Origin: Chryseobacterium binzhouense
Lineage (GTDB): Bacteria; Bacteroidota; Bacteroidia; Flavobacteriales; Weeksellaceae
Direction of reading: 5' to 3'
Assembly (NCBI RefSeq): GCF_007474545.1
Contig: NZ_VKOG01000001.1
Coordinates: 744,001-808,000 of the forward strand
Length of the DNA: 64,000 nt
The position numbers and the translations under genes were made by a program. Below are positions 1 through 64,000 of the stretch, piece after piece (position 1 is the first letter of the stretch; each line of letters begins with the position of its first letter). The notes under the pieces were generated by a model, which was not told where the DNA came from, did no database searches, and worked only from the letters and a program-made list of their open reading frames with translations.

Positions 1-458
1 ATGCAGGAAGATTTGATGACCATGGAAATCTTTTCATTACAGATCGCATCAAAGATCTTATGAAAACTTCCAACGGAAAATACATTGCTCCGCAGCAGAT
101 AGAAAATCTTCTTACCAACAATAATTTTATTCAGCAGATTACTTTAATTGCTGAAGGACGCCAGTTTGTTTCTGCTCTGATTGTTCCGAATTTTGAGTTT
201 TTAACAGAGTTTTTAAAGAAAAACGCCATAAGTTTTACCAATTGGGAAGAAATTGTCAACAAAAAAGAAATTATAGATTTTTATAAAGAGAAAATAAATG
301 AACTTCAATCTCATCTTTCAGATTTTGAAAAGGTGAAAAAGTTTACTTTAATGCCGGCTGAATTTGAAATTGGCAGCGGAGAGATTACTCCTACTTTAAA
401 AGTAAAAAGAAATGTTGTCTTGAAAAAGTATGCTGATGTGATTGAAAAAATGTATTAA
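1..458 (+). CDS. Long-chain acyl-CoA synthetase (AMP-binding), C-terminal part
   Basis: The 5' end lies outside the window. Reading begins at base 3 and runs in frame through the ATG at 60, so that ATG is internal and not the start. The first visible residues are GRFDDHGNLFITDRIKDLMK, which is the hinge motif (TDRIKDL.K..NGKYI.P..IE) of AMP-forming fatty acyl-CoA ligases of the FadD15 type. The rest is the small C-terminal lid domain, with the catalytic-lysine region near the end (GEITPTLKVKRN, TPTLKxKR). These enzymes activate fatty acids with ATP and CoA for membrane lipid synthesis or degradation. About 150 residues are visible. The family call is strong, but the substrate cannot be read from this part. 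Confidence 0.9.
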   Translation, partial: AGRFDDHGNLFITDRIKDLMKTSNGKYIAPQQIENLLTNNNFIQQITLIAEGRQFVSALIVPNFEFLTEFLKKNAISFTNWEEIVNKKEIIDFYKEKINELQSHLSDFEKVKKFTLMPAEFEIGSGEITPTLKVKRNVVLKKYADVIEKMY

Positions 459-564
459 TGTAATTATAAGAAAGCTCCAAAAGGACAAAATTACCAATAA
501 CAGGTTAAATCTGATTTAGAAAAATAAGCAAAACGATGAAGCCCTGAAAAGGCGAATAAAAATT

Positions 565-1626
565 ATGACAACAAACGAATTTTTAGGAAAAGAAAATTTC
601 ACAGTAAAAAATATATCAGTTTTGGAGAGCTGTCCGTCTAATATTGCTTTAATTAAATATTGGGGCAAATATAAAGACCAGATTCCGGCAAATCCGAGTA
701 TCAGTTTTACTTTGAACCATTGTAAAACCAATACTGAAATAGAGTTTTTTGCTAATGAACCATTCTCTGTTCAGACTTTTTTAGCAGGGAATGAAGAAAT
801 TAAATTTGCTGAAAAAATAGAAAAATATTTTAAGAATATAGAGCAGTATTTGCCTTGGATTCTAAAGGGAAAATATATCATCAAAACAGAAAATACATTT
901 CCTCACAGTTCGGGAATTGCAAGTTCAGCTTCCGGTTTTGGAGCTATTGCAAAATGTCTGATGAAATTGGATGAGTGTTTTTCTTCTGACATTCAGGATC
1001 CATCATTTATAACAAGAAAAGCTTCATTTTTGGCAAGATTAGGAAGCGGAAGTGCATGCAGAAGTTTGTATGACGGATTGGTTGTTTGGGGAGCAACTGA
1101 TGAGGTGGAAGGTAGTTCAGATCTGTTTGCAGTTAAATATTCTGATGCTGAAATTCATCCTGTTTTCAAAGATTTTAATGATTGGGTTTTATTAATTCAT
1201 GAAGGTGTAAAAAGTGTTTCTTCCACTGTGGGTCATGGTTTGATGAATACTAATCCTTATGCTGAAAGGAGATTTCAGGAAGCCCGGGAGAATTTTGTTC
1301 CGATGAAAAAAATATTGAAATCAGGAAATATGGAGGATTTCATTAAACTTGTGGAGCATGAAGCATTGACCCTTCATGCGATGATGATGATGAGCGATCC
1401 GGCTTTTATTTTAATGAAAACCGGAACTTTAGAAGTTATCAATAAAATTTGGGATTTTAGAAAAGAAACAAGTTTGCCATTATTTTTTACTTTGGATGCA
1501 GGAGCGAATGTTCATTTATTGTTCCCGAATGATGGTTTCGAAGAGCAAATTAAAACATTTATTGAGTCTGAATTGCTGCAGCATACTCAAAACTATGGAG
1601 TTGTGAAAGATGTGATGAAATGGTAA
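565..1626 (+). CDS. mvaD: Diphosphomevalonate decarboxylase
   Basis: This 353-residue GHMP-superfamily enzyme catalyses the last step of the mevalonate pathway: ATP-dependent decarboxylation of mevalonate diphosphate to isopentenyl diphosphate in the cytoplasm. Visible signatures are the N-terminal SCPSNIALIKYWGK motif (about residues 22-35), the phosphate-binding loop PHSSGIASSASGFGA (113-127) and the conserved GSGSACRSLYDGLVVWG stretch (160-176). Length is normal for the family. The mevalonate route is usual in Flavobacteriia, which mostly lack the DXP pathway. The downstream small gene overlaps its stop codon. No other mevalonate-pathway gene is in the window. Confidence 0.95.
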   Translation: MTTNEFLGKENFTVKNISVLESCPSNIALIKYWGKYKDQIPANPSISFTLNHCKTNTEIEFFANEPFSVQTFLAGNEEIKFAEKIEKYFKNIEQYLPWILKGKYIIKTENTFPHSSGIASSASGFGAIAKCLMKLDECFSSDIQDPSFITRKASFLARLGSGSACRSLYDGLVVWGATDEVEGSSDLFAVKYSDAEIHPVFKDFNDWVLLIHEGVKSVSSTVGHGLMNTNPYAERRFQEARENFVPMKKILKSGNMEDFIKLVEHEALTLHAMMMMSDPAFILMKTGTLEVINKIWDFRKETSLPLFFTLDAGANVHLLFPNDGFEEQIKTFIESELLQHTQNYGVVKDVMKW

Positions 1627-2183
1627 TAAACTTCCATATTAAGAAGCGGCGAATGTCTAGAATCAAAAACCATTTTTTTAAGGAGCAAATTCCGGATAAA
1701 GTTGTGATTGAAAAAAGTAAAATTTCGTACGCACAATATTTCATTATTCCATCAATTTTTACTTTTGTAGGTTTACAATATTTTAAACAAAGTGATTATA
1801 ATCCTACTTTTTTGTTTTTGATTCTGCTTGGTGGTTTATTTAGTTTTGGACTGAATATTTTTCTAACAAGAAAATTCAGAAAAAATCCCGAAATTGTTTT
1901 AAACAAAAAGGGAATAACTTTCTCAGACAGTCGAACAATTTTTTGGAATGAGATTGAATTCTATCATCTACAGCATAAAAATTCAATTTTGAGAATTTTT
2001 TTAAAATGTAAAAATGAAGATTTTGCTTTTGAATTTAATTATTTACCAATTTCAAAGGTTAAATTAAAAGTTCTGTTGAACTCTTTTTATAGAAAATCTA
2101 ACAATCAGAAACCTGCTTATAAGCCCATTGTTAATAATGTTTTGCAAATCAATGATGTAAAACTTAATAATTATTTAAATTAA
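1620..2183 (+). CDS. Small membrane protein of unknown function
   Basis: I do not recognise this 187-residue protein. The ATG at 1620 overlaps the mvaD stop; an alternative start at 1653 (MSRIKNHF) would give 176 residues and avoid the overlap. Two hydrophobic segments lie near residues 43-55 and 60-82, followed by a basic cytoplasmic part of about 100 residues (two short helices then a PH-like beta-rich tail is the general picture, but no family motif is visible). Tight spacing suggests co-transcription with mvaD. It converges on the aminotransferase gene, with only 18 bases between the stop codons. Confidence 0.6.
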   Translation: MVINFHIKKRRMSRIKNHFFKEQIPDKVVIEKSKISYAQYFIIPSIFTFVGLQYFKQSDYNPTFLFLILLGGLFSFGLNIFLTRKFRKNPEIVLNKKGITFSDSRTIFWNEIEFYHLQHKNSILRIFLKCKNEDFAFEFNYLPISKVKLKVLLNSFYRKSNNQKPAYKPIVNNVLQINDVKLNNYLN

Positions 2184-2201
2184 ACCTGTAAGATTGTTTT
2201 C

Positions 2202-3350
2202 TTAAAGCTTTTGTAAATTCTCAAGCGCTTTTTCGAGCGTTTCATTCTTCTTTGCAAAGCATAATCTGATTACATTTTCATTCATCTTGTCTTTGTAGAA
2301 AGAAGAGAACGGTACGGTTGCCACTTTATGATTAATGGTAAGTTCATAGGCAAAATCAAAGTCTGTTTTATCAGAAATTTTATCATATTTCACCGCCTGA
2401 AAGTAGGTTCCTTCACAATCCAGAAGCTCAAAAGACGTGTTTTTAAGACCTTCTCTCAGAAAGTCACGTTTTTCCTGGAAGAATTGACTGAGTTGAAGAT
2501 AGTTGTTTTCATTTTTCATGTAGTCTGCTAATGCCAATTGTAAAGGGGTATTCACACAAAAGACATTGAATTGATGTATTTTTCTGAATTCATCAGTCAG
2601 TGATTTTGGTGCTGCGCAGTAGCCGATTTTCCAGCCGGTAATATGGAAAAGTTTTCCGAAAGATGCAATGAGAAAGCTTCTTTCTTTCAGTTCGGGATAT
2701 TGGCAAATGCTCAGGTGCTGATTTCCGTCAAAAACCATGTTTTCATATACTTCATCACTTAAGATTAAAATGTTTGTGTCTTTTACAATTTTTATTAATT
2801 CCTGAATGTCATCTTCCTTTAAAATCTTTCCGGAAGGATTGTTTGGATTATTCAGAATGATGAGTTTTGTTTTGTCTGAAATCAGATTTTTAATTTCATT
2901 CCAATTGATGGTATAATCTGGTGCCGTCATCCTGAATCTTTTAACAATTCCTCCGAAAAGCTCTACGGTTGGTTCATAGCAATCATAAGCGGGTTCGAAA
3001 ATAATTGCTTCATCACCATCTTTTATGATTGTGGCAATAGCTGTGAAAATTGCCTGTGTTCCGCCTGCGGTAATGGTGATTTCTGTATCGGGGTGATAAA
3101 CAGAACCGTGAGAATTTTCAATTTTTTGTGCAATTTGCTCTTTCAACGGTAACATTCCGCCTAGTGGCGCATACTGATTAAATCCATTTTTGATATAATG
3201 ATCTGCAAGACTTAAAAGTTCAGGATCTGCAGGAAAATCAGGGAATCCCTGAGATAAGTTAATGGCTTGGTTTTCATTGGCAAGCTGGGTCATCAAGCTG
3301 AAAATTGTGGTTCCTACATTAGAAAGCTTAGATAAAGGAAGTTGTATCAT
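2202..3350 (-). CDS. Pyridoxal-phosphate aminotransferase, methionine/kynurenine type
   Basis: This 382-residue class I/II fold-type I aminotransferase resembles E. coli YbdL methionine aminotransferase and the kynurenine aminotransferases. Visible features are NLSQGFPDFP near residue 31, NQYAPLGGMLPLKE (58-71), the asparagine motif NNPNNPSGK (167-175) and the PLP lysine in SFGKLFHITGWKIGY (Lys233). The carboxylate-binding arginine lies in the NVIRLCFAK segment near the C-terminus. It likely transfers the amino group between methionine or an aromatic amino acid and a 2-oxo acid in the cytoplasm. It is transcribed away from the AIM24-family gene, so bases 3351-3425 should hold divergent promoters. 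Confidence 0.88.
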   Translation of the reverse strand: MIQLPLSKLSNVGTTIFSLMTQLANENQAINLSQGFPDFPADPELLSLADHYIKNGFNQYAPLGGMLPLKEQIAQKIENSHGSVYHPDTEITITAGGTQAIFTAIATIIKDGDEAIIFEPAYDCYEPTVELFGGIVKRFRMTAPDYTINWNEIKNLISDKTKLIILNNPNNPSGKILKEDDIQELIKIVKDTNILILSDEVYENMVFDGNQHLSICQYPELKERSFLIASFGKLFHITGWKIGYCAAPKSLTDEFRKIHQFNVFCVNTPLQLALADYMKNENNYLQLSQFFQEKRDFLREGLKNTSFELLDCEGTYFQAVKYDKISDKTDFDFAYELTINHKVATVPFSSFYKDKMNENVIRLCFAKKNETLEKALENLQKL

Positions 3351-3425
3351 AGATCAATATGGATTTATACAACTAAAATAGGTTATTTTTAGGATTAAAA
3401 TTGAATAAATTAAAAAAATAAAATT

Positions 3426-4208
3426 ATGAATAATCACGAAATTGATTACAAGATTCACGGCGAGGAAATGCAGTGTGTTGAGATTGAACTTGATCCACAG
3501 GAAAGTGTGATTGCTGAACCGGGAAGTTTTATGATGATGACAGAAGGTATAAAAATGGAAACTCTTTTTGGTGACGGCAACGAAAAAGGATTGATGGGTA
3601 AACTTTTCTCCGCCGGAAAAAGGCTGCTTACAGGTGAAAATCTTTTTATGACTGTTTTCACCAATATTGCTCACGGTAAAAAGCATGTCACTTTTGCAGC
3701 TCCTTATACAGGTAAAATTATTCCTTTGGATTTAAGCCAGCTGGGCGGGAAAGTAATCTGCCAGAAAGACTCATTTCTTTGTGCAGCAAAAGGTGTTTCT
3801 GTGGGAATTGAATTTCAGAGAAAATTGGGAACCGGGCTTTTTGGTGGCGAAGGATTTATTATGCAAAAGCTTGAAGGAGACGGGATGACATTCGTACACA
3901 GTGGTGGTCATGTTATTGAAAAAGATTTGCAGCCGGGAGAAATTCTTAAAATAGATACAGGCTGTATTGTCGCATTTACAAAAACGGTTGATTATGATAT
4001 TCAGATGGTTGGCGGAATTAAAAATACTCTTTTTGGCGGAGAAGGTGTGTTCTTTGCCCAGCTTCGCGGACCGGGAAAAGTATGGATTCAGACACTCCCT
4101 ATTTCACGTCTTGCCGGCAGAATTCTTCAGTTCGGAACCGGACAGCGGAAAGAAGAAGGCGGGATTCTCGGAGGTTTAGGCAATATTCTTGACGGTGACC
4201 GTTTTTAA
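3426..4208 (+). CDS. AIM24/TIGR00266 family protein
   Basis: This 260-residue protein has the glycine-rich beta-sandwich pattern of the AIM24 (TIGR00266) family: EPGSFMMMTEGIKMET (residues 35-50), GTGLFGGEGFIMQKLEG, the repeat NTLFGGEGVFFAQLRGPG, and the C-terminal GGILGGLGNIL. There is no signal peptide or membrane segment, so it is probably cytoplasmic. The biochemical role of bacterial members is not established; the mitochondrial namesake affects inner-membrane organisation. It is a single-gene transcript ending at a strong terminator at 4212-4244. Confidence 0.85.
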   Translation: MNNHEIDYKIHGEEMQCVEIELDPQESVIAEPGSFMMMTEGIKMETLFGDGNEKGLMGKLFSAGKRLLTGENLFMTVFTNIAHGKKHVTFAAPYTGKIIPLDLSQLGGKVICQKDSFLCAAKGVSVGIEFQRKLGTGLFGGEGFIMQKLEGDGMTFVHSGGHVIEKDLQPGEILKIDTGCIVAFTKTVDYDIQMVGGIKNTLFGGEGVFFAQLRGPGKVWIQTLPISRLAGRILQFGTGQRKEEGGILGGLGNILDGDRF

Positions 4209-4211
4209 TAC

Positions 4212-4244
4212 AAAAAGACATAACTTTTGGTTGTGTCTTTTTTT
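4212..4244 (+). terminator. Rho-independent terminator of the AIM24-family gene
   Basis: A 13-bp stem (AAAAAGACATAAC with GTTGTGTCTTTTT, one G-U pair) closes a TTTTG loop and runs into a T tract. It lies four bases after the stop codon at 4208. Confidence 0.8.
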
Positions 4245-4356
4245 GTACCTCATTATTTATAAAGCTTTTAATTGTGATACTCTGAGAAAAAACATCTCTT
4301 AAAATTCGTCTTTTTTTGTTCTAATTCGTATTTTTGTCTGTTTACTGAATTTATAT

Positions 4357-6240
4357 ATGTCACAAGATTTACAGCCCAACTATTCCGAAGAAAATATCAG
4401 AACCCTCGATTGGCAGGAACACATCCGTCTGCGTCCCGGTATGTATATTGGGAAGCTTGGTGACGGCTCTTCTGCCGATGATGGAATTTATATTTTGCTG
4501 AAAGAAATTCTGGATAATTCAATTGACGAATTCAGAATGAAAGCAGGAAAAAGGATTGAGATCAAAGTTGATGAAGGGAAAGTCCAGATTCGTGATTTCG
4601 GTCGCGGTATTCCGTTGGGAAAAGTTGTAGATGCGGTTTCAAAGATGAATACCGGAGGTAAATATGACAGTAAGGCTTTCAAAAAATCAGTCGGTCTGAA
4701 TGGGGTAGGTACAAAAGCTGTAAATGCCTTATCAGATTATTTTCGGGTACGTTCTTTCCGTGACGGAAAAATGAAAATTGCAGAATTTTCCCGAGGTTTA
4801 ATTACAGAAGAATTTCCGGAAAAAGAAACTTCAGACAGAAACGGAACCGAAATCTCTTTTACTCCTGATGCGGAAATTTTTCTTCATTACAAATTCAGAA
4901 AAGAGTATATCGAGAGAATGCTCCGCAATTATGCATACCTAAATCCTGGATTGAAAATTATTTTTAACGGTGAAACTTTTTTCTCGGAAAACGGTCTTAA
5001 AGATTTGCTTGATGAAGAGCTTGAAAATGAGACGCTTTATCCGATCATTCATTTGAAAGACAATGATATTGAGGTAGCCATTACCCACACCGATAAATCT
5101 CAGACGGAAACTTATTTTTCTTTTGTAAACGGACAGAATACAACACAGGGCGGAACTCACCTGAATGCATTTCGTGAAGCTTTTGTAAAGACAATACGGG
5201 AGTTTTTCAACAAAAATTTTGATGCTTCGGATGTACGGAAGTCAATTGTTGCTGCTGTCTCTATTAATGTTGAAGAGCCTGTTTTTGAATCTCAGACCAA
5301 GACCAAACTTGGTTCAAATGATATCGGACCAAATGGTCCGACTGTGCGTACTTTCATTATTGATTTTCTTAAAAGCAAATTAGATAATTTTCTACATAAA
5401 AATCCTGAAATTGCAGAAGCAATTCAGAGAAAAATTTTGATTTCTGAAAGAGAAAGAAAAGAGCTTTCCGGAATTCAGAAATTAGCGAGAGAAAGAGCCA
5501 AAAAGGTTTCGTTGCACAATAAAAAACTCCGTGACTGCAGACAGCATTACAATGACCAGAAAGCAGAAAGAAAAGCGGAGACACAAATATTTATCACTGA
5601 GGGGGATTCTGCTTCCGGATCTATTACAAAATCCAGAGATGTAGAAACTCAGGCTGTATTTTCACTAAAGGGTAAGCCACTAAACTGTTATGGCTTAACC
5701 AAAAAAGTGGTATACGAAAACGAAGAATTCAACCTTCTTCAGGCAGCTTTGAATATTGAAGAAAGTCTTGAAGACCTGCGCTACAATCAGGTCATTATAG
5801 CTACGGATGCCGATGTTGACGGAATGCACATCAGACTTTTGATGATTACATTTTTCCTTCAGTTTTTCCCTGATGTAATCAAAAACGGGCATTTATATAT
5901 TCTTCAGACTCCGCTTTTCAGAGTAAGAAACAAAAAGGAAACAAGGTACTGCTATACAGAGCAGGAAAGAATAAAAGCTTTAAACGAATTGGGCAAAAAC
6001 CCTGAAATTACGCGATTCAAAGGTTTGGGAGAGATTTCTCCTGATGAGTTTAAGCATTTTATCGGGAAAGATATTCGTCTGGAGCCAGTAGTAATTGGGA
6101 AAGATCAGACGATTGAGCAGCTTCTTGAATTTTATATGGGTAAAAATACTCCGGACAGACAGGTTTTTATTCTCGAAAACCTTGTGGTGGAAGATCCCGA
6201 TATTGATAAGAAGGAAATTTTGGATGAAATAGAAATTTAG
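4357..6240 (+). CDS. parE: DNA topoisomerase IV subunit B
   Basis: This 627-residue type IIA topoisomerase ATPase subunit has, in order: the GHKL ATPase domain ([41 protein letters not shown]), a transducer domain, and a TOPRIM domain with [14 protein letters not shown] and the metal-binding [10 protein letters not shown]. With ParC it decatenates daughter chromosomes. It is much shorter than proteobacterial GyrB and was assigned to ParE because parC follows 516 bases later in the same operon. A TATTTTTG -7-like element precedes it at about 4329, but I see no matching upstream TTG at the usual spacing. Confidence 0.93.
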
Positions 6241-6269
6241 AAAGATTTAAAGATAAAAACACAAATAGA

Positions 6270-6752
6270 ATGAGACTTAGCAACAAAAATAAAATTCCTG
6301 TTTATAACTTTTTCAATACATTATTATTAATGTTGTTTTCGGCAGGAATTATCGGCTTTATTTTCAATGAGCTTAAATTTGATATTTTAGGAAATATAAG
6401 CTATGTACTGATTGCGGCGCCGATGTTATTACTGGTTATTTTTCACCTCGTAGGACGCCAGATTTTTGAGTATGACAGTGATGGTGAAGCTTTAAACTTT
6501 AAAAACAGAAACATCATTCCGTTTATACATAAAGAGCTGAGTGATGAGTTTCCTAAATATAAACTGATAAGATTTGAAATTGTTGCTATATTTTTTATTA
6601 AACGGCTGTATATTACGGTATCAAGTAAAAATAATGGTGCCACACTTCTGAAATATGAAATTTCATATTTGACCAGAAAAGAAATAAGTGATTTAAAAGT
6701 TTCTCTCAATAAAGTGGTGAAAGCCAATCAGGAGAAAAGACATCAAGAATAG
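6270..6752 (+). CDS. Small two-helix membrane protein between parE and parC
   Basis: I do not recognise this 160-residue protein. Two hydrophobic segments (about residues 10-30 and 40-60) are followed by a soluble tail of roughly 100 residues rich in lysine, isoleucine and phenylalanine (FEYDSDGEALNFKNRN onward). The layout resembles small membrane proteins with a PH-like cytoplasmic domain, but that is only an impression. It sits 29 bases after parE and ends 3 bases before parC, so it is certainly in the same transcript. Whether it has anything to do with topoisomerase IV is unknown. Confidence 0.75.
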   Translation: MRLSNKNKIPVYNFFNTLLLMLFSAGIIGFIFNELKFDILGNISYVLIAAPMLLLVIFHLVGRQIFEYDSDGEALNFKNRNIIPFIHKELSDEFPKYKLIRFEIVAIFFIKRLYITVSSKNNGATLLKYEISYLTRKEISDLKVSLNKVVKANQEKRHQE

Positions 6753-6755
6753 ACA

Positions 6756-9341
6756 ATGATAGAAGAAAACGCTCACGAAGGCGAAAGCTTAAAAAAAGTT
6801 TCAGGACTGTATAAAGACTGGTTTCTGGATTATGCATCTTATGTAATTTTAGACAGAGCAATTCCGTCTGTGTATGATGGTTTCAAGCCAGTTCAGCGAA
6901 GAATCATGCATTCTATGCGTGAACTGGAAGACGGACGTTACAACAAAGTTGCCAATATTGTAGGAAATACAATGAAGTATCATCCTCACGGTGATGCTTC
7001 TATTACCGATGCAATGGTAGGAATCGGGCAGAGAGAACTTCTGATTGATACGCAGGGAAACTGGGGAAATATATATACAGGAGATTCTGCCGCAGCTGCA
7101 AGATATATTGAAGCCAGGCTTACTCCTTTTGCGTTGGAAGTGGTTTTTAATCCTAAAACAACCATTTGGTCTAAATCTTATGACGGAAGAAACAACGAAC
7201 CCGTAGATTTACCTGTAAAGTTCCCTTTGCTGTTGGCACAAGGTGTTGAGGGGATCGGAGTTGGTCTTTCCACAAAAATTTTACCGCATAACTTCAACGA
7301 ACTGATCAATGCATCCGTTGCTTATCTGAAAGGGAAAAAGTTTGAGATTTTTCCGGATTTTCTTACAGCGGGTTATCTTGATGTTTCTGAATATAACGAC
7401 GGTGCAAGAGGTGGTAAAGTAAGAGCAAGAGCCAGAATTTCTCAGGTTGACAAGCATACTTTAATGATCACTGAGCTTCCTTTTTCCAAAAATACCGGCG
7501 ATCTCATAGATTCTATTCTGAAAGCCAATGAAAAAGGTAAGATTAAAATCAAAAAAATTGAAGATAATACTTCGGATAAGGTAGAAATCCTCATTCATCT
7601 TCATAATGATGTTTCGCCAGACAAAACGATTGATGCTTTATATGCATTTACAGATTGTCAGGTTACTATTTCTCCGAATGCATGTGTCATTGTAGGTGAT
7701 AAGCCTATGTTTATGAGTGTATCTGAAATTCTTAAAATGAATACAGATCATACTGTTTCCTTACTTAAAAAAGAGCTTGAAATAGAACTTCATGAGCTTC
7801 AGGAAAGCTGGCATTTCTCGTCTTTGGAAAGAATCTTTATAGAAAACAGAATTTATCATGATATTGAAGAAGTAAAAAGCTGGGAAGAGGTTCTTAAAAC
7901 TATTGAAGAAGGTCTGAAACCACACACTGCACACCTTTTAAGAGAAGTAACACAGGAAGATATTCTGCGATTGACGGAAATCAGAATTAAAAGAATTTCC
8001 AGATTCGATCTGGATAAATTTAAAGAAAATATTGCAGCTTTAGAAGGAAAAATAGAGCAGGTGAGATTTAATCTGGCAAATTTAATTGCTTATGCAATAG
8101 ATTATTATACCAATATTCAGAAAAAATACGGTAAAGGAAAAGAGAGAAAAACCGAATTAAGAATTTTTGATACGATAGATGCTACAAAAGTAGCGGTTGC
8201 CAATGAGAAATTCTACGCCAATTTCGAGGAAGGTTTTATCGGAACTTCACTTAAAAAAGACAAATATCTTTTTGACTGTTCAGATATTGACGATATTATT
8301 ACTTTCCGAAAAGACGGAAGTATGAAAGTAGTAAAGGTAGAAGCCAAAACGTTTATCGGAAAAGATATACAGCATGTAGCAATCTGGAAGAAAAATGATA
8401 AAAGAACGGTATATAATATGATCTATCGCGAAGGCAGAGAAGGACCATATTATATGAAAAGATTTTCTGTAACAGGTGTTACCAGAAATACAGATTACCC
8501 TTTGGCATCAGACAAAAAAGGTTCTGAAATGCTTTATTTTTCGGCAAATCCGAATGGTGAAGCTGAGGTGGTAACTGTTCTTCTGAAACCTAATCCAAGA
8601 ATCAGAAAAAATAAAATGGAAATAGATTTTTCTGAATTGGCAATTAAAGGTCGTGATTCTAAAGGAAATCTCGTAACCAAATATTCCATAAAAAAAGTGG
8701 ATCTGAAAGAAGAGGGTGTTTCTACTTTGGCTCCAAGAAAGATTTGGTTTGATGACACAGTACGAAGGCTGAATGCCGATGCAAGAGGAAGTTTTCTGGG
8801 GAACTTCAAAGGTGATGATAAAATTTTGACCATAAATTCTCAGGGAGAAGCCAAGCTGGTAAGTTTCGATCTTGGCAATCGTTTTGATGACGAATATATT
8901 GTCCTTGAAAAGTGGAAACCGCAACAGGCTGTCACCTGTATCTATTATGATGGTGAAAAAGATATTTATTTTATCAAACGGTTTTTACTGGAAAACACAA
9001 CAAATATTCAGACCTTTATGCCGTCTGAACATCCGAAATCTTTTATAGAACGTATTATTGTATCTGATAATGCAACGGCAGAAATTATTTTTGCAAAAGA
9101 TAAAGGAAAAGAGCGTGAGCCGGAAACGGTGAATATTGACGAATTTATTTCTGTAAAAGGAATAAAAGCTATTGGAAATCAGTTTACCAAATTTAAGGTT
9201 AAGAATATTAATATTACCATTCCTGAACCTGCAGAAGAGGAACCGGAAGTATATGAGGAACCTGATTTCGGATCTTCAGCTGATGATGAAGGAGGAACAA
9301 TCGGAGACTTGTTTGAGAATGGGGCTAATCAAGAAAATTAA
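6756..9341 (+). CDS. parC: DNA topoisomerase IV subunit A
   Basis: This 861-residue breakage-reunion subunit has the N-terminal winged-helix/tower core with SVYDGFKPVQRRIMHSM, the quinolone-determining region YHPHGDASITDAMV (75-88), and catalytic Tyr117 in AAAARYIEARLTPFA. The coiled-coil exit-gate region and a C-terminal beta-propeller-like part with weak GxxxR/K repeats follow, ending in an acidic tail (EEEPEVYEEPDFGSSADDEG). The position equivalent to E. coli ParC Ser80 is alanine (Ala81), while the acidic partner is Asp85. It is co-transcribed with parE and with the rhomboid gene, which starts 3 bases downstream. Confidence 0.93.
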   Translation: MIEENAHEGESLKKVSGLYKDWFLDYASYVILDRAIPSVYDGFKPVQRRIMHSMRELEDGRYNKVANIVGNTMKYHPHGDASITDAMVGIGQRELLIDTQGNWGNIYTGDSAAAARYIEARLTPFALEVVFNPKTTIWSKSYDGRNNEPVDLPVKFPLLLAQGVEGIGVGLSTKILPHNFNELINASVAYLKGKKFEIFPDFLTAGYLDVSEYNDGARGGKVRARARISQVDKHTLMITELPFSKNTGDLIDSILKANEKGKIKIKKIEDNTSDKVEILIHLHNDVSPDKTIDALYAFTDCQVTISPNACVIVGDKPMFMSVSEILKMNTDHTVSLLKKELEIELHELQESWHFSSLERIFIENRIYHDIEEVKSWEEVLKTIEEGLKPHTAHLLREVTQEDILRLTEIRIKRISRFDLDKFKENIAALEGKIEQVRFNLANLIAYAIDYYTNIQKKYGKGKERKTELRIFDTIDATKVAVANEKFYANFEEGFIGTSLKKDKYLFDCSDIDDIITFRKDGSMKVVKVEAKTFIGKDIQHVAIWKKNDKRTVYNMIYREGREGPYYMKRFSVTGVTRNTDYPLASDKKGSEMLYFSANPNGEAEVVTVLLKPNPRIRKNKMEIDFSELAIKGRDSKGNLVTKYSIKKVDLKEEGVSTLAPRKIWFDDTVRRLNADARGSFLGNFKGDDKILTINSQGEAKLVSFDLGNRFDDEYIVLEKWKPQQAVTCIYYDGEKDIYFIKRFLLENTTNIQTFMPSEHPKSFIERIIVSDNATAEIIFAKDKGKEREPETVNIDEFISVKGIKAIGNQFTKFKVKNINITIPEPAEEEPEVYEEPDFGSSADDEGGTIGDLFENGANQEN

Positions 9342-9344
9342 GAA

Positions 9345-9998
9345 ATGAATATTATTATATTAATTATTGCAATTACAGCTATTGTAACATTTATGGTTCC
9401 TAATGGGAGCAGTAACTTTGAGAAATACAAGTTTAATGTAGGGGCGATTATGTATAGAAAAGAGTATGTAAGATTGCTTTCATCGGGCTTTTTGCATGCA
9501 GATTTTATGCATCTTCTGTTTAATATGATGACGTTATATTTTTTCGGACCTGTCATCCTGCAGGGTTTTGGAAATTTAGGATTTCTTTTAATCTATTTTG
9601 GGGCGATACTTCTGGGTAATATCTTCTCTTTATTTATTTATCAGAAGCAATCCTGGTATTCTGCAATCGGAGCGAGCGGCGGTGTTTCAGGGATCTTGTT
9701 TGCAGCAATTGCATTAGCTCCTCAAATTGGAATTTATTTCTTTTTTATACCAATTCCTATTCCCGGTTTTATCTTTGGATTATTATATTTCAGTTATTCT
9801 GTTTATATGATGCTCAACCCTCGAATGAATGATAATATAGGTCATGCAGCCCATTTGGGCGGAGCATTTTTCGGATTGGTGTATGCGATTATTATTCAGC
9901 CAGAAAGCGCAATTCAGAATTCCTTATTTACAGGTATCATGTCTCTTCCGCTGATCTATTTGGCTTACGAAATATTTATAAAGAAAAGAATCGGTTAG
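9345..9998 (+). CDS. Rhomboid family intramembrane serine protease
   Basis: This 217-residue polytopic inner-membrane protein has the complete rhomboid signature. The HADFMHLLFNMM motif (His56, Asn60) lies in TM2, the catalytic serine in GASGGVSG is Ser111, and the catalytic histidine in HAAHLGGAFFG is His170. It therefore should cleave transmembrane substrates within the bilayer; the substrate is unknown. It starts 3 bases after parC and is the last gene of the topoisomerase IV operon. The terminator stem begins inside its last codons and includes the stop codon. Confidence 0.9.
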   Translation: MNIIILIIAITAIVTFMVPNGSSNFEKYKFNVGAIMYRKEYVRLLSSGFLHADFMHLLFNMMTLYFFGPVILQGFGNLGFLLIYFGAILLGNIFSLFIYQKQSWYSAIGASGGVSGILFAAIALAPQIGIYFFFIPIPIPGFIFGLLYFSYSVYMMLNPRMNDNIGHAAHLGGAFFGLVYAIIIQPESAIQNSLFTGIMSLPLIYLAYEIFIKKRIG

Positions 9999-10020
9999 TT
10001 TTCTAACCGATTCTTTTTTA
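9984..10020 (+). terminator. Terminator overlapping the rhomboid stop codon
   Basis: A perfect stem of about 15 bp (core AGAATCGGTTAG with CTAACCGATTCT) around a TTTT loop is followed by a T tract. The TAG stop codon at 9996-9998 lies in the 5' arm. It may also act on the convergent minus-strand gene that ends at 10038. Confidence 0.85.
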
Positions 10021-10037
10021 TTGTAACTTTTTTTAGA

Positions 10038-10475
10038 TTATTTTCTAACAGTAGTAATTACTAGGGTTTTTGTCCCGTTTACTACATCTACTTTCGTAGA
10101 AGCAATCATATCAGCATAAATCATGGTCTCAGTATCTTTAAATTCGTAGCCTTCAATCATTACCGGAGTTTCTTTCGGAAGACCGTGCTGAGAATTATAC
10201 ATAGCAAGAGACATGATATCCAGAGTTCCTACATCTTTTTTAAATTTTACTTCAGCCAAACCATTGTCTGCCAGATAATCAAATTTTTTAAGGTTTTGAG
10301 GGATGTTTGCCTTTGTTTTGAAAACATTTACACTTTGCACAAATTCCTTGTGAGCGTCAAACATAGCAACCGTACCTACAGCATTATTGGAAATGGCAAA
10401 TTTTACATTAGAATTTTTTTGTGCAAAAACTGTTGCAGATGCACAAATAAGGATAGAATATAGAATTTTTTTCAT
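10038..10475 (-). CDS. Exported protein of unknown function
   Basis: This 145-residue protein has a clear signal peptide (MKKILYSILICASATVFAQ, cleavage likely after the AQ). The mature part of about 125 residues is lysine-rich and predicted beta/alpha mixed, with no family motif I recognise. There is no lipobox cysteine, so it is probably periplasmic or secreted. It has its own upstream AT-rich region (10476-10598) and converges on the rhomboid gene across the shared terminator. Confidence 0.7.
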   Translation of the reverse strand: MKKILYSILICASATVFAQKNSNVKFAISNNAVGTVAMFDAHKEFVQSVNVFKTKANIPQNLKKFDYLADNGLAEVKFKKDVGTLDIMSLAMYNSQHGLPKETPVMIEGYEFKDTETMIYADMIASTKVDVVNGTKTLVITTVRK

Positions 10476-10598
10476 AGTAAATAAAATAACTGTTAAAAAC
10501 TTGATAAATATACTTATTTTTTATAAAATTTCATTAAAAAAAATGAATAATTTAAGAATATTAAATAAATAGTTGGTTTTATTGATATTTAATCATAT

Positions 10599-12794
10599 TT
10601 ATATTTGTTCTCTTTTGTCTTTCTCTATGAACGTCTTTACCAGGTTTTTAAAATACTGGAATAGAAATGAGCTTACCAGTAAAATTATTCCTAATATTGT
10701 AAAAGCAATAATTCTTGACAGGTGATCCATTTGCCATACATCATAAACGTAAAGTTTTATAATGGTAATTCCCAGCAATGCAAAACCTATTTTAAGCCAT
10801 TCTTTTTGGTCCTTTTTTAAGCTTACATAAATAGCAATACAGGAAATTATTCCCCATATAATGGTCAGGTAAAGTATTCCAAAATGCTTTTCAAGAGGAG
10901 ATATTTCTGCAAAATTTACCGCATTCAGAAGAATATAAGATCTGCATAACTCAAAGCTTATCGTTGTAACGATGGTTAAAAATACAATCCATGATGAAAA
11001 TTCCTCTCTAAGAAAAGATGATTTTGGAATAATGCTTCTTAATAAAACAACAAAAGGTATGATGTATAGTAAATGTATGAAATAAAAATCTGAATCTATT
11101 TCCTTTCTGTAGACTGAATTCAAGAGTTGTGATGTGACCGCAAAAATAAGATAGAGAAACAAAAGAATGTAAATCAAAATTCTCTCAATATTTTTATCTG
11201 TATCAAGTTTTTTTCTAAATATTAACAGCAAGGTAAAAAAGACAAAACTGTACAAAAAACTATAAGTGTAAACTGCTGTTAAAGGCTGAGCAGAGATCTG
11301 GAAAATGATTTCAAAGAGAATGGCAAAATAAATTACTGCAAAAAACAGAATTTTAAAAAATCTTTCAAACAAAGAAACAGGATGTTTTTTGGGTGAATTG
11401 TTTTTAAACATTATCAGATTGAAAAAACAGCTTGCAATAACTACAAAACTGGTCAGAAATACAGGGTTAAAAACAACTATAAAGATTTTTTGATCTAAAT
11501 ATTTTGTCCACGTAATCATTTGTGAAATAATGACCATTGGAAATAGCACGTAAAAAAACAGCTTAAAAATGCGGTGATCAGTTTTTCTCCAGATGAATAG
11601 CAGAAGAGAGGCTTCTACAGCCCAAACACTGGTAATAATGTGAGTTTTAAATTCTAAAGCAATGGCTATGGTAAAAAGACTTATCGCAATACCTGAAAAT
11701 ATGGAATAGTTTCGGTCGGGTTTGTTATTTTTAAATTCTTTAAAGATAAAATAAAAGTTTATTACTGCAAAGCTGAAAGGAAATATGCTTAAAGGGCTGT
11801 AATTTAAAGTATTAAATAAATAAACGAGTCCGATAATACTCGAAAAATTGATGAAAATAAGCATAGCAATATCAGATACGATCAGTTTTTTAGACTTGAA
11901 GTAATTCTGTAAAGCAAACGCATAAAAAATAGTGTAGGTTATGATGTAGAAGATAATACTTTTAATATCAGGTTGATTTGCCGTCCAGAAATACAGATAA
12001 ACTGCAGTAAAGAAAAAAGCTATCCAGCCGACGCTTTTCCAGTTTTTTAAATAAACCATTATCAGCATTCCTGCATTCAGAAGTGTAAGATAGGTAAACA
12101 GGAAAATATAATTGCTTTGTCCGGTACTGATCATCAGTGGAGCCAGAAAACCGCCAAATAATGAAAATATAATTAAAGTTTCACTTTGATAACGGTAAGA
12201 CAGGACTATGGAAAGTATAGTAATAAAGCACGTAATAATAAATGCTGTGTTCTGTAAAAACAGATGGTACTCTCTGAATGCAATGGTAGTTGTAAAATAA
12301 AGAACAGCAATGCCTCCTCCGGTTATGATTGAAGCAAAAATTGTGTATTTCTTTCTGATAAAATGCGCGGCAATCATCAAAACCACTCCGGAAACAAAAC
12401 CTATTGCCGTTCTGCTGTTTTCGCCAACCCAGTTTTTATCAATGGCATATTTTACGAAATATCCTATACCTAAAACCAATGTGAAAATTCCGATTACGGT
12501 GAGAATATTCTGTTTTACAAAATCAAAAATAGGATTTATCCAGTCTTTCTCAGTAACAGGTATATCGGTTTCCTTATGTGCCGTATTTTGGTATAAATGA
12601 TCTTGTGCAGCTTGGTCTGAAAGAAAAATTTCTTCCGGAACATCATCTTTATCTGGTGTTATGCGTTTTTTCTTTTCATCTAATTCATCATTCAGTTCAG
12701 ATACCTTCTTTTCCAGAATCCCGATTTTTCTGTAGAGATTCAGATAAAAGACGATCATTAGAATGACTAAAATGATGAACCAAAGATTATTCAT
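10599..12794 (-). CDS. DUF2339 polytopic membrane protein
   Basis: This 731-residue protein starts with one membrane helix and a charged coiled stretch (about residues 22-45). After a linker, twenty or more hydrophobic helices follow. The FDFVKQNILTVIGIFTLVLG and GENSRTAIGFVSGV segments fit the DUF2339 family of predicted inner-membrane proteins. The function of that family is not established. It lies downstream of the thioesterase gene on the same strand with a 73-base gap, so the two may be co-transcribed. No clear terminator was seen after it. Confidence 0.82.
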   Translation of the reverse strand: MNNLWFIILVILMIVFYLNLYRKIGILEKKVSELNDELDEKKKRITPDKDDVPEEIFLSDQAAQDHLYQNTAHKETDIPVTEKDWINPIFDFVKQNILTVIGIFTLVLGIGYFVKYAIDKNWVGENSRTAIGFVSGVVLMIAAHFIRKKYTIFASIITGGGIAVLYFTTTIAFREYHLFLQNTAFIITCFITILSIVLSYRYQSETLIIFSLFGGFLAPLMISTGQSNYIFLFTYLTLLNAGMLIMVYLKNWKSVGWIAFFFTAVYLYFWTANQPDIKSIIFYIITYTIFYAFALQNYFKSKKLIVSDIAMLIFINFSSIIGLVYLFNTLNYSPLSIFPFSFAVINFYFIFKEFKNNKPDRNYSIFSGIAISLFTIAIALEFKTHIITSVWAVEASLLLFIWRKTDHRIFKLFFYVLFPMVIISQMITWTKYLDQKIFIVVFNPVFLTSFVVIASCFFNLIMFKNNSPKKHPVSLFERFFKILFFAVIYFAILFEIIFQISAQPLTAVYTYSFLYSFVFFTLLLIFRKKLDTDKNIERILIYILLFLYLIFAVTSQLLNSVYRKEIDSDFYFIHLLYIIPFVVLLRSIIPKSSFLREEFSSWIVFLTIVTTISFELCRSYILLNAVNFAEISPLEKHFGILYLTIIWGIISCIAIYVSLKKDQKEWLKIGFALLGITIIKLYVYDVWQMDHLSRIIAFTILGIILLVSSFLFQYFKNLVKTFIEKDKREQI

Positions 12795-12867
12795 GAACTG
12801 GATTTAAAACCAAATATAGACAAATTTGTTCTTTGAAGTTATACAATTCCGGCATTGTATTTTTTAA

Positions 12868-13299
12868 TCACTCTTTCCAGTTCTTTTCAATCAGTTTCAT
12901 AAGAAAGTCGGGACATTTGATGATTTTGCTGTTTTCTGCATTCAGAAAAAAAAGAGTAGTAGAAGCCTCTGTAATTTTTATTTTTTCCTCATTGTAGATT
13001 TCATATTCAAACTCAATTCTCACTCCCGGAATTTTTTTCAAGTAAGTATGGACTTCCAATTTCTGATCGTATAATGCTGGTTTTAAATACTTAATTTTAT
13101 AATCTGAAACCGGAAGCCAGATTCCCTGTTTTTCAATTTCATCATACGAGATTCCTATGCTCCGGAAAAGCTCTACCCTCCCGAGTTCGAAGTAGGTTGC
13201 GTAATTTCCGTAATATACATATTTCATGGGGTCTGTTTCTGCGTAACGTACTCTTAATGAGTGTGTTGAGTGTATCATTCGAAGTGGTAAATTATTCAT
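12868..13299 (-). CDS. Acyl-CoA thioesterase, hotdog fold (YbgC/4-hydroxybenzoyl-CoA type)
   Basis: This 143-residue single-domain hotdog thioesterase carries the signature RVRYAETDPMKYVYYGNYATY (about residues 17-37, catalytic Asp in ETDPM) and FELGRVELFR, as in the YbgC/FadM branch. It should hydrolyse acyl-CoA thioesters in the cytoplasm; chain length cannot be read from the sequence. It is transcribed divergently from dnaA. A thioesterase beside dnaA is an arrangement I recall from related genomes, but I could not check that. Confidence 0.88.
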   Translation of the reverse strand: MNNLPLRMIHSTHSLRVRYAETDPMKYVYYGNYATYFELGRVELFRSIGISYDEIEKQGIWLPVSDYKIKYLKPALYDQKLEVHTYLKKIPGVRIEFEYEIYNEEKIKITEASTTLFFLNAENSKIIKCPDFLMKLIEKNWKE

Positions 13300-13414
13300 A
13301 CAAATATATTTTTAAATAATCAATATGAGAAATATTTTTTTTTGAAAATAAAAAATTAGACCTTTGTCTTCCTTCTAAAAACGAATAATCATAGTATAAA
13401 TCAGGGCATAAAAT

Positions 13415-14869
13415 ATGGATGAAAATTTAATGATGGTTTGGCAGAAATGCCTTCAGTTTATGCGGGATAATCTTAACGCAGCCGAAGACAATTCTGATCT
13501 TAAAAAGCTTGAAAAATCGTTTGATTTACTGTTCGATAAAGTTCAGCCGATTTCATTGGTTGAGAATAATCTTACGTTGATGGTTCCGAGCGATTTCTAT
13601 AAAGAATATATTGAAGATAATTATCTGTCATTGCTTTCTGCTGCCCTGAAGAAAAACATTGGCAAAGGAGTGAAACTTTGGTATTCTGTGATGGAAAACA
13701 AACCGGCAGGTCTGGAAAAACCTGTTACGATGAATATGAAGGGGAAATCTGTTCCTACGCCAAAGGTTCAGGAAACTATGCCACAGGGTTTTTCATCCAA
13801 TATTGTCAATCCTTTTGTTGTGCCTGGAATTAAAAAAGTAAATATTGATTCTAATCTTAAGGCTGATTTTTCGTTTGATAACTATGTAGAAGGTGAAAGT
13901 AATAAATTTGCGGCAACTGTAGCAAAATCAATTGCTAAAAGACCCGGAGCAACAGCTTTCAATCCATTATTTTTATACGGAGGTTATGGAGTAGGGAAGA
14001 CGCACTTGGGTCAGGCTGTAGGATTGGAAGTAAAAAGTCAGTTTCCGGATAAGGTGGTGCTTTATCTTTCTTCAGAAAAATTTATACAGCAGTTTATTTC
14101 AGCAGCAAAAGCCCATAAACAGACAGAGTTTGCTAATTTTTACCAAATGGTGGATGTTCTGATTATTGATGATATTCAGTTCCTTTCGGGGAAATCTGCA
14201 ACACAGGACAGTTTCTTCCACATTTTTGATTATCTGCACCAAAACGGAAAACAGATTATTCTTACATCAGATAAGGCTCCTGTTGACATTATGGATATTC
14301 AGGACAGAATTGTTTCCCGATTCAAATGGGGACTTTCTGCGGAAATTAAATCTCCGGATCTTGAAACAAGAAAGAAAATTATTGAAGATAAACTGAGCCG
14401 TGACGGAATTGTACTCACAGAAGATATGCTGGATTTTCTTGCTTCGGAAGCCAAAACCAATGTAAGAGAGCTTATTGGGGTCATTAATTCTGTAATTGCG
14501 TATTCTACGATTTACAAATCTGATCTAAGCTTGGAGTTGTTGAAAGAAACAATCAATAAAATTGCAGCCAATCAGAAGAAAATTATCAATATTCCTTACA
14601 TTCAGGAAGTGGTTTGTGATTATTTCGGAATTAAAAGAGAACAGCTTTTATCTAAAACCAGAAAAAGAGAAATCGCTCTTCCAAGACAATTGGCAATGTA
14701 TTTTGCAAAAGAGTTTACCAATGCAACATTCACCAAGATTGGTGAAGAAATGGGCGGTAAAGACCATTCTACTGTGATGTATGCCTGCGAAACTATTAAA
14801 GATGTTTCTAAAATTGATAAGGAGGTAAAGAAGTATGTGAAAGAACTTACTGAAAAGATAAAAAGCTGA
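13415..14869 (+). CDS. dnaA: Chromosomal replication initiator DnaA
   Basis: This 484-residue protein has all four DnaA regions. Domain I is residues 1-90, a linker with low conservation is about 95-145, and the AAA+ domain has Walker A GGYGVGKTH (189-197), Walker B LIIDDIQFL and the sensor/arginine-finger region DRIVSRFKWGL. The C-terminal DNA-binding domain carries GGKDHSTVMYACETI. It binds DnaA boxes and melts the origin. Domain spacing is normal. No cluster of DnaA boxes and no dnaN lies next to it, so this locus does not show an origin. It ends at a terminator at 14890. Confidence 0.96.
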   Translation: MDENLMMVWQKCLQFMRDNLNAAEDNSDLKKLEKSFDLLFDKVQPISLVENNLTLMVPSDFYKEYIEDNYLSLLSAALKKNIGKGVKLWYSVMENKPAGLEKPVTMNMKGKSVPTPKVQETMPQGFSSNIVNPFVVPGIKKVNIDSNLKADFSFDNYVEGESNKFAATVAKSIAKRPGATAFNPLFLYGGYGVGKTHLGQAVGLEVKSQFPDKVVLYLSSEKFIQQFISAAKAHKQTEFANFYQMVDVLIIDDIQFLSGKSATQDSFFHIFDYLHQNGKQIILTSDKAPVDIMDIQDRIVSRFKWGLSAEIKSPDLETRKKIIEDKLSRDGIVLTEDMLDFLASEAKTNVRELIGVINSVIAYSTIYKSDLSLELLKETINKIAANQKKIINIPYIQEVVCDYFGIKREQLLSKTRKREIALPRQLAMYFAKEFTNATFTKIGEEMGGKDHSTVMYACETIKDVSKIDKEVKKYVKELTEKIKS

Positions 14870-14889
14870 TTGCTTTTTTGCAGATATAT

Positions 14890-14922
14890 AAAAATGGAGG
14901 ATAAGATTATTCTCCATTTTTT
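14890..14922 (+). terminator. Terminator after dnaA
   Basis: A 10-bp stem (AAAAATGGAG with CTCCATTTTT), extended by further A-T pairs inside the loop, ends in a T-rich tract 20 bases after the dnaA stop codon. Confidence 0.75.
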
Positions 14923-14963
14923 ATTTAGTTTTGTGTTCAATTAGTTTTAATAAATTTTTTTCA

Positions 14964-15425
14964 ATGAAAATTTTAATGGTCTGCCTTGGGAATATATGCA
15001 GAAGTCCGCTTGCCGAAGGAATCTTAAAATCTAAACTTCTTGATAATTTTGAAGTACACTCCGCAGGAACAATCAATATGCATGAAGGAAGCAATCCAGA
15101 TAAAAGATCTGTTGAAATTGCGTCTAAAAACGGAATTAATATATCAGACCAATGCTCAAGACCTATTAATCCGGAAGATTTGGATTATTATGATAAAATT
15201 TACTGCATGGATAAAAAAAATCTGCAGGACGTACTTTCTCTGGCTAAAAATGAACAGCAAAGAAACAAGATAAGTTTATTAATGCATGGCTTAAATCTTG
15301 AACAATATCCTGATGAAGTGCCGGATCCTTATTGGAGCGAGGCAGAAGGTTTTGAGAAAGTTTTTCTTCAGATTAATGATGCCTGTGAAATTATTTCAAA
15401 AAAACTTATCCGATCTCAGCTTTAA
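14964..15425 (+). CDS. Low-molecular-weight protein-tyrosine phosphatase
   Basis: I chose the start at 14964 because the family begins at MKILMVCLGNICRSP, where the P-loop CX5R (Cys7, Arg13) is; an in-frame ATG at 14931 would add 11 residues that lie in the dnaA-terminator spacer. The protein then has 153 residues, normal for the family. The C-terminal general-acid loop is DEVPDPYWSEAEGFEKV. It dephosphorylates phosphotyrosine in the cytoplasm; in bacteria such enzymes often counter envelope or capsule tyrosine kinases, but no such kinase is in this window. Confidence 0.9.
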   Translation: MKILMVCLGNICRSPLAEGILKSKLLDNFEVHSAGTINMHEGSNPDKRSVEIASKNGINISDQCSRPINPEDLDYYDKIYCMDKKNLQDVLSLAKNEQQRNKISLLMHGLNLEQYPDEVPDPYWSEAEGFEKVFLQINDACEIISKKLIRSQL

Positions 15426-15451
15426 TTTTAATCTTGTTATAAGCCATAATT

Positions 15452-16165
15452 ATGTTATTTTTAATTCCAGCATATCTTTCAGAAAATACTTCTGTTAATC
15501 ATTTTGCACCGGTCATCAAAGATTATATCATGCAGACCGATTATTTTTTCGTGGAAAATGAAAAAACAGCAAGAAAAGTAGTTAAATTTTTTGCTCCCGA
15601 AAAAAAGCAGGCAGATCTTAAGCTTTTTCTTTTAGATAAATACACAGAGAATTCAGACATAAAAGAAGCGCAGCAACTGATGCTTCAGGGACAGGATTTC
15701 GGTCTGCTTTCAGAAGCCGGGCTTCCGTGTATTGCAGATCCGGGAAATTTGATGGTGAAATGGTGTCACGAGAAAAATATCAGGGTGATTCCTATTTCAG
15801 GACCTTCATCTATTATTTTGGCTTTAATTTCCAGTGGTTTTAATGGGCAGGAATTTACTTTTAACGGATATCTCCCTATTGATAAATCAGAAAAGAAGAA
15901 GCAGATCCTCCATTTGGAAAGTTTGGTTCAGAAAACAGGATATTCACAGATTTTCATGGAAACTCCGTATCGGAATAATCAGCTTTTGGAAGATTTGGTT
16001 AAATTTTTATCACCGAATACCAAGCTTTGTATAGCAGCCAATATTAATGATCCTGAACAGGAAATGATTAAGACAAAAACGATAAAGGAATGGCAGAAAC
16101 AAAAGCCTGAACTTCACAAAATCCCGGCTGTATTTGTATTGGGAAATAATTTTAACAACTATTAA
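15452..16165 (+). CDS. SAM-dependent methyltransferase, tetrapyrrole methylase/RsmI-like
   Basis: This 237-residue protein belongs to the tetrapyrrole-methylase (RsmI-like) superfamily. Visible are LSEAGLPCIADPG (about residues 88-100), the NIRVIPISGPSSIILALISSGF stretch split by GPS (SAM site), and FNGYLPIDKSEKKKQI, equivalent to the GFLP region of RsmI. RsmI 2'-O-methylates cytidine 1402 of 16S rRNA. This copy is shorter than full-length RsmI (about 280 residues), so it may be a family relative with another substrate. It follows the phosphatase with a 26-base gap. Confidence 0.82.
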   Translation: MLFLIPAYLSENTSVNHFAPVIKDYIMQTDYFFVENEKTARKVVKFFAPEKKQADLKLFLLDKYTENSDIKEAQQLMLQGQDFGLLSEAGLPCIADPGNLMVKWCHEKNIRVIPISGPSSIILALISSGFNGQEFTFNGYLPIDKSEKKKQILHLESLVQKTGYSQIFMETPYRNNQLLEDLVKFLSPNTKLCIAANINDPEQEMIKTKTIKEWQKQKPELHKIPAVFVLGNNFNNY

Positions 16166-16219
16166 CATTCATTTTGCATTATTCTTGTCTTATCACGGCA
16201 TAACCAAAATCAAAATATT

Positions 16220-16600
16220 ATGTCAGAAAAAAGATTAGCAGGAATCTGGATGGATAGCCGCAAAGCTGTTGTTGTTAAAAATCATGATGCTCAAAATGCT
16301 TTTAAGTTCTTTTTGTGCAGTCCTGTAGAAGCAGTTGTGCAGCACGGTAATTCGAGTGAAAACGCAGGAAATAATGCCGAACAGACCAATAAAGCCAAAT
16401 TTTTTAAAGAAATTGAACATCTTCTGATTAATTCCGAAGAAGTTTATATTACAGGACCGGGAAATATTCAGGAAGAGTTTAAGCATTATCTGCATGACAC
16501 GGCACAATTTAAAGACCTTAATGTTACGCTGGATACAGCGCAGCAAATGTCAGATGAGCAGGTTTTAGAAACGGTAAAAAATCATTTTAATGCTTCTTAG
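16220..16600 (+). CDS. Small conserved protein, possibly release-factor-like fold
   Basis: This 126-residue cytoplasmic protein has no signal peptide. It begins KRLAGIWMDSRKAVVVK, continues with KAKFFKEIEHLLINSEEVYITGP cut by short turns, and ends with a LNVTLDTAQQMSDEQVLETVK helix. The pattern of an N-terminal strand with W-D/S-x-x-x-A followed by a helix, the GPGNIQEEF turn and a final strand-helix is reminiscent of the third domain of eRF1-type proteins seen in some bacterial families. I rate this weakly. Its convergent neighbour is separated by a bidirectional terminator. Confidence 0.6.
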   Translation: MSEKRLAGIWMDSRKAVVVKNHDAQNAFKFFLCSPVEAVVQHGNSSENAGNNAEQTNKAKFFKEIEHLLINSEEVYITGPGNIQEEFKHYLHDTAQFKDLNVTLDTAQQMSDEQVLETVKNHFNAS

Positions 16601-16611
16601 CTCCACAAATA

Positions 16612-16647
16612 AAAAATCCGAATCTAATTTTTATGATTCGGATTTTT
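16612..16647. terminator. Bidirectional terminator between convergent genes
   Basis: A 13-bp perfect stem (AAAAATCCGAATC with GATTCGGATTTTT) closes a 10-base loop, with A and T runs on the two sides. It serves the small gene ending at 16600 (+) and the metallophosphoesterase ending at 16656 (-). Confidence 0.85.
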
Positions 16648-16655
16648 GCTGAATA

Positions 16656-17861
16656 TTACGCAAGTTCCAGAAGGGTAATTTCTGGTAGAACACCTACTCG
16701 TCCAGGATAGCCAAGGACTCCGAAACCTCTGTTAACATACAGTAATTTCCCTTCACTTTCGTACAAATCTGCCCATTTCGGATACCGATACTGTACAGGT
16801 GACCATTTTATATTTTTTAAATCTAATCCAAACTGCATTCCGTGTGTGTGTCCGGATAAAGTTAAGTGAATATTGGAAGGGTGCTTTTTCACAACAAAAT
16901 CAAAATGGGTAGGGTCGTGGCTCATCAATATTTTTGCAGCTTTTACAGGAACATTTTCCAAAGCATCATCAAGCCTGCCAAATTGCGGAAAGGGCTTTAA
17001 TCCCCAATTTTCAACTCCTAATATATAAAGTTTTTCGCCGTTCTTATCAATAATTCTATGCTCATTACGAAGCATATCAAATCCTGCTTCTTTTTGGTAA
17101 TCGATAAGGGTCTGTAGATTGTTTTTCTTTTCATCAAGAGATTTCCAGGTAACATAATCACCGTAATCGTGATTTCCCAAAACAGAAAACTTACCGTCTT
17201 TTGCCGAAATTTTTGAAAAAAGCTGAATAAATGGTTTAAACTCATCTGCAACATTATTCACCATATCTCCGGTGAATAAAACCAAATCGGGTTTCTGTTC
17301 GTTAATTAAATCAATAGCATGAGCTAATTTATTTGGGTCATTAAAACTTCCGCTGTGAACATCCGAAATCTGAATGATTTTATATCCTTTGAAACTTTTC
17401 GGAAGATTGGCAATCTTTACTCTTACTTTTCGCACTTTGTGGCGGTATTTACCAAAAGCTGCTCCATCAATAAATAATGCAGAAAGCACTCCTCCTAATC
17501 CGAGTCCCATTAAACTTAAAAACTTTCTTCTTTCAGGGAAGAAATTTTCTGATTCACGGGTAAATCCTACAAGATAGCTTCCGATTCTGAAAATGTCATC
17601 TACCAGAAGAAATAAAATAACAAATAACTTAGGAATTATAAACACCAGAAACAAAATACTGATAATGTGTGCTCTGGTTGCATCGCGGTCGCTTCTCTGG
17701 AAATTCAGAATTTCATAGGTGAAAAGTCCATAAATGATAAGGTAGAGGAGAATATAACTCCATCGGATCCATGAATTATCGGTTAATGTTCTGATTGCCT
17801 GATAAACGTAGATTTCCAGAAGAATAAAAATTCCGGTAATAATCAAAAAGTTTCTTTGCAT
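16656..17861 (-). CDS. Membrane-anchored metallophosphoesterase
   Basis: I prefer the start at 17861 (MQRNFLI), giving 401 residues. The longer reading from 17885 would place its first codons inside the terminator of the upstream gene. Three to four membrane helices fill the first 110 residues, then a calcineurin-like phosphoesterase domain shows ISDVHSG (near residue 167), FTGDMVNN, VLGNHDYGDY (near 230), MSHDPTH and LSGHTHGMQFG (near 338). All metal-binding motifs are present. Related proteins act on phospholipids or UDP-diacylglucosamine, but the substrate here is not determined. Confidence 0.88.
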   Translation of the reverse strand: MQRNFLIITGIFILLEIYVYQAIRTLTDNSWIRWSYILLYLIIYGLFTYEILNFQRSDRDATRAHIISILFLVFIIPKLFVILFLLVDDIFRIGSYLVGFTRESENFFPERRKFLSLMGLGLGGVLSALFIDGAAFGKYRHKVRKVRVKIANLPKSFKGYKIIQISDVHSGSFNDPNKLAHAIDLINEQKPDLVLFTGDMVNNVADEFKPFIQLFSKISAKDGKFSVLGNHDYGDYVTWKSLDEKKNNLQTLIDYQKEAGFDMLRNEHRIIDKNGEKLYILGVENWGLKPFPQFGRLDDALENVPVKAAKILMSHDPTHFDFVVKKHPSNIHLTLSGHTHGMQFGLDLKNIKWSPVQYRYPKWADLYESEGKLLYVNRGFGVLGYPGRVGVLPEITLLELA

Positions 17862-17873
17862 ACAATAAATTCT

Positions 17874-17908
17874 ATAAAAAAGCACAAAAGAATAACTTCC
17901 TTTGTGCT
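17874..17908 (-). terminator. Terminator downstream of the ketoacyl-ACP synthase III gene
   Basis: On the minus strand AGCACAAAG pairs with CTTTTGTGCT and is followed by a T run (the A run at 17876-17880 on the plus strand). It lies between the synthase (stop at 17938) and the metallophosphoesterase (start at 17861). Confidence 0.7.
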
Positions 17909-17937
17909 GCTTTATCTTTAATTAATAAATATATATT

Positions 17938-19005
17938 CTAAGGAAATTTGTAAACAATCGCATTGATGTTCATTCCTGCACCAACAGAAGCCATCACGAT
18001 GTTGCCTTTATCTTTAAACGAATGACCGTCCATTTTTCCTTTAATTATCAAATCAAACATGGTAGGAATAGTCGCAACCGAAGAATTGCCAAACTCCTGA
18101 ATCGTCATTGGAGAAATAGAGTGATCATAATTTTTTATATCATAAAGCTTGTGAAGTCTTTCGATCATCGCATAATCCATTTTTGCATTAGCCTGATGAA
18201 TAAGAATTTTATCAATATCAGTAATAGAAAGCTGCGCATCATCAATGGTTTCCTTTATTGCAGGAGGAACATTTTTCAGAGCGTACTCATAAATTTTTCT
18301 TCCCATCATTCTGATATATACACTTCCATCATTGAACTCCTTATTCAGAGAGCAGCCGTTTCTGAGATATTCAAGCTCAGGACCATTGTCGCAAATCGTA
18401 TTATGGGCAATGATTCCTACATTTTCCTGTTCTGTAGCCTGTACAACAACAGCGCCTGCTCCGTCTGCAAAAATCATTTTATTTCGGTCGTAAGGATCTG
18501 TCACACGGCTTAATGTTTCCGAGCCAACTACCAAAATTGTTTTTGCGGCTTTTGCTTTGATTAGCTGATCAGCCAGTATCATAGATTCAACCCATCCCGG
18601 ACAACCGAAAATCATATCATAAGTGATGCATTTTCTGTTTTTTATTCCTAAATGATTTTTTACTCTTGCTGCCATATTAGGCATAAAATTAGTTGCTCCG
18701 CTTATGCTTACTTCTCCAAAGTTGCTTGCATAAATGATATAATCCAAATCTTCACCATCAATATTCGCATCTTCCAAAGCTATTTTAGCTGCTTCATATC
18801 CGATTTTTGAGTTAGAAAGATCATCTTCAATAAATCTTCTGTTTTCTATTTCCGTAATTTCTACAAATTTCGAAATGGTTTCTTCAGCAGGCTTGTCAAT
18901 CTTCAGCCCATCTTCTGTATAGAACTCTGAATCTAAGAAAAAATCTCTTCCGATAACTCTGTTCGGAAGATAAGATCCGGAACCTATAATGATTGTATTC
19001 GGCAT
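17938..19005 (-). CDS. 3-oxoacyl-ACP synthase III family protein
   Basis: This 355-residue thiolase-fold enzyme is of the FabH type. The catalytic triad is visible: Cys135 in FGCPGW, His in ILIHQANAKMD and Asn in QEFGNSSVATIP. KASIII enzymes condense an acyl-CoA with malonyl-ACP and so start fatty acid or polyketide chains. The residues around the cysteine (FGCPGWVES) differ from the usual FabH pattern (A-A-C-A/S-G-F), so this is likely an accessory paralogue rather than the housekeeping FabH. No other lipid genes adjoin it. It is divergent from the membrane-protein/ubiE/porT transcript. Confidence 0.85.
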   Translation of the reverse strand: MPNTIIIGSGSYLPNRVIGRDFFLDSEFYTEDGLKIDKPAEETISKFVEITEIENRRFIEDDLSNSKIGYEAAKIALEDANIDGEDLDYIIYASNFGEVSISGATNFMPNMAARVKNHLGIKNRKCITYDMIFGCPGWVESMILADQLIKAKAAKTILVVGSETLSRVTDPYDRNKMIFADGAGAVVVQATEQENVGIIAHNTICDNGPELEYLRNGCSLNKEFNDGSVYIRMMGRKIYEYALKNVPPAIKETIDDAQLSITDIDKILIHQANAKMDYAMIERLHKLYDIKNYDHSISPMTIQEFGNSSVATIPTMFDLIIKGKMDGHSFKDKGNIVMASVGAGMNINAIVYKFP

Positions 19006-19105
19006 TCGTTTGTATAATTTTTTAAAGATGCAAAGTTAATAATTAATATTAATAAGAAAGAATTAAAAATATTATTAAATTTGCAAAAATTGTTTCAGAC
19101 AATCT

Positions 19106-19675
19106 ATGAAAAACAACCCTTCATTAAAAGGCTTACTTGTTGCAATTCTGGTATTTATAGGTGCTTTTGCGATCTATTATTTCTTTTTGGCAAAAAAAAA
19201 TTATTACCTTGTAGATAATCCTACTCCTGATACGTATTATTTCAGAATAAATAACGGGAAAGAAAATATTATCTCAGGTGGTCAGTACGTTCAGGTAGAT
19301 TTACAGAAAGGCAAAAACTCCATTAAAGTTTTTGATCAGAACAAAAAAATGCTTTACGATTCTGCCTTTGATGTAAACAAGATTCGCGGGCTTATCAATA
19401 TCACTCATAAAGATTATTACATCAATGATCAATATTATGGCTACAATCTTAAAAAAGATTCATTACTTTTGGCATTGGATAAAACCATGATAGACGGGAA
19501 ACCTTATTTTGGCGGGGCAAAGCATTTTAATAAGCTGTATACAGAAGATTTTTATTACAATATTGATGAAGATTATGATCAGCTGATCAAAAATATTCAG
19601 AAAGTAGAGTCCAGATCCAAGATTTTCCGTAAGCAGGATTATCTCAATTATTACAAAGAATATTATAAGTTTTAA
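19106..19675 (+). CDS. Membrane-anchored protein of unknown function
   Basis: This 189-residue protein has one N-terminal membrane helix (about residues 8-28, LLVAILVFIGAFAIYYFFLA) and a tyrosine- and lysine-rich extracytoplasmic part of about 160 residues. I know no family for it. It starts the transcript with ubiE/menG and porT, which begin 3 bases apart from each preceding stop codon. A TAAATTTG -7-like element lies at 19076-19083, but no TTG at the expected distance was seen. Confidence 0.7.
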   Translation: MKNNPSLKGLLVAILVFIGAFAIYYFFLAKKNYYLVDNPTPDTYYFRINNGKENIISGGQYVQVDLQKGKNSIKVFDQNKKMLYDSAFDVNKIRGLINITHKDYYINDQYYGYNLKKDSLLLALDKTMIDGKPYFGGAKHFNKLYTEDFYYNIDEDYDQLIKNIQKVESRSKIFRKQDYLNYYKEYYKF

Positions 19676-19678
19676 GTT

Positions 19679-20410
19679 TTGACAAAAGATACTACACAAG
19701 TTACGCCCTACAATTCTGACTCCAGCAAAAAAAGTCAGGTAGAGGACATGTTCGACAATATTGCACCCAAATATGATTTGCTCAACCACGTTCTGTCTAT
19801 GAAAGTAGACGTGTTGTGGAGAAATATTCTGGTAAAATGGATGAAGCAAGACAACCCGAAAGAAGTTTTGGATGTGGCTACCGGAACCGGAGATTTAGCT
19901 ATTGCCGTAGAAAAAGGTACTGATGCAAAAGTTGTAGGATTAGATTTATCGCAACAAATGTTAAATGTTGGCGTTATTAAAATAAAAAAACTTAATTTAG
20001 ACGGCAAAATTTCCATGCAAAAAGGAGATGCGGAAAATTTACCTTTTGAAGATAACAGATTTGATGCAGTTTCCGTAGCTTTCGGTGTAAGAAATTTTGA
20101 AAACCTTACCAAAGGTTTGGCAGAGTTAAGAAGAGTGGTAAAAGAAAATAAAAGTGTTTATATTCTTGAGTTTTCTAAGGTAGAAGGTTTTTTAGCGCCT
20201 TTTTATATGTTTTATTTTAAAAATATATTGCCGGCAATCGGCAGATTGGTCTCTAAAGATAACAGGGCGTATACTTATCTTCCTGATTCTGTAAATGTTT
20301 TTCCGTATGGAGAAAAAATGAAACAAATTCTTATAGACACAGGATTTAAAAATGTAGAATATAAAAAGCTAAGTTTAGGTATAGCCACAATTTATAAAGC
20401 AACAAAATAA
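19679..20410 (+). CDS. ubiE: Demethylmenaquinone methyltransferase UbiE/MenG
   Basis: The start is a TTG at 19679, giving 243 residues. The next ATG (about 19748) would remove the N-terminal SKKSQVEDMFDNIAPKYD region that is conserved in the family, so TTG is preferred. SAM motifs are visible: VLDVATGTGDLAI (motif I), VVGLDLSQQML, and GDAENLPFEDNRFDAVSVAFG, followed by GVRNFEN. It methylates demethylmenaquinone to menaquinone, the respiratory quinone of these bacteria. It is 3 bases from both neighbours. Confidence 0.93.
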   Translation: MTKDTTQVTPYNSDSSKKSQVEDMFDNIAPKYDLLNHVLSMKVDVLWRNILVKWMKQDNPKEVLDVATGTGDLAIAVEKGTDAKVVGLDLSQQMLNVGVIKIKKLNLDGKISMQKGDAENLPFEDNRFDAVSVAFGVRNFENLTKGLAELRRVVKENKSVYILEFSKVEGFLAPFYMFYFKNILPAIGRLVSKDNRAYTYLPDSVNVFPYGEKMKQILIDTGFKNVEYKKLSLGIATIYKATK

Positions 20411-20413
20411 CCT

Positions 20414-21196
20414 ATGAATAAATTTCTATTAAAAGCTCTGGTTTTAGCCTCAGTAAATATTGCAATTTTTGCAGATGCTCAATTTAGAACCCGTAACAGG
20501 ATGGATAAGCTGGAAGATTTTGACCAGCAGACATTCAGCTGGGGTTTTTATTTGAACGGAAACAGGCTGGATTACCGCATTGTTCTTGATCCCAGATACG
20601 GAATGTTTGAGAATCATAATTTGGTAAAATCTACAGAAAGCTACAGTTTCGGAGCCGGTTTAATTGCAAAATTCAGATTAAACGATTATCTGGATGTAAG
20701 ACTGGAGCCAGGTTTGCAGTTTGCTCAGAGACAATTGACTTTTAATACTCAGACCAATGATATTTATAGAGACGGAAGTTTGACTAATGCTCCGTTTATT
20801 CCTATTGCACTTCAGGATAAAGACAGAATAAGAGATATAAAATCTACATTGGTAGATGTTCCTGTTCTTCTGGAGTTTCATGGTGACAGATGGTACAATT
20901 CCAGACCTTACGTGGCGGCGGGTGTAAATTATATTGTGAATTTACAGTCAAACTCAGATTCTCAGGATGATAATTTGCAGCAGACTTTCAGGTCTACAAC
21001 TCACAATTTTGCCTGGTCTGCAGAAATGGGTATTCAGTTTTATTTTAATAAATTTAAGCTGACTCCTGCAATCAGAGGTACATTTTTTATGAATAACGAA
21101 ATGGTGGCAGATAATCCCACAACACCTCCTTATTGGTCTGCAGCAATTTCTACTTTACAGACAAGAGCAATCATGTTTGTACTTAAGTTTGAATAA
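20414..21196 (+). CDS. porT: PorT-family outer-membrane protein of type IX secretion
   Basis: This 260-residue protein has a signal peptide (MNKFLLKALVLASVNIAIFA..DAQ) and a beta-barrel pattern of alternating hydrophobic strands, with FSWGFYLNGNRLDYRI near residue 40 and the C-terminal strand AIMFVLKFE ending in an aromatic residue. Sequence and the ubiE-porT gene order, which I recall from other Bacteroidetes, support PorT/SprT. PorT is required for secretion of sorting-domain proteins across the outer membrane. Two such cargo proteins are encoded at 44-52 kb. A terminator follows at 21219. Confidence 0.88.
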   Translation: MNKFLLKALVLASVNIAIFADAQFRTRNRMDKLEDFDQQTFSWGFYLNGNRLDYRIVLDPRYGMFENHNLVKSTESYSFGAGLIAKFRLNDYLDVRLEPGLQFAQRQLTFNTQTNDIYRDGSLTNAPFIPIALQDKDRIRDIKSTLVDVPVLLEFHGDRWYNSRPYVAAGVNYIVNLQSNSDSQDDNLQQTFRSTTHNFAWSAEMGIQFYFNKFKLTPAIRGTFFMNNEMVADNPTTPPYWSAAISTLQTRAIMFVLKFE

Positions 21197-21218
21197 AAAT
21201 AACAGAAAATTAATATAA

Positions 21219-21247
21219 AACGGGGTTGCATGGCATCTCCGTTTTTT
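21219..21247 (+). terminator. Terminator after porT
   Basis: AACGGGGTTGC pairs with GCATCTCCGTT (one mismatch, one G-U) around an ATG loop, followed by six T. Confidence 0.7.
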
Positions 21248-21276
21248 GTTTTGTCAAAATATAGAGACATTTATTT

Positions 21277-21305
21277 TTGTTGATGGTAATATTTTCCTAT
21301 TTTTG
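21277..21305 (+). promoter_or_regulatory. Putative flavobacterial promoter for the zap-6S-rny region
   Basis: TTG at 21277-21279 and TATTTTTG at 21298-21305 are separated by 18 bases. This fits the Bacteroidetes TTG-N17-23-TAnnTTTG pattern. Transcription would start about 20 bases before the coiled-coil gene. Confidence 0.5.
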
Positions 21306-21330
21306 CTATTAGTTAGAATAAAAGCCTGAA

Positions 21331-21633
21331 ATGCTTCAAGAATTAGAAACTCAATTTTCAGAACTGGAAAAAAAGATTTTGAATCTTCAAAAAAGTTATC
21401 AAAGTCTTTCTGATAAATTCTCTGATCTTAGCACGGAGCATCAAGCGCTGAAGAAGAAATATGAAGAGGAAAGAAAGAAAAATCAGGTTTTAGCAGAAGA
21501 ACAGAAAAATATAAAATTGTATTCAGCAATATCAGGAAATCCTGAGCACAACAGACTCATGAAAAACCATATCAACAGATTGGTAAAAGAAGTAGACTTT
21601 TGTATTGCACAGCTTCAAAACAGCGGATTATAA
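21331..21633 (+). CDS. Short coiled-coil protein, possibly ZapB-like
   Basis: This 100-residue protein is almost wholly a coiled coil: heptad-like hydrophobics run from residue 3 to about 65 (LQELETQFSELEKKILNLQK), with a short conserved-looking tail of NPEHNRLMKNHINRLVKEVD. Its stop codon overlaps the zapA start codon (TAATG), so the two are translationally coupled. The position before zapA suggests a cell-division partner, analogous to ZapB, but sequence identity cannot be claimed. Confidence 0.75.
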   Translation: MLQELETQFSELEKKILNLQKSYQSLSDKFSDLSTEHQALKKKYEEERKKNQVLAEEQKNIKLYSAISGNPEHNRLMKNHINRLVKEVDFCIAQLQNSGL

Positions 21634-21920
21634 TGGAGGTAAGGAGAATAACCATCAATATTGCAGGAAGAATATATCCTCTGAATGTACCCGCAGCTGA
21701 GGAAGAAACTTTGCGTAAAGTGGGGAAGCAAATCGAAAATATGATTAAAGATTTTGAACAGAATTTTGATGTAAGAGATAAACAGGATGCTCTGGCAATG
21801 TGCGCCCTTAAACTGGGAACCAATGCTGAAGTTGTTGCTCTGAATCATGAAAGAAATATAAAATCTTCCACCGAAAGGCTAATAAAGATTAATCAGTCGC
21901 TGGAAGAGTTCGGAAAATAA
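21633..21920 (+). CDS. zapA: Cell division protein ZapA
   Basis: This 95-residue protein starts at the ATG at 21633, which overlaps the preceding stop codon, and not at the in-frame ATG at 21600. It shows the ZapA pattern: strands MEVRRITINIAGRIYPLNVP, a helix EEETLRKVGKQIENMI, and a C-terminal coiled coil. ZapA cross-links FtsZ protofilaments at the division ring. The 6S-like RNA follows directly, an arrangement also found for ssrS in other bacteria. Confidence 0.85.
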   Translation: MEVRRITINIAGRIYPLNVPAAEEETLRKVGKQIENMIKDFEQNFDVRDKQDALAMCALKLGTNAEVVALNHERNIKSSTERLIKINQSLEEFGK

Positions 21921-21936
21921 TTTCCGGGAAAATCTG

Positions 21937-22104
21937 CCTACAGTAATTCTAACACATTAAAGGTAAACTCAACGCTAAACAATTACCGAACAAATGTCCA
22001 TTGAATGGCGTGCCGGTTCGTCCGGATTACAGACAGTGGAAATCAGTTCAAATCGTGTTGATTAGGAGTTTACTCTAAATCACTGGATTGCTGTAGGTTT
22101 TTTT
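21937..22104 (+). ncRNA. ssrS: 6S-like regulatory RNA (ssrS)
   Basis: The 300-base gap between zapA and rny holds a sequence that folds as one long hairpin. The ends pair (CCTACAGTAAT at 21937-21947 with ATTGCTGTAGG at 22087-22097). GTAAACTC (21963) pairs with GAGTTTAC (22066), and CCGG (22013) pairs with CCGG (22022) at the tip; a seven-T run follows at 22098-22104. A long duplex with a central bulge resembling an open promoter is the 6S design, and the location after zapA fits. 6S RNA binds RNA polymerase and tunes stationary-phase transcription. Ends are estimates. Not checked against a covariance model. Confidence 0.75.
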
Positions 22105-22227
22105 ATGGATTATTGTTAAAAGAAATAGCGGAATTTATTAACAGGTTTATAATGATTAATATTTTTCTAGTATCATTTTTTTAATAGTATGAAAAGATAG
22201 TTAGACAATTAAAACTCAATATATATT

Positions 22228-23799
22228 ATGACAGCAACCGCTATTATTATAGGCGTTATTTGTCTGGTAATAGGAGCTGCAGTAGGGATGTTTTTCTCTA
22301 AAAGCTCGCTCAATACCAAGGCAAAATTTATCATAGACGATGCAAAGAAAAATGCAGATAACTTATTGGAAAAAGCCACAGTACAGGCAGAATCCATAAA
22401 GAAAGAAAAACATCTTCAGGCAAAAGAGAAGTTTTTGGAGCTTAAATCTCAGCATGATGCAGATATTCAGGTTAGGGAAAAGAAAATGCAGGAGGCAGAG
22501 AAGAGAATCAAAGACAAGGAAAATAAGCTTAATGATGAGCTAAGCAAAACCGGAAAACTTGAAAAAGATCTTGACAGACAAATTGCAGATTATGCAAAGA
22601 AGAATGAGATTTTAGATAAAAAACAGCAGGATCTGGATTCTGCAACTGCCAAAAAGGTTGAAATGCTGGAGAAAATCTCCAACTATACTGCAGAAGAAGC
22701 CAAAGCAGAATTGGTAGAGACAATGAGAGCTGAAGCGAAAACAAGAGCTCAGGCGCATGTTCAGAGCATTATGGAGGAAGCTCAGCTTAATGCAAAAAGC
22801 GAGGCTAGAAAAATCGTTATTCAGACAATTCAGAGAATCGGTACAGAACAGGCAATTGAAAATTCTGTTTCTGTATTTAATATAGAATCTGATGAAGTAA
22901 AAGGACGAATCATTGGTAGAGAAGGTAGAAACATCCGTGCTTTGGAATCTGTAACAGGAGTTGAAATAATTGTTGATGATACACCGGAAGCCATTCTTCT
23001 ATCATGCTTTGATCCTGTAAGAAGGGAGATTGCGAGACTTTCTCTTCACAGATTGGTAACGGACGGAAGGATTCACCCTGCGAGAATTGAAGAAGTTGTA
23101 GAGAAAACCAGAAAGCAGATTGAAGAGGAAATTATTGAGGTTGGTAAAAGAACGATTATTGATTTAGGAATCCATGGTTTGCATCCTGAATTAGTTAAAA
23201 TTGTGGGTAGAATGAAATACCGTTCATCTTACGGACAAAATCTTTTACAGCACTCACGAGAGGTTGCAAATATTGCGGCAACAATGGCTGCAGAATTAGG
23301 CTTAAACGTAAAATTAGCTAAAAGAGCAGGTCTTTTGCATGATATAGGAAAAGTTCCGGAGCAGGAATCTGAACTTCCTCACGCTCTTTTGGGTATGCAG
23401 TGGGCTGAGAAATTTGGTGAGAATGCAGAAGTTGTGAATGCAATCGGAGCTCACCATGATGAGGTTGAAATGACTTCGCTTTTATCACCAATTATTCAGG
23501 TTGCTGATGCTATTTCAGGAGCGAGACCGGGAGCAAGACGCCAGGTTTTAGAATCTTACATTCAAAGACTAAAAGATCTGGAATCTGCAGCATTAAGCTT
23601 TGACGGTGTTTCTTCAGCATACGCAATTCAGGCAGGTAGAGAATTGAGAGTAATGGTTGAAAGCGGGAAAGTAAACGATGAAGTTGCCTCTCAGTTGTCT
23701 TACGATATTTCAGAAAAGATCCAAAACGAACTGACGTATCCGGGACAGGTGAAAGTAACGGTTATCAGAGAAACAAGAGCGGTAAATATCGCAAGATAA
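22228..23799 (+). CDS. rny: Ribonuclease Y
   Basis: This 523-residue enzyme has an N-terminal membrane helix (residues 4-25), a long coiled coil (about 35-185), a KH domain ([17 protein letters not shown], near 230) and an HD domain with [15 protein letters not shown] and LLHDIGK. Ribonuclease Y is a membrane-bound endonuclease that starts mRNA decay. Domain order and length are normal. It may share the promoter upstream of the coiled-coil gene or use its own 3' of the RNA. Ends at a strong terminator. Confidence 0.94.
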
Positions 23800-23818
23800 T
23801 TTATGCTCTTTCATATAA

Positions 23819-23853
23819 AGAATCCTTTCAGAGTAATTTGAAAGGATTTTTTA
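23819..23853 (+). terminator. Terminator after rny
   Basis: A perfect 10-bp stem AATCCTTTCA with TGAAAGGATT around GAGTAATT, followed by a T run. Confidence 0.85.
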
Positions 23854-23980
23854 TCTTTAAATAAAATATTACGCTTTGTTAAAAATAATTTTATTGAATA
23901 AATTTTATGATGAATAAAATTTAAAATTTGATATTTTTATTTGCGTAATTATTTTCTTTTCTTTAATTCTTTTCTTTATT

Positions 23981-25417
23981 ATGAAATATCTTTTTTTTAT
24001 TTTATTATTTGCTGGTTTTTCTTCGTTTTCACAATCAAAGAAAGACTCAGTTATAAAGAAAAATCTTGCAGAAGCCGAATACTATTTAGACAATTTTGAT
24101 GATTATAAATGCTTTGCTAAAGCTTATGAAGCTTATAATCTGGCGAAAAATAATAAAAAATATACTGCAGAAAGTTGTATATATATGGCTTCCAGCAGTG
24201 TAAATTTAAATTTATACAGTCTCACCCTAAAATACACGAAAATTGGATTGCTAAATTGTAATGATGAAGATTATTTTCGCAAATCTTTATTATATAATAT
24301 CGAAGGTGCTACATATTATGATTTAGGAATGTTTAATCAATCATTAAAAAGTTTACACAAAGCAATTGCTATTTTAAGAAATACTAAAGATGATTATTTG
24401 AAAACGTCTAGTGAGATTAGAAATTATCAACATCTTATAGTGGTTCATGAAAAAATGAATAATATAGATTCTATAAAGCTATATGATTCTAAAGAACGTA
24501 GCCTTATTGATAAACTTCCAATAAATACGTTTGCAGATCTTCATGTAAACTCTCATTATCTAAGGGTTCTAAGAGCTTTGAATTTTAATAGAAGATCAGA
24601 AGCGTTACAATCCTTAAATAGCAGTTATGATATATGCATGAAATATGATGATAAGTCTTTATATATCTATTACCACGGTATGGGCAAATACTACGCTTCA
24701 ATAGATAAAGAAAAAGCCCTGAATTTCTACTTAAAATCAATAAATGCGATGGAAAAATATAATATTCAGGCTGGTTTTTCAGAACCGTACCATGATGTTT
24801 CAAAGCTTTATGAAGAACTTGGAAATAGAGCGAAACAAAACCAGTATCTCAAAAAATATGTTTATTATCAGCAAAGAGAAAAGGCTATTAAGGATAGAAA
24901 TGTTGATTTGGTATTAGAAATGACATTGAATGATCAGAAAAAGAAAGACACTCAATTACTTAAAAACATCATGTGGCCTGCAATATTTTTACTTTTGATT
25001 ATTACGATTGCCGTTACTTTTTTTATTAGAAAATTGAAACTCAAACAAAGCAAATTGAAGAACCACCTTACTGAAAAATATAATGAAGTAGAAGAGTTAC
25101 AGGTGAAAGCAAATGTATCTTTTTCTGAGGTTGTGGAATATGCAAAAAATAATGATCCTCTTTTTTGGGCAAGATTCCAAGAGTTGTATCCTAATTTTTT
25201 AAATAAAATGCTTGTTTTAAATTCTAAACTAAAAGTTTCTGAGCTAGTTTTGTGTGCTTATATCTATTTAGGGTTTTCTAATAAAGAGATTGCAGAATAT
25301 ACTTTCAGATCTTTAAGAACAATAGAAAACAACCGTTACAATCTCCGTAAAAAATTAGACTTTTCCAAAGATGAGGATTTTACTGTATGGATCAGAAAAC
25401 ATATTGATTCTGATTAA
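23981..25417 (+). CDS. Membrane-anchored TPR protein with LuxR-type DNA-binding domain
   Basis: The 478-residue protein has a signal peptide (MKYLFFILLFAGFSSFSQS) followed by a TPR-like helical array up to about residue 310 and a single membrane helix near 328-348 (PAIFLLLIITIAVTFFI). A short coiled coil and a C-terminal helix-turn-helix near 415-460 (LGFSNKEIAEYTFRSLRTIENN, cut here to its core) follow. Topology predicts a periplasmic sensor and a cytoplasmic DNA-binding end, a one-component design common in Bacteroidetes. The window gives no ligand. It lies upstream of the fibre-gene cluster and may regulate it, which is inference. Confidence 0.8.
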   Translation: MKYLFFILLFAGFSSFSQSKKDSVIKKNLAEAEYYLDNFDDYKCFAKAYEAYNLAKNNKKYTAESCIYMASSSVNLNLYSLTLKYTKIGLLNCNDEDYFRKSLLYNIEGATYYDLGMFNQSLKSLHKAIAILRNTKDDYLKTSSEIRNYQHLIVVHEKMNNIDSIKLYDSKERSLIDKLPINTFADLHVNSHYLRVLRALNFNRRSEALQSLNSSYDICMKYDDKSLYIYYHGMGKYYASIDKEKALNFYLKSINAMEKYNIQAGFSEPYHDVSKLYEELGNRAKQNQYLKKYVYYQQREKAIKDRNVDLVLEMTLNDQKKKDTQLLKNIMWPAIFLLLIITIAVTFFIRKLKLKQSKLKNHLTEKYNEVEELQVKANVSFSEVVEYAKNNDPLFWARFQELYPNFLNKMLVLNSKLKVSELVLCAYIYLGFSNKEIAEYTFRSLRTIENNRYNLRKKLDFSKDEDFTVWIRKHIDSD

Positions 25418-25442
25418 TTATTTGATTATCAATTGTTTAATA

Positions 25443-25475
25443 AATCAAGTACTCGTTGAGTAGTTGATTTTTTTT
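25443..25475 (+). terminator. Terminator after the TPR/LuxR gene
   Basis: AATCAAGTACTC pairs with GAGTAGTTGATT (one G-G mismatch) around GTT, followed by a run of T. Confidence 0.7.
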
Positions 25476-25651
25476 GTTTATACAGCTATTACTGTTTCTT
25501 TGCTGTCAGAATATTTATGTTCCCAAATACGATATAATTTAAAGGTGAGCTGCATGATTTAGTTTCTCACAAATACAAAACAAAAACAAAGAAACAATGC
25601 CAATATTTGATAATGAGAGAATTTGTTTCTTGTGTAATATTTAGAATTAAA

Positions 25652-26071
25652 ATGGATAATTTAAAAATCAAAAGTTTTTTTTGTATTCTTATAATTATTT
25701 TTTCGTTTTCTTGCGCCTCAGAAGATGAAACGCAGACTATAGATCCGCCTGTTTGGATTCTTGGAAACTGGGCAGAAAAGAGTTTTATAAGATACCGCTT
25801 TACCAATAACGATTTTATTACGATAGATAGCAACGGAAAAGATTATAGTTTTTCCAGCTATCTTACAAGAGGTAGATTTTTTCTGAAAACTAAATCTGAT
25901 ACTGAATATGCTTTTTCTTTCAGAGGAAACATTGTAAACGGTACAATTGGCTCTCATAATATGCCAAACTCAAACTTTCAGAATCAAGAAGATTTTACTT
26001 TTTACTTTAAAAAAATCAACGAAAATACAATTGTTGATGCTCAGGGAAAAGTTTATGAAAGATTTCCGTGA
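25652..26071 (+). CDS. Small lipoprotein of unknown function
   Basis: I chose the start at 25652 (MDNLKIKSF), which gives a normal lipoprotein signal: a hydrophobic core and the lipobox FSFSC at residues 17-21. The upstream ATG at 25607 would add 15 residues before the signal. About 118 mature residues follow the lipidated cysteine, beginning ASEDETQTID and an Asp/Trp-containing WILGNW stretch that recalls lipocalin-like beta-barrels; I do not identify the family. The neighbours are also exported proteins. Confidence 0.6.
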   Translation: MDNLKIKSFFCILIIIFSFSCASEDETQTIDPPVWILGNWAEKSFIRYRFTNNDFITIDSNGKDYSFSSYLTRGRFFLKTKSDTEYAFSFRGNIVNGTIGSHNMPNSNFQNQEDFTFYFKKINENTIVDAQGKVYERFP

Positions 26072-26116
26072 TCAATTAGAGAGTTAAAAAAGACTTCATA
26101 GAAGATATATAAAACA

Positions 26117-26692
26117 ATGATTAATAAAATAGCTTTTGTTATAAGAATAAATAGTAACAGTAAGTATAGGATACTTATTGCTGTTTTATTATTGTTAATT
26201 GGGAATAATTTTTTTGGGCAAGTTTTGTATGTTACAGGTCATACTTTGGTGCACGGCGAAAACAATATCACAATAATCAATGCTGATTCAATTCAAAGCC
26301 CAATAGTTGATACTTATGCTGAAGTACAAATAAAAAAGGTTTATTGGAAAACCAATGATCCAAAGAAAAGATTGCTAAGAAAATTAGCCAATATTACAAA
26401 AAAGGATAAGATAAACGAGGTTTCTCAATCTATCAAAAAGCAAACAAGCAATTATACTATACTACCGTCTAAAACGAATAGTGACTTTTCGTTTGTATAT
26501 CTTTCATTATCAGAAAAAGGATGCGTAACAGACCAATTAAAGAGATACCAATCAGGTACTCTAAATAATTATAGCAAGCTTTTTATTCATTTTTCCGGCT
26601 ACTCTGTATTGCATTATCTGAAGTATCAAAATAATTTTGCTTCAGTAAACCATCGCTCGAGTTTTTCAGTAAGACCTCCGCCATTTTCATAA
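26117..26692 (+). CDS. Exported protein of unknown function
   Basis: This 191-residue protein has a long basic N-region (residues 1-17) before a hydrophobic core (RILIAVLLLLIGNNFFGQ) that likely ends in a signal cleavage. The mature part has no motif I recognise: a VTGHTLVHGENNITIIN start, lysine-rich middle, and a serine/proline tail (SFSVRPPPFS). It may be a shortened member of a surface-protein family, because it ends without a sorting domain, but this cannot be shown. A gap of 215 bases separates it from the next gene. Confidence 0.5.
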   Translation: MINKIAFVIRINSNSKYRILIAVLLLLIGNNFFGQVLYVTGHTLVHGENNITIINADSIQSPIVDTYAEVQIKKVYWKTNDPKKRLLRKLANITKKDKINEVSQSIKKQTSNYTILPSKTNSDFSFVYLSLSEKGCVTDQLKRYQSGTLNNYSKLFIHFSGYSVLHYLKYQNNFASVNHRSSFSVRPPPFS

Positions 26693-26906
26693 TTTCTTTT
26701 ATGGTGCATATATCTTCCCAGTTAATGCACTTTTTACATATTTGTAAATCATTGCAAGGCTTTTTTATTAAAAAATAAGCACAGTCAACTGTTGTCTATT
26801 GTTAAATTATTTTTCATAGATCTACAATAATAGTTAGACTTGGCTTTTATTTCAAAAATGGGTTATTAATTTATACTCTAAAGAATTGCTAAAATACTGA
26901 ACACAA

Positions 26907-27260
26907 ATGAAGAAGTTATCAATAATTGCAATAAGCATTTTGCTGTTATCCTGCAAACGTAACGAGCAATCAAAATCATTAGAAATTTCCAGAAATACTG
27001 ATATGATTTCATCTGGAAATATTATTCCTGATGATTTAATACACGATACTTTAACCACCAACAAAGGGTATCTGGTGAATATAGTTTTCAATAATGCTAC
27101 CAATACGGTTTCAATATTTTATGAAGGAGGTCATGTTGAGCTTAAAGGTCAGCAAACAGCTTCAGGAATAAGATATACAGGTGACGGTTACGAATTGCTA
27201 GGCAAAGGAAGTTGCTTAGAACTAAGAAAAGACAATAAAACCATCGCAAAAAAACAATAA
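26907..27260 (+). CDS. MliC-like lipoprotein, copy 1
   Basis: This 117-residue lipoprotein has a signal peptide ending in the lipobox LLLSC (Cys16). The C-terminal third (ASGIRYTGDGYELLGKGSCL) matches the shape of the MliC/PliC lysozyme-inhibitor fold, where a Y-x-x-x-Y..G-K-G stretch precedes the terminal strand. The inhibitor cysteines are absent, so inhibition is not implied. It is the first gene of a tight cluster (26 bases to the next) and is paralogous to the gene at 29227. Confidence 0.65.
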   Translation: MKKLSIIAISILLLSCKRNEQSKSLEISRNTDMISSGNIIPDDLIHDTLTTNKGYLVNIVFNNATNTVSIFYEGGHVELKGQQTASGIRYTGDGYELLGKGSCLELRKDNKTIAKKQ

Positions 27261-27370
27261 ACGTAACCTTTTTACAATTTAACACAATGAAAAAACAATT
27301 ATTAGCAGTAGCACTTCTTGCTACAGGTCTTTTTTTTGCCCAAGAAGGCAGAGTGGGGATTAATACCACA
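27159..27370 (+). repeat. Direct repeat, copy 1 (end of lipoprotein to start of fibre gene)
   Basis: About 212 bases covering the 3' end of the lipoprotein gene, the 26-base spacer and the 5' end of the fibre gene match the segment at 29479-29690 without an indel (constant offset of 2320). Shared runs include GCTTCAGGAATAAG and the AACACAATGAAAAAACAAT start. Confidence 0.8.
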
Positions 27371-29194
27371 ACACCACAAGCTACTTTAGATATCGTAGGG
27401 AAGCCTGCGGTAGCAACAAATGTAGATGGTATCATCGCACCAAGATTAACAGGTGCTGAGTTAAGTGCAAAAGATGCAGTTTATACCTCAGCCCAAACAG
27501 GGGCATTAGTTTATGCTACAAGTGCAGCACCCAATAGTGGCAAAACCACTAAAGTAACAGCAGCAGGATATTACTACTTTGATGGAACAGAATGGGTGAA
27601 AGTAGGAAGTGGATTGCCTGTTACTGACATTAATCTTTATAAAGATAACGGGACACTTACTTCTAACAGAACTGTTACTTTAGATGGTAAAACCTTGACG
27701 TTCGATGGAAGCAATGAAAAAACTACTATTTCTCCTACTGGAGGTTTAACACAAGAAGGGAAAGTTAACGTAGCTAATATTACACTTAGATCTCCTGATA
27801 ACAATTCGAATGGAAAATCATCAAGTTTATTCATACAATCTTTTTCAGAAACTGCTGCACAGATTTTAGCAGGAGACGATGCTTCTTCTCTTACTATAGG
27901 AACACATTTTACTAGTGCTCCAGCTCCCATCATTTTTAATACTACTACAGCAACCAATGTTCTTGGAACTGAAAAAGCAAGAATTACTAGTAGTGGAAAT
28001 ATGGGAATAGCCACTAATCTTCCTACTCAAAAATTAGATGTAAACGGCAATGTGCGTTTTAGAGGTGTGCCTACCACAACTAGTTTAGCAGCGGGTGATA
28101 CTTTTTTAGTATTGGAATCAGACGGTACTGCTAAAAAAATTACGAATCCTGCAGGCAATGCAGTTATTACCGCAGAAAATGGTCTTAATAAAACTGTTGC
28201 AGGGGCAGTACGATTAGGCGGAACGTTAGATGCCAATACAATAATTACACAAGCCGATAAAACATTAGCGCTGACAGGAACAGCAGCCAACGCATTTTCT
28301 GTTGATGGAAATACATTTTCTGTAAATGCAGCTAATAACAGAGTTGGTATAGGAACAACTACACCAGAAAGGCCCTTAGAAATAGTAACAGGAGATGGCA
28401 CAGGTTTTCAACACTCTAATGGCACAATAAAACTAAGTTCTTATGTAGATAATACTGGGGCTACTTTTGGTACAAATACTAATCATAATTTTAAATTGAT
28501 GACCAATGCGAGTACAAAAATGCTAATTACTCCAACAGGTAATGTAGGGATTGGTACCGAGTCACCAAACACCAAACTACATATAGCAAGTACAGCCAAT
28601 CCGCTTACGATGACAGGTGTACAAACCGCTGCAATAGCAGATGATATCTTAACGATAAGCAACACGGGTGTAGTAAGAAAAAACTCTTTAGATAATTTAT
28701 TGAACGAAAAATCAATCCCTACCCCTGCTGTTTGGTTTTTAACAAACCAACAGAATAATTTTTTAAATGGTATTGCTGCAGGAAATACTGTTGTAACACC
28801 TATGACTTTATTAAAGAATAACATCCCTGGATTAACCTATAATGCATCTACTAGTACTATAACATTCCCAGCTGGTCTTTTTCAGATTTCTTATATCTAT
28901 GAAGGTCTTCATAACAACACAGGCTGTACTATTAGCTCATACATAGTAAATTTTCCTGATACAACTGCGGCAGGTGATGTAATACCTGCTGGAACTAGAA
29001 TTCACTCCACAAGCTCTCATAATCAAGGAGGACAATCTAACCATGGGGGTACTGTAACCTATACAGCAAGACTTAATGCTGGGCAAACATGGCAAATAAG
29101 ATTCGGAAGAGGACAATCAGGAAATTGCACTGGTACTGGCGGAGAACTCTATGCAAAAAGAACCCAATTAAGTATAATTAAAATTGGTGAATAA
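27287..29194 (+). CDS. Exported fibre-like repeat protein A
   Basis: This 635-residue protein has a signal peptide (MKKQLLAVALLATGLFFAQ) followed by a GRVGINTTTP motif, IIAPRLTGAELS, GALVYAT and a GYYYFDGTEWVKVGSG block. Later come GIGTTTPERPLEI and NVGIGTESPNTKLHIA repeats of the kind found in trimeric fibres and phage tail tips. From about residue 485 a beta-rich C-terminal domain ends in TQLSIIKIGE, reminiscent of a C1q/TNF-type head. No type IX sorting domain is present, so export beyond the periplasm would need another route. The gene is near-identical at its 5' end to the one at 29607. Confidence 0.7.
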   Translation: MKKQLLAVALLATGLFFAQEGRVGINTTTPQATLDIVGKPAVATNVDGIIAPRLTGAELSAKDAVYTSAQTGALVYATSAAPNSGKTTKVTAAGYYYFDGTEWVKVGSGLPVTDINLYKDNGTLTSNRTVTLDGKTLTFDGSNEKTTISPTGGLTQEGKVNVANITLRSPDNNSNGKSSSLFIQSFSETAAQILAGDDASSLTIGTHFTSAPAPIIFNTTTATNVLGTEKARITSSGNMGIATNLPTQKLDVNGNVRFRGVPTTTSLAAGDTFLVLESDGTAKKITNPAGNAVITAENGLNKTVAGAVRLGGTLDANTIITQADKTLALTGTAANAFSVDGNTFSVNAANNRVGIGTTTPERPLEIVTGDGTGFQHSNGTIKLSSYVDNTGATFGTNTNHNFKLMTNASTKMLITPTGNVGIGTESPNTKLHIASTANPLTMTGVQTAAIADDILTISNTGVVRKNSLDNLLNEKSIPTPAVWFLTNQQNNFLNGIAAGNTVVTPMTLLKNNIPGLTYNASTSTITFPAGLFQISYIYEGLHNNTGCTISSYIVNFPDTTAAGDVIPAGTRIHSTSSHNQGGQSNHGGTVTYTARLNAGQTWQIRFGRGQSGNCTGTGGELYAKRTQLSIIKIGE

Positions 29195-29226
29195 AAAAAT
29201 ACATTCTAAAAACAAACCATACACAA

Positions 29227-29580
29227 ATGAAAAAAACAGTATTTCTTTTGGCAAGCATACTTCTAATGTCTTGCACAAAAACAGAAAAAAAAGAACCACT
29301 AAGCAATTCTAAGGATACAGAAAATTCTGTAACTAAATCTGATATTTCAGAAGATTTGGTAATGGATAGTCTTTTCACTAAAGAAAAGGAAAAAATAGAT
29401 ATTATTTTCGATAATTCTAGCCAAACAGCCACTGTACTTTTTGAAGGTAATCAAGTACAACTAGAAGCACAAAAAACCGCTTCAGGAATAAGATATACAG
29501 GTAGCGGTTACGAATTACTAGGCAAAGGAACTGCTCTAGAATTAAAAAAAGACAGTATAACCATCGCAAAAAAACAATAA
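29227..29580 (+). CDS. MliC-like lipoprotein, copy 2
   Basis: This 117-residue protein has the same length and layout as the gene at 26907. The signal peptide ends in the lipobox LLMSC, and the C-terminal block ASGIRYTGSGYELLGKGTAL is nearly identical to the first copy, while the middle (residues 20-75) has diverged. This pattern suggests selection or recombination on the C-terminal block. It precedes fibre gene B by 26 bases and follows gene A by 32. Confidence 0.65.
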   Translation: MKKTVFLLASILLMSCTKTEKKEPLSNSKDTENSVTKSDISEDLVMDSLFTKEKEKIDIIFDNSSQTATVLFEGNQVQLEAQKTASGIRYTGSGYELLGKGTALELKKDSITIAKKQ

Positions 29581-29690
29581 ACATAATCTTTTTAAAATTT
29601 AACACAATGAAAAAACAATTATTAACAGTAGCAATTCTTGCTACAAGTCTTTTTTATGCGCAAGAGGGCAGAGTGGGTATCAATACCACT
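29479..29690 (+). repeat. Direct repeat, copy 2
   Basis: Partner of the repeat at 27159-27370, offset 2320 bases, spanning the lipoprotein 3' end and the start of the following fibre gene. Confidence 0.8.
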
Positions 29691-30854
29691 GACCCTAAAA
29701 CTACACTTGATGTGAGAGGCAAAGTGGGCTCCGATGGTAAATCTCCTTCAACTGAAATTACGGGTTTGCAAGCACCAAGATTAACCAGAGAAGAATTGAC
29801 CAATAAAGCAGCCATCTATGGTACAGATCAAAGAGGTGCATTAATCTATATTACAGATATTACAGGAGGAAACGCAGATTCAGCCTCACCAAGAAAAAAT
29901 GTAACCTCTGTAGGATATTACTACTTTGATGGGATAGAATGGATAAAAATAGGCTCTGGTTCTGGAACAACCAGTATAACGGCTGATAATGGTCTTACGA
30001 TGTCTACCACGAACAATGCGCAATTAGGAGGTACACTATTGAAAAATACAGATGTTGCGTTAGGTAATTTTAAACTTAATTTTACTGAAACAGCCACAAA
30101 CAACGGAAGTATTCTTGTCGGAACTTCTGCACCTACAGGAACGGGAGGTGTAGGTGCACCAACCGAAAAGTTAAGATTAGATGTAGATGGTATGACCAGA
30201 ACTGATAAGCTTACTGTAGGAGGTTCTACCTCTCTTACAGTTGCTGCTGCGCATATCAGAAATGAGAAATCTTCTGAGCCCATTTTGGTACTAACAGGAA
30301 CAAATTCTAATGCTTCAATAAATACAGGACTCCCTCTAAGAAAATTTGAGGTAACAGATGATGGTAAAGTAGGGATTGCTGCGCCAAACAGTTGGATTCA
30401 GACCTCTGGAACAACTCGCCCAACAGAATCTTTAGATGTGGGTGGAAATGTACGTTTTAGACAAGTGCCTTCTGGTACAGAAACAGCAGGAGACAAAATG
30501 ATGGTGTTGGCTTCTGACGGCACAGCTAAGTTATTACCACTGCCATCACCATCAACAAGCTTAAATATATCTCCTGTAATTACAGCAGGTAGTGCAACAC
30601 CTGTTTCAGCAACTTACGATGTTTTATTATTAGATATAAATGTCCCAACTCAAACAGTTACTTTACCAACATCTGCTAACGGTATTGCTGTTGGTAAAGT
30701 TGTGTATATATCACAAAAAGGCAGTGCGACAGTTACTATTAAGCCGCTTGTAAGAGAAGGAAGTCATGCAAATTTAGATGGTAGTTCAGGGGGTACTTAT
30801 ATTTACATAGGAGGTACGGGAGATGGCTCTTGGATTCGTGCTTCAGGTTACTAA
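29607..30854 (+). CDS. Exported fibre-like repeat protein B
   Basis: This 415-residue paralogue of A begins with a signal peptide that differs from that of A at only a few residues. Next come GRVGINTTDPKTTLDVRGK, LQAPRLTREELTNK, GALIYIT and GYYYFDGIEWIKIGSGSG. The middle is shorter, with GIAAPNSW and DVGGNVRFRQVP, and the last 95 residues (from about 320) form a distinct beta-rich domain ending SWIRASGY. The longer N-terminal TREEL insert is shared with the protein at 32744. It lies in the same closely spaced gene run. Confidence 0.7.
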   Translation: MKKQLLTVAILATSLFYAQEGRVGINTTDPKTTLDVRGKVGSDGKSPSTEITGLQAPRLTREELTNKAAIYGTDQRGALIYITDITGGNADSASPRKNVTSVGYYYFDGIEWIKIGSGSGTTSITADNGLTMSTTNNAQLGGTLLKNTDVALGNFKLNFTETATNNGSILVGTSAPTGTGGVGAPTEKLRLDVDGMTRTDKLTVGGSTSLTVAAAHIRNEKSSEPILVLTGTNSNASINTGLPLRKFEVTDDGKVGIAAPNSWIQTSGTTRPTESLDVGGNVRFRQVPSGTETAGDKMMVLASDGTAKLLPLPSPSTSLNISPVITAGSATPVSATYDVLLLDINVPTQTVTLPTSANGIAVGKVVYISQKGSATVTIKPLVREGSHANLDGSSGGTYIYIGGTGDGSWIRASGY

Positions 30855-30890
30855 TTCTATTGATAATCATTCAATTAACAACATAAAAAA

Positions 30891-32351
30891 ATGAAAAATA
30901 ATTATATTAAAATAAAATTTTTAGTTTCAGGTCTTATTCTTGCCACAGCAAGTTTGTCGTCTGCACAAGTTAGAATTGTAAATACTACTACACTTCAAGA
31001 AGCAGTTAATAGTTCTGCTTTTATTGATGCTTCATCCAATTTTACTCTAAATGAAACTCCAAACATTGGAAAAGGTATGCTTTTTCCCAGAACAGATTTA
31101 TCTAGATTTACTTCTTTTGGGGGTGCGCCTATAGGAATAGGAAATTCTTATCCTACTCGTTATGATGGATTGATTGTCTATAACATCAAAGACGGTGGTA
31201 AAGCAGGGGTAGGTGCTACTGAAGGCGAATTAAAGCCGGGTTTTTGGTTTTATGAAAACAAGTCTACAACAACCAATGGTGGTACTTGGAAACAAATAAG
31301 TAGTCCTACTACCAATTTGCTTACTATCGCAGGAGCTACACTTACCAGCACCGTAAATGGTGTTACTAGTACAGTTACTTTACCTGCCGCAAACAGTGGA
31401 GTAGATAACCCGGCCAACAACGGTCTTAGCAAAGATGGTACTACTGTGCAGCTTGGTGGTAGTCTGCTAAAAGATACTTCTATTGAGCTAAATGATAAGA
31501 GCTTAAATTTTACTGGTGCACAAGGAAAAATTGGGGTTGGTACCAATAATCCATTGTCTAAATTCAATATTCAAGGAGGCGCTTTAAGTATTGGAGACCT
31601 AACAAATTATTCTGGTGGTTTACAAGTGGTAAACCAAAATGCTGATAGAGCTATTATGCGAGTTTATTCTTCTAATAATACAGAAAGATTTACGATACAA
31701 GAGAACGGAAATATCGGTATAGGAACTAATAACCCTACTAGAAAATTACATATTGATGGTAATATAAGGATAGAAAATATGATTGAGGGTGATGTAAATA
31801 ATGGAGACAGAGTCCTTGCAATAGCTATCGATGGAAACGTGAAAAGCGTAGCTGTTAACGAAATTCTTAACAGTGAACCTAGATTTATCAATGCAGGGAA
31901 TATAGAAGGAGAAAGAGTTATAGCAGAAGGGGTAACCAATCTAATTGATGGCGCACAAATTAATGTAACAGTACCTGCAAATACAACTTATAAAGTAGTA
32001 GTTTCAGGAAATGCTGTAGTGCAACACCCAGTAAAGGTTAATGATCCTCAAGCGCCAAACTTTACCTATGGAAGTGGGCAGTTTCAACTTAGAGTTAATG
32101 GGTCTACTGTAGCAACTGTAGGTACAGGATTTTCAACACGGAAAATAACCGAGTTAAATCCTACTCATTGGCAGTCTACAGGTAATGCTACTACATTGAA
32201 CCACGTTATCGAAATCAATAATACAAGCGGTTCTCCAATAACCAGAACCATCAATGTTCATTATTGGGCAAAAAATACTACTACAGGATTAGCTAATAAA
32301 AATCATCAAGCATTTTTTAAAGGAACTTTCCAAACGTATAGAATGCCATAA
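30891..32351 (+). CDS. Exported fibre-like repeat protein C
   Basis: This 486-residue protein has a signal peptide (residues 1-25, ending SSAQ) and only loose similarity to A and B at the N-terminus (MLFPRTDLSRFTS, DGLIVYNIKDGG, FWFYENKST). It keeps NGLSKDGTTVQLGG and the fibre repeats KIGVGTNNPLSKFNI and NIGIGTNNPTRKLHIDGN. The C-terminal domain (about 330-486) is beta-rich with NVTVPANTTYKVVVSG and differs from A and B. It is the last gene of the tight run; no convincing terminator follows, only a stem-loop without a T tract. Confidence 0.7.
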   Translation: MKNNYIKIKFLVSGLILATASLSSAQVRIVNTTTLQEAVNSSAFIDASSNFTLNETPNIGKGMLFPRTDLSRFTSFGGAPIGIGNSYPTRYDGLIVYNIKDGGKAGVGATEGELKPGFWFYENKSTTTNGGTWKQISSPTTNLLTIAGATLTSTVNGVTSTVTLPAANSGVDNPANNGLSKDGTTVQLGGSLLKDTSIELNDKSLNFTGAQGKIGVGTNNPLSKFNIQGGALSIGDLTNYSGGLQVVNQNADRAIMRVYSSNNTERFTIQENGNIGIGTNNPTRKLHIDGNIRIENMIEGDVNNGDRVLAIAIDGNVKSVAVNEILNSEPRFINAGNIEGERVIAEGVTNLIDGAQINVTVPANTTYKVVVSGNAVVQHPVKVNDPQAPNFTYGSGQFQLRVNGSTVATVGTGFSTRKITELNPTHWQSTGNATTLNHVIEINNTSGSPITRTINVHYWAKNTTTGLANKNHQAFFKGTFQTYRMP

Positions 32352-32743
32352 ATCAAAAATTAAATAATGCTGTTCCTGCAGTCGGTATTGTAGGGACAGT
32401 TGAGAAAACATGTATAATTAATTTTTATTTATATTTTAATTATTTGTATTAATTTAAGTGTATATTTTATAATATGTGGTATTTATTTTTGTTTTTTAAA
32501 AATTATATTGCTAATTTTACATCTAAATTATAATGATTATATGTTTTTATTATTAAGACATATATATAAACAAATAGGTTAATAATATGAATTTATTCGG
32601 TAGAAGAAATAAGAATGACCTATATAGCTGTTTACATAAATAAAAATTTAATCTTTTTTCTCAAATTTTTATTAGTCTGTATAGTATTTCTTATTCAATT
32701 ATTTTGAATTGTAATGATACGTCTAATTAAAAATTTGAGAAAA
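32352..32743. other. Non-coding gap with a stem-loop and a putative promoter
   Basis: This 392-base AT-rich gap has no plausible gene. An 11-bp stem-loop (CTGTTCCTGCA at 32370 with TGTAGGGACAG at 32389) follows gene C but lacks a T tract. The rest is the upstream region of the next fibre gene, including the promoter-like element at 32489. Confidence 0.6.
32489..32519 (+). promoter_or_regulatory. Putative promoter of fibre gene D with a long leader
   Basis: TTG at 32489-32491 and TAATTTTA at 32512-32519 are separated by 20 bases, a TTG-N20-TAnnTTTA form like that before dnaE. It would give a leader of about 215 bases. Weak, given the AT-rich context. Confidence 0.3.
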
Positions 32744-34702
32744 ATGAAAAAAGTTTTATTTTCAATTATGTCATTAGTATCTGCTTTATGTTTGGGACAA
32801 GAAGGCAGAGTAGGTGTTAATACCACAGATCCCAAAACTACAATGGATGTACGAGGCAAAACAAATGCCTTAGGAGTTTCCTTAGCAACAGACATTACGG
32901 GTCTGCAAGCACCAAGATTAACAAGAGAAGAATTAACCAACAAAGGAGAATTGCTCTACGGAACAGATCAAAGTGGCGCTTTAGTTTATATTACAGATGT
33001 TACAGCAGGTACAGCTTCAGGACAAAGAATTAACATGACTACATCCGGTTATTACTATTTTAATGGATCGCTTTGGGTTAAAATAGGAGCAGGAGATCCT
33101 GCTCCAGAAATTAATCTTTACAAAGATGATGGCACTCTTACTAATAACAGAACGGTAACACAGAATGGAAATAGCCTTGCCATAACAGGAACCAACCAAA
33201 GAACAGTTTTTTCTCCTAATGCAGGAATTTCACAAGAAGCTCTAGCTAGCTCAACCACTGGATTGGCTAACATCATTATTACTTCTCCCGATAGAAATAG
33301 TAATGGAACAGTCTCTAGACTTAGTTTGCAGTCTTTTCCAGAATCAAATGCACAAGTATTTGCAGGATTGGATGCTTCCACATTAGATGTGGGTTCAAAC
33401 GCAACTACTAACCCTGTTCCACTTCGTTTCTTGACGAGTTCGGGATCTGGTGCATTAGGCACAGAAAAAGCAAGAATTGGCGCTGATGGCAGAATGGGCA
33501 TAGGGGTTACTATACCTTCAGAATTATTAGACGTAAATGGTAATGTAAGATTCAGAAGCGTACCTACAGCAACTGCCTTAGCAACTGGCGATGAATTTTT
33601 GGTTCTATCATCAAATGGAACTGCAAAAAAAATTACCAATCCGGCAGCCAGTAGCATTGTTGATGCTCAAAACGGACTCACAAAAACCCCAAGCAACTTC
33701 GTAGAACTAGGTGGTGATTTAACCAGAGCTACAACGGTTTCTAATCTTTCTGCAACCAATACAATGCAATTTACTGGTACTGGTATTAATGCTTTTTCGG
33801 TTGACGGCACTACTTTTTCTGTAGATGCAGATGCAAATAGGATCGGGATAGGGACTGCTGCTCCTACGCAAGCTTTAGATGTAAGAGGAAATATAAATGT
33901 AGAAAATGCAAATGCGGGAGTGGTGGTTAACTCAACAGATTCTACACCTTCTAGATTGGTTCTAACAAGAAGCAATGGAGGAGTAAATCTTGCTGCAAAT
34001 GATGAAATAGGCAGAATTAATTTTAATGGGAGAAGAAATGGAGCTGTTGCCACACTTAGCACAATACTCTCTACTTATGAAGGAAACGGAACTACTAATC
34101 TTACAGGATATGAATTTTACAATAACGGTATTCTCACTACACCATCTTTGGTGCTTCGATCTACAGGAAATCTCGGTGTAGGTGTTGTTTCTCCTTCTGA
34201 AAAATTAGATGTTAACGGGAACATCAAATTTTCTGGTGCCTTAATGCCTAATAATGATCCTGGAACAAATTTTCAGATCCTAAAAAGTACAGGTTCAGAT
34301 AGTCCGCCTGTTTGGTCACCAGATGTTAATACACTTGGAAATGGAGCAGGCCGGGTAAGTTCTGCAAATGGGGTAAGCACTACTATTACACCATGTAATA
34401 CTTCAGCAGCAAATAAAAATGTTACTTTAATTAGAGTGTTTTCTAATTTAGATGGTCTTAATAATGGATTGTACCTTGAACTTCTAGTTACAACGGGAGC
34501 CAATACGGGTGTTCAGGAGTTGCATAACTTGAGGTTTAATGGTGGTACAACTACTGCTGATACATCTACTGCGGGTACTTGGACGTATAACTTAGGAAAT
34601 GGTATTTTTAGAGTGATACTTTCTGGTACAAACAGACCTTTTACGGTTAGATTTGAAGGCGCATCGTTTGCAGGGAATATTGTTTACGAATGTTTGAGAT
34701 AA
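32744..34702 (+). CDS. Exported fibre-like repeat protein D
   Basis: I chose the start at 32744 (MKKVLFSIMSLVSALCLGQ), which makes a normal signal peptide; the ATG at 32714 adds 10 basic residues. The protein has 652 residues. It shares GRVGVNTTDPKTTMDVRGK, LQAPRLTREELTNKG, GALVYIT and GYYYFNGSLWVKIGAG with B, and its long middle (INLYKDDGTLTNNRTVT) with A. Fibre repeats include MGIGVTIPSELLDVNGNVRF and GIGTAAPTQALDVRGN. The C-terminal head (about 545-652), ending IVYECLR, matches none of the other three. It stands apart from the five-gene run with its own upstream region and terminator. Confidence 0.7.
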   Translation: MKKVLFSIMSLVSALCLGQEGRVGVNTTDPKTTMDVRGKTNALGVSLATDITGLQAPRLTREELTNKGELLYGTDQSGALVYITDVTAGTASGQRINMTTSGYYYFNGSLWVKIGAGDPAPEINLYKDDGTLTNNRTVTQNGNSLAITGTNQRTVFSPNAGISQEALASSTTGLANIIITSPDRNSNGTVSRLSLQSFPESNAQVFAGLDASTLDVGSNATTNPVPLRFLTSSGSGALGTEKARIGADGRMGIGVTIPSELLDVNGNVRFRSVPTATALATGDEFLVLSSNGTAKKITNPAASSIVDAQNGLTKTPSNFVELGGDLTRATTVSNLSATNTMQFTGTGINAFSVDGTTFSVDADANRIGIGTAAPTQALDVRGNINVENANAGVVVNSTDSTPSRLVLTRSNGGVNLAANDEIGRINFNGRRNGAVATLSTILSTYEGNGTTNLTGYEFYNNGILTTPSLVLRSTGNLGVGVVSPSEKLDVNGNIKFSGALMPNNDPGTNFQILKSTGSDSPPVWSPDVNTLGNGAGRVSSANGVSTTITPCNTSAANKNVTLIRVFSNLDGLNNGLYLELLVTTGANTGVQELHNLRFNGGTTTADTSTAGTWTYNLGNGIFRVILSGTNRPFTVRFEGASFAGNIVYECLR

Positions 34703-34752
34703 ATTTTTTAAAATAGTCGCTTAATAGCATTAAAATTATCTTATACAAAATC

Positions 34753-34779
34753 AAGCCCATTGCATTTGTGATGGGTTTT
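34753..34779 (+). terminator. Terminator after fibre gene D
   Basis: AAGCCCAT pairs with ATGGGTTT (one G-U) around a 10-base loop, then a short T-rich run. Moderate. Confidence 0.6.
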
Positions 34780-34907
34780 ATTATTTGTTAATTAGTCTTT
34801 TATGTTTTTTTATTCCAAAAGTATAAACGGAAAACTTAAGTAAAATACCTTGCAGTCATCTGTTTTCACTCTTAAATTATCCGTATTTTTGCAAAAATTA
34901 TAGAATC

Positions 34908-36020
34908 GTGATTAATAACGACCAGATAAAAGAAGTACAGTCAAGAATTGAAGACCTTCATAGGTATTTGCAGATTGACAAAAAAAAGATAGAAATCTCA
35001 AATGATGATGAAAAAACTGCTGCTCCGGAATTTTGGGACAATCCCAAGACTGCCGAAGTTTTCTTAAAACAGCTTCGCTCTAAGAAAAAGTGGGTGGAAG
35101 ATTATGAAGAAATCAATACACAGTTTGAGGATCTTCAGGTTTTGATGGAATTCGCTAAAGAAGATTCCGATTCTGAAAAAGAGCTTGACGAAACTTTTCC
35201 AAAACTTTTGGAAAAAATTGAAGATCTTGAGTTTAAAAATATGCTTTCTAATGAAGGTGATGAGCTTTCAGCAGTTCTGCAAATTACAGCAGGAGCAGGA
35301 GGAACCGAAAGCTGTGACTGGGCTTCAATGCTGATGAGAATGTATACAATGTGGGCAGAAAAACAGGGGTATAAGATTCGGGAACTCAACTTTCAGGAAG
35401 GTGATGTCGCCGGAGTGAAAACGGTGACGCTTGAAATAGAAGGTGAGTTTGCTTTCGGATATCTAAGAGGTGAAAACGGTGTACATCGTTTGGTAAGAAT
35501 TTCACCGTTTGATTCTAATGCCAAACGTCACACAAGTTTTGTTTCCGTATATGTTTATCCTTTGGTAGATGATACGATAGAAATCAATATCAATCCTGCA
35601 GATATTTCTTTTGAAACCATGCGAAGTTCCGGAGCAGGAGGACAGAATGTAAACAAGGTGGAAACAGCGGTTCGCCTTCGTCACGCCCCAACAGGAATTA
35701 TTATTGAAAACTCCGAGTCCCGTTCTCAGCTTCAGAATAAAGAAAAAGCAATGCAGTTGCTTCGCTCCAGATTATACGAAATGGAACTGGAAGAAAGAAT
35801 GAAAGCACGAAATGAAATAGAAGCCAACAAAATGAAAATAGAATGGGGAAGCCAGATCAGAAATTACGTAATGCATCCTTATAAATTGGTAAAAGATGTA
35901 CGCTCAGGATATGAAACTTCAGATGTAGATGCAGTAATGAACGGTAATCTGACTCCGTTTCTGAAAGCATTTTTAATGGCAGATGGAACAGCCGTTTCAG
36001 ATAATGATGTAGACTTATAA
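34908..36020 (+). CDS. prfB: Peptide chain release factor 2
   Basis: This 370-residue protein begins at a GTG (34908). The SPF tripeptide that reads UGA/UAA stop codons is at 199-201 (RISPFDSN), and the GGQ hydrolysis motif is at 244-246 ([11 protein letters not shown]). Many prfB genes need a programmed +1 frameshift near codon 26. Here the reading frame runs unbroken through the equivalent [10 protein letters not shown] position, with no in-frame UGA, so autoregulation by frameshifting is absent. Preceded by a TATTTTTG -7-like element at 34884. No close terminator. Confidence 0.93.
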
Positions 36021-36106
36021 ATCTCATGTCAGAATTTTCGTTAAAAAGTGCTAATATATTTCCTTTTCAAAAGGATTAAGCTTATTTTTGCTACTTATCA
36101 TTACAT

Positions 36107-36823
36107 ATGGAAGATATCAATAGCTGGAAAGATTTATTAAACCCGGAACTCTACATTAAAATGGGTGGGTTTTGGCTGATTTTATTTATTGTTTTTGCTG
36201 AAACAGGCTTGTTTGTAGGGTTTTTCCTTCCCGGAGATTCACTGCTTTTTGTTTCAGGAATTTATGCGGTAGAAATCATCAGAGAGACTTTCGGTTCTAC
36301 CGGTAGTGATTTTTTAGATACTACATTACTGGCAACAGCCGTTGCAATTGCTGCCATTGTCGGGAATCAGGTAGGATATTGGTTTGGGCGCAAAACAGGT
36401 CCTGCTTTGTATAATAAGAAAGATACCATGCTTTTCAAGAAAAAATATTTGTATCAGGCGCATGATTTCTTTGAGAAAAACGGAGCTTTAGCAATTATCA
36501 TGGCAAGATTTTTACCGGTCGTAAGAACTTTTATGCCGATTGTTGCGGGAATTGTACAGATGGACAGAAGGCAATTTGTAAGAGATAATGTGATTGGAGG
36601 TATCTTATGGTCTTTTATTCTGATTTTTGCAGGGCACTACCTGAATGAGCTGTTTAGAGCACAATTTGGAATTGATCTGAAAGATAAACTTGAATTTATT
36701 ATTATTGTAATCGTATTAATTACTACTGTTCCGGTAGTTCTTAAATTTGTATTTGGAGCACCAAAAGGAAATCCTAAACTGGAAGATGAAAGATTGGATG
36801 AATTGATTGATAAAGAAGATTAA
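36107..36823 (+). CDS. DedA family membrane protein
   Basis: This 238-residue polytopic protein has the DedA/SNARE-associated pattern: ETGLFVGFFLPGDSLLFVSG (about residues 31-50), the ARFLPVVRTFMPIVAG motif near 145, and FILIFAGHYLNE. DedA proteins are linked to phospholipid flipping and membrane potential, though the exact substrate of this one is unknown. Two to three more membrane helices follow, with an acidic C-terminal tail. Its terminator overlaps the stop codon of the convergent esterase gene. Confidence 0.88.
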   Translation: MEDINSWKDLLNPELYIKMGGFWLILFIVFAETGLFVGFFLPGDSLLFVSGIYAVEIIRETFGSTGSDFLDTTLLATAVAIAAIVGNQVGYWFGRKTGPALYNKKDTMLFKKKYLYQAHDFFEKNGALAIIMARFLPVVRTFMPIVAGIVQMDRRQFVRDNVIGGILWSFILIFAGHYLNELFRAQFGIDLKDKLEFIIIVIVLITTVPVVLKFVFGAPKGNPKLEDERLDELIDKED

Positions 36824-36831
36824 TATAATTT

Positions 36832-36860
36832 AATAGCCTGCATTTGCAGGTTATTTTTTT
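36832..36860. terminator. Bidirectional terminator between DedA and esterase genes
   Basis: A 10-bp stem (AATAGCCTGC with GCAGGTTATT, one G-U) around an ATTT loop, followed by T's. It overlaps the minus-strand stop codon at 36851-36853. Confidence 0.7.
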
Positions 36861-37711
36861 ATCCATTCCAAAATTGCAGGATAAATGATGCTGTCTCTCT
36901 TTTTACGGTTGAAAAATCTTGGAGCGTGTCCCGTTTTATCCATAAAAACCAATTGGTGCGAAATATTTTTTTCAGTAAGTACAGAATCTAATGCTAAACC
37001 TTGTCTGTAATTAACCAGAAAATCCCGATTACCCTGAAACAGCAATGTAGGAACATTACTTACATTTGCAATCGGACTGGCTGTTTTAAATTCTTCAGAA
37101 AGATTTTTTCGGTTAAATTTTGTTCCCACCATTTTCTGTACAGTTCCGGATGTGTACCGGGAATAAAAAGAGTTGAGATATTCGTCTGTATAAAAATCTG
37201 TTGGACCGCTGAGTGAGATGATTTTTTTTATTCTTTCGGGGTTTTTATAACCATAGAGCAAAGCCAGATGTCCGCCTGCACTTTCTCCTAGAATAATGTA
37301 GTTATCAGGATTGAGTTCTGCTTTTTCAGATAGCGAATTAAATTTTTCAATGGCTGACTGTATATCTTCCAGCTGCTGTCGGTAAGTAATGCTTTTTGCA
37401 ACCAGCCTGTAATTTATATTGATACTTGGGATATTGTTTTCAAAAAGGAACTTCTGAATTTTAATCATGTGTTCTTTTCTTCCGTATTTCCATGCACCAC
37501 CATGCACTATAAGTACCACCGGAGAATCCTTCGGATATTCTGCGGGCAAAAAAACATCCATTTTCTGGCGCTTATGTTCGCCGTATTTCAAATTGTAAAT
37601 TTTCTGACTATCGTTTCCCACCCAAACCCGGAATTTAGTGTTACAAGAATTAAGAATAAAACCAATAAATCCAAGAACAAAAATAGGGTATTTCGGGATT
37701 AGTTTTTTCAT
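36851..37711 (-). CDS. Alpha/beta-hydrolase esterase, lipoprotein
   Basis: This 286-residue protein has a lipoprotein signal (MKKLIPKYPIFVLGFIGFIL..NSC) and an alpha/beta-hydrolase fold of the carboxylesterase/BD-FAE type. The oxyanion hole is HGGAWKYGRK, the nucleophile lies in LGESAGGHLAL, the acid in LLFQGNRDFLVNY and the histidine in DKTGHAPRFF. It should hydrolyse esters in the periplasm or at the membrane; the substrate is not known. It is convergent with the DedA gene and divergent from the DUF808 gene. Confidence 0.85.
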   Translation of the reverse strand: MKKLIPKYPIFVLGFIGFILNSCNTKFRVWVGNDSQKIYNLKYGEHKRQKMDVFLPAEYPKDSPVVLIVHGGAWKYGRKEHMIKIQKFLFENNIPSININYRLVAKSITYRQQLEDIQSAIEKFNSLSEKAELNPDNYIILGESAGGHLALLYGYKNPERIKKIISLSGPTDFYTDEYLNSFYSRYTSGTVQKMVGTKFNRKNLSEEFKTASPIANVSNVPTLLFQGNRDFLVNYRQGLALDSVLTEKNISHQLVFMDKTGHAPRFFNRKKRDSIIYPAILEWIKK

Positions 37712-37853
37712 ACAGTAAAGGTAAGGAGAAATATGAATCTATTGTGATCTGCAAAATAGTTTTCCGGAAAATAAATCTATCCCGTCATATATTTATATAC
37801 CGAAAAATATATACTTTTGCATCACTTAACAAAGATTAAAAATTTATTAAAAT

Positions 37854-38762
37854 ATGGCATCAGGTTTTTTTGCGATTTTAGATGATATTGCTGCTTTGAT
37901 GGATGATGTAGCCGTTACAAGTAAAATTGCGACTCAAAAAACAGCAGGAATATTGGGAGATGATCTGGCTGTAAACGCAGAGAAAGCAACAGGTTTTCTT
38001 TCATCCAGAGAAATTCCGGTGTTGATGAAAATTATGAAAGGCTCCTTCATCAATAAGCTTATTATTGTTCCTTTTGTTTTTCTTCTGGAGTGGTTGTATT
38101 CTCCGGCGATTAATATTATTTTAATCATAGGTGGATTTTATCTAGCTTATGAAGGTGTAGAGAAAATTGTAGAATTTTTATTTCACAGACAAAAAAAAGG
38201 GCATGAGGTAATTAAGGAATCTGATGATATTGTTGAGGAAGGCGAAGTGGCAGAAAAAGCTAAAGTAAAATCTGCGGTAACCACTGATTTTATTCTTTCA
38301 CTGGAGATTGTGATTATTGCTCTTGCTGCTGCAAAGACCGGGTATGAAAGTCTTAAATCACAATTTGATCCTTTGCTGGTAGAAATTGTTACTGTTTCTG
38401 TGGTTTCAATTATTGCAACAGTAGGTGTTTATGGTATTGTAGCATTAATTGTGAGGATGGATGATGCAGGTTTTAAATTAATTAAAAAAAGTAATGATAA
38501 AGGTTTTTTTGCAAAACTAGGGCATTTGCTTGTGAAAGCACTTCCTTGGGTTATTAAAGCTTTGGGAGTAATTGGTACTATTGCGCTGATTTTGGTTGCG
38601 GGCGGAATCTTTGACCATAATATTGATTATCTGCATCATGCATTGCCAACTTGGAATGAAATGCTGAAGCAAGTTATTTTCGGTTTAGCGGGTGGCTTAA
38701 TTGCTTTATTGATCATCTCAACGGGAAAAAAAATATATTCTTTGGCAACTAAAAAAGCATAG
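37854..38762 (+). CDS. DUF808 family membrane protein
   Basis: This 302-residue protein matches DUF808 (YedI-type) at the N-terminus: LDDIAALMDDVAVTSKIATQ followed by KTAGILGDDLAVNA and a VLMKIMKGSFINK stretch. Five to six hydrophobic helices follow. The function of this family is not established. A TACTTTTG -7-like element lies at about 37813. A terminator follows, then a MITE-like element. Confidence 0.83.
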   Translation: MASGFFAILDDIAALMDDVAVTSKIATQKTAGILGDDLAVNAEKATGFLSSREIPVLMKIMKGSFINKLIIVPFVFLLEWLYSPAINIILIIGGFYLAYEGVEKIVEFLFHRQKKGHEVIKESDDIVEEGEVAEKAKVKSAVTTDFILSLEIVIIALAAAKTGYESLKSQFDPLLVEIVTVSVVSIIATVGVYGIVALIVRMDDAGFKLIKKSNDKGFFAKLGHLLVKALPWVIKALGVIGTIALILVAGGIFDHNIDYLHHALPTWNEMLKQVIFGLAGGLIALLIISTGKKIYSLATKKA

Positions 38763-38784
38763 AATTATTTTAATTGAAATATCA

Positions 38785-38816
38785 TCCTCTTTCCTTTTGG
38801 TAAGAGGATTTTTTTT
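38785..38816 (+). terminator. Terminator after the DUF808 gene
   Basis: TCCTCTT pairs with AAGAGGA around a 10-base loop and continues into eight T. Confidence 0.7.
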
Positions 38817-38825
38817 GCCTTAATT

Positions 38826-39096
38826 TTAACTAACCTGAGTTCGGGATAAGTTTTCTTAAACGCAATGTTAAACAAAGAGATTCAATTATCAAGAATTCAG
38901 CTTTTAAGATATACAAAGGCGTAAAACTTATCAAAATAATACCATTTTTTGTCTTTTTTCAATAAACGAAGTGTCTTTGTTTAGCTTAAAAACTTTCAAA
39001 AAGTAAAAAATCTTTTGTTTTTTTTGCGATAAATTAATATGATGCTATAAATCAGTTATTTAAATTTATTTCTTATCCCGAACTGAGGTTAACTAA
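38826..39096. mobile_element. MITE-like non-autonomous element with target-site duplication
   Basis: Two 17-base terminal inverted repeats bound a 255-bp core (38834-39088). Left is CCTGAGTTCGGGATAAG (38834-38850) and right is CTTATCCCGAACTGAGG (39072-39088); they match at 16 of 17 positions as inverted. Each is directly flanked by the identical octamer TTAACTAA (38826-38833 and 39089-39096), a textbook target-site duplication. The core has no ORF worth naming. It does contain a 9-bp inner inverted repeat (TAAACAAAG in the left half, CTTTGTTTA at about 38973). An 8-bp duplication is compatible with several transposase families (IS982 is one candidate), but no parent transposase is in the window. 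Confidence 0.85.
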
Positions 39097-39114
39097 TAAC
39101 TGTCAGGTCATATC

Positions 39115-39145
39115 TTGTTATAACTAAAAAAATACCCTAACTTTA
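39115..39145 (+). promoter_or_regulatory. Putative dnaE promoter just downstream of the MITE
   Basis: TTG (39115-39117) and TAACTTTA (39138-39145) are 20 bases apart, a TTG-N20-TAnnTTTA form of the Bacteroidetes promoter (last base A rather than G). It sits 19 bases after the element's target duplication and 35 before the dnaE ATG. Confidence 0.45.
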
Positions 39146-39179
39146 CATTCTTTTTTAATTAAAAAGCTAAGAAAATTAC

Positions 39180-42100
39180 ATGTATTTAGTTTTTGATACC
39201 GAAACAACAGGATTACCTAAGAATTTCAACGCACCGCTTTCAGATTCAGATAACTGGCCCAGAATGGTTCAGATTGCATGGCAGCTGCATGATGACGACG
39301 GAACTTTAGTTGAAAATCAGGATTATATTATAAAACCGGAAGGGTACGATATTCCCTTCAACGCTGCCAGAATTCACGGGATTACCACGAAAATTGCCAA
39401 TGAAGAAGGTCGTGATCTTGAGGAAGTTCTGAATGAGTTTGCAGAAGTTCTTCAGAAAGTAAGAGTGGTCTCCGGACACAATGTGGAGTTTGATTACAAT
39501 ATTGTAGGAGCAGAATTTTTCCGCAAGAGTATAAAAGACAACCTTCAGGATAAGCCAAAAGCAGATACCATGATTCTGGGAACAGAATATTGTAAGCTTG
39601 GAGGCGGAAAAGGCGGAAGATACAAATCTCCAAAACTGGAAGAATTATACGAAAAGTTATACGGTCATAAATTTGATGAAGCCCACAATGCAGCAGCCGA
39701 CGTAAATGCTACAGCACAGGTTTTCTTTGAAATGATGAGAATCGGCGTGATTCCGGCTGAAGTTTTAAAGATTTCTGAAGATCAGCTTTCTTATTTTAAA
39801 GCACTTCATCCGGATCCGGTCAAGCCTTTTAATATTGTTATCAGAAGGCAGGTTGCAGATTTTAATAATAAGAAAAAACAGAAAGATTTCGGAAGTATTG
39901 ATGAGATTGATCTCGGAAAATATTTCAACTTTGATAATCACAGTGTTTTTTCCACTTTATCGGCGACTTCAAGTATTAATGATTTGATCAAAAAAGCTAC
40001 AGATGATCAGTTTCCTGCGGTCGGAATGGTCGATCTGGGAAATATGATGGGAGCTTTTAAATTTGTTTCGGCAGTAGAAGCCGCAAATGGCGACAGAGCA
40101 AAAAAGCATAAAGAATATTTAGCCAAAAAGCAGGAAGCAGAAGAAAACGGAATTGAGTTTAATGAACCTGAACCAGTTTCTGAACCTTTAATTCCGGTAG
40201 TAGGCTGCGAGTTCTATATTTCAGACCGTTATGAGCAAAAACAATTTACCAAAGACGATCCTGACCGCAGAACACAGGTTGTTTTGCTGGCAAAAGATTT
40301 TAACGGATATAAAAATCTGGCAAAACTTTCCAGTATAGGATTTTTAAAGGGTTTTTACTTCGGTGTTCCGCGTATCAGCCGTGAATTAATTGCTGAATAT
40401 AAAGAAGGAATAATCGCATTAACGTCGGGAATTAACGGAGATATTCCTGATGCGATTTTAAATACCGGTGAACAGAAAGGGGAGGAGCTTTTCAGATGGT
40501 GGAAAGGTACTTTTGGTGATGATTTTTATGTTCAGATCCAGAATCATAAGCTGCCAGAAGAAGAGCATTTGAATGATGTTTTGCTGCATTTTGCAGATAA
40601 ATATAATGTTAAAATATTAGCTCAGAACGAAACTTTTTACACCAATAAAGACGATGCCAATATTCAGGATATTGTAAGCTGCATTAAAGATGGTGAAAAA
40701 CTGACAACACCTGTTGGAAAAGGTTTTGGAAAAAGAAGAGGATTGGCAACAGGAGAATATTATATCAAAAACGCAGATGAAATAAAAGAAGCTTTTCTGG
40801 CTTATCCTGATGCATTTGATGCTTACGAAGAATTTACATCGAAATTTAAACCTTATACTTTAAAAAGAGATGTTCTTCTTCCGAAATTTGATATTCCACA
40901 GGAGTTTGTGCATCCTGAAGATGAGATAGACGGCGGAAAACGAGGTGAGATGGCTTATTTAACCCATTTAACCTACGAAGGAGCCAGAAAAAGATATGTT
41001 GAAACCGGAATTACGGATGAAATAAAAGAACGTCTGGATTTTGAGCTCGAAGTTATTGCCAATACAGGTTATCCGGGTTACTTCCTAATTGTTCAGGATT
41101 TCTGTAATGAAGCTAGAAATATGGGTGTTTGGGTTGGTCCTGGTCGTGGTTCTGCAGCAGGTTCTGCGGTAGCTTACTGTATTGGAATTACCAATGTAGA
41201 CCCTATTAAATATGATCTCCTTTTCGAGAGATTTCTAAATCCTGAAAGGGTTTCCATGCCCGATATTGATATTGACTTTGATGACGAAGGAAGAGACCGA
41301 ATCATCAAATGGGTAATTGATAAATACGGACAAAGTCAGGTAGCACAGATTATAACTTATTCTGTATTGGGAGGGAAATCTGCAATAAAAGATGCGGGAA
41401 GAGTACTGGATGTGCCAATTCCCGATACGAACAATATTGCAAAGCTGATTCCTCCGAGTCCGGGAATGAATATCGCCAAAGCTTTATCAAAATATGATAA
41501 GCTGAAACCAGAAGAGCAGCAGCTCGTGGATGAAATGAGACTTGTTTTAGACAGTCCTCACGATCCCCGTCATGATGTTTTGGCAAGTGCGAAAAAAATG
41601 GAAGGCTGCATCAGAAATACCGGAATCCACGCATGTGGAGTAATTATCACACCGGAAGATGTAAGTAATCTTGTTCCGGTCACAATTGCCGCAAAAGATG
41701 CAGATATTCTGGTTTCTCAGTTTGATAACTCGGTAGCGGAAAGTGCCGGTCTTCTGAAAATGGACTTTTTGGGGCTGCGAACTTTAACCATTATAAAAGA
41801 TGCATTAAAACTTGTAAAAGCCAGATATGGGATTGATATTAATCCGGATGAAATCCCGTTGGATGACACAAAAACGTATCAGTTATTCAAAGAAGGAAGA
41901 ACAGTCGGAATTTTCCAATATGAAAGTCCCGGAATGCAAAAATACATGAGGGAGCTTAAGCCTACGGTTTTTGCCGATCTTATTGCTATGAACGCATTAT
42001 ATCGTCCTGGTCCTATTAAATACATTCCTAATTTTATTAACAGAAAACACGGTATTGAGGAGATTGTCTATGATTTACCGGAAACTGAAGAATATTTAAA

Positions 42101-43847
42101 GGAAACTTACGGAATTACTGTTTATCAGGAGCAGGTAATGCTTTTATCCCAAAAACTGGCAAATTTTACCAAAGGTGAAGCTGATACGCTGAGAAAAGCA
42201 ATGGGTAAAAAGCAGATTGATGTTCTTAATAAAATGTACCCTAAATTTATAGAAGGCGGAAGAAAAAATAGCCTTAATGAAGAAAGATTAGAAAAAATCT
42301 GGAATGACTGGAAAGCATTTGCCGAATATGCCTTTAATAAATCTCACTCTACCTGTTATGCATTGATTGCCTATCAGACAGCATATCTTAAAGCCAATTA
42401 TCCTGCGGAATATATGGCGAGTGTGATGAGTAACAACATCAACAATTCAGATTCTATTACCATGTTCATGGAAGATTGTAAGAGTATTGGTGTAGACGTT
42501 TTAGGACCGGATGTAAATGAATCTCAGTATAAATTTTCAGTAAACGAAAAAGGACAGATTCGTTTTGGTCTGGGTGCGATTAAGGGAATTGGCGAAGGTC
42601 CGAGTGAAGCGATTACGAAAGAAAGAGAAAATGGAAGATTTAAAAATATTTATGATTTTTTTGAAAGAATTCTGCCGTCTCAGATGAATAAAAGAGTAGC
42701 TGAAAGTTTGGTTTTGGCAGGTGCCTTTGATGAATTGGATTCTTATCATCGAGGACAGTATTTTGATATTGATATGTCGGGAAGAACAAATCTTGAAAGA
42801 CTGATCCGTTATGGACAGAGCTTTCAGGAGAGTAAGAATGAAATGGAAAATTCTCTATTTGCTGATTTTGCTGAAGAAGTTCAGATCGAACAGCCTAAGT
42901 TGCTGCCTTGTCCTGAATGGCCGAATATGCATAAATTAAATAAAGAAAAGGAAATTATCGGATTTTATCTTTCTGCACATCCGCTGGATGAATTTAAATT
43001 TCAGTTTCAGTTTATACAGGGAGAGCTTTCAAAAAAAGCAGTACTCGAAAAAGGGGATGATGTAAAAGCAGTCATTGATGAAGTGCCGATTCTTGAACAG
43101 GAAGCACCGGAAGATGTAGCTGATCTGATAGAAATAGTTTCAGATGAAGTCTTGACAGGTGAAGAGGAAATTATAGAAGAAATCGTGAAAAAAGCTGAGC
43201 CTAAAGGAGTGTTTGGTTTTCTGAATCTTGATGAAGTAGATGCATATAAGGAACAGGCTTTTGCCAATAAGCAGGAGGAATTGTTTGAGGAAAAGAAAAA
43301 AGACTGGAAAACCATACAAAAAGAGAGGGAAAATGGTGGCGGAGGAAAAGAATATACTGTGGCGGGTTTGATTACAGAATATGTTGTAAAAGACGGCTTT
43401 CGAAGTGGAGAAAAAGTAGCATTTCTTACATTGGAGGATTACTCAGGATCATATTCTTTCAGGCTGGGAGACCGGGATTATATGAAATTGAAAGAAAAAC
43501 TCGAAGTACAGCGTTTTGTGATTTTAAAAATAAAATTTGCTCAGGTAAAAGACGGAAGGGTATTTGTAAATGTGGTGGATGTGATAGAACTTCAGGAAGC
43601 ATTTGAGCGTTATGCAAAAAGTATTTCTTTGGTAATGGATGTAATGGATTTCCGTCCTGAAGATCTCAATTTTTTCCGTAGAGTTTTAGAAAAAAATCAG
43701 GGATCGCAAAAAATCAAATTTTATATTAAGAATATTGAAGATGACTCACAGATTGAATTGCAGTCTATGAAACAATCTGTAAATCTTAACGGAGAACTGA
43801 TAAAGGAAATTCAGCTGTTAAATAAATATGAGTTTTATCTGAACTGA
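39180..43847 (+). CDS. dnaE: DNA polymerase III alpha subunit with N-terminal exonuclease domain
   Basis: This 1555-residue protein fuses a DnaQ-type 3'-5' exonuclease to DnaE. The exonuclease covers about residues 1-190 and keeps the DEDDh residues: Asp6 and Glu8 (FDTETTGL), Asp105 (HNVEFDYN), His169 and Asp174 (HNAAADVNA). The PHP domain begins near 252. The polymerase core has GPGRGSAAGSAVAYCIGI and the aspartates PDIDIDFDDEGRD, with helix-hairpin-helix and OB-fold parts at the end. The His-x-His start of PHP reads DNHSVFS, so PHP looks catalytically degenerate, consistent with proofreading by the fused domain. Flavobacterial DnaE proteins with this N-terminal fusion are, as I recall, typical of the group. 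Confidence 0.93.
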   Translation: MYLVFDTETTGLPKNFNAPLSDSDNWPRMVQIAWQLHDDDGTLVENQDYIIKPEGYDIPFNAARIHGITTKIANEEGRDLEEVLNEFAEVLQKVRVVSGHNVEFDYNIVGAEFFRKSIKDNLQDKPKADTMILGTEYCKLGGGKGGRYKSPKLEELYEKLYGHKFDEAHNAAADVNATAQVFFEMMRIGVIPAEVLKISEDQLSYFKALHPDPVKPFNIVIRRQVADFNNKKKQKDFGSIDEIDLGKYFNFDNHSVFSTLSATSSINDLIKKATDDQFPAVGMVDLGNMMGAFKFVSAVEAANGDRAKKHKEYLAKKQEAEENGIEFNEPEPVSEPLIPVVGCEFYISDRYEQKQFTKDDPDRRTQVVLLAKDFNGYKNLAKLSSIGFLKGFYFGVPRISRELIAEYKEGIIALTSGINGDIPDAILNTGEQKGEELFRWWKGTFGDDFYVQIQNHKLPEEEHLNDVLLHFADKYNVKILAQNETFYTNKDDANIQDIVSCIKDGEKLTTPVGKGFGKRRGLATGEYYIKNADEIKEAFLAYPDAFDAYEEFTSKFKPYTLKRDVLLPKFDIPQEFVHPEDEIDGGKRGEMAYLTHLTYEGARKRYVETGITDEIKERLDFELEVIANTGYPGYFLIVQDFCNEARNMGVWVGPGRGSAAGSAVAYCIGITNVDPIKYDLLFERFLNPERVSMPDIDIDFDDEGRDRIIKWVIDKYGQSQVAQIITYSVLGGKSAIKDAGRVLDVPIPDTNNIAKLIPPSPGMNIAKALSKYDKLKPEEQQLVDEMRLVLDSPHDPRHDVLASAKKMEGCIRNTGIHACGVIITPEDVSNLVPVTIAAKDADILVSQFDNSVAESAGLLKMDFLGLRTLTIIKDALKLVKARYGIDINPDEIPLDDTKTYQLFKEGRTVGIFQYESPGMQKYMRELKPTVFADLIAMNALYRPGPIKYIPNFINRKHGIEEIVYDLPETEEYLKETYGITVYQEQVMLLSQKLANFTKGEADTLRKAMGKKQIDVLNKMYPKFIEGGRKNSLNEERLEKIWNDWKAFAEYAFNKSHSTCYALIAYQTAYLKANYPAEYMASVMSNNINNSDSITMFMEDCKSIGVDVLGPDVNESQYKFSVNEKGQIRFGLGAIKGIGEGPSEAITKERENGRFKNIYDFFERILPSQMNKRVAESLVLAGAFDELDSYHRGQYFDIDMSGRTNLERLIRYGQSFQESKNEMENSLFADFAEEVQIEQPKLLPCPEWPNMHKLNKEKEIIGFYLSAHPLDEFKFQFQFIQGELSKKAVLEKGDDVKAVIDEVPILEQEAPEDVADLIEIVSDEVLTGEEEIIEEIVKKAEPKGVFGFLNLDEVDAYKEQAFANKQEELFEEKKKDWKTIQKERENGGGGKEYTVAGLITEYVVKDGFRSGEKVAFLTLEDYSGSYSFRLGDRDYMKLKEKLEVQRFVILKIKFAQVKDGRVFVNVVDVIELQEAFERYAKSISLVMDVMDFRPEDLNFFRRVLEKNQGSQKIKFYIKNIEDDSQIELQSMKQSVNLNGELIKEIQLLNKYEFYLN

Positions 43848-43866
43848 TTTATTTAATAATTTTTTG

Positions 43867-43889
43867 AGTGGCTTTAAGCCACTTTTTTT
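43867..43889 (+). terminator. Terminator after dnaE
   Basis: AGTGGC pairs with GCCACT around TTTAA, followed by seven T. The rest of the 303-base gap to the next gene is AT-rich and shows no gene. Confidence 0.75.
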
Positions 43890-44150
43890 ATTTAGAATTT
43901 TAATAAATTATCTTTCTGATAAAAGTTACTTTTTTAGTTTTAAAGATATTTACCATGGTTTAAAGTTATTGATAATCATTATTTTATATTTTTAAGAATA
44001 CTTAAGTTTGAAAAATAATTAAATGTTTGTTTAATGAATATTTAATTTATTACACCTTTTTAACATAATGTTTATAAAATATTAAGACTTTTTTTGATTT
44101 GTATTATAAATATTTAGTAATTTCATCCCCTAATTTTAATTTAACTGAAT

Positions 44151-47100
44151 ATGAAAAAGGCTTATCTTTGGCTCTCGTTGTCCTGCAGTTTTGCAGCAAT
44201 GAAAGCGCAAACCACGTATTATTCCAAAGCCTCGGCGACGGATTTTACGGCTGTTAGCAGTTGGGGAACTGCAACGGATGGTACAGGCACATCACCAACA
44301 AGCATTAGTAATGCAGACAATTTTGTTATCCAAAACAATGCTGCATTGACACTTCCAAGTAATGCTTCAGTGAGACAGCTTACTATTAATTCTGGAAGTT
44401 TAACTGTTGCAAGTAACAGTCTTACGGTTTCCAGAGCTGCTGGGAATAATAGTACTTTACTTATTGCTGGAGGTTCATTAATACAGACAGGAGGATCAAT
44501 TATTTTAAATGGTAATTTCTTAATGACTTCTGGAGCGTTCAACCAATCTGGCGGCGGTATTGTCTTGGATGGAAATGATAATAATACAGCAGCTACTTCG
44601 GTTGCTTCTGGCACGGCTTTATTTGCATTAACAGGAGGAACTTCAAATTGTTCTGCAGGAACGATTACGTTAGTAGATCCACATGTAAATACATATTCTG
44701 CTGGATCTGGTACTAATAGGTCTGTAAATATAGGTCTCAATACGTCGGTTACATATTTTACAGGGACACATACCTTTATTTTTGGAGATGGTGTGAGTAC
44801 AACAGCTGGGAATGCGGATGGATTTGTTTTAGAAACTTATTCTAATGGATATGCACCAGTACAAAACGTTATAGTAAATGGCGGCGCAACTACGGGGAGA
44901 TGGCTTACTGCATCCAATAATAATTCGACAATTTATGGAACTCATATAAAAGGAGATTTAACGATAAATGCCAATGCTGAATTCAGACAGAATTATACTT
45001 CAGGATTATTGGCTGTTGGTGGAAATATAATCAATAATGGAACGATGACGGTGCAGGGCTCCACATCGACTTCTGCTTTGGTTTTAGGAACAAACAGTGC
45101 ATTTACAGTAACGGCACCTCAAAATATTTCTGGCTCAGGTGTTTTTAGAAACCTTACAGCTTCACCGACTGCTAATTTCTCTAATTTAACAATTAATAAC
45201 CCAGGAGGAGTTACTTTCTCTAATGCAAATTCATTATTAAGTGGAAGTAATACAGGTACGGTATCAGGAACATTGACTTTTACCAATGGAGTTGTGAATA
45301 CAGGTTCTAATACTTTTGTATTAGGAATATCGGGCACAACAGTAGGTACATTATCGTATACTGCAGGTGGATTTGGTTCAGGTTCTACATTTAGCAGATG
45401 GTATGGAACAGCTGGCTCTGGAACTACTATAACAGCTTCTACCATCCCATCTCCAGGTGCAGGTACTTATCCTTTTGTAACAGGTGCTGCAGGTTCTTAC
45501 AATGTAAATCATTTTCATAGAGCTACAGCGGCTTTAACGGCTGTAGGTCAAATGGCGGTTAAATTTAATGGGGGTGTTGGTACTTCTGCAATAACTCCAA
45601 TAACTGAGGGTTCATTGACTTATGATAGACAGACAAATGCTAACTGGGTTGTAACAACTTCGGCAGGATATGCTTCTTCCGCAACACATACTATTGCAAT
45701 TCAAGGTCAGGGAACATTTACGGCTATTACTCCAAATGTTACGATATTAAATAATGGAGCTTTGGCAGGTACTGCACAGGCAGGTACAAACCAGCCGATT
45801 GGGCAAAGAGCCGCAGTGCCTGCCGCAAATATAGCTGCAACATATACATTAGCTTCTATTACATCAGAAGCTGCTGTAGAGTCTGCACAATCAGGTCCAT
45901 GGGAAAGTGCAAGTACATGGGTGGGCGGAGTAGTACCTTCTTCTTGTGCTAGTGTTGGTATTCTTTCGGGGCATACAGTTACTGTCTCTTCTTCTACAAC
46001 TGCAACGCCAAGTAATGTAATTATTAATCCGGGAGGAGCTTTAGCTGTTACTGGAGGTTCTATAACTGTAGGTTGTGTTAATAGAAATAATTATGTTAAC
46101 AACAACGGTAGCTTATCAGTATCTGGAGGAACGTTAGTAGTAAATGGTAATATTAATAATGTATCAGGTTCTACTTTTGCCCAAACAGGAGGAAATATAA
46201 ATGTAGATGGAAACGACGCAGGTGCTACTGCAACAAGTGTAGCTTCGGGTACGCATTTAGTGAATATAGCTACCGGAAATGTAACACTTACTGGTGGAAC
46301 AATGACCGTAGTAGATCCTCATGCAGCTAACAGTACCAGTTCATTTGCATTTTCTTATTCTGGCGGAACTGCTATAGATAACACGGTTGGTTGGACTTTA
46401 AAATTTGGTGATGGATCCTCTACAGATGCAGGAGGAACAACGGCCACTGCTTCAGCTGCAGGAGGATTTATCTGGAATAATGCAGGAAGCAAAATCTATT
46501 TCAATAATGTAATAATAGACGGAACTTTAGGAACAAATAGATATGTGTCAAATTCTTCAACAACGATTGGTATTAATACATTAACTATTAATGCAAATGG
46601 AGAATTTAGAATGCCTACTTCGGGAATAAGTATTGCAGGTAACTTTACCAATAACGGTACATTTACTCATACTGCTTCTACTTTGAGTTTCCAGGATTTT
46701 AAAAATTCAACTGCTTCTGCTTCTACTACACCTCAGACTATTTCAGGAACTGGTGTATTTAGAAATAATATTGTTACTGCAAGCTCTACGGCTAATTTTA
46801 ATTCAATTACAATTAACAATAGTTCTTCAACGGGTGTTACTTTTGCTAATGCCAATTCGTTATTGAGCGGAGCAAATACAGGAACATTATCAGGAACATT
46901 AACATTGACAACAGGTTTTGTAAATACAGGTGCTAATACTTTTGTTTTAGGAACTTCAACTTCCTCCAATGGAACTTTATCTTATACTGCAGGTGGTTTT
47001 AGCACAGGTAGTACTTTTGCAAGATGGTGGCCTACTACGACAGGAGGAGCAACTATTACAGCTAATACTACTCCTTCTGGAACAGGAACGGGAGTATATC

Positions 47101-49304
47101 CTTTTGCTGCAGGAACCTCAACCGCTCTTGTTGCAAGAAATCTTTACTTAAACCAGACAGCAGCTGCAACAACAGGTGGAAGAATTGCAGTAAAATATAA
47201 TGACGTTGCAGGAACAAATGCCGTAAATATTGTAGACGGAGCATATACCGTAGATACGCAGGCAAGATCTAACTGGGTTGTTTCTCAGTCTGGTATTACA
47301 GGAACGCCTACTTATAGTATGGCAATAAACGGACAAAATATTTATCAGTCTGCTAACGGAAACAGCAGAATTACATTGGCTTCGGCTCCGGCTTCAGGGA
47401 CACATCAGGCTGGAACAACTTACGTAAATGCACAAAGAACAGCTGTTCCATTGTCTAATTTAGCTGATACCTACTATTTAGGTATTGCAGCTTCTGATAT
47501 TCCTTTTATATCTGTAACAAATGGTAATTGGAATACTGGTTCTACCTGGAACAAAGGAACATTACCATCTTGTACAGATGTAGTGCAAATTGCAGCGGGT
47601 ACTACAGTAACTGTAAACTCAGCAGGGAATGTGTCTAGAAATATTACTATTAATACTGGAGGAACATTAGTAAGTACTTCAGGAGATTTAACAATAGGTT
47701 GTACTCTTAAAAACAATTCATTAGTAAATAATGGAACACTAACAGTTTCAGGTGGTATACTAAACGTAAATGGTAATGTAAATAATGCAAATGGATCAAC
47801 ATTTAATCAATCAGGTGGAGAGATTATTGTAGATGGTAATGATGCAGGTGTGGTGGCTAATTCTGTTGCTTCTGGTACCAATATATTTGGTTTTGGTACT
47901 TCAGGAACAGGTGCTGCATTAAATTTAACAGGTGGTAAAATTGTTATTGTAGATCCGCATGCTGCAACTTCAGCAGCAGCAGGTACTTCAAATGGACACG
48001 CTTTTGCTTATTGGGGTAATGGTTACCGTGCAGGAGTAAATCATACAATTCAATTAGGAGACGGAGTTTCTACTGATGCAGGTGGACATACAAGTGGTCT
48101 TCAGTATAATACTTGGCCAGGCAGTGGATATTTTATTGCTGGTAATTTAGTTATTAATTTATCTACAGGTACAAATAGATTAGTTGTAGCTCCTTACACA
48201 GTAGGTATTGAAAAAGATTTAACAATTACTTCCGGTGAGTTAAGATTACCTAGTTCAAAAATTAATGGTAATATTGTAAATAATAGTACACTTACTTCTA
48301 CTGGTACTTTAGAATTAGCATCATGGGGAGCAGATTTAACATCTTCTGCCTCTAGCGTGGCATCTACAAATGCACAAGCTATATCTGGTACAGGTGTATT
48401 CAGAAATTTAGCTACATCCTCTACTGCTAATTTAACTAGTTTCGCTGTAAACAATACAAGCACAGGTGGAGTTACATTAAGTGTACCATTATCAGTAAGT
48501 GGAACTTTAACACTTACGGCAGGAAAAGTAAATACAACTTCTGCTAATTTATTAACATTAGGTACAGCAGCAGCAGCAGGTACATTATCTGGAGGTAGTG
48601 CAACAGCGTATATTGCTGGACCTTTTGCAAGAACGATTGCAAATGCAAATGCTGCCACTAATTATATATTATATCCTGTAGGTAAAGCGGCTTATGCTCC
48701 TATCTGGTTAGCGCCTGTAACTACGGCAGTAACTAATATGCAAGCAGAAGCATTTGATACTAATTCAGGAACTGGATCTGCTACAATCCAGAATTTATCT
48801 GCTACAAAAAGATGGGAAGCGCCTTTAGTATCAGGAGCGTTCTCAACAATTAATGTAAGACTAGGAGGTAATGCAATTGCAAGTACGAACTTCCCGGTAA
48901 TTGCACCAGCTGCAGGTGGGGTATATGATAGTTTATTTGGTACTACAGGTACTTATGTTGCTGGTACGCCAAATACAACACAGTCTACAACTGCATTAGC
49001 ATTTGCTGATTATACGGGTTTCTTATCTTTTGCTGAATTATCTGCTGCACTTGGAACAGGTGAGATCTTAATTAAAGAGAAATCAATCAAAATTTATCCA
49101 AACCCATTCTCTGATGTATTAAACATTTCAGATATCAAGAATGTAAAATCAATCTCTGTAATTGATATTGCAGGTAGAGTGGTTAAATCTTTTGATAAAC
49201 CTTCGGCTACTCTTCAGTTAAGAGAACTAAATTCAGGAATGTATTTAGTGGTACTTAATATGAATGATGGTACTAAACAAACTTTAAAAGCTATTAAAAA
49301 ATAA
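44151..49304 (+). CDS. Giant secreted repeat protein with type IX sorting domain
   Basis: This 1717-residue protein has a signal peptide (about residues 1-20) and three long, related repeats starting near residues 22, 575 and 1117. Each opens with a W-x-x-x-S-T/S-W..G-x-x-P-S/T motif (GPWESASTWVGG at about 581, NGNWNTGSTWNKG at about 1123) and contains VDPHA, VDGND.. and GTLSYTAGGF elements; the pattern is that of a right-handed beta-helix adhesin. The last 75 residues are a type A sorting domain (IYPNPFSDVLNISDIKNV.. to ending TLKAIKK), which directs secretion through the type IX system and usually covalent or surface attachment. Low in cysteine, rich in Thr, Ser, Gly, Asn. Confidence 0.85.
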   Translation: MKKAYLWLSLSCSFAAMKAQTTYYSKASATDFTAVSSWGTATDGTGTSPTSISNADNFVIQNNAALTLPSNASVRQLTINSGSLTVASNSLTVSRAAGNNSTLLIAGGSLIQTGGSIILNGNFLMTSGAFNQSGGGIVLDGNDNNTAATSVASGTALFALTGGTSNCSAGTITLVDPHVNTYSAGSGTNRSVNIGLNTSVTYFTGTHTFIFGDGVSTTAGNADGFVLETYSNGYAPVQNVIVNGGATTGRWLTASNNNSTIYGTHIKGDLTINANAEFRQNYTSGLLAVGGNIINNGTMTVQGSTSTSALVLGTNSAFTVTAPQNISGSGVFRNLTASPTANFSNLTINNPGGVTFSNANSLLSGSNTGTVSGTLTFTNGVVNTGSNTFVLGISGTTVGTLSYTAGGFGSGSTFSRWYGTAGSGTTITASTIPSPGAGTYPFVTGAAGSYNVNHFHRATAALTAVGQMAVKFNGGVGTSAITPITEGSLTYDRQTNANWVVTTSAGYASSATHTIAIQGQGTFTAITPNVTILNNGALAGTAQAGTNQPIGQRAAVPAANIAATYTLASITSEAAVESAQSGPWESASTWVGGVVPSSCASVGILSGHTVTVSSSTTATPSNVIINPGGALAVTGGSITVGCVNRNNYVNNNGSLSVSGGTLVVNGNINNVSGSTFAQTGGNINVDGNDAGATATSVASGTHLVNIATGNVTLTGGTMTVVDPHAANSTSSFAFSYSGGTAIDNTVGWTLKFGDGSSTDAGGTTATASAAGGFIWNNAGSKIYFNNVIIDGTLGTNRYVSNSSTTIGINTLTINANGEFRMPTSGISIAGNFTNNGTFTHTASTLSFQDFKNSTASASTTPQTISGTGVFRNNIVTASSTANFNSITINNSSSTGVTFANANSLLSGANTGTLSGTLTLTTGFVNTGANTFVLGTSTSSNGTLSYTAGGFSTGSTFARWWPTTTGGATITANTTPSGTGTGVYPFAAGTSTALVARNLYLNQTAAATTGGRIAVKYNDVAGTNAVNIVDGAYTVDTQARSNWVVSQSGITGTPTYSMAINGQNIYQSANGNSRITLASAPASGTHQAGTTYVNAQRTAVPLSNLADTYYLGIAASDIPFISVTNGNWNTGSTWNKGTLPSCTDVVQIAAGTTVTVNSAGNVSRNITINTGGTLVSTSGDLTIGCTLKNNSLVNNGTLTVSGGILNVNGNVNNANGSTFNQSGGEIIVDGNDAGVVANSVASGTNIFGFGTSGTGAALNLTGGKIVIVDPHAATSAAAGTSNGHAFAYWGNGYRAGVNHTIQLGDGVSTDAGGHTSGLQYNTWPGSGYFIAGNLVINLSTGTNRLVVAPYTVGIEKDLTITSGELRLPSSKINGNIVNNSTLTSTGTLELASWGADLTSSASSVASTNAQAISGTGVFRNLATSSTANLTSFAVNNTSTGGVTLSVPLSVSGTLTLTAGKVNTTSANLLTLGTAAAAGTLSGGSATAYIAGPFARTIANANAATNYILYPVGKAAYAPIWLAPVTTAVTNMQAEAFDTNSGTGSATIQNLSATKRWEAPLVSGAFSTINVRLGGNAIASTNFPVIAPAAGGVYDSLFGTTGTYVAGTPNTTQSTTALAFADYTGFLSFAELSAALGTGEILIKEKSIKIYPNPFSDVLNISDIKNVKSISVIDIAGRVVKSFDKPSATLQLRELNSGMYLVVLNMNDGTKQTLKAIKK

Positions 49305-49325
49305 TTTTTAATGTAAATTAATGAG

Positions 49326-49353
49326 AAGGTGGTCTGAATGACCACCTTTTTTT
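49326..49353 (+). terminator. Terminator after the giant repeat protein
   Basis: A perfect 9-bp stem AAGGTGGTC with GACCACCTT around TGAAT, followed by five T. Confidence 0.85.
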
Positions 49354-49473
49354 GCTTTTATAATGTCTATAAATATTTATATTATTTTGAATAATGCTCA
49401 AAAAAATATCATATTGTTTGTTGATGTGGTATTTATTTTTTATTTTTAACTATTAAATTAAAAACTTGTAGAC

Positions 49474-52092
49474 ATGAAGAAAACTTATCTTTTGTTTGTG
49501 CTTTTTTCTGCCATCTGGATGAGTGCACAGACTTATTGTACACCAAACTACGCCAGTGGCTGTGACGGTGGAGATCAAATTAATGACTTTAAAATCCCTA
49601 CCGCTGGTTTCACACATTTAGGAACCGGATGTTCTGCAGGAACATATGGTGATTTTTTTGCAACTCAAACAATAACCTTGTCACCGACAATTCCTTACGC
49701 TTTTGAGGTTGTGCATGATTATGCAAATCAATATGTAAGGATTTACGTCGACTTTAACAATGACGGAACTTTTGATGAAACTTCAGAATTGATTGGTTCA
49801 GGCAATAGCGGAACAACCATGATTACAAACGGAACTATCAATATCCCTTCAGCAGTTACTCCCGGAAATTATCGAATGAGAGTAGCAGACAGATGGAATA
49901 CCGCTCCCACATCTTGCGATACATCAGGTTACGGCGAGGCGCATGATTATAAGCTTACTGTAACTGCACCCCCTTCATGTATTGCTCCTACTTCGCTCAC
50001 AGTATCTGGAATTACTCCAACAAGTGTTACTGTTTCCTGGGCAAGTCCTTCCACAGTTCCGTCCTCCGGATATGATGTGTTTTATTCAAATACAGGTGTT
50101 GTTCCTACGGCTGCTACTGCACCATTGCTGAATGTAACAAACCCTACCGTTACAATCACATCGCTTACACCGGGTAGTAATTATTGTGTTTGGATTCGAT
50201 CAAAATGCACGGCAACAACTACCAGTAACTGGGTAAATGTTTGTTTTGTTACAAGCTGTGTTGCTTCAAATGTACCTTATATTCAGGATTTTGAAAGTGC
50301 TGCTGTTCCAGCAATGCCAAACTGTACTTTAGCTGTTAATACAGGCTCAGGTAACAATTGGATCATCGAAAACAATCCTGGAAATGGTTTTACGAATAAA
50401 ACACTCACCTATAAATACAACTCGCAAAATGCTGCCAATGCATGGTTCTTTACCAATGGAATCAATCTTACGGCAGGTACAGTATACAGAATTAAATATG
50501 CCTACGGCAACAATAGTTCAACTTATGCTGAAAAATTGAAAGTTACTTATGGTACAGCGGCCAATTCGGCTTCGCAAAATACCACAATACATGATTATTC
50601 CAATATTGTAAATATATTAACACCGCAGACAGATTTTTACACATTTACCCCAGCATCAACCGGAGTTTATTATTTCGGATTTAATGTGTATTCTGATGCA
50701 GATATGTTTAATTTGTATGTGGATGATATCGTTATTGAGGTAAACCCTACTTGCGTAGAACCTTCTGCTCTCACATCAAGTGCAGTTACGCCTTTTACGG
50801 CTACGGTTTCATGGATGGCTCCTGCTTCAGCTCCTGCAAACGGATATGAATACTATCTTTCCACAAGCAATACTGCACCTACAGCAACTACAACAGCAAC
50901 AGGTACAGCGACTTCAACAAGTGTAAATCTTTCATCGCTTAACTCCTCAACACAGTATTATATCTGGGTAAGATCATTATGCAGCGCAACCACTAAAAGC
51001 TCTTGGTCACCAATGGCAATGTTTACAACTCAGAGTTTTTGTCCTACAGTAACTAGTCCTGCAAACGGAGTAAGCGGAACTTCTATTACACCAACAATTA
51101 CATGGAGTACTATGAGTGGAGCTACAGGATACAGAATTACGGTAGGAACTACTTCAGGAGGATCAGATGTTGTAAATAATGCAGATTTGGGTAATATGAC
51201 AACTTATACATTTGGTACTTCGTTAGCTTATAATACCACATATTATTACACTATTAATGCATACAATGCCGGATCAATTTCCAGCAATTGTTTAGTGAGA
51301 AGTTTTACCACACAATGTGATGCTATTACTCCAACTTATACCAACAATTTCTCATCAGTCAATACAGCTTGCTGGAATCAAGGATCTGGAGGATCTGTTG
51401 CAACAGGACCTTCAGGAAACTCAACTTACTGGTATGCTGATGGGTTTGCAAACGTAGGAAGTACTGGGGCGGCAAAAATCAACTTGTACAGTACCAATAT
51501 CACAGGATGGTTGATGACTCCTACATTCAATTTAGCAGGTGGAGTTTATACAATTTCTTTTGATTATGCAATGACAGAATATAGTTCAACTAATGCAGGT
51601 AGTCTTGGTTCTGATGATAAAATTGAGGTTCTTATGTCAACAGACAATGGTGCTACTTGGACTTCTATTCAGTCTTGGAATGAATCTACCAATATTCCGA
51701 ATGTCTCTACTACATTTACGTATACTATAACAGGGGCGACAGCTCAGACAAAGTTTGCATTCTATGGTAGCTCTGGAACTGTTAATGATACCGCAGATAA
51801 CGATTTCTTTATTGATAACTTCTCAATAACTTCTACATTGTCAACCGTAGAGAATTCATTAGATAGAAATAAAGTTCAGGCATATCCGAATCCGTTTGTT
51901 GATGTCTTAAATATTTCAGACATTAAAAATGTAAAATCTATTTCTGTCATAGATATTGCCGGAAGACTGGTGAAATCATTTGAAAAACCAAGTAACATTC
52001 TTCATTTAAGAGAATTGAATGCGGGAGTTTACCTTGTTGTTCTTAATATGAACGATGGTACTAAGCAAACCATTAAGGCGATTAAAAAATAA
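49474..52092 (+). CDS. GEVED/fibronectin-III secreted protein with type IX sorting domain
   Basis: This 872-residue protein has a signal peptide (1-20) and a GEVED-type domain (about 20-165, VRIYVDFNNDGTFDETSELIG cut to its DFNNDGTFDE core). Fibronectin-III domains lie at about 170-260, 428-515 and 520-615, with two beta-sandwich domains (choice-of-anchor J-like, about 262-425 and 618-795). The sorting domain begins near 803 with YPNPFVDVLNISDIKNV and ends TIKAIKK. Each FN3 starts with a C-x-x-P motif. It is probably a surface-attached adhesin or enzyme-carrying protein, with no catalytic domain seen. Its sorting domain is nearly the same as that of the neighbour at 44151. Confidence 0.85.
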   Translation: MKKTYLLFVLFSAIWMSAQTYCTPNYASGCDGGDQINDFKIPTAGFTHLGTGCSAGTYGDFFATQTITLSPTIPYAFEVVHDYANQYVRIYVDFNNDGTFDETSELIGSGNSGTTMITNGTINIPSAVTPGNYRMRVADRWNTAPTSCDTSGYGEAHDYKLTVTAPPSCIAPTSLTVSGITPTSVTVSWASPSTVPSSGYDVFYSNTGVVPTAATAPLLNVTNPTVTITSLTPGSNYCVWIRSKCTATTTSNWVNVCFVTSCVASNVPYIQDFESAAVPAMPNCTLAVNTGSGNNWIIENNPGNGFTNKTLTYKYNSQNAANAWFFTNGINLTAGTVYRIKYAYGNNSSTYAEKLKVTYGTAANSASQNTTIHDYSNIVNILTPQTDFYTFTPASTGVYYFGFNVYSDADMFNLYVDDIVIEVNPTCVEPSALTSSAVTPFTATVSWMAPASAPANGYEYYLSTSNTAPTATTTATGTATSTSVNLSSLNSSTQYYIWVRSLCSATTKSSWSPMAMFTTQSFCPTVTSPANGVSGTSITPTITWSTMSGATGYRITVGTTSGGSDVVNNADLGNMTTYTFGTSLAYNTTYYYTINAYNAGSISSNCLVRSFTTQCDAITPTYTNNFSSVNTACWNQGSGGSVATGPSGNSTYWYADGFANVGSTGAAKINLYSTNITGWLMTPTFNLAGGVYTISFDYAMTEYSSTNAGSLGSDDKIEVLMSTDNGATWTSIQSWNESTNIPNVSTTFTYTITGATAQTKFAFYGSSGTVNDTADNDFFIDNFSITSTLSTVENSLDRNKVQAYPNPFVDVLNISDIKNVKSISVIDIAGRLVKSFEKPSNILHLRELNAGVYLVVLNMNDGTKQTIKAIKK

Positions 52093-52113
52093 TCTTTAAA
52101 TAATAGTTTAAAT

Positions 52114-52145
52114 AAACAGAGCAGAAATTATTCTGCTCTGTTTTT
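52114..52145 (+). terminator. Terminator after the GEVED/FN3 gene
   Basis: A 13-bp perfect stem (AAACAGAGCAGAA with TTCTGCTCTGTTT) around ATTA, followed by T's. Confidence 0.85.
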
Positions 52146-52228
52146 GTATTCGACTGATTGCCGTATTTTATGCTGATATTTCACACCACAAAAAAAACTG
52201 ATATATTTGTTTAAAAGAATAAACCATT

Positions 52229-52684
52229 ATGGAAAATGTATTTGACCCGAAAGATGCTCAGAATTATATTAACAGAATCAATAATTTGGTAGAAGATACC
52301 CATGGTTTGTGGGGTAGAATGACGGTCGACCAAATGCTGGCTCACTGCTCTGTAACCTACGAAATGGTTTATGAGCCTGAAAAACATAAAAAGCCGGGCG
52401 CAATAGCAAAGTTTATACTCAAAACATTTGTAAAACCAAAAGTGGTTGGAGAAAAATCTTATCCTAAAGATTCTCCCACTGCACCACAATTTTTGATAAA
52501 AGAAAGAAAAAATTTTGATGAAGAAAAAAGGAGACTGATTGGTTTTATTCAGAAAACTCAGCAATTGGGAGCTTCGGCTTTTGATGGTAAAGAATCTTTT
52601 TCTTTCGGAAAACTTACTTCCCAGGAATGGAATAATATGTTTGCTAAACATCTTAACCATCATTTGAGCCAGTTCGGAGTTTAA
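52229..52684 (+). CDS. DUF1569 family protein (DinB-like)
   Basis: This 151-residue cytoplasmic protein has the DUF1569/DinB-like four-helix layout: LWGRMTVDQMLAHCSVTYEM (about residues 27-46), FVKPKVVGEKSYPKDSPTAP, and the terminal HLNHHLSQFGV. Histidines in the HC..H and HLNHH segments could bind a metal, as in DinB-fold enzymes. Biochemical role unknown. Stands alone after the type IX cargo genes. Confidence 0.78.
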   Translation: MENVFDPKDAQNYINRINNLVEDTHGLWGRMTVDQMLAHCSVTYEMVYEPEKHKKPGAIAKFILKTFVKPKVVGEKSYPKDSPTAPQFLIKERKNFDEEKRRLIGFIQKTQQLGASAFDGKESFSFGKLTSQEWNNMFAKHLNHHLSQFGV

Positions 52685-52715
52685 TATCCGGTTTCATTGA
52701 ATAAAACAAAACCCT

Positions 52716-53186
52716 ATGAAAAAATTTTTATTTTTCTTATTACTCATGCCTTTTTTTCTGCTTTCGCAGATGCCGGATATTTCCAAAGTCTGGCTCAATA
52801 ATTCCAACCCTTATATCGGGACGATAGGCAATGATAATCAGAAAATTAAGCTTAAAATAAATATTTCTGAGCAGAATAAGAAAAATGACCAGGAATATTT
52901 TGTTTCGGGATATTCTCTTGTTGATAACAATTATACAAAGTTTGAAGGGAAATTTACCATTATCAAATACAAGGATGGTAAGAAAGACGGAGCGGTATAT
53001 GGCGATTATGAATTAGCTGAAGAAAGTAAAGGGAAACATTCCGGTATTTTTTCGGGTATGTTTATTTATCATTTTAAATGGAATAAAAAGACAGAAAAAA
53101 TTGAAAACCATTCTATTGAATTGACAGGTGACTGGAGAAGCTATGACAGAAGTTTAGATTTTAAAACAAAACTTAAAAATTTTTGA
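52716..53186 (+). CDS. Exported protein of unknown function
   Basis: This 156-residue protein has a signal peptide (FLFFLLLMPFFLLSQ). The mature part (SNPYIGTIGNDNQKIKLKIN..) is beta-rich with a repeated YGDYELAEES/FKTKL style and many lysines; no family is recognised. It lies 31 bases after DUF1569 and could be co-transcribed with it. Confidence 0.6.
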   Translation: MKKFLFFLLLMPFFLLSQMPDISKVWLNNSNPYIGTIGNDNQKIKLKINISEQNKKNDQEYFVSGYSLVDNNYTKFEGKFTIIKYKDGKKDGAVYGDYELAEESKGKHSGIFSGMFIYHFKWNKKTEKIENHSIELTGDWRSYDRSLDFKTKLKNF

Positions 53187-53289
53187 TTACATTTTTAAAA
53201 CCGCAAAACTTTAATTCGTAAAAATATTTGCGTATTTTCTGTCAAATTTCAATATAATTAATAACTGAAAATCAATTAAAAATAAAGCA

Positions 53290-53661
53290 ATGAAATTAGG
53301 AGCTTTCTCTATCAGTTTAAGTGTAAAAGATTTAGCTAAATCCAAAGAATTTTACGAAAAACTGGGCTTTAATGCTATGGGCGGCAGTATGGAGCATAAT
53401 TATCTTATCATGAAAAATGAAGACACCTTAATTGGTCTATTTCAGGCGATGTTTGATGGAAATATGCTGACTTTCAACCCGGGATGGGATCATAACGCTC
53501 AGAATTTGGAATCATTTGACGATGTTAGAAAAATTCAGAAGCATTTAAAGCATCATAATGTTGAGCTGGAAAAAGAAGCCGATGAAAATTCATCAGGTCC
53601 CGAACATATCTATCTTAAAGATCCGGACGGAAATATGATTCTTATTGATCAGCACAGATAG
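53290..53661 (+). CDS. VOC-family (glyoxalase-like) protein
   Basis: This 123-residue protein has the paired beta-alpha-beta-beta-beta layout of vicinal-oxygen-chelate enzymes: SISLSVKDLAKSKEFYEKLGF (residues 7-27) and the C-terminal HIYLKDPDGNMILID (about 107-121). Members are glyoxalases, dioxygenases or binding proteins; without the full metal pattern the reaction cannot be named. Confidence 0.8.
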   Translation: MKLGAFSISLSVKDLAKSKEFYEKLGFNAMGGSMEHNYLIMKNEDTLIGLFQAMFDGNMLTFNPGWDHNAQNLESFDDVRKIQKHLKHHNVELEKEADENSSGPEHIYLKDPDGNMILIDQHR

Positions 53662-53742
53662 ATCTTTTTGTAATGGCTAATCAATGATAAAGAATAGTAA
53701 TAATAATTAATAATCATCAATAAAAACCTATATCAAACAATT

Positions 53743-54189
53743 ATGGCAACAGTAAACGTATATCTTACATTTAACGGAAATTGCAGACAGGCTTTCGAAT
53801 TTTATCAGTCAGTTTTTGGAGGAGAAATTCCTTACATGGGTACCTTTGGCGATATGCCGCCTGCGGAAGGTAAAGAAATGCCGGAAGAAGAAAAAAATAA
53901 AGTTATGCATGTTTGCCTCCCTATTTCTAATGAAACAATGTTAATGGGAAGTGACACAGGCGGAGAATGGGCTTCTCAGTTTAAAGAAGGTAATAATTAC
54001 GCCATTTCAATAAATGCAGACACAAGAGATGAAGCAGATAAGTTATTCAATGGTCTTTCAAATGGCGGAAATATTACAATGCCAATGGCTGATACATTTT
54101 GGGGAGCTTATTTCGGAATGTTTACCGATAAATTTGGAATAAACTGGATGGTTAATTATGACGATCCTGAAAAGCAGCAACATCCTTAG
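53743..54189 (+). CDS. VOC-family protein, PhnB-like
   Basis: This 148-residue protein is of the PhnB/3-demethylubiquinone-like VOC group: NVYLTFNGNCRQAFEFYQSV near the start, MPPAEGKEMPEEEKNKVMH, and the terminal TDKFGINWMVNYD. Such proteins are often annotated without known substrate. It is the second VOC gene in tandem with the one before (82 bases apart), but they belong to different subfamilies. Confidence 0.8.
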   Translation: MATVNVYLTFNGNCRQAFEFYQSVFGGEIPYMGTFGDMPPAEGKEMPEEEKNKVMHVCLPISNETMLMGSDTGGEWASQFKEGNNYAISINADTRDEADKLFNGLSNGGNITMPMADTFWGAYFGMFTDKFGINWMVNYDDPEKQQHP

Positions 54190-54198
54190 CAATAAAGC

Positions 54199-54224
54199 CG
54201 GCAGATTTGTTCTGCCGTTTTTTT
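54199..54224 (+). terminator. Terminator after the PhnB-like gene
   Basis: A 7-bp stem CGGCAGA with TCTGCCG around TTTGT, then seven T. Confidence 0.8.
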
Positions 54225-54312
54225 ATTGAATGAATGCAGAGCATTATATTTTGTTTGATAGGTAATTATAATTAGATTTGTGCTGATTGATAGGCAATGT
54301 AAATAATAAACT

Positions 54313-54987
54313 ATGATATTTTTTAAGAAGTCGATATTGGTGTTGATGTGCGCTCTGGGAGTTACTGCTATTGCTCAAAATAGTGATTTAGGAGCTTGGT
54401 ATATGTATTTCGGAAACAATAAAATCAGTGAAAAGTTTAATTTTCATAACGAAATCCAGTACAGGAATTTTGATGCAGGGACAGATTTGGAACAATTGCT
54501 CATCAGAACCGGGATTGGCTATGATCTTACAGAAAACAACAATAATATCTTGCTGGGTTATGGTTTTATTTTAAGCCAGCCTTATATTAGAGGTGAGAAA
54601 TCTGAAAATATTGAACACAGAATCTTCCAGCAGTATATTACAAGACAAAAATTCGGCAGATTTTTCGTTCAGCACCGTTACCGCCTGGAAGAGCGTTTTT
54701 TACAGGATGATTTCAGAATGCGTTTCCGGTATTTTTTAGGATTAAATATTCCGATCAATAATAAAGAAATGCTTCCAAAAACATGGTATGCTTCCGCTTA
54801 CAATGAGATTTTTCTTCATTTTGACAACCCTGTTTTTGACAGAAACCGTGTCTATGGAGCTGTAGGATTTGTTATCAACAAAAATATGCGGATTGAGGCA
54901 GGATATATGAATCAGATCCAGGAAAATAGAAACCGGGGACAGATACAGATAGGATTTTACAACAATATTCCTTTCACAAAGAATTAA
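54313..54987 (+). CDS. DUF2490 outer-membrane-like protein
   Basis: This 224-residue protein has a signal peptide (about residues 1-21, ending AIAQ) and a beta-barrel pattern of the DUF2490 family: LGAWYMYFGNNKISEKFNFH, NFDAGTDLEQLLIRTGIGYD, IEHRIFQQYI, and RVYGAVGFVINKNMRIEAGY. DUF2490 proteins are predicted outer-membrane barrels with unknown role. It ends 10 bases before the bestrophin gene, so they are likely co-transcribed. Confidence 0.82.
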   Translation: MIFFKKSILVLMCALGVTAIAQNSDLGAWYMYFGNNKISEKFNFHNEIQYRNFDAGTDLEQLLIRTGIGYDLTENNNNILLGYGFILSQPYIRGEKSENIEHRIFQQYITRQKFGRFFVQHRYRLEERFLQDDFRMRFRYFLGLNIPINNKEMLPKTWYASAYNEIFLHFDNPVFDRNRVYGAVGFVINKNMRIEAGYMNQIQENRNRGQIQIGFYNNIPFTKN

Positions 54988-54997
54988 TTAATAGTAT

Positions 54998-56002
54998 ATG
55001 CATTCAGGAAAAAAATTTAGTGCGACAGAATTTATTGTCTGGACGAAGAGAAGCATTTTTGTTCTTTCGCTTTGGGCGGCAGTTCCTACGATACTTTATT
55101 ATTTAGGACTTACTTTTCTGTCATTTCCGTGGCAGCCGATTGCAATTATGGGAACTGCGGTAGCTTTTATCGTTGGCTTTAAAAATAATGCAAGCTACAG
55201 CAGGCTCTGGGAAGCAAGGCAGATTTACGGATCAATCATCAATGATAGCAGAAGTTTCGGCTATATCTTAAGAGACGCATTGTCCGGAAAAAATCCGGCT
55301 AAAGTAAAAATGATGTTTGAGCGGCATTATGCATGGCTTACAGCACTTCGTTTTCAGCTGAGAGAACATAGGGATTGGGAAAAAGTGAATTTGGCACAGT
55401 TTGAAGAATATGCAAAAAAATATGAAGTTGAGGAAAAAAAGTTTAAAGTAGAAAATGAGCTTAAAAAATTTCTTTCTGAAAAAGAGCTGGAGTACGTTTT
55501 AAGTAAAAAAAACCGTGCAACACAGTTAATGGCAATTCAGAGCAGAGAGCTTTCCGAGGCTTATTCAAGGGGAGAAATCAATGATTTTCAGTGGACACAG
55601 ATCAATCAGCAACTGGTGAAATTTACGGATAATCAGGGAAAGGCAGAAAGAATAAAAAATTTCCCCTATCCAAGGAATTTCTCATCCATAACCACTTATC
55701 TTCTGCATCTCTTTATCATATTTGTACCTTACGGATTGGTAAAAGAATTTGATAAAATGGGAGATGGAACTTTACTGGAAAATTATACACTCTGGTTTAA
55801 TATTCCGTTTTCACTATTGGTTACATGGTGTTTTCATACTTTAGACAGCGTAGGAGAGGCTTCTGTAAATCCGTTTGAAGGAAGTCCGAATGATGTTCCG
55901 ATTACGCAGATCAGCAGAACTATAGAAATAGACATGCGAGATATGCTTGATGAAGACAATCTTCCGCCGCCTATTACGCCACAAAACAGTATTGTTTTAT
56001 AG
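54998..56002 (+). CDS. Bestrophin family ion channel
   Basis: This 334-residue protein fits bacterial bestrophins (RFP-TM family): an N-terminal membrane region (VLSLWAAVPTILYYLGLTFL), the NNASYSRLWEARQIYGSI motif and a C-terminal VNPFEGSPNDVPIT, conserved as NPFG-NDxP. Prokaryotic members form pentameric ion channels; those known vary between anion and cation selectivity, so selectivity here is not inferred. Four membrane helices at about 20-70 and 220-280. Confidence 0.88.
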   Translation: MHSGKKFSATEFIVWTKRSIFVLSLWAAVPTILYYLGLTFLSFPWQPIAIMGTAVAFIVGFKNNASYSRLWEARQIYGSIINDSRSFGYILRDALSGKNPAKVKMMFERHYAWLTALRFQLREHRDWEKVNLAQFEEYAKKYEVEEKKFKVENELKKFLSEKELEYVLSKKNRATQLMAIQSRELSEAYSRGEINDFQWTQINQQLVKFTDNQGKAERIKNFPYPRNFSSITTYLLHLFIIFVPYGLVKEFDKMGDGTLLENYTLWFNIPFSLLVTWCFHTLDSVGEASVNPFEGSPNDVPITQISRTIEIDMRDMLDEDNLPPPITPQNSIVL

Positions 56003-56082
56003 TGTAGTATAGATCAAACAATAGAAACAATTAGCAAAGCGTTATAAATTTTGCTATTTTTGAAAAAATTTTAGGAATCATA

Positions 56083-57108
56083 ATGAAAAATAAAATAATA
56101 GCGGGGTTTGCAGCATTATTACTGATCGTTTCATGTAATAATAATGATAAGATGCTGTCTTCTCTTGCAGATTACAACAATGGAATGGAACAGAAAGGTT
56201 ATCATTTTGGTGATAAGCTCAATCTTCCTGATGAAGTTCTGGAAAATGCAGAAAGCATTACCATAAGTTTTGGCGAAAAAGAATCAAACAGTCTTATCAT
56301 AGATCCTAAATATTTTACATTAGGTGATAATGCGGTAACTTTTAACATCAAAACCAAAGGCGGAGAAACTTTATATCAGGATGCGACCATTAATGTTTAC
56401 AGCAAAACTCCTGAAAAGGCTATCAATTATGAAATTGTTGCTGAGTATCCTCATGATCCTGCTAATTTTGTTCAGGGATTTCAATATGACGGAAGTTTGA
56501 TCTATGAAAGTGAAGGGCAGTACGGATCTTCCAGATTAATTGCCTATAAACTGGGCGATACAATTCCTGTAAAACAAACAAAACAGCCGGATGATGTTTT
56601 TTCGGAAGGAAGTACAATTGCCGGCGACAAAATCTTTCAGTTAACCTGGGAAAACAAGAAAGGTTTAGTATATGATAAAAATTCATTGAGCCTGAAGTCC
56701 GAATTTCCTTATACAAGTATGATGAATCAGGGTTGGGGTCTTACGTATGACGGGAAAAACCTTATTGCTTCAGACGGAACCAAAAACCTTTATTTTCTTG
56801 ATGTAAACGATCCTTCCAAAATGGTAAGATATATTTCAGTAGCAGGAAATACAAGCGTTTATGATCAGCTTAACGAGCTTGAATACTACAAAGGACATAT
56901 TTACGCCAATGTTTGGCACAAACCGATTATCTTAAAAATCAATCCCGCCAACGGAGAGGTTGTGGGAAGATTTGATTTTTCTAAAATTGCACAGCCTTAT
57001 ACAGATGACAATAGTGAGCATGTTTTGAATGGGATTGCCTTTAAAGGCGATAATATGCTGATTACCGGAAAAAACTGGTCGAAAATTTATGAAGTAATCA
57101 TTAAATAG
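56083..57108 (+). CDS. Glutaminyl-peptide cyclotransferase, lipoprotein
   Basis: This 341-residue protein has a lipoprotein signal with lipobox LIVSC and the five-bladed propeller of plant-type glutaminyl cyclases (YPHDPANFVQGFQYDGSLIYESEGQYG is split here; core QGFQYDGSLIYESEG at about 128-142), LTWENKKGLVYD, LNELEYYKGHIYANVW and the LNGIAFKGD end. It converts N-terminal Gln to pyroglutamate. Its first 100 residues form an extra beta domain. Type IX cargo often has pyroglutamate-capped N-termini, so an envelope cyclase fits this genome. Confidence 0.88.
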   Translation: MKNKIIAGFAALLLIVSCNNNDKMLSSLADYNNGMEQKGYHFGDKLNLPDEVLENAESITISFGEKESNSLIIDPKYFTLGDNAVTFNIKTKGGETLYQDATINVYSKTPEKAINYEIVAEYPHDPANFVQGFQYDGSLIYESEGQYGSSRLIAYKLGDTIPVKQTKQPDDVFSEGSTIAGDKIFQLTWENKKGLVYDKNSLSLKSEFPYTSMMNQGWGLTYDGKNLIASDGTKNLYFLDVNDPSKMVRYISVAGNTSVYDQLNELEYYKGHIYANVWHKPIILKINPANGEVVGRFDFSKIAQPYTDDNSEHVLNGIAFKGDNMLITGKNWSKIYEVIIK

Positions 57109-57160
57109 TTGAAAACATCATCATAATTTTTTCTGCAATAAAGTAAAAATAATGTAAATT

Positions 57161-57185
57161 GGTAGCGTTCCTTAGGAACGCTATC
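57161..57185. repeat. Perfect intergenic palindrome (REP-like)
   Basis: Stem of 9-11 bp: TAGCGTTCC at 57163 and GGAACGCTA at 57175 around a TTA loop, extended by G-U and G-C. It lies between cyclotransferase and the next gene, with no T run, so it is not a typical terminator. Confidence 0.6.
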
Positions 57186-57199
57186 TTAGTAAAGAAGAT

Positions 57200-58123
57200 T
57201 TGAGATTATTACAATTTTTGTTCGTTATTCTGTTCTGTACCATATCGGCGCAGAAAGTACTTCCTTTTGACAGTTTAAAGCTAAAGGAAACCAGAGATAT
57301 GTTTGCTGATGACTACGGGAATCTGTATCTATACAAAAACAAAGATTTCAGCTTTACTAAATATGATTCTTTAGGAAGGCAGCTGGGCAAAATGATGCTC
57401 ACCGTTCCTTTTAAAGTTCAGGGAGTGCAAAATCCCCTGAGTATAGCTTTGTTTTCGGAAAATGCTCAGGAAATGAAATTTGTAGATCAGAATCTCAATG
57501 AGATTCAAAGGCTTGATTTCAAGCAAAAGTTTGGCTTTATCAAACAAGCCTATGCGGAAGATCTGCAGCAGGTCTGGCTGATTGACGAAAGCAGTAAAAG
57601 GCTGCTTCAGTATAATTTCAGGAATGATATTACCATCAATTCTTACCCTTACACGGTAAATATGGATGAGATCATTGATCTGCTTGTTTTTGAAAATAGA
57701 CTCTACATTTTATCTAAAAATACATTCAGGGTTTTTAATCTGAAATTTGATAAGCTTTTTGAAGCTCCGGTAGAAAATGCCAAGAGATTTCGCCGTGAAA
57801 ATGAAAATATTCTGATTGTCACAAAAACTGCGGTTTTCAAATATATTCAGAACAAAGAGCTTTTAAAATTATTTGAAGATCCCGAAACACAGATTGTGGA
57901 TAAAAACTCACTGGCATATTTTGAAATAAAAGGCAACAAACTGTATCTTTACAGCCTTGAAAATTTACGTAAAGCAAAGCCTCAGAAATCTTTGGAAGAA
58001 CTTGAAAAAACTAAACAGGAACTTGAAGAAGAGATAGAAAAACTGGAAAAGGAGAAGACTGAAAAAGGTGATATTTTAAAAATCATCGAAGAAATTTCCA
58101 ACGTAGAATCTTTTGGTATTTAA
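57200..58123 (+). CDS. Exported protein of unknown function with C-terminal coiled coil
   Basis: The start is a TTG at 57200, because it alone gives a signal peptide (RLLQFLFVILFCTISAQ). The 307-residue protein has a repeated beta pattern over residues 20-260 (short blocks such as LYLYKNKDFSFTKYD and LYILSKNTFRVFNLKFD), as in a beta-propeller, and a charged coiled coil at the end (EELEKTKQELEEEIEKLEKE, about 270-292). I do not recognise the family. It lies 21 bases upstream of a deoxynucleoside kinase gene. Confidence 0.65.
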   Translation: MRLLQFLFVILFCTISAQKVLPFDSLKLKETRDMFADDYGNLYLYKNKDFSFTKYDSLGRQLGKMMLTVPFKVQGVQNPLSIALFSENAQEMKFVDQNLNEIQRLDFKQKFGFIKQAYAEDLQQVWLIDESSKRLLQYNFRNDITINSYPYTVNMDEIIDLLVFENRLYILSKNTFRVFNLKFDKLFEAPVENAKRFRRENENILIVTKTAVFKYIQNKELLKLFEDPETQIVDKNSLAYFEIKGNKLYLYSLENLRKAKPQKSLEELEKTKQELEEEIEKLEKEKTEKGDILKIIEEISNVESFGI

Positions 58124-58144
58124 ACAAAAACTCTCATATACAAT

Positions 58145-58759
58145 ATGCACATTGCTGTCACAGGAAACATCGGAGCCGGAAAAACGACACTTACAACCAT
58201 GCTTGCCAAACATTACGGCTGGGATGCGCAGTTCGAAGATGTAGATCATAATCCTTATCTGGAAGACTTTTATGCCGATATGAGCAAGTGGAGTTTTGCA
58301 CTTCAGATTTATTTTCTTGGAAGCAGATTTCGTCAGGTAAAAGAAATAAGAGAAAGTGGCAAAAATATTATTCAGGATCGTACGATTTATGAAGATGCTC
58401 ACATTTTTGCGGAAAATCTTAATGATATGAAACTTCTTTCAGACAGAGATTTCAAAAATTATGCTTCGCTTTTTGATCTGATGAAAACTTTTGTTTCGGC
58501 ACCCGATTTGCTTATTTATTTAAAGTCTGATGTTCCTAATCTCGTAAAGAAAATTTACAAAAGAGGAAGAGAGTACGAAGCCTCCATCAGCATAGAATAT
58601 TTATCTAAGCTAAATCAGAAATACGAAAAATGGATCGACGGTTATACAGAAGGAAAACTTCTGGTAATTGAAGTAGATGATCTGGATTTTGTAGAAAAAC
58701 CTGAAGATTTTGGATTTATTCTTGAAAAAATTGATGCGGAACTCAACGGTTTATTCTAA
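58145..58759 (+). CDS. Deoxynucleoside kinase (deoxyadenosine/deoxycytidine type)
   Basis: This 204-residue P-loop kinase has GNIGAGKTTLTTML (Walker A, about residues 7-20), the catalytic QDRTIYEDAHIFAENL (D/E-R-S/T motif) and the LID-type arginine stretch KKIYKRGREYEAS. It phosphorylates deoxynucleosides to monophosphates in the salvage pathway. Length and order are those of the bacterial dNK family. The gene is followed by the ArsC-like gene. Confidence 0.9.
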   Translation: MHIAVTGNIGAGKTTLTTMLAKHYGWDAQFEDVDHNPYLEDFYADMSKWSFALQIYFLGSRFRQVKEIRESGKNIIQDRTIYEDAHIFAENLNDMKLLSDRDFKNYASLFDLMKTFVSAPDLLIYLKSDVPNLVKKIYKRGREYEASISIEYLSKLNQKYEKWIDGYTEGKLLVIEVDDLDFVEKPEDFGFILEKIDAELNGLF

Positions 58760-58775
58760 TCAGTAAAAATTTAAC

Positions 58776-59123
58776 ATGATAAAGGTCTTGCATAACGGAA
58801 GCTGTTCAAAATCCAACGCTATTTTAGAATATCTGGATGAAAATGGTGTTCAGTTTGAAATCATTAATATTATGGAAGATCCTCTAAGCGTTTTGGAACT
58901 CAAAACAGTTTTGAAGAAACTCAATCAGCCTATCTCCCATATTATCAGAAAAAAAGAGAAGCTTTATCTTGAAAAATTTGCAGGTAAAAATATTTCGGAA
59001 GAAGAATGGCTGAAGATTTTATGTGAAAACCCGTCTCTTATTCAGCGACCTATAATCATCAAAGGTTCTGTAGCTATGCTTGGAAGACCTATAGAAAATG
59101 TAAAGTTTTTTATTGAAAAGTAG
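58776..59123 (+). CDS. ArsC-family protein (arsenate reductase-like)
   Basis: This 115-residue thioredoxin-fold protein has the ArsC layout: HNGSCSKSNAILEYL with the nucleophile Cys10 (about residues 6-20), IIRKKEKLYLEK, and the arginine motif LIQRPIIIKG (Arg91) at the expected place. The ArsC family contains true glutaredoxin-linked arsenate reductases and also Spx-type or unknown relatives; no other arsenic genes are nearby, so the name should be treated as a family label. Confidence 0.82.
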   Translation: MIKVLHNGSCSKSNAILEYLDENGVQFEIINIMEDPLSVLELKTVLKKLNQPISHIIRKKEKLYLEKFAGKNISEEEWLKILCENPSLIQRPIIIKGSVAMLGRPIENVKFFIEK

Positions 59124-59180
59124 GCTAAGCTAGTTAATACTTCCAGCTTAGAATCAAATAATATTGCAACAAATAATATT

Positions 59181-59210
59181 CAGTAGTTTGAAAATAACTG
59201 CTGTTTTTTT
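59181..59210 (+). terminator. Terminator after the ArsC-like gene
   Basis: An 8-bp stem CAGTAGTT with AACTGCTG (one G-U) around TGAAAAT, followed by seven T. Confidence 0.8.
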
Positions 59211-59269
59211 ATATTTTATTATTCTACGTTTGTAGAATATGTTTATGGTATTTACATAAATATTTACGA

Positions 59270-59529
59270 TGAAAAATAATATTGTTATCTTAATCTTGAA
59301 TCGGCTTTATCAAAAAAATAAAACCAGAACAGAGTCTCCAATACCAAAATATTTCATTCTTATGGCAGAATAATGGAAAAAAGTCAGTCCCGGCTGGATG
59401 TTAAAGAAAACGGAAAACAACTGATATTACTACGGTGACTGGAAATGTTATGATGAAAACGGAAAGCTGGAAACTATTAAGAAATATGATAATAGTAAAA
59501 AAACAGACAGCGTCGCTATTAAACGGTAA
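59270..59529 (+). pseudogene. Decayed MORN/YwqK-type gene remnant
   Basis: The gap between the ArsC-like gene and hemJ has no intact ORF of useful size, but it is not random. An ATG at 59270 begins MKNNIVILIL like a signal peptide, then stops at about 59374. The last 90 bases read DWKCYDENGKLETIKKYDN and end at TAA (59527-59529), which is a MORN/YwqK-type repeat (W-K-x-Y-D-E-N-G-K-L). Another frame reads LDVKENGKQLILLR before a stop at about 59438, so the parts lie in different frames. At least two frame disruptions must be assumed. This points to a former secreted YwqK-type protein. Confidence 0.6.
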
Positions 59530-59532
59530 TTT

Positions 59533-59565
59533 TTGAATACATCATCTGCAAAATCATTATCTTTG
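59533..59565 (+). promoter_or_regulatory. Putative promoter of the hemJ-like gene
   Basis: TTG (59533-59535) and TATCTTTG (59558-59565) are 22 bases apart, matching the TTG-N17-23-TAnnTTTG form exactly. The ATG follows 16 bases later. Confidence 0.5.
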
Positions 59566-59581
59566 CAGACAAATTAAAAGG

Positions 59582-60130
59582 ATGCTGTATACCATCATCA
59601 AAGCATTGCACATTATTTTTATGGTAAGCTATTTTGCGGGGATTTTTTACCTCGTGAGAATTTTTGTGTATTATAAAGATACCGATGCGTTCTATGATGA
59701 AAAAAAACAGATCCTCAGAGAGCAGTATACTTTTATGGCTCGAAGACTTTGGAACATTATCACGGTTCCTGCAGGGGTTATCATGGCAGTCTGCGGATTA
59801 ATTTTGATTTTTCTCAACTTCGGATTGATGAAAACTCCATGGTTCCATCTCAAGCTCACCTTCTTAATCGGGCTTGCCGCTTATCATTACTGGTGCTGGC
59901 AAAAAGTAAAGCAGCTGGTAAAACTCAACGGAAATACTCTGGAAACAGCTAATCTGAAACTAAGACAGGCGAATGAAATTGCTACATTTATTTTGTTCCT
60001 TGTTGTTTTTACGGTCATATTAAAATCTTCAGTTATTGAATATTGGTGGCAATTAATTACCGGATTTTTCGTTCTGGTATTTTTGATCATGATGACCGTG
60101 AAGCTGGTGAACAAGAAAAAGAAAAAATAA
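59582..60130 (+). CDS. HemJ-like / CopD-family membrane protein
   Basis: This 182-residue protein has four membrane helices and the HemJ (UPF0093) pattern: ALHIIFMVSYFAGIFYLVRI with a conserved His, FMARRLWNIITVPAGVI and WFHLKLTFLIGLAAYHYW with paired His residues that can bind heme. HemJ oxidises protoporphyrinogen IX in heme synthesis. Related CopD-type proteins share the layout, so the name is probable but not certain. No other heme genes adjoin it. Confidence 0.8.
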   Translation: MLYTIIKALHIIFMVSYFAGIFYLVRIFVYYKDTDAFYDEKKQILREQYTFMARRLWNIITVPAGVIMAVCGLILIFLNFGLMKTPWFHLKLTFLIGLAAYHYWCWQKVKQLVKLNGNTLETANLKLRQANEIATFILFLVVFTVILKSSVIEYWWQLITGFFVLVFLIMMTVKLVNKKKKK

Positions 60131-60209
60131 TAATGGCTTTAGGCTAAAGGTAATAAAAAATAAGCTTTGCCTGCTGCTTATAGCATATTCTTACTGCAAA
60201 TTAAAAACT

Positions 60210-60938
60210 ATGATTGCAATACTTAAAAAAGAACTTTGGAGTTACTTCGGGAACTGGAGCGCATGGGTAATCATTGCGGCATTCAGTCTCATCACAACAT
60301 TGTTTTTGTTTTTTTTCGAAAATGACTCTAATATTTTTGACATCGGACTTGCTTCACTGCAAAGCTATTTCGTTTTGGTTCCGTGGCTTTTGATGTTTAT
60401 CATTCCGGCATTGTCTATGAAAACCTTTGCTGAAGAGCAGCAGACAGGAACTTTAAACTGGCTTTTTTCACAGCCTATGAAAGTGTCTGATTTGGTATTT
60501 GGTAAGTTTTTTTCTGTTTGGATTGTCGGAATCCTTTGCCTTATTCCATCACTTATCTATTTTTATACTGTTTTTGTTCTGGGCGTTCCGGAAGGAAATA
60601 TTGATATGGGAATGACTTTTGGCAGTTACTTTGGTCTCATTATGCTCATTGCGGCATTTGCAGGAGTAGGTATTTTAGCATCGTCGCTTTCACAAAATCA
60701 GATTATGGCTTATTTATTAGGCGTTTTTATGTGCTTTATCATGTATTTCGGAATTGAGCAGTTGGCGAGTTATAAATTGTTGGGAGGAGCAGATTTTATT
60801 TTACAGAATTTAGGTTTTTATCATCATTTCTTAGGATTTACCAGAGGATTGATAGACTTCAGAGATGTTGCCTATTTTATTTTCGTCATCGGTTTGAGTT
60901 TAGCATTATCTAATCATTTTATCACCAAAAAGAAGTAA
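60210..60938 (+). CDS. gldF: Gliding-motility ABC transporter permease GldF
   Basis: This 242-residue protein has six hydrophobic segments and the ABC-2 permease motif MKTFAEEQQTGTLNWLFSQP (about residues 70-89). GldF and GldG, with the ATPase GldA (not in this window), form an ABC transporter linked to gliding in Flavobacterium. gldG follows with a 4-base gap. In non-gliding relatives the pair is present too, so motility itself cannot be inferred. Confidence 0.87.
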   Translation: MIAILKKELWSYFGNWSAWVIIAAFSLITTLFLFFFENDSNIFDIGLASLQSYFVLVPWLLMFIIPALSMKTFAEEQQTGTLNWLFSQPMKVSDLVFGKFFSVWIVGILCLIPSLIYFYTVFVLGVPEGNIDMGMTFGSYFGLIMLIAAFAGVGILASSLSQNQIMAYLLGVFMCFIMYFGIEQLASYKLLGGADFILQNLGFYHHFLGFTRGLIDFRDVAYFIFVIGLSLALSNHFITKKK

Positions 60939-60942
60939 GAAT

Positions 60943-62610
60943 ATGAAGAAGATCAACCTAAAATCTCCATTCGGAATTTTGCTTATCATTATTTTACCAT
61001 TGGTAGTAATCATGATGTTTTCCGGAATCCGTTTAGATCTAACCAAAGAAAAAAGATACACGCTTTCTGAAAGCACCGTAAAAGTTCTGGAATCTATAAA
61101 AAAACCTTTAACTGTTGAGGTATATCTGGAGGGCGATTTCCCTGCAAGCTTCAAGCAGCTGCAGAACGAAACTAAATTTATGCTGGAAGAATTCAGAAAA
61201 ATAAATCCTAAAATAGATTTCAAATTTATTGATCCTATTAAAACCAAAATGTCTCAGGATACTTTGATGGCAATGGGAATGCAGCCTTCCATTCTTCCGG
61301 ATGTGAAAGACGGTAAAGTAACTCAGATCCGTTTGTTTCCTTATGCCGTAGTAAAATACAACCAGAGAGGCGTTTCTATTCCTTTGGTGGTAGAGCAGGC
61401 AAACATCAATGCTGATGAACAGCTTAGGAAATCTATTGAGAATCTTGAATATAACTTGGTTTCCAATATCAAATCTGTTGCGGAAGATAAAAGAAAAAAA
61501 GTAGGTATTCTAGTAAATCAGGATGAGCTGGGTCCTCGAGAATTTGAAGGATTTATGCAGCTTGCTCTGGAAAATTATGACGCCGGTCCTGTAGTTCCGC
61601 AGAATAATGTTGAGCTGACGATGGCAGATCTTCCTTTGCTGAAAAAAATGAGCGCACTGGTGATCGCAAAACCCAGAAAAGCTTTTACTGACAATGAAAA
61701 AGTAATTTTGGATCAATACATCATGAATGGTGGGAAAACACTTTGGATGATTGATGCTGTGAATGCTGAAATGGATACTTTAACAAGATCTAAAAAAGTA
61801 ATGCCGTTTCCGATTGATATTAATATGACCGATTTTTTCTTCAATTATGGTCTTAGAATCAATTCTGCGCTGGTAAAAGATGTAAAGAAATATGCACTCC
61901 TCAAACTCGTAACCGGTGAAGTAGGAGGGAATGCACAATATACAAGTCTTCCATGGCCGTATTTTCCTTTGGGAATTGCAGAGCAGGAGCATCCGGTTAC
62001 CAAAAATATCAATCCGGTAAAACTGGAATTTCCGACTTCCATTGATACTTTGGGCGGAAAGAAATTTAAAACCCATGTACTGTTTGAATCGAGTGAAAGA
62101 ACTTTGCTGAAGCAGGTTCCGAACTATGTGGAGCTGAAAGAAATTGCAAGTGTAGACAGTCTTGGACAAATGGAAAAACCGAGTACGCCAAAAATTTTCG
62201 CTGTTGCTCTAGAAGGAAAATTCAGTTCTGCATATGCTTCAAGAATAGAAAGAAAATCATATCCTGGCTTTAAGGCTACAAGTCCTGAAAACAAAATGAT
62301 TGTCATTGCAGACGGTGATGTGGGAAGAAATAAGGTCATTAAAGGTCAGCCTTTGCCTTTGGGAGTTGATATGCTGACTGATGAGCAGTTTGGTAATGAG
62401 CAATTCCTCAGAAATGCGTTAGATTATCTTCTGGATGACAGCAATATTATGGATCTCAGAAACCGGAATATTGAAGAACGTCTTTTGGATCGTCACAGAA
62501 TCAGTGAAGAGCGCTCAAAATGGCAATACCTGAATTTAGTTTTACCTTTAGCGATTATTGCATTATTAGGAGGATTGTTCTTCTGGTTAAGAAAGAAAAA
62601 GTTCGGATAA
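60943..62610 (+). CDS. gldG: Gliding-motility ABC transporter protein GldG
   Basis: This 555-residue protein has membrane helices near both ends (about residues 8-28 and 530-550) and a large extracytoplasmic part. LDLTKEKRYTLSESTVKVLE, VEVYLEGDFPASFKQL and LRNALDYLLDDSNIMDLRNR fit the GldG/ABC-type auxiliary family. It acts with GldF in the ABC complex. Length is normal. A strong terminator follows. Confidence 0.88.
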   Translation: MKKINLKSPFGILLIIILPLVVIMMFSGIRLDLTKEKRYTLSESTVKVLESIKKPLTVEVYLEGDFPASFKQLQNETKFMLEEFRKINPKIDFKFIDPIKTKMSQDTLMAMGMQPSILPDVKDGKVTQIRLFPYAVVKYNQRGVSIPLVVEQANINADEQLRKSIENLEYNLVSNIKSVAEDKRKKVGILVNQDELGPREFEGFMQLALENYDAGPVVPQNNVELTMADLPLLKKMSALVIAKPRKAFTDNEKVILDQYIMNGGKTLWMIDAVNAEMDTLTRSKKVMPFPIDINMTDFFFNYGLRINSALVKDVKKYALLKLVTGEVGGNAQYTSLPWPYFPLGIAEQEHPVTKNINPVKLEFPTSIDTLGGKKFKTHVLFESSERTLLKQVPNYVELKEIASVDSLGQMEKPSTPKIFAVALEGKFSSAYASRIERKSYPGFKATSPENKMIVIADGDVGRNKVIKGQPLPLGVDMLTDEQFGNEQFLRNALDYLLDDSNIMDLRNRNIEERLLDRHRISEERSKWQYLNLVLPLAIIALLGGLFFWLRKKKFG

Positions 62611-62614
62611 AAAG

Positions 62615-62646
62615 AAAAGAGAAACTGTTGAGGTTTCTCTTTTTTA
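62615..62646 (+). terminator. Terminator after gldG
   Basis: An 11-bp perfect stem (AAAAGAGAAAC with GTTTCTCTTTT) around TGTTGAG, with T tract. Confidence 0.85.
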
Positions 62647-62798
62647 TTTTAATTCAGATGTCTAGAAAATTTATAAAATATGCTTTGTTATTATTTAAAT
62701 TATTTGTTAAAATTATTCCAAAGTCAGACTGATCGTTGAGAATACTTTCTTCAAATGCAGAAATTAAGAGTTCAGGGTATTGTCTAAAGGTGTAGTTT

Positions 62799-63554
62799 TT
62801 AGTTTTGATTTAGCCTTTTAATTTCGAAATAGCAGTTTTCACAAATTAATTTTATCTGTGCAAATTTTTCTGATTCTGCGTTCCATTCTCCGTATTTCTG
62901 TCTTATTTTTTCACATTCATTGCACCAAGCTTGTAAATCTTCATCATTATCTAATTCCATACCCGGATAAGTTTCAAAAGCTTCTTCAAATCCCAGAGCA
63001 GTTTTTATGTTTAAATGCTTACATACAAAAGCTGGTCTTTGAAATCCGTGATTGTCACAGTCTAAGGTTCGTTGTTTTAACAATTTAATTTCAGGATGAT
63101 TTTGAGGTTCAATTTTTTCTGTTAACAGCAAATAATAATTAAGATTTTCAGTTTGAAGATTATAAACACCAATTCCATTTAAGAGTTTAAAACTGATTGC
63201 AAGAAATTCCCAACCATCATATTCATCACTTTGAAATGTCTCTTCAGACAATTTTTTGTACTCATTTTCAAATCCAAAATTCTTGATTTTCAGCGTTTCA
63301 GTTTTACTTTTTTCATTGAGATGGTTATTAAACCAACTCCACATCCATGTTTTTGTGTTTAAGGAAAATGTTCCGATGGGAATATATTTAAAGTAAATTT
63401 CGTCTCCTGCATCATTATATAATCTCAGAATTTCCAGATCACTATCATAAAACCAGTTTGTAAAGGAATCAATTTTATATTGTTCTTTAAATTCTTGTTG
63501 AAAAGAAATCAGATTTTTTAATTCAAATTCTGCAAATTCTCGGTAATCCTTCAT
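62799..63554 (-). CDS. Protein with DUF6882-like region and putative zinc-binding C-terminus
   Basis: This 251-residue cytoplasmic protein has an aromatic block (TKTWMWSWFNNHLNEKSK, about residues 67-85) like DUF6882 proteins. The last third is cysteine-rich: CDNHGFQRPAFVCKH, then WCNEC and CENC, enough for one or two zinc sites (C-x2-H, C-x-H, C-x2-C, C-x2-C). I infer two metal ions at most; function is unknown. It stands alone, with no terminator seen between it and the next gene. Confidence 0.65.
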   Translation of the reverse strand: MKDYREFAEFELKNLISFQQEFKEQYKIDSFTNWFYDSDLEILRLYNDAGDEIYFKYIPIGTFSLNTKTWMWSWFNNHLNEKSKTETLKIKNFGFENEYKKLSEETFQSDEYDGWEFLAISFKLLNGIGVYNLQTENLNYYLLLTEKIEPQNHPEIKLLKQRTLDCDNHGFQRPAFVCKHLNIKTALGFEEAFETYPGMELDNDEDLQAWCNECEKIRQKYGEWNAESEKFAQIKLICENCYFEIKRLNQN

Positions 63555-63775
63555 TTAGTTATTATTGTTTTTTGTCACATTTAATGACTTAAGCATATTT
63601 TCATGCTATCCAAATTTTATTGGATATTTTATGAAATTTCGTAATCATAATAGCAGCTATTTGTAGATGAAATTTAGTTGTATATTGCTTGGTATCGTTA
63701 TAACCACGAGCATTCAATTATCATTAATCGCCATTTTAGCAAAGCATTTTTGTGCTTTAAGCTTAATTTGTTTTT

Positions 63776-64000
63776 TTAATATTTTCTAAAAAATTTAATA
63801 GGATCTTCCAAAAAACGGTATGCATTTGAGTTCTTTATACTATTTTTGATTTCTTCAAAGTCTGGTTTCATAAGTTTTCCTTTTCTGTCAAAGAATAACC
63901 ATTCATTTTCTATAGCTAACTCTATCATATTTTTCAAAAAAAATAGTTTTTTTTCTCTTAAATCAGCTCGGAAAGAAAACTCTCTAATTGTTAAAGATTT
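63776..64000 (-). CDS. Partial gene of unknown function (3' end only)
   Basis: A minus-strand reading frame enters from the right edge and ends at a TAA at 63776-63778. The 74 visible residues are charged and Phe-rich (ENEWLFFDRKGKLMKPDFEE, then AYRFLEDPIKFFRKY). No family recognised. The 5' end lies outside the window, so length cannot be judged. Confidence 0.55.
   Translation of the reverse strand, partial: KSLTIREFSFRADLREKKLFFLKNMIELAIENEWLFFDRKGKLMKPDFEEIKNSIKNSNAYRFLEDPIKFFRKY

Follow-up and report, generated by a model that had tools for sequence, protein, structure and literature searches.

A Chryseobacterium gene family resembling mosaic adhesive trimers, with a conserved N-terminal module, varied C-terminal tips, and a conserved gene pair

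The closest described system to the genes reported here is the superfamily of mosaic adhesive trimers (MATs) known from Bdellovibrio bacteriovorus. As presented in the text of PMC10769870, MATs occur as large within-genome families of proteins that are typically about 1,000 amino acids long and carry a signal peptide, a conserved beta-rich N-terminal domain of about 130 amino acids after the signal peptide, stalk loops of the type VG(I)[G/N]xxxPxxxL, and exchanged C-terminal tips that include TNF/C1q-like folds. The capping motif is printed without the I in that text; the Bdellovibrio chains in our alignments do carry the I. A second described group is the MliC/PliC inhibitors of c-type lysozyme (PF09864), and a Ser and Lys pair is needed in SliC according to the text of PMC6033465. 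An earlier note on the DNA analyzed here had proposed a set of trimeric fibers with variable tips, possibly an attachment or defense system not described under one name. The MAT superfamily is a named system close to this proposal, and nothing pointing to defense was observed.

The genes lie in a window, which is the whole 64,000-nucleotide stretch of Chryseobacterium binzhouense DNA that was analyzed, from a genome of 3.6 Mb. Six open reading frames (ORFs) on the plus strand were confirmed in the order lipoprotein 1, A, lipoprotein 2, B, C, and D (Table 1), in agreement with the alternation of lipoprotein and exported-protein genes, followed by a sixth relative, that had been described. The first five genes are separated by only 26-36 bp and could therefore form one transcript; the gap before D is approximately 390 bp, and D could alternatively start at 32714. 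A terminator-like stem is present past D at 34753-34778, but this is weak evidence of termination since 8 such stems were found in the region compared to 5.1 in shuffles. An Rfam scan of the window yielded no match at gathering scores. Directly 5' of the cluster is a small exported ORF with an RPPP.. ending (26117-26692), and ORFs with this ending also lie before a second fiber cluster in this genome and before a fiber gene in genome G129 (L014 785-1423; L249 7388-8041). Further upstream (23981-25417) is a protein with TPR and a LuxR-type HTH (GerE at cut-off) and, by eye, a membrane segment. Its C-terminal domain was found in 16 unique proteins, all from loci fetched by the fiber or head searches, and in none of 33 lipoprotein loci, counts that have no neutral control set. 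Elsewhere in the window, at 39180-43847, is a DNA polymerase III alpha of 1555 aa with an in-frame N-terminal DnaQ-like exonuclease region.

Table 1. Positions of the genes and gene parts of the cluster within the window.
Feature	Position	Strand	Basis or remark
Lipoprotein 1, 117 aa, with an MliC-type lysozyme-inhibitor domain and the motif SGIRY...KG	26907..27260	+	ORF call, Pfam
Junction tract: lipoprotein 3' end, spacer, fiber signal peptide	27147..27386	+	likely recombination/gene-conversion tract
Fiber protein A, 635 aa: signal peptide seen by eye, then the N-module, a stalk holding two more cap motifs, and a predicted TNF/C1q-like head	27287..29194	+	
Head A, 157 aa	28721..29191	+	57/174 genus genomes; Chishuiella, Spirosoma, Dysgonomonas
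Lipoprotein 2, 117 aa, MliC-type	29227..29580	+	
Fiber protein B, 415 aa: N-module, then a stalk and head B; gene 1 of conserved B-C pair	29607..30854	+	
Head B, 96 aa	30564..30851	+	14/174 genus genomes
Fiber protein C, 486 aa: N-terminus of the C type, two cap motifs, and an orphan head; gene 2 of B-C pair	30891..32351	+	
Head C, 158 aa	31875..32348	+	1/174 genus genomes, own
Fiber protein D, 652 aa when started at ATG 32744: N-module followed by three more cap motifs and an orphan head	32744..34702	+	
Head D, 121 aa	34337..34699	+	1/174 genus genomes, own

A, B, and D share an N-terminal module (N-module) of approximately 110 residues including the signal peptide, and this module is 57% identical in B and 51% identical in D to that of A. 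Its parts, in order, are the signal peptide, RVGINTTxPxxTLDVxGK, APRLT, GALxY, and GYYYFxG.W. The four blocks reported earlier as common to these proteins (GRVGxNTT, APRLT, GALxY, and GYYYF-G) thus belong to a single module, in which the VGINTTxP stretch is a capping-loop motif of the kind seen in the stalk. The structure model of the N-module was of modest confidence (pLDDT 68), and a fold search of the PDB gave no fold match, the sole match being meaningless (E 6.4). The N-terminus of C differs from this module and has a similar layout. C matched the module profile weakly in a four-sequence search (E 1.2e-6; best single stretch 1.5e-4), which could stem from its cap motifs, and had no match to a second module profile. 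Relatives of C matched the module only weakly (approximately 1e-4 to 1e-6), and the N-terminus of C would therefore be at most a diverged version of it.

The genome holding the window has 16 module matches, 11 of them strong (E ≤ 1.1e-13), across four contigs. Among same-genus genomes, 77 of 79 had the module, with 1 to 33 copies each. A sample of the phylum had it in 16 of 296 genomes at E ≤ 1e-6 (the same genome, 5 congeners, and 10 outside the genus), a lower bound because at most 15 candidates were scored per genome. In its strong form, the N-module is therefore mostly a Chryseobacterium family.

The N-modules of A, B, and D look like recombinant mosaics. Among 100 informative DNA sites, B groups with A at each of the first 24 (alignment columns 4-23) and with D at 55 of the remaining 76, which include a 12-site run returning to A at columns 100-112. 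The best split was reached by 0 of 2000 permutations in a test that takes sites as independent. The junction of lipoprotein 1 with A and that of lipoprotein 2 with B are 72-93% identical per 40-base step over approximately 240 bases, spacer included, and the flanks are 42-63% identical apart from a single 40-base step (82%) deeper in the module. Selection acting only on the signal peptide would be insufficient to explain this identity, since the spacer and the end of the lipoprotein gene are also conserved. The mosaic modules and the junction identity fit an exchange between copies in place.

Behind the N-module, A and D could be aligned up to residues 433 and 490, respectively, and diverged beyond. 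A search for the cap motif [VILM]G[IVL][GN]xxxPxxx[LMFI], one copy of which belongs to the N-module of A, B, and D, found 3 in A, 4 in D, 2 in C, and 1 in B. Shuffled sequences had a mean of 0.002-0.005 motifs per protein; among 1000 shuffles of B, one motif was present in 3. The statement of the earlier note that all four proteins carry GIGT/GVGT repeats was consequently upheld for A, C, and D but not for B, whose single motif is inside the module. A cap motif follows the module in 47 of 102 module proteins. Stalk similarity to solved Bdellovibrio chains was found for A (7.4e-8), C (3.6e-6), and, weakly, D (0.0015), and no relative of B was found among solved structures at E ≤ 1.

A and D matched tail-fiber or tailspike families (PHROG 9942, 18345) at 6e-16 and 1e-11, respectively, and distant phage matches were present in 19 of 50,697 records, each less than 60% identical. 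That the genes encode tail fibers, whether from a prophage or from an injection machine of phage origin, nevertheless seems to us extremely improbable: unlike phage fibers, A-D have signal peptides (by eye) and belong to a chromosomal family whose 11 strong module copies are spread over 4 contigs, a release-factor gene is just downstream of the cluster (by eye), ordinary chromosomal genes (RNase Y, DnaE) are elsewhere in the window, and Peptidase_S74 had 0 matches in the genome at E ≤ 0.001 with a positive Escherichia coli control. Two other known classes of protein were rejected. One is the YadA-type trimeric autotransporter adhesins: A-D had no match to a Pfam YadA head or anchor at E ≤ 1, and a single paralogue in the same genome (L009) combines this N-module with YadA_head repeats placed after it. 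Cargo of the type IX secretion system (T9SS) was rejected since A-D had no NCBIfam match to a sorting domain (TIGR04183 or similar) at E ≤ 1. Two large proteins of the window, at 44151-49304 and 49474-52092, do have T9SS type A sorting domains (TIGR04183).

The last 96-158 residues of A-D are without mutual similarity by BLASTP (best cross-match E 0.12 over 15 residues), which bears out the report that the C-terminal ends are unrelated. We clustered the C-terminal tips of module proteins by single linkage, using the last 130 residues at most and leaving out 3 of 105 proteins that had fewer than 80 residues after the module. The 102 complete proteins fell into 31 tip clusters; this set excludes C and is non-random, as many loci were picked for head A, inflating cluster 0 (27 proteins). 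The fibers with variable tips proposed in the earlier note are supported by a genus-wide module that carries many tips. Pairs of proteins shared a tip cluster in 18 of 18 cases when their N-modules were at least 90% identical, in 29 of 40 at 80-90%, in 24 of 50 at 70-80%, in 79 of 232 at 60-70%, and in 35 of 606 at 50-60%. Sharing stayed low at lower identities (49/1800, 131/1697, and 12/116). These counts cover the 4,559 of 5,151 pairs with a BLASTP alignment of at least 80 residues.

Head A was found in 57 of the 174 genus genomes including its own, and its best match in the other 56 was 45-62% identical (35% in one), with one match spanning only half of the head. Outside the genus, it was found in Chishuiella, Spirosoma oryzae, and three Dysgonomonas. 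Module proteins bearing head A range from 259 to 1064 residues. The named genomes gave 51 head-A ORFs from 45 loci, 29 with the module at E ≤ 1e-4 and 4 with a weaker match (0.001-0.005); the other 18 were without the module beyond its first approximately 50 positions, which were not counted. The predicted fold of head A is TNF/C1q-like, from a structure model and two fold searches, and Bdellovibrio chains were absent among the 50 matches listed in either search. A head A profile against PDB sequences gave nothing convincing, its sole hits being two avidin hybrids (E 0.06-0.1). Across 41 sequences of head A, certain positions with His, Arg, Cys, and Tyr are invariant or nearly so. Head B has the narrower distribution given in Table 1, and heads C and D were each found in their own genome only. 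The head B profile matched a surface-layer protein chain in the PDB (E 9.7e-5 over 29 residues, no stretch passing alone) and two enzymes at 0.16; neither result was used. Matches to DUF4469 in A (19.4 bits, cut-off 22.6) and D, and to bMG5, Bac_rhamnosid_C, and VP9, were below the Pfam cut-off and were dropped.

These proteins could instead be structural, periplasmic, or matrix proteins without specific ligands, such as a coat or a biofilm scaffold. The many copies, the heads B, C, and D without an assigned fold, and the result of the sorting-domain search are in line with such a role. We nevertheless think it unlikely, as it does not account well for many unrelated tips on one base, for a predicted TNF/C1q-like tip, or for the near-invariant residues of head A. 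Adhesion through exchangeable tips is the most likely role.

A C-type gene directly follows the head-B gene on the same strand in 19 of 19 places read, in 13 other genomes; C-type genes were sought in fetched loci that were mostly selected by head B, and the places read were 19 of the 27 outside the genome of the window (7 of G029 and 1 of G095 were left out). The full set of 22 head-B sequences includes three cuts of the window's own B, one ending before C. The C-type gene starts from -24 to +43 bases from the end of the head-B gene. In 17 of these 19 places the length of B is 192-222 aa, so that it is usually nearly without a stalk; it is 390 and 569 aa in the other two, and B of the window is among the long versions. 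C-type proteins are 241-646 aa, and the 17 complete ones, including that of the window, fall into 7 tail clusters. By eye, an RlpA-like gene adjoins the pair in five genomes, and a RimO-like gene precedes it in four of these, the contig ending there in the fifth.

It is possible, although we would not expect it, that B and C form an unrecognized two-component fiber in which B is the constant partner and C the variable, target-binding fiber, with the family as a whole forming a binding repertoire by gene conversion in the N-module. B would then be a base, a cap, or a co-assembling subunit with a fixed tip, and C, with its own type of N-terminus and variable tails, would bind the target. Gene conversion in a module present in many copies would allow tip exchange and so yield a genome-encoded repertoire of binding specificities. 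The strict B-C pairing is in any case a small and testable unit. Several other features of fiber loci were observed. A second conserved pair of neighboring fiber genes (tip clusters 1 and 2) is present at L011, L042, L043, L047, L049, and L134, one of these loci being in the same genome as the window. G029 has 33 N-module and 12 head-B matches, and the tail of one of its C-type fibers (L252 3785-5725) weakly matches Fib_succ_major (1.4e-6; 29.1 bits, cut-off 33.9). In G003, five closely similar tandem ORFs of 61 residues follow a B-C pair (L258 4820-5872).

Lipoproteins 1 and 2 match Pfam MliC at 26.6 and 32.8 bits (cut-off 22), have a lipobox with the cysteine at residue 16 (by eye), and fall short of the 168-bit cut-off of the NCBIfam equivalog, scoring 25.8 and 21 bits. 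They resemble MliC/PliC inhibitors in the domain, the lipobox, and the SGxxY...KG arrangement of Ser and Lys; however, the two residues are 14 apart compared to 20 in SliC, as given in the text of PMC6033465. The lipoprotein gene was found in 50 of the 174 genus genomes including its own (E ≤ 1e-10), compared to 77 of 79 for the N-module. The earlier note had made the lipoproteins part of the fiber system, and one functional unit could be imagined in which the lipoprotein anchors, exports, or chaperones the neighboring fiber. The window itself has two copies in the same order, with 26-bp spacers and the 72-93% identical junction; at one other locus (L079/L113) a lipoprotein gene and a fiber gene are 480 bp apart; and in three genomes (L245-L247) the lipoprotein gene and the B-C pair are on opposite strands, separated by 1.6-1.9 kb. 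Against this, of 33 lipoprotein loci from other genomes, just one had an N-module gene at a distance of up to 1.5 kb (one locus each from 33 of the 49 with a match, 1.5 kb read; two of the L245-L247 genomes, G144 and G194, are among them), and a lipoprotein match was absent near all 8 further strong N-module copies in the genome of the window. Pairing is therefore not a rule, and a functional unit appears quite improbable to us. The neighborhood of the lipoprotein gene elsewhere agrees with this: an exonuclease III-like gene adjoins it or is one small gene away in 9 of 9 loci of one set and in 12 of the 13 non-window loci listed from another, and a PorX-like regulator is on the other flank in 19 of these 22 (both by eye). 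This flanking by PorX-like and exonuclease III-like genes (names by eye) can be seen at L024-L029, L032, and L245-L247. The lipoproteins of the window are probably lysozyme-inhibitor-like neighbors that are no functional part of the fibers, and the 1.6-1.9 kb proximity to the B-C pair may be the origin of the window arrangement.

Taken together, these data make it probable that A-D are exported surface fibers of the MAT kind, probably trimeric, with a conserved base, exchangeable tips renewed by recombination, and a B-C unit. The signal peptide and N-terminal module (common to A, B, and D, and of its own type in C) would probably be at the cell and hold the fiber. Next would come a stalk of variable length, built in A, C, and D around VGI(G/N)xxxPxxxL capping loops, with an exchangeable tip at the C-terminal end, whose most likely targets are glycans or proteins of surfaces or of other cells. 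Recombination between the many gene copies would supply new tips. B and C would act as a two-gene unit in which the tip of B is fixed and that of C varies, and the MliC lipoproteins would be neighbors placed and duplicated here in this lineage. The fiber proposal of the earlier note thus stands as to a conserved base and variable tips (31 clusters, stalk motifs of solved trimeric fibers, and the predicted fold of head A), and the trimer itself is what these features suggest.

The likeness to MATs extends to the signal peptide, putatively the conserved N-terminal region, the stalk loops (not in the stalk of B), the exchanged tips including TNF/C1q-like folds, and the large within-genome families, as set out in the text of PMC10769870. 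There are also differences. The genome of the window is without S74 tips, the Chryseobacterium proteins are mostly shorter than MATs, their N-module of approximately 110 aa including the signal peptide is largely genus-specific, and they include a conserved two-gene unit. For the Chryseobacterium fibers, trimers and surface display are inferred. In the literature searched, no description of the Chryseobacterium fiber family or the B-C pair was found.

Chryseobacterium is common in soil, water, plants, and animals, and is not known as a predator. The genes described here appear to be a real mosaic fiber system that is closest to MATs and, in abundance, ordinary for the genus. This suggests that Chryseobacterium carries large repertoires of MAT-like fibers, a kind that has been characterized in a predator. 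Head A, also present in Chishuiella, Spirosoma, and Dysgonomonas, is one tip to crystallize and screen, and the fiber repertoire would give direct access to the ways in which these bacteria recognize surfaces and neighbors.
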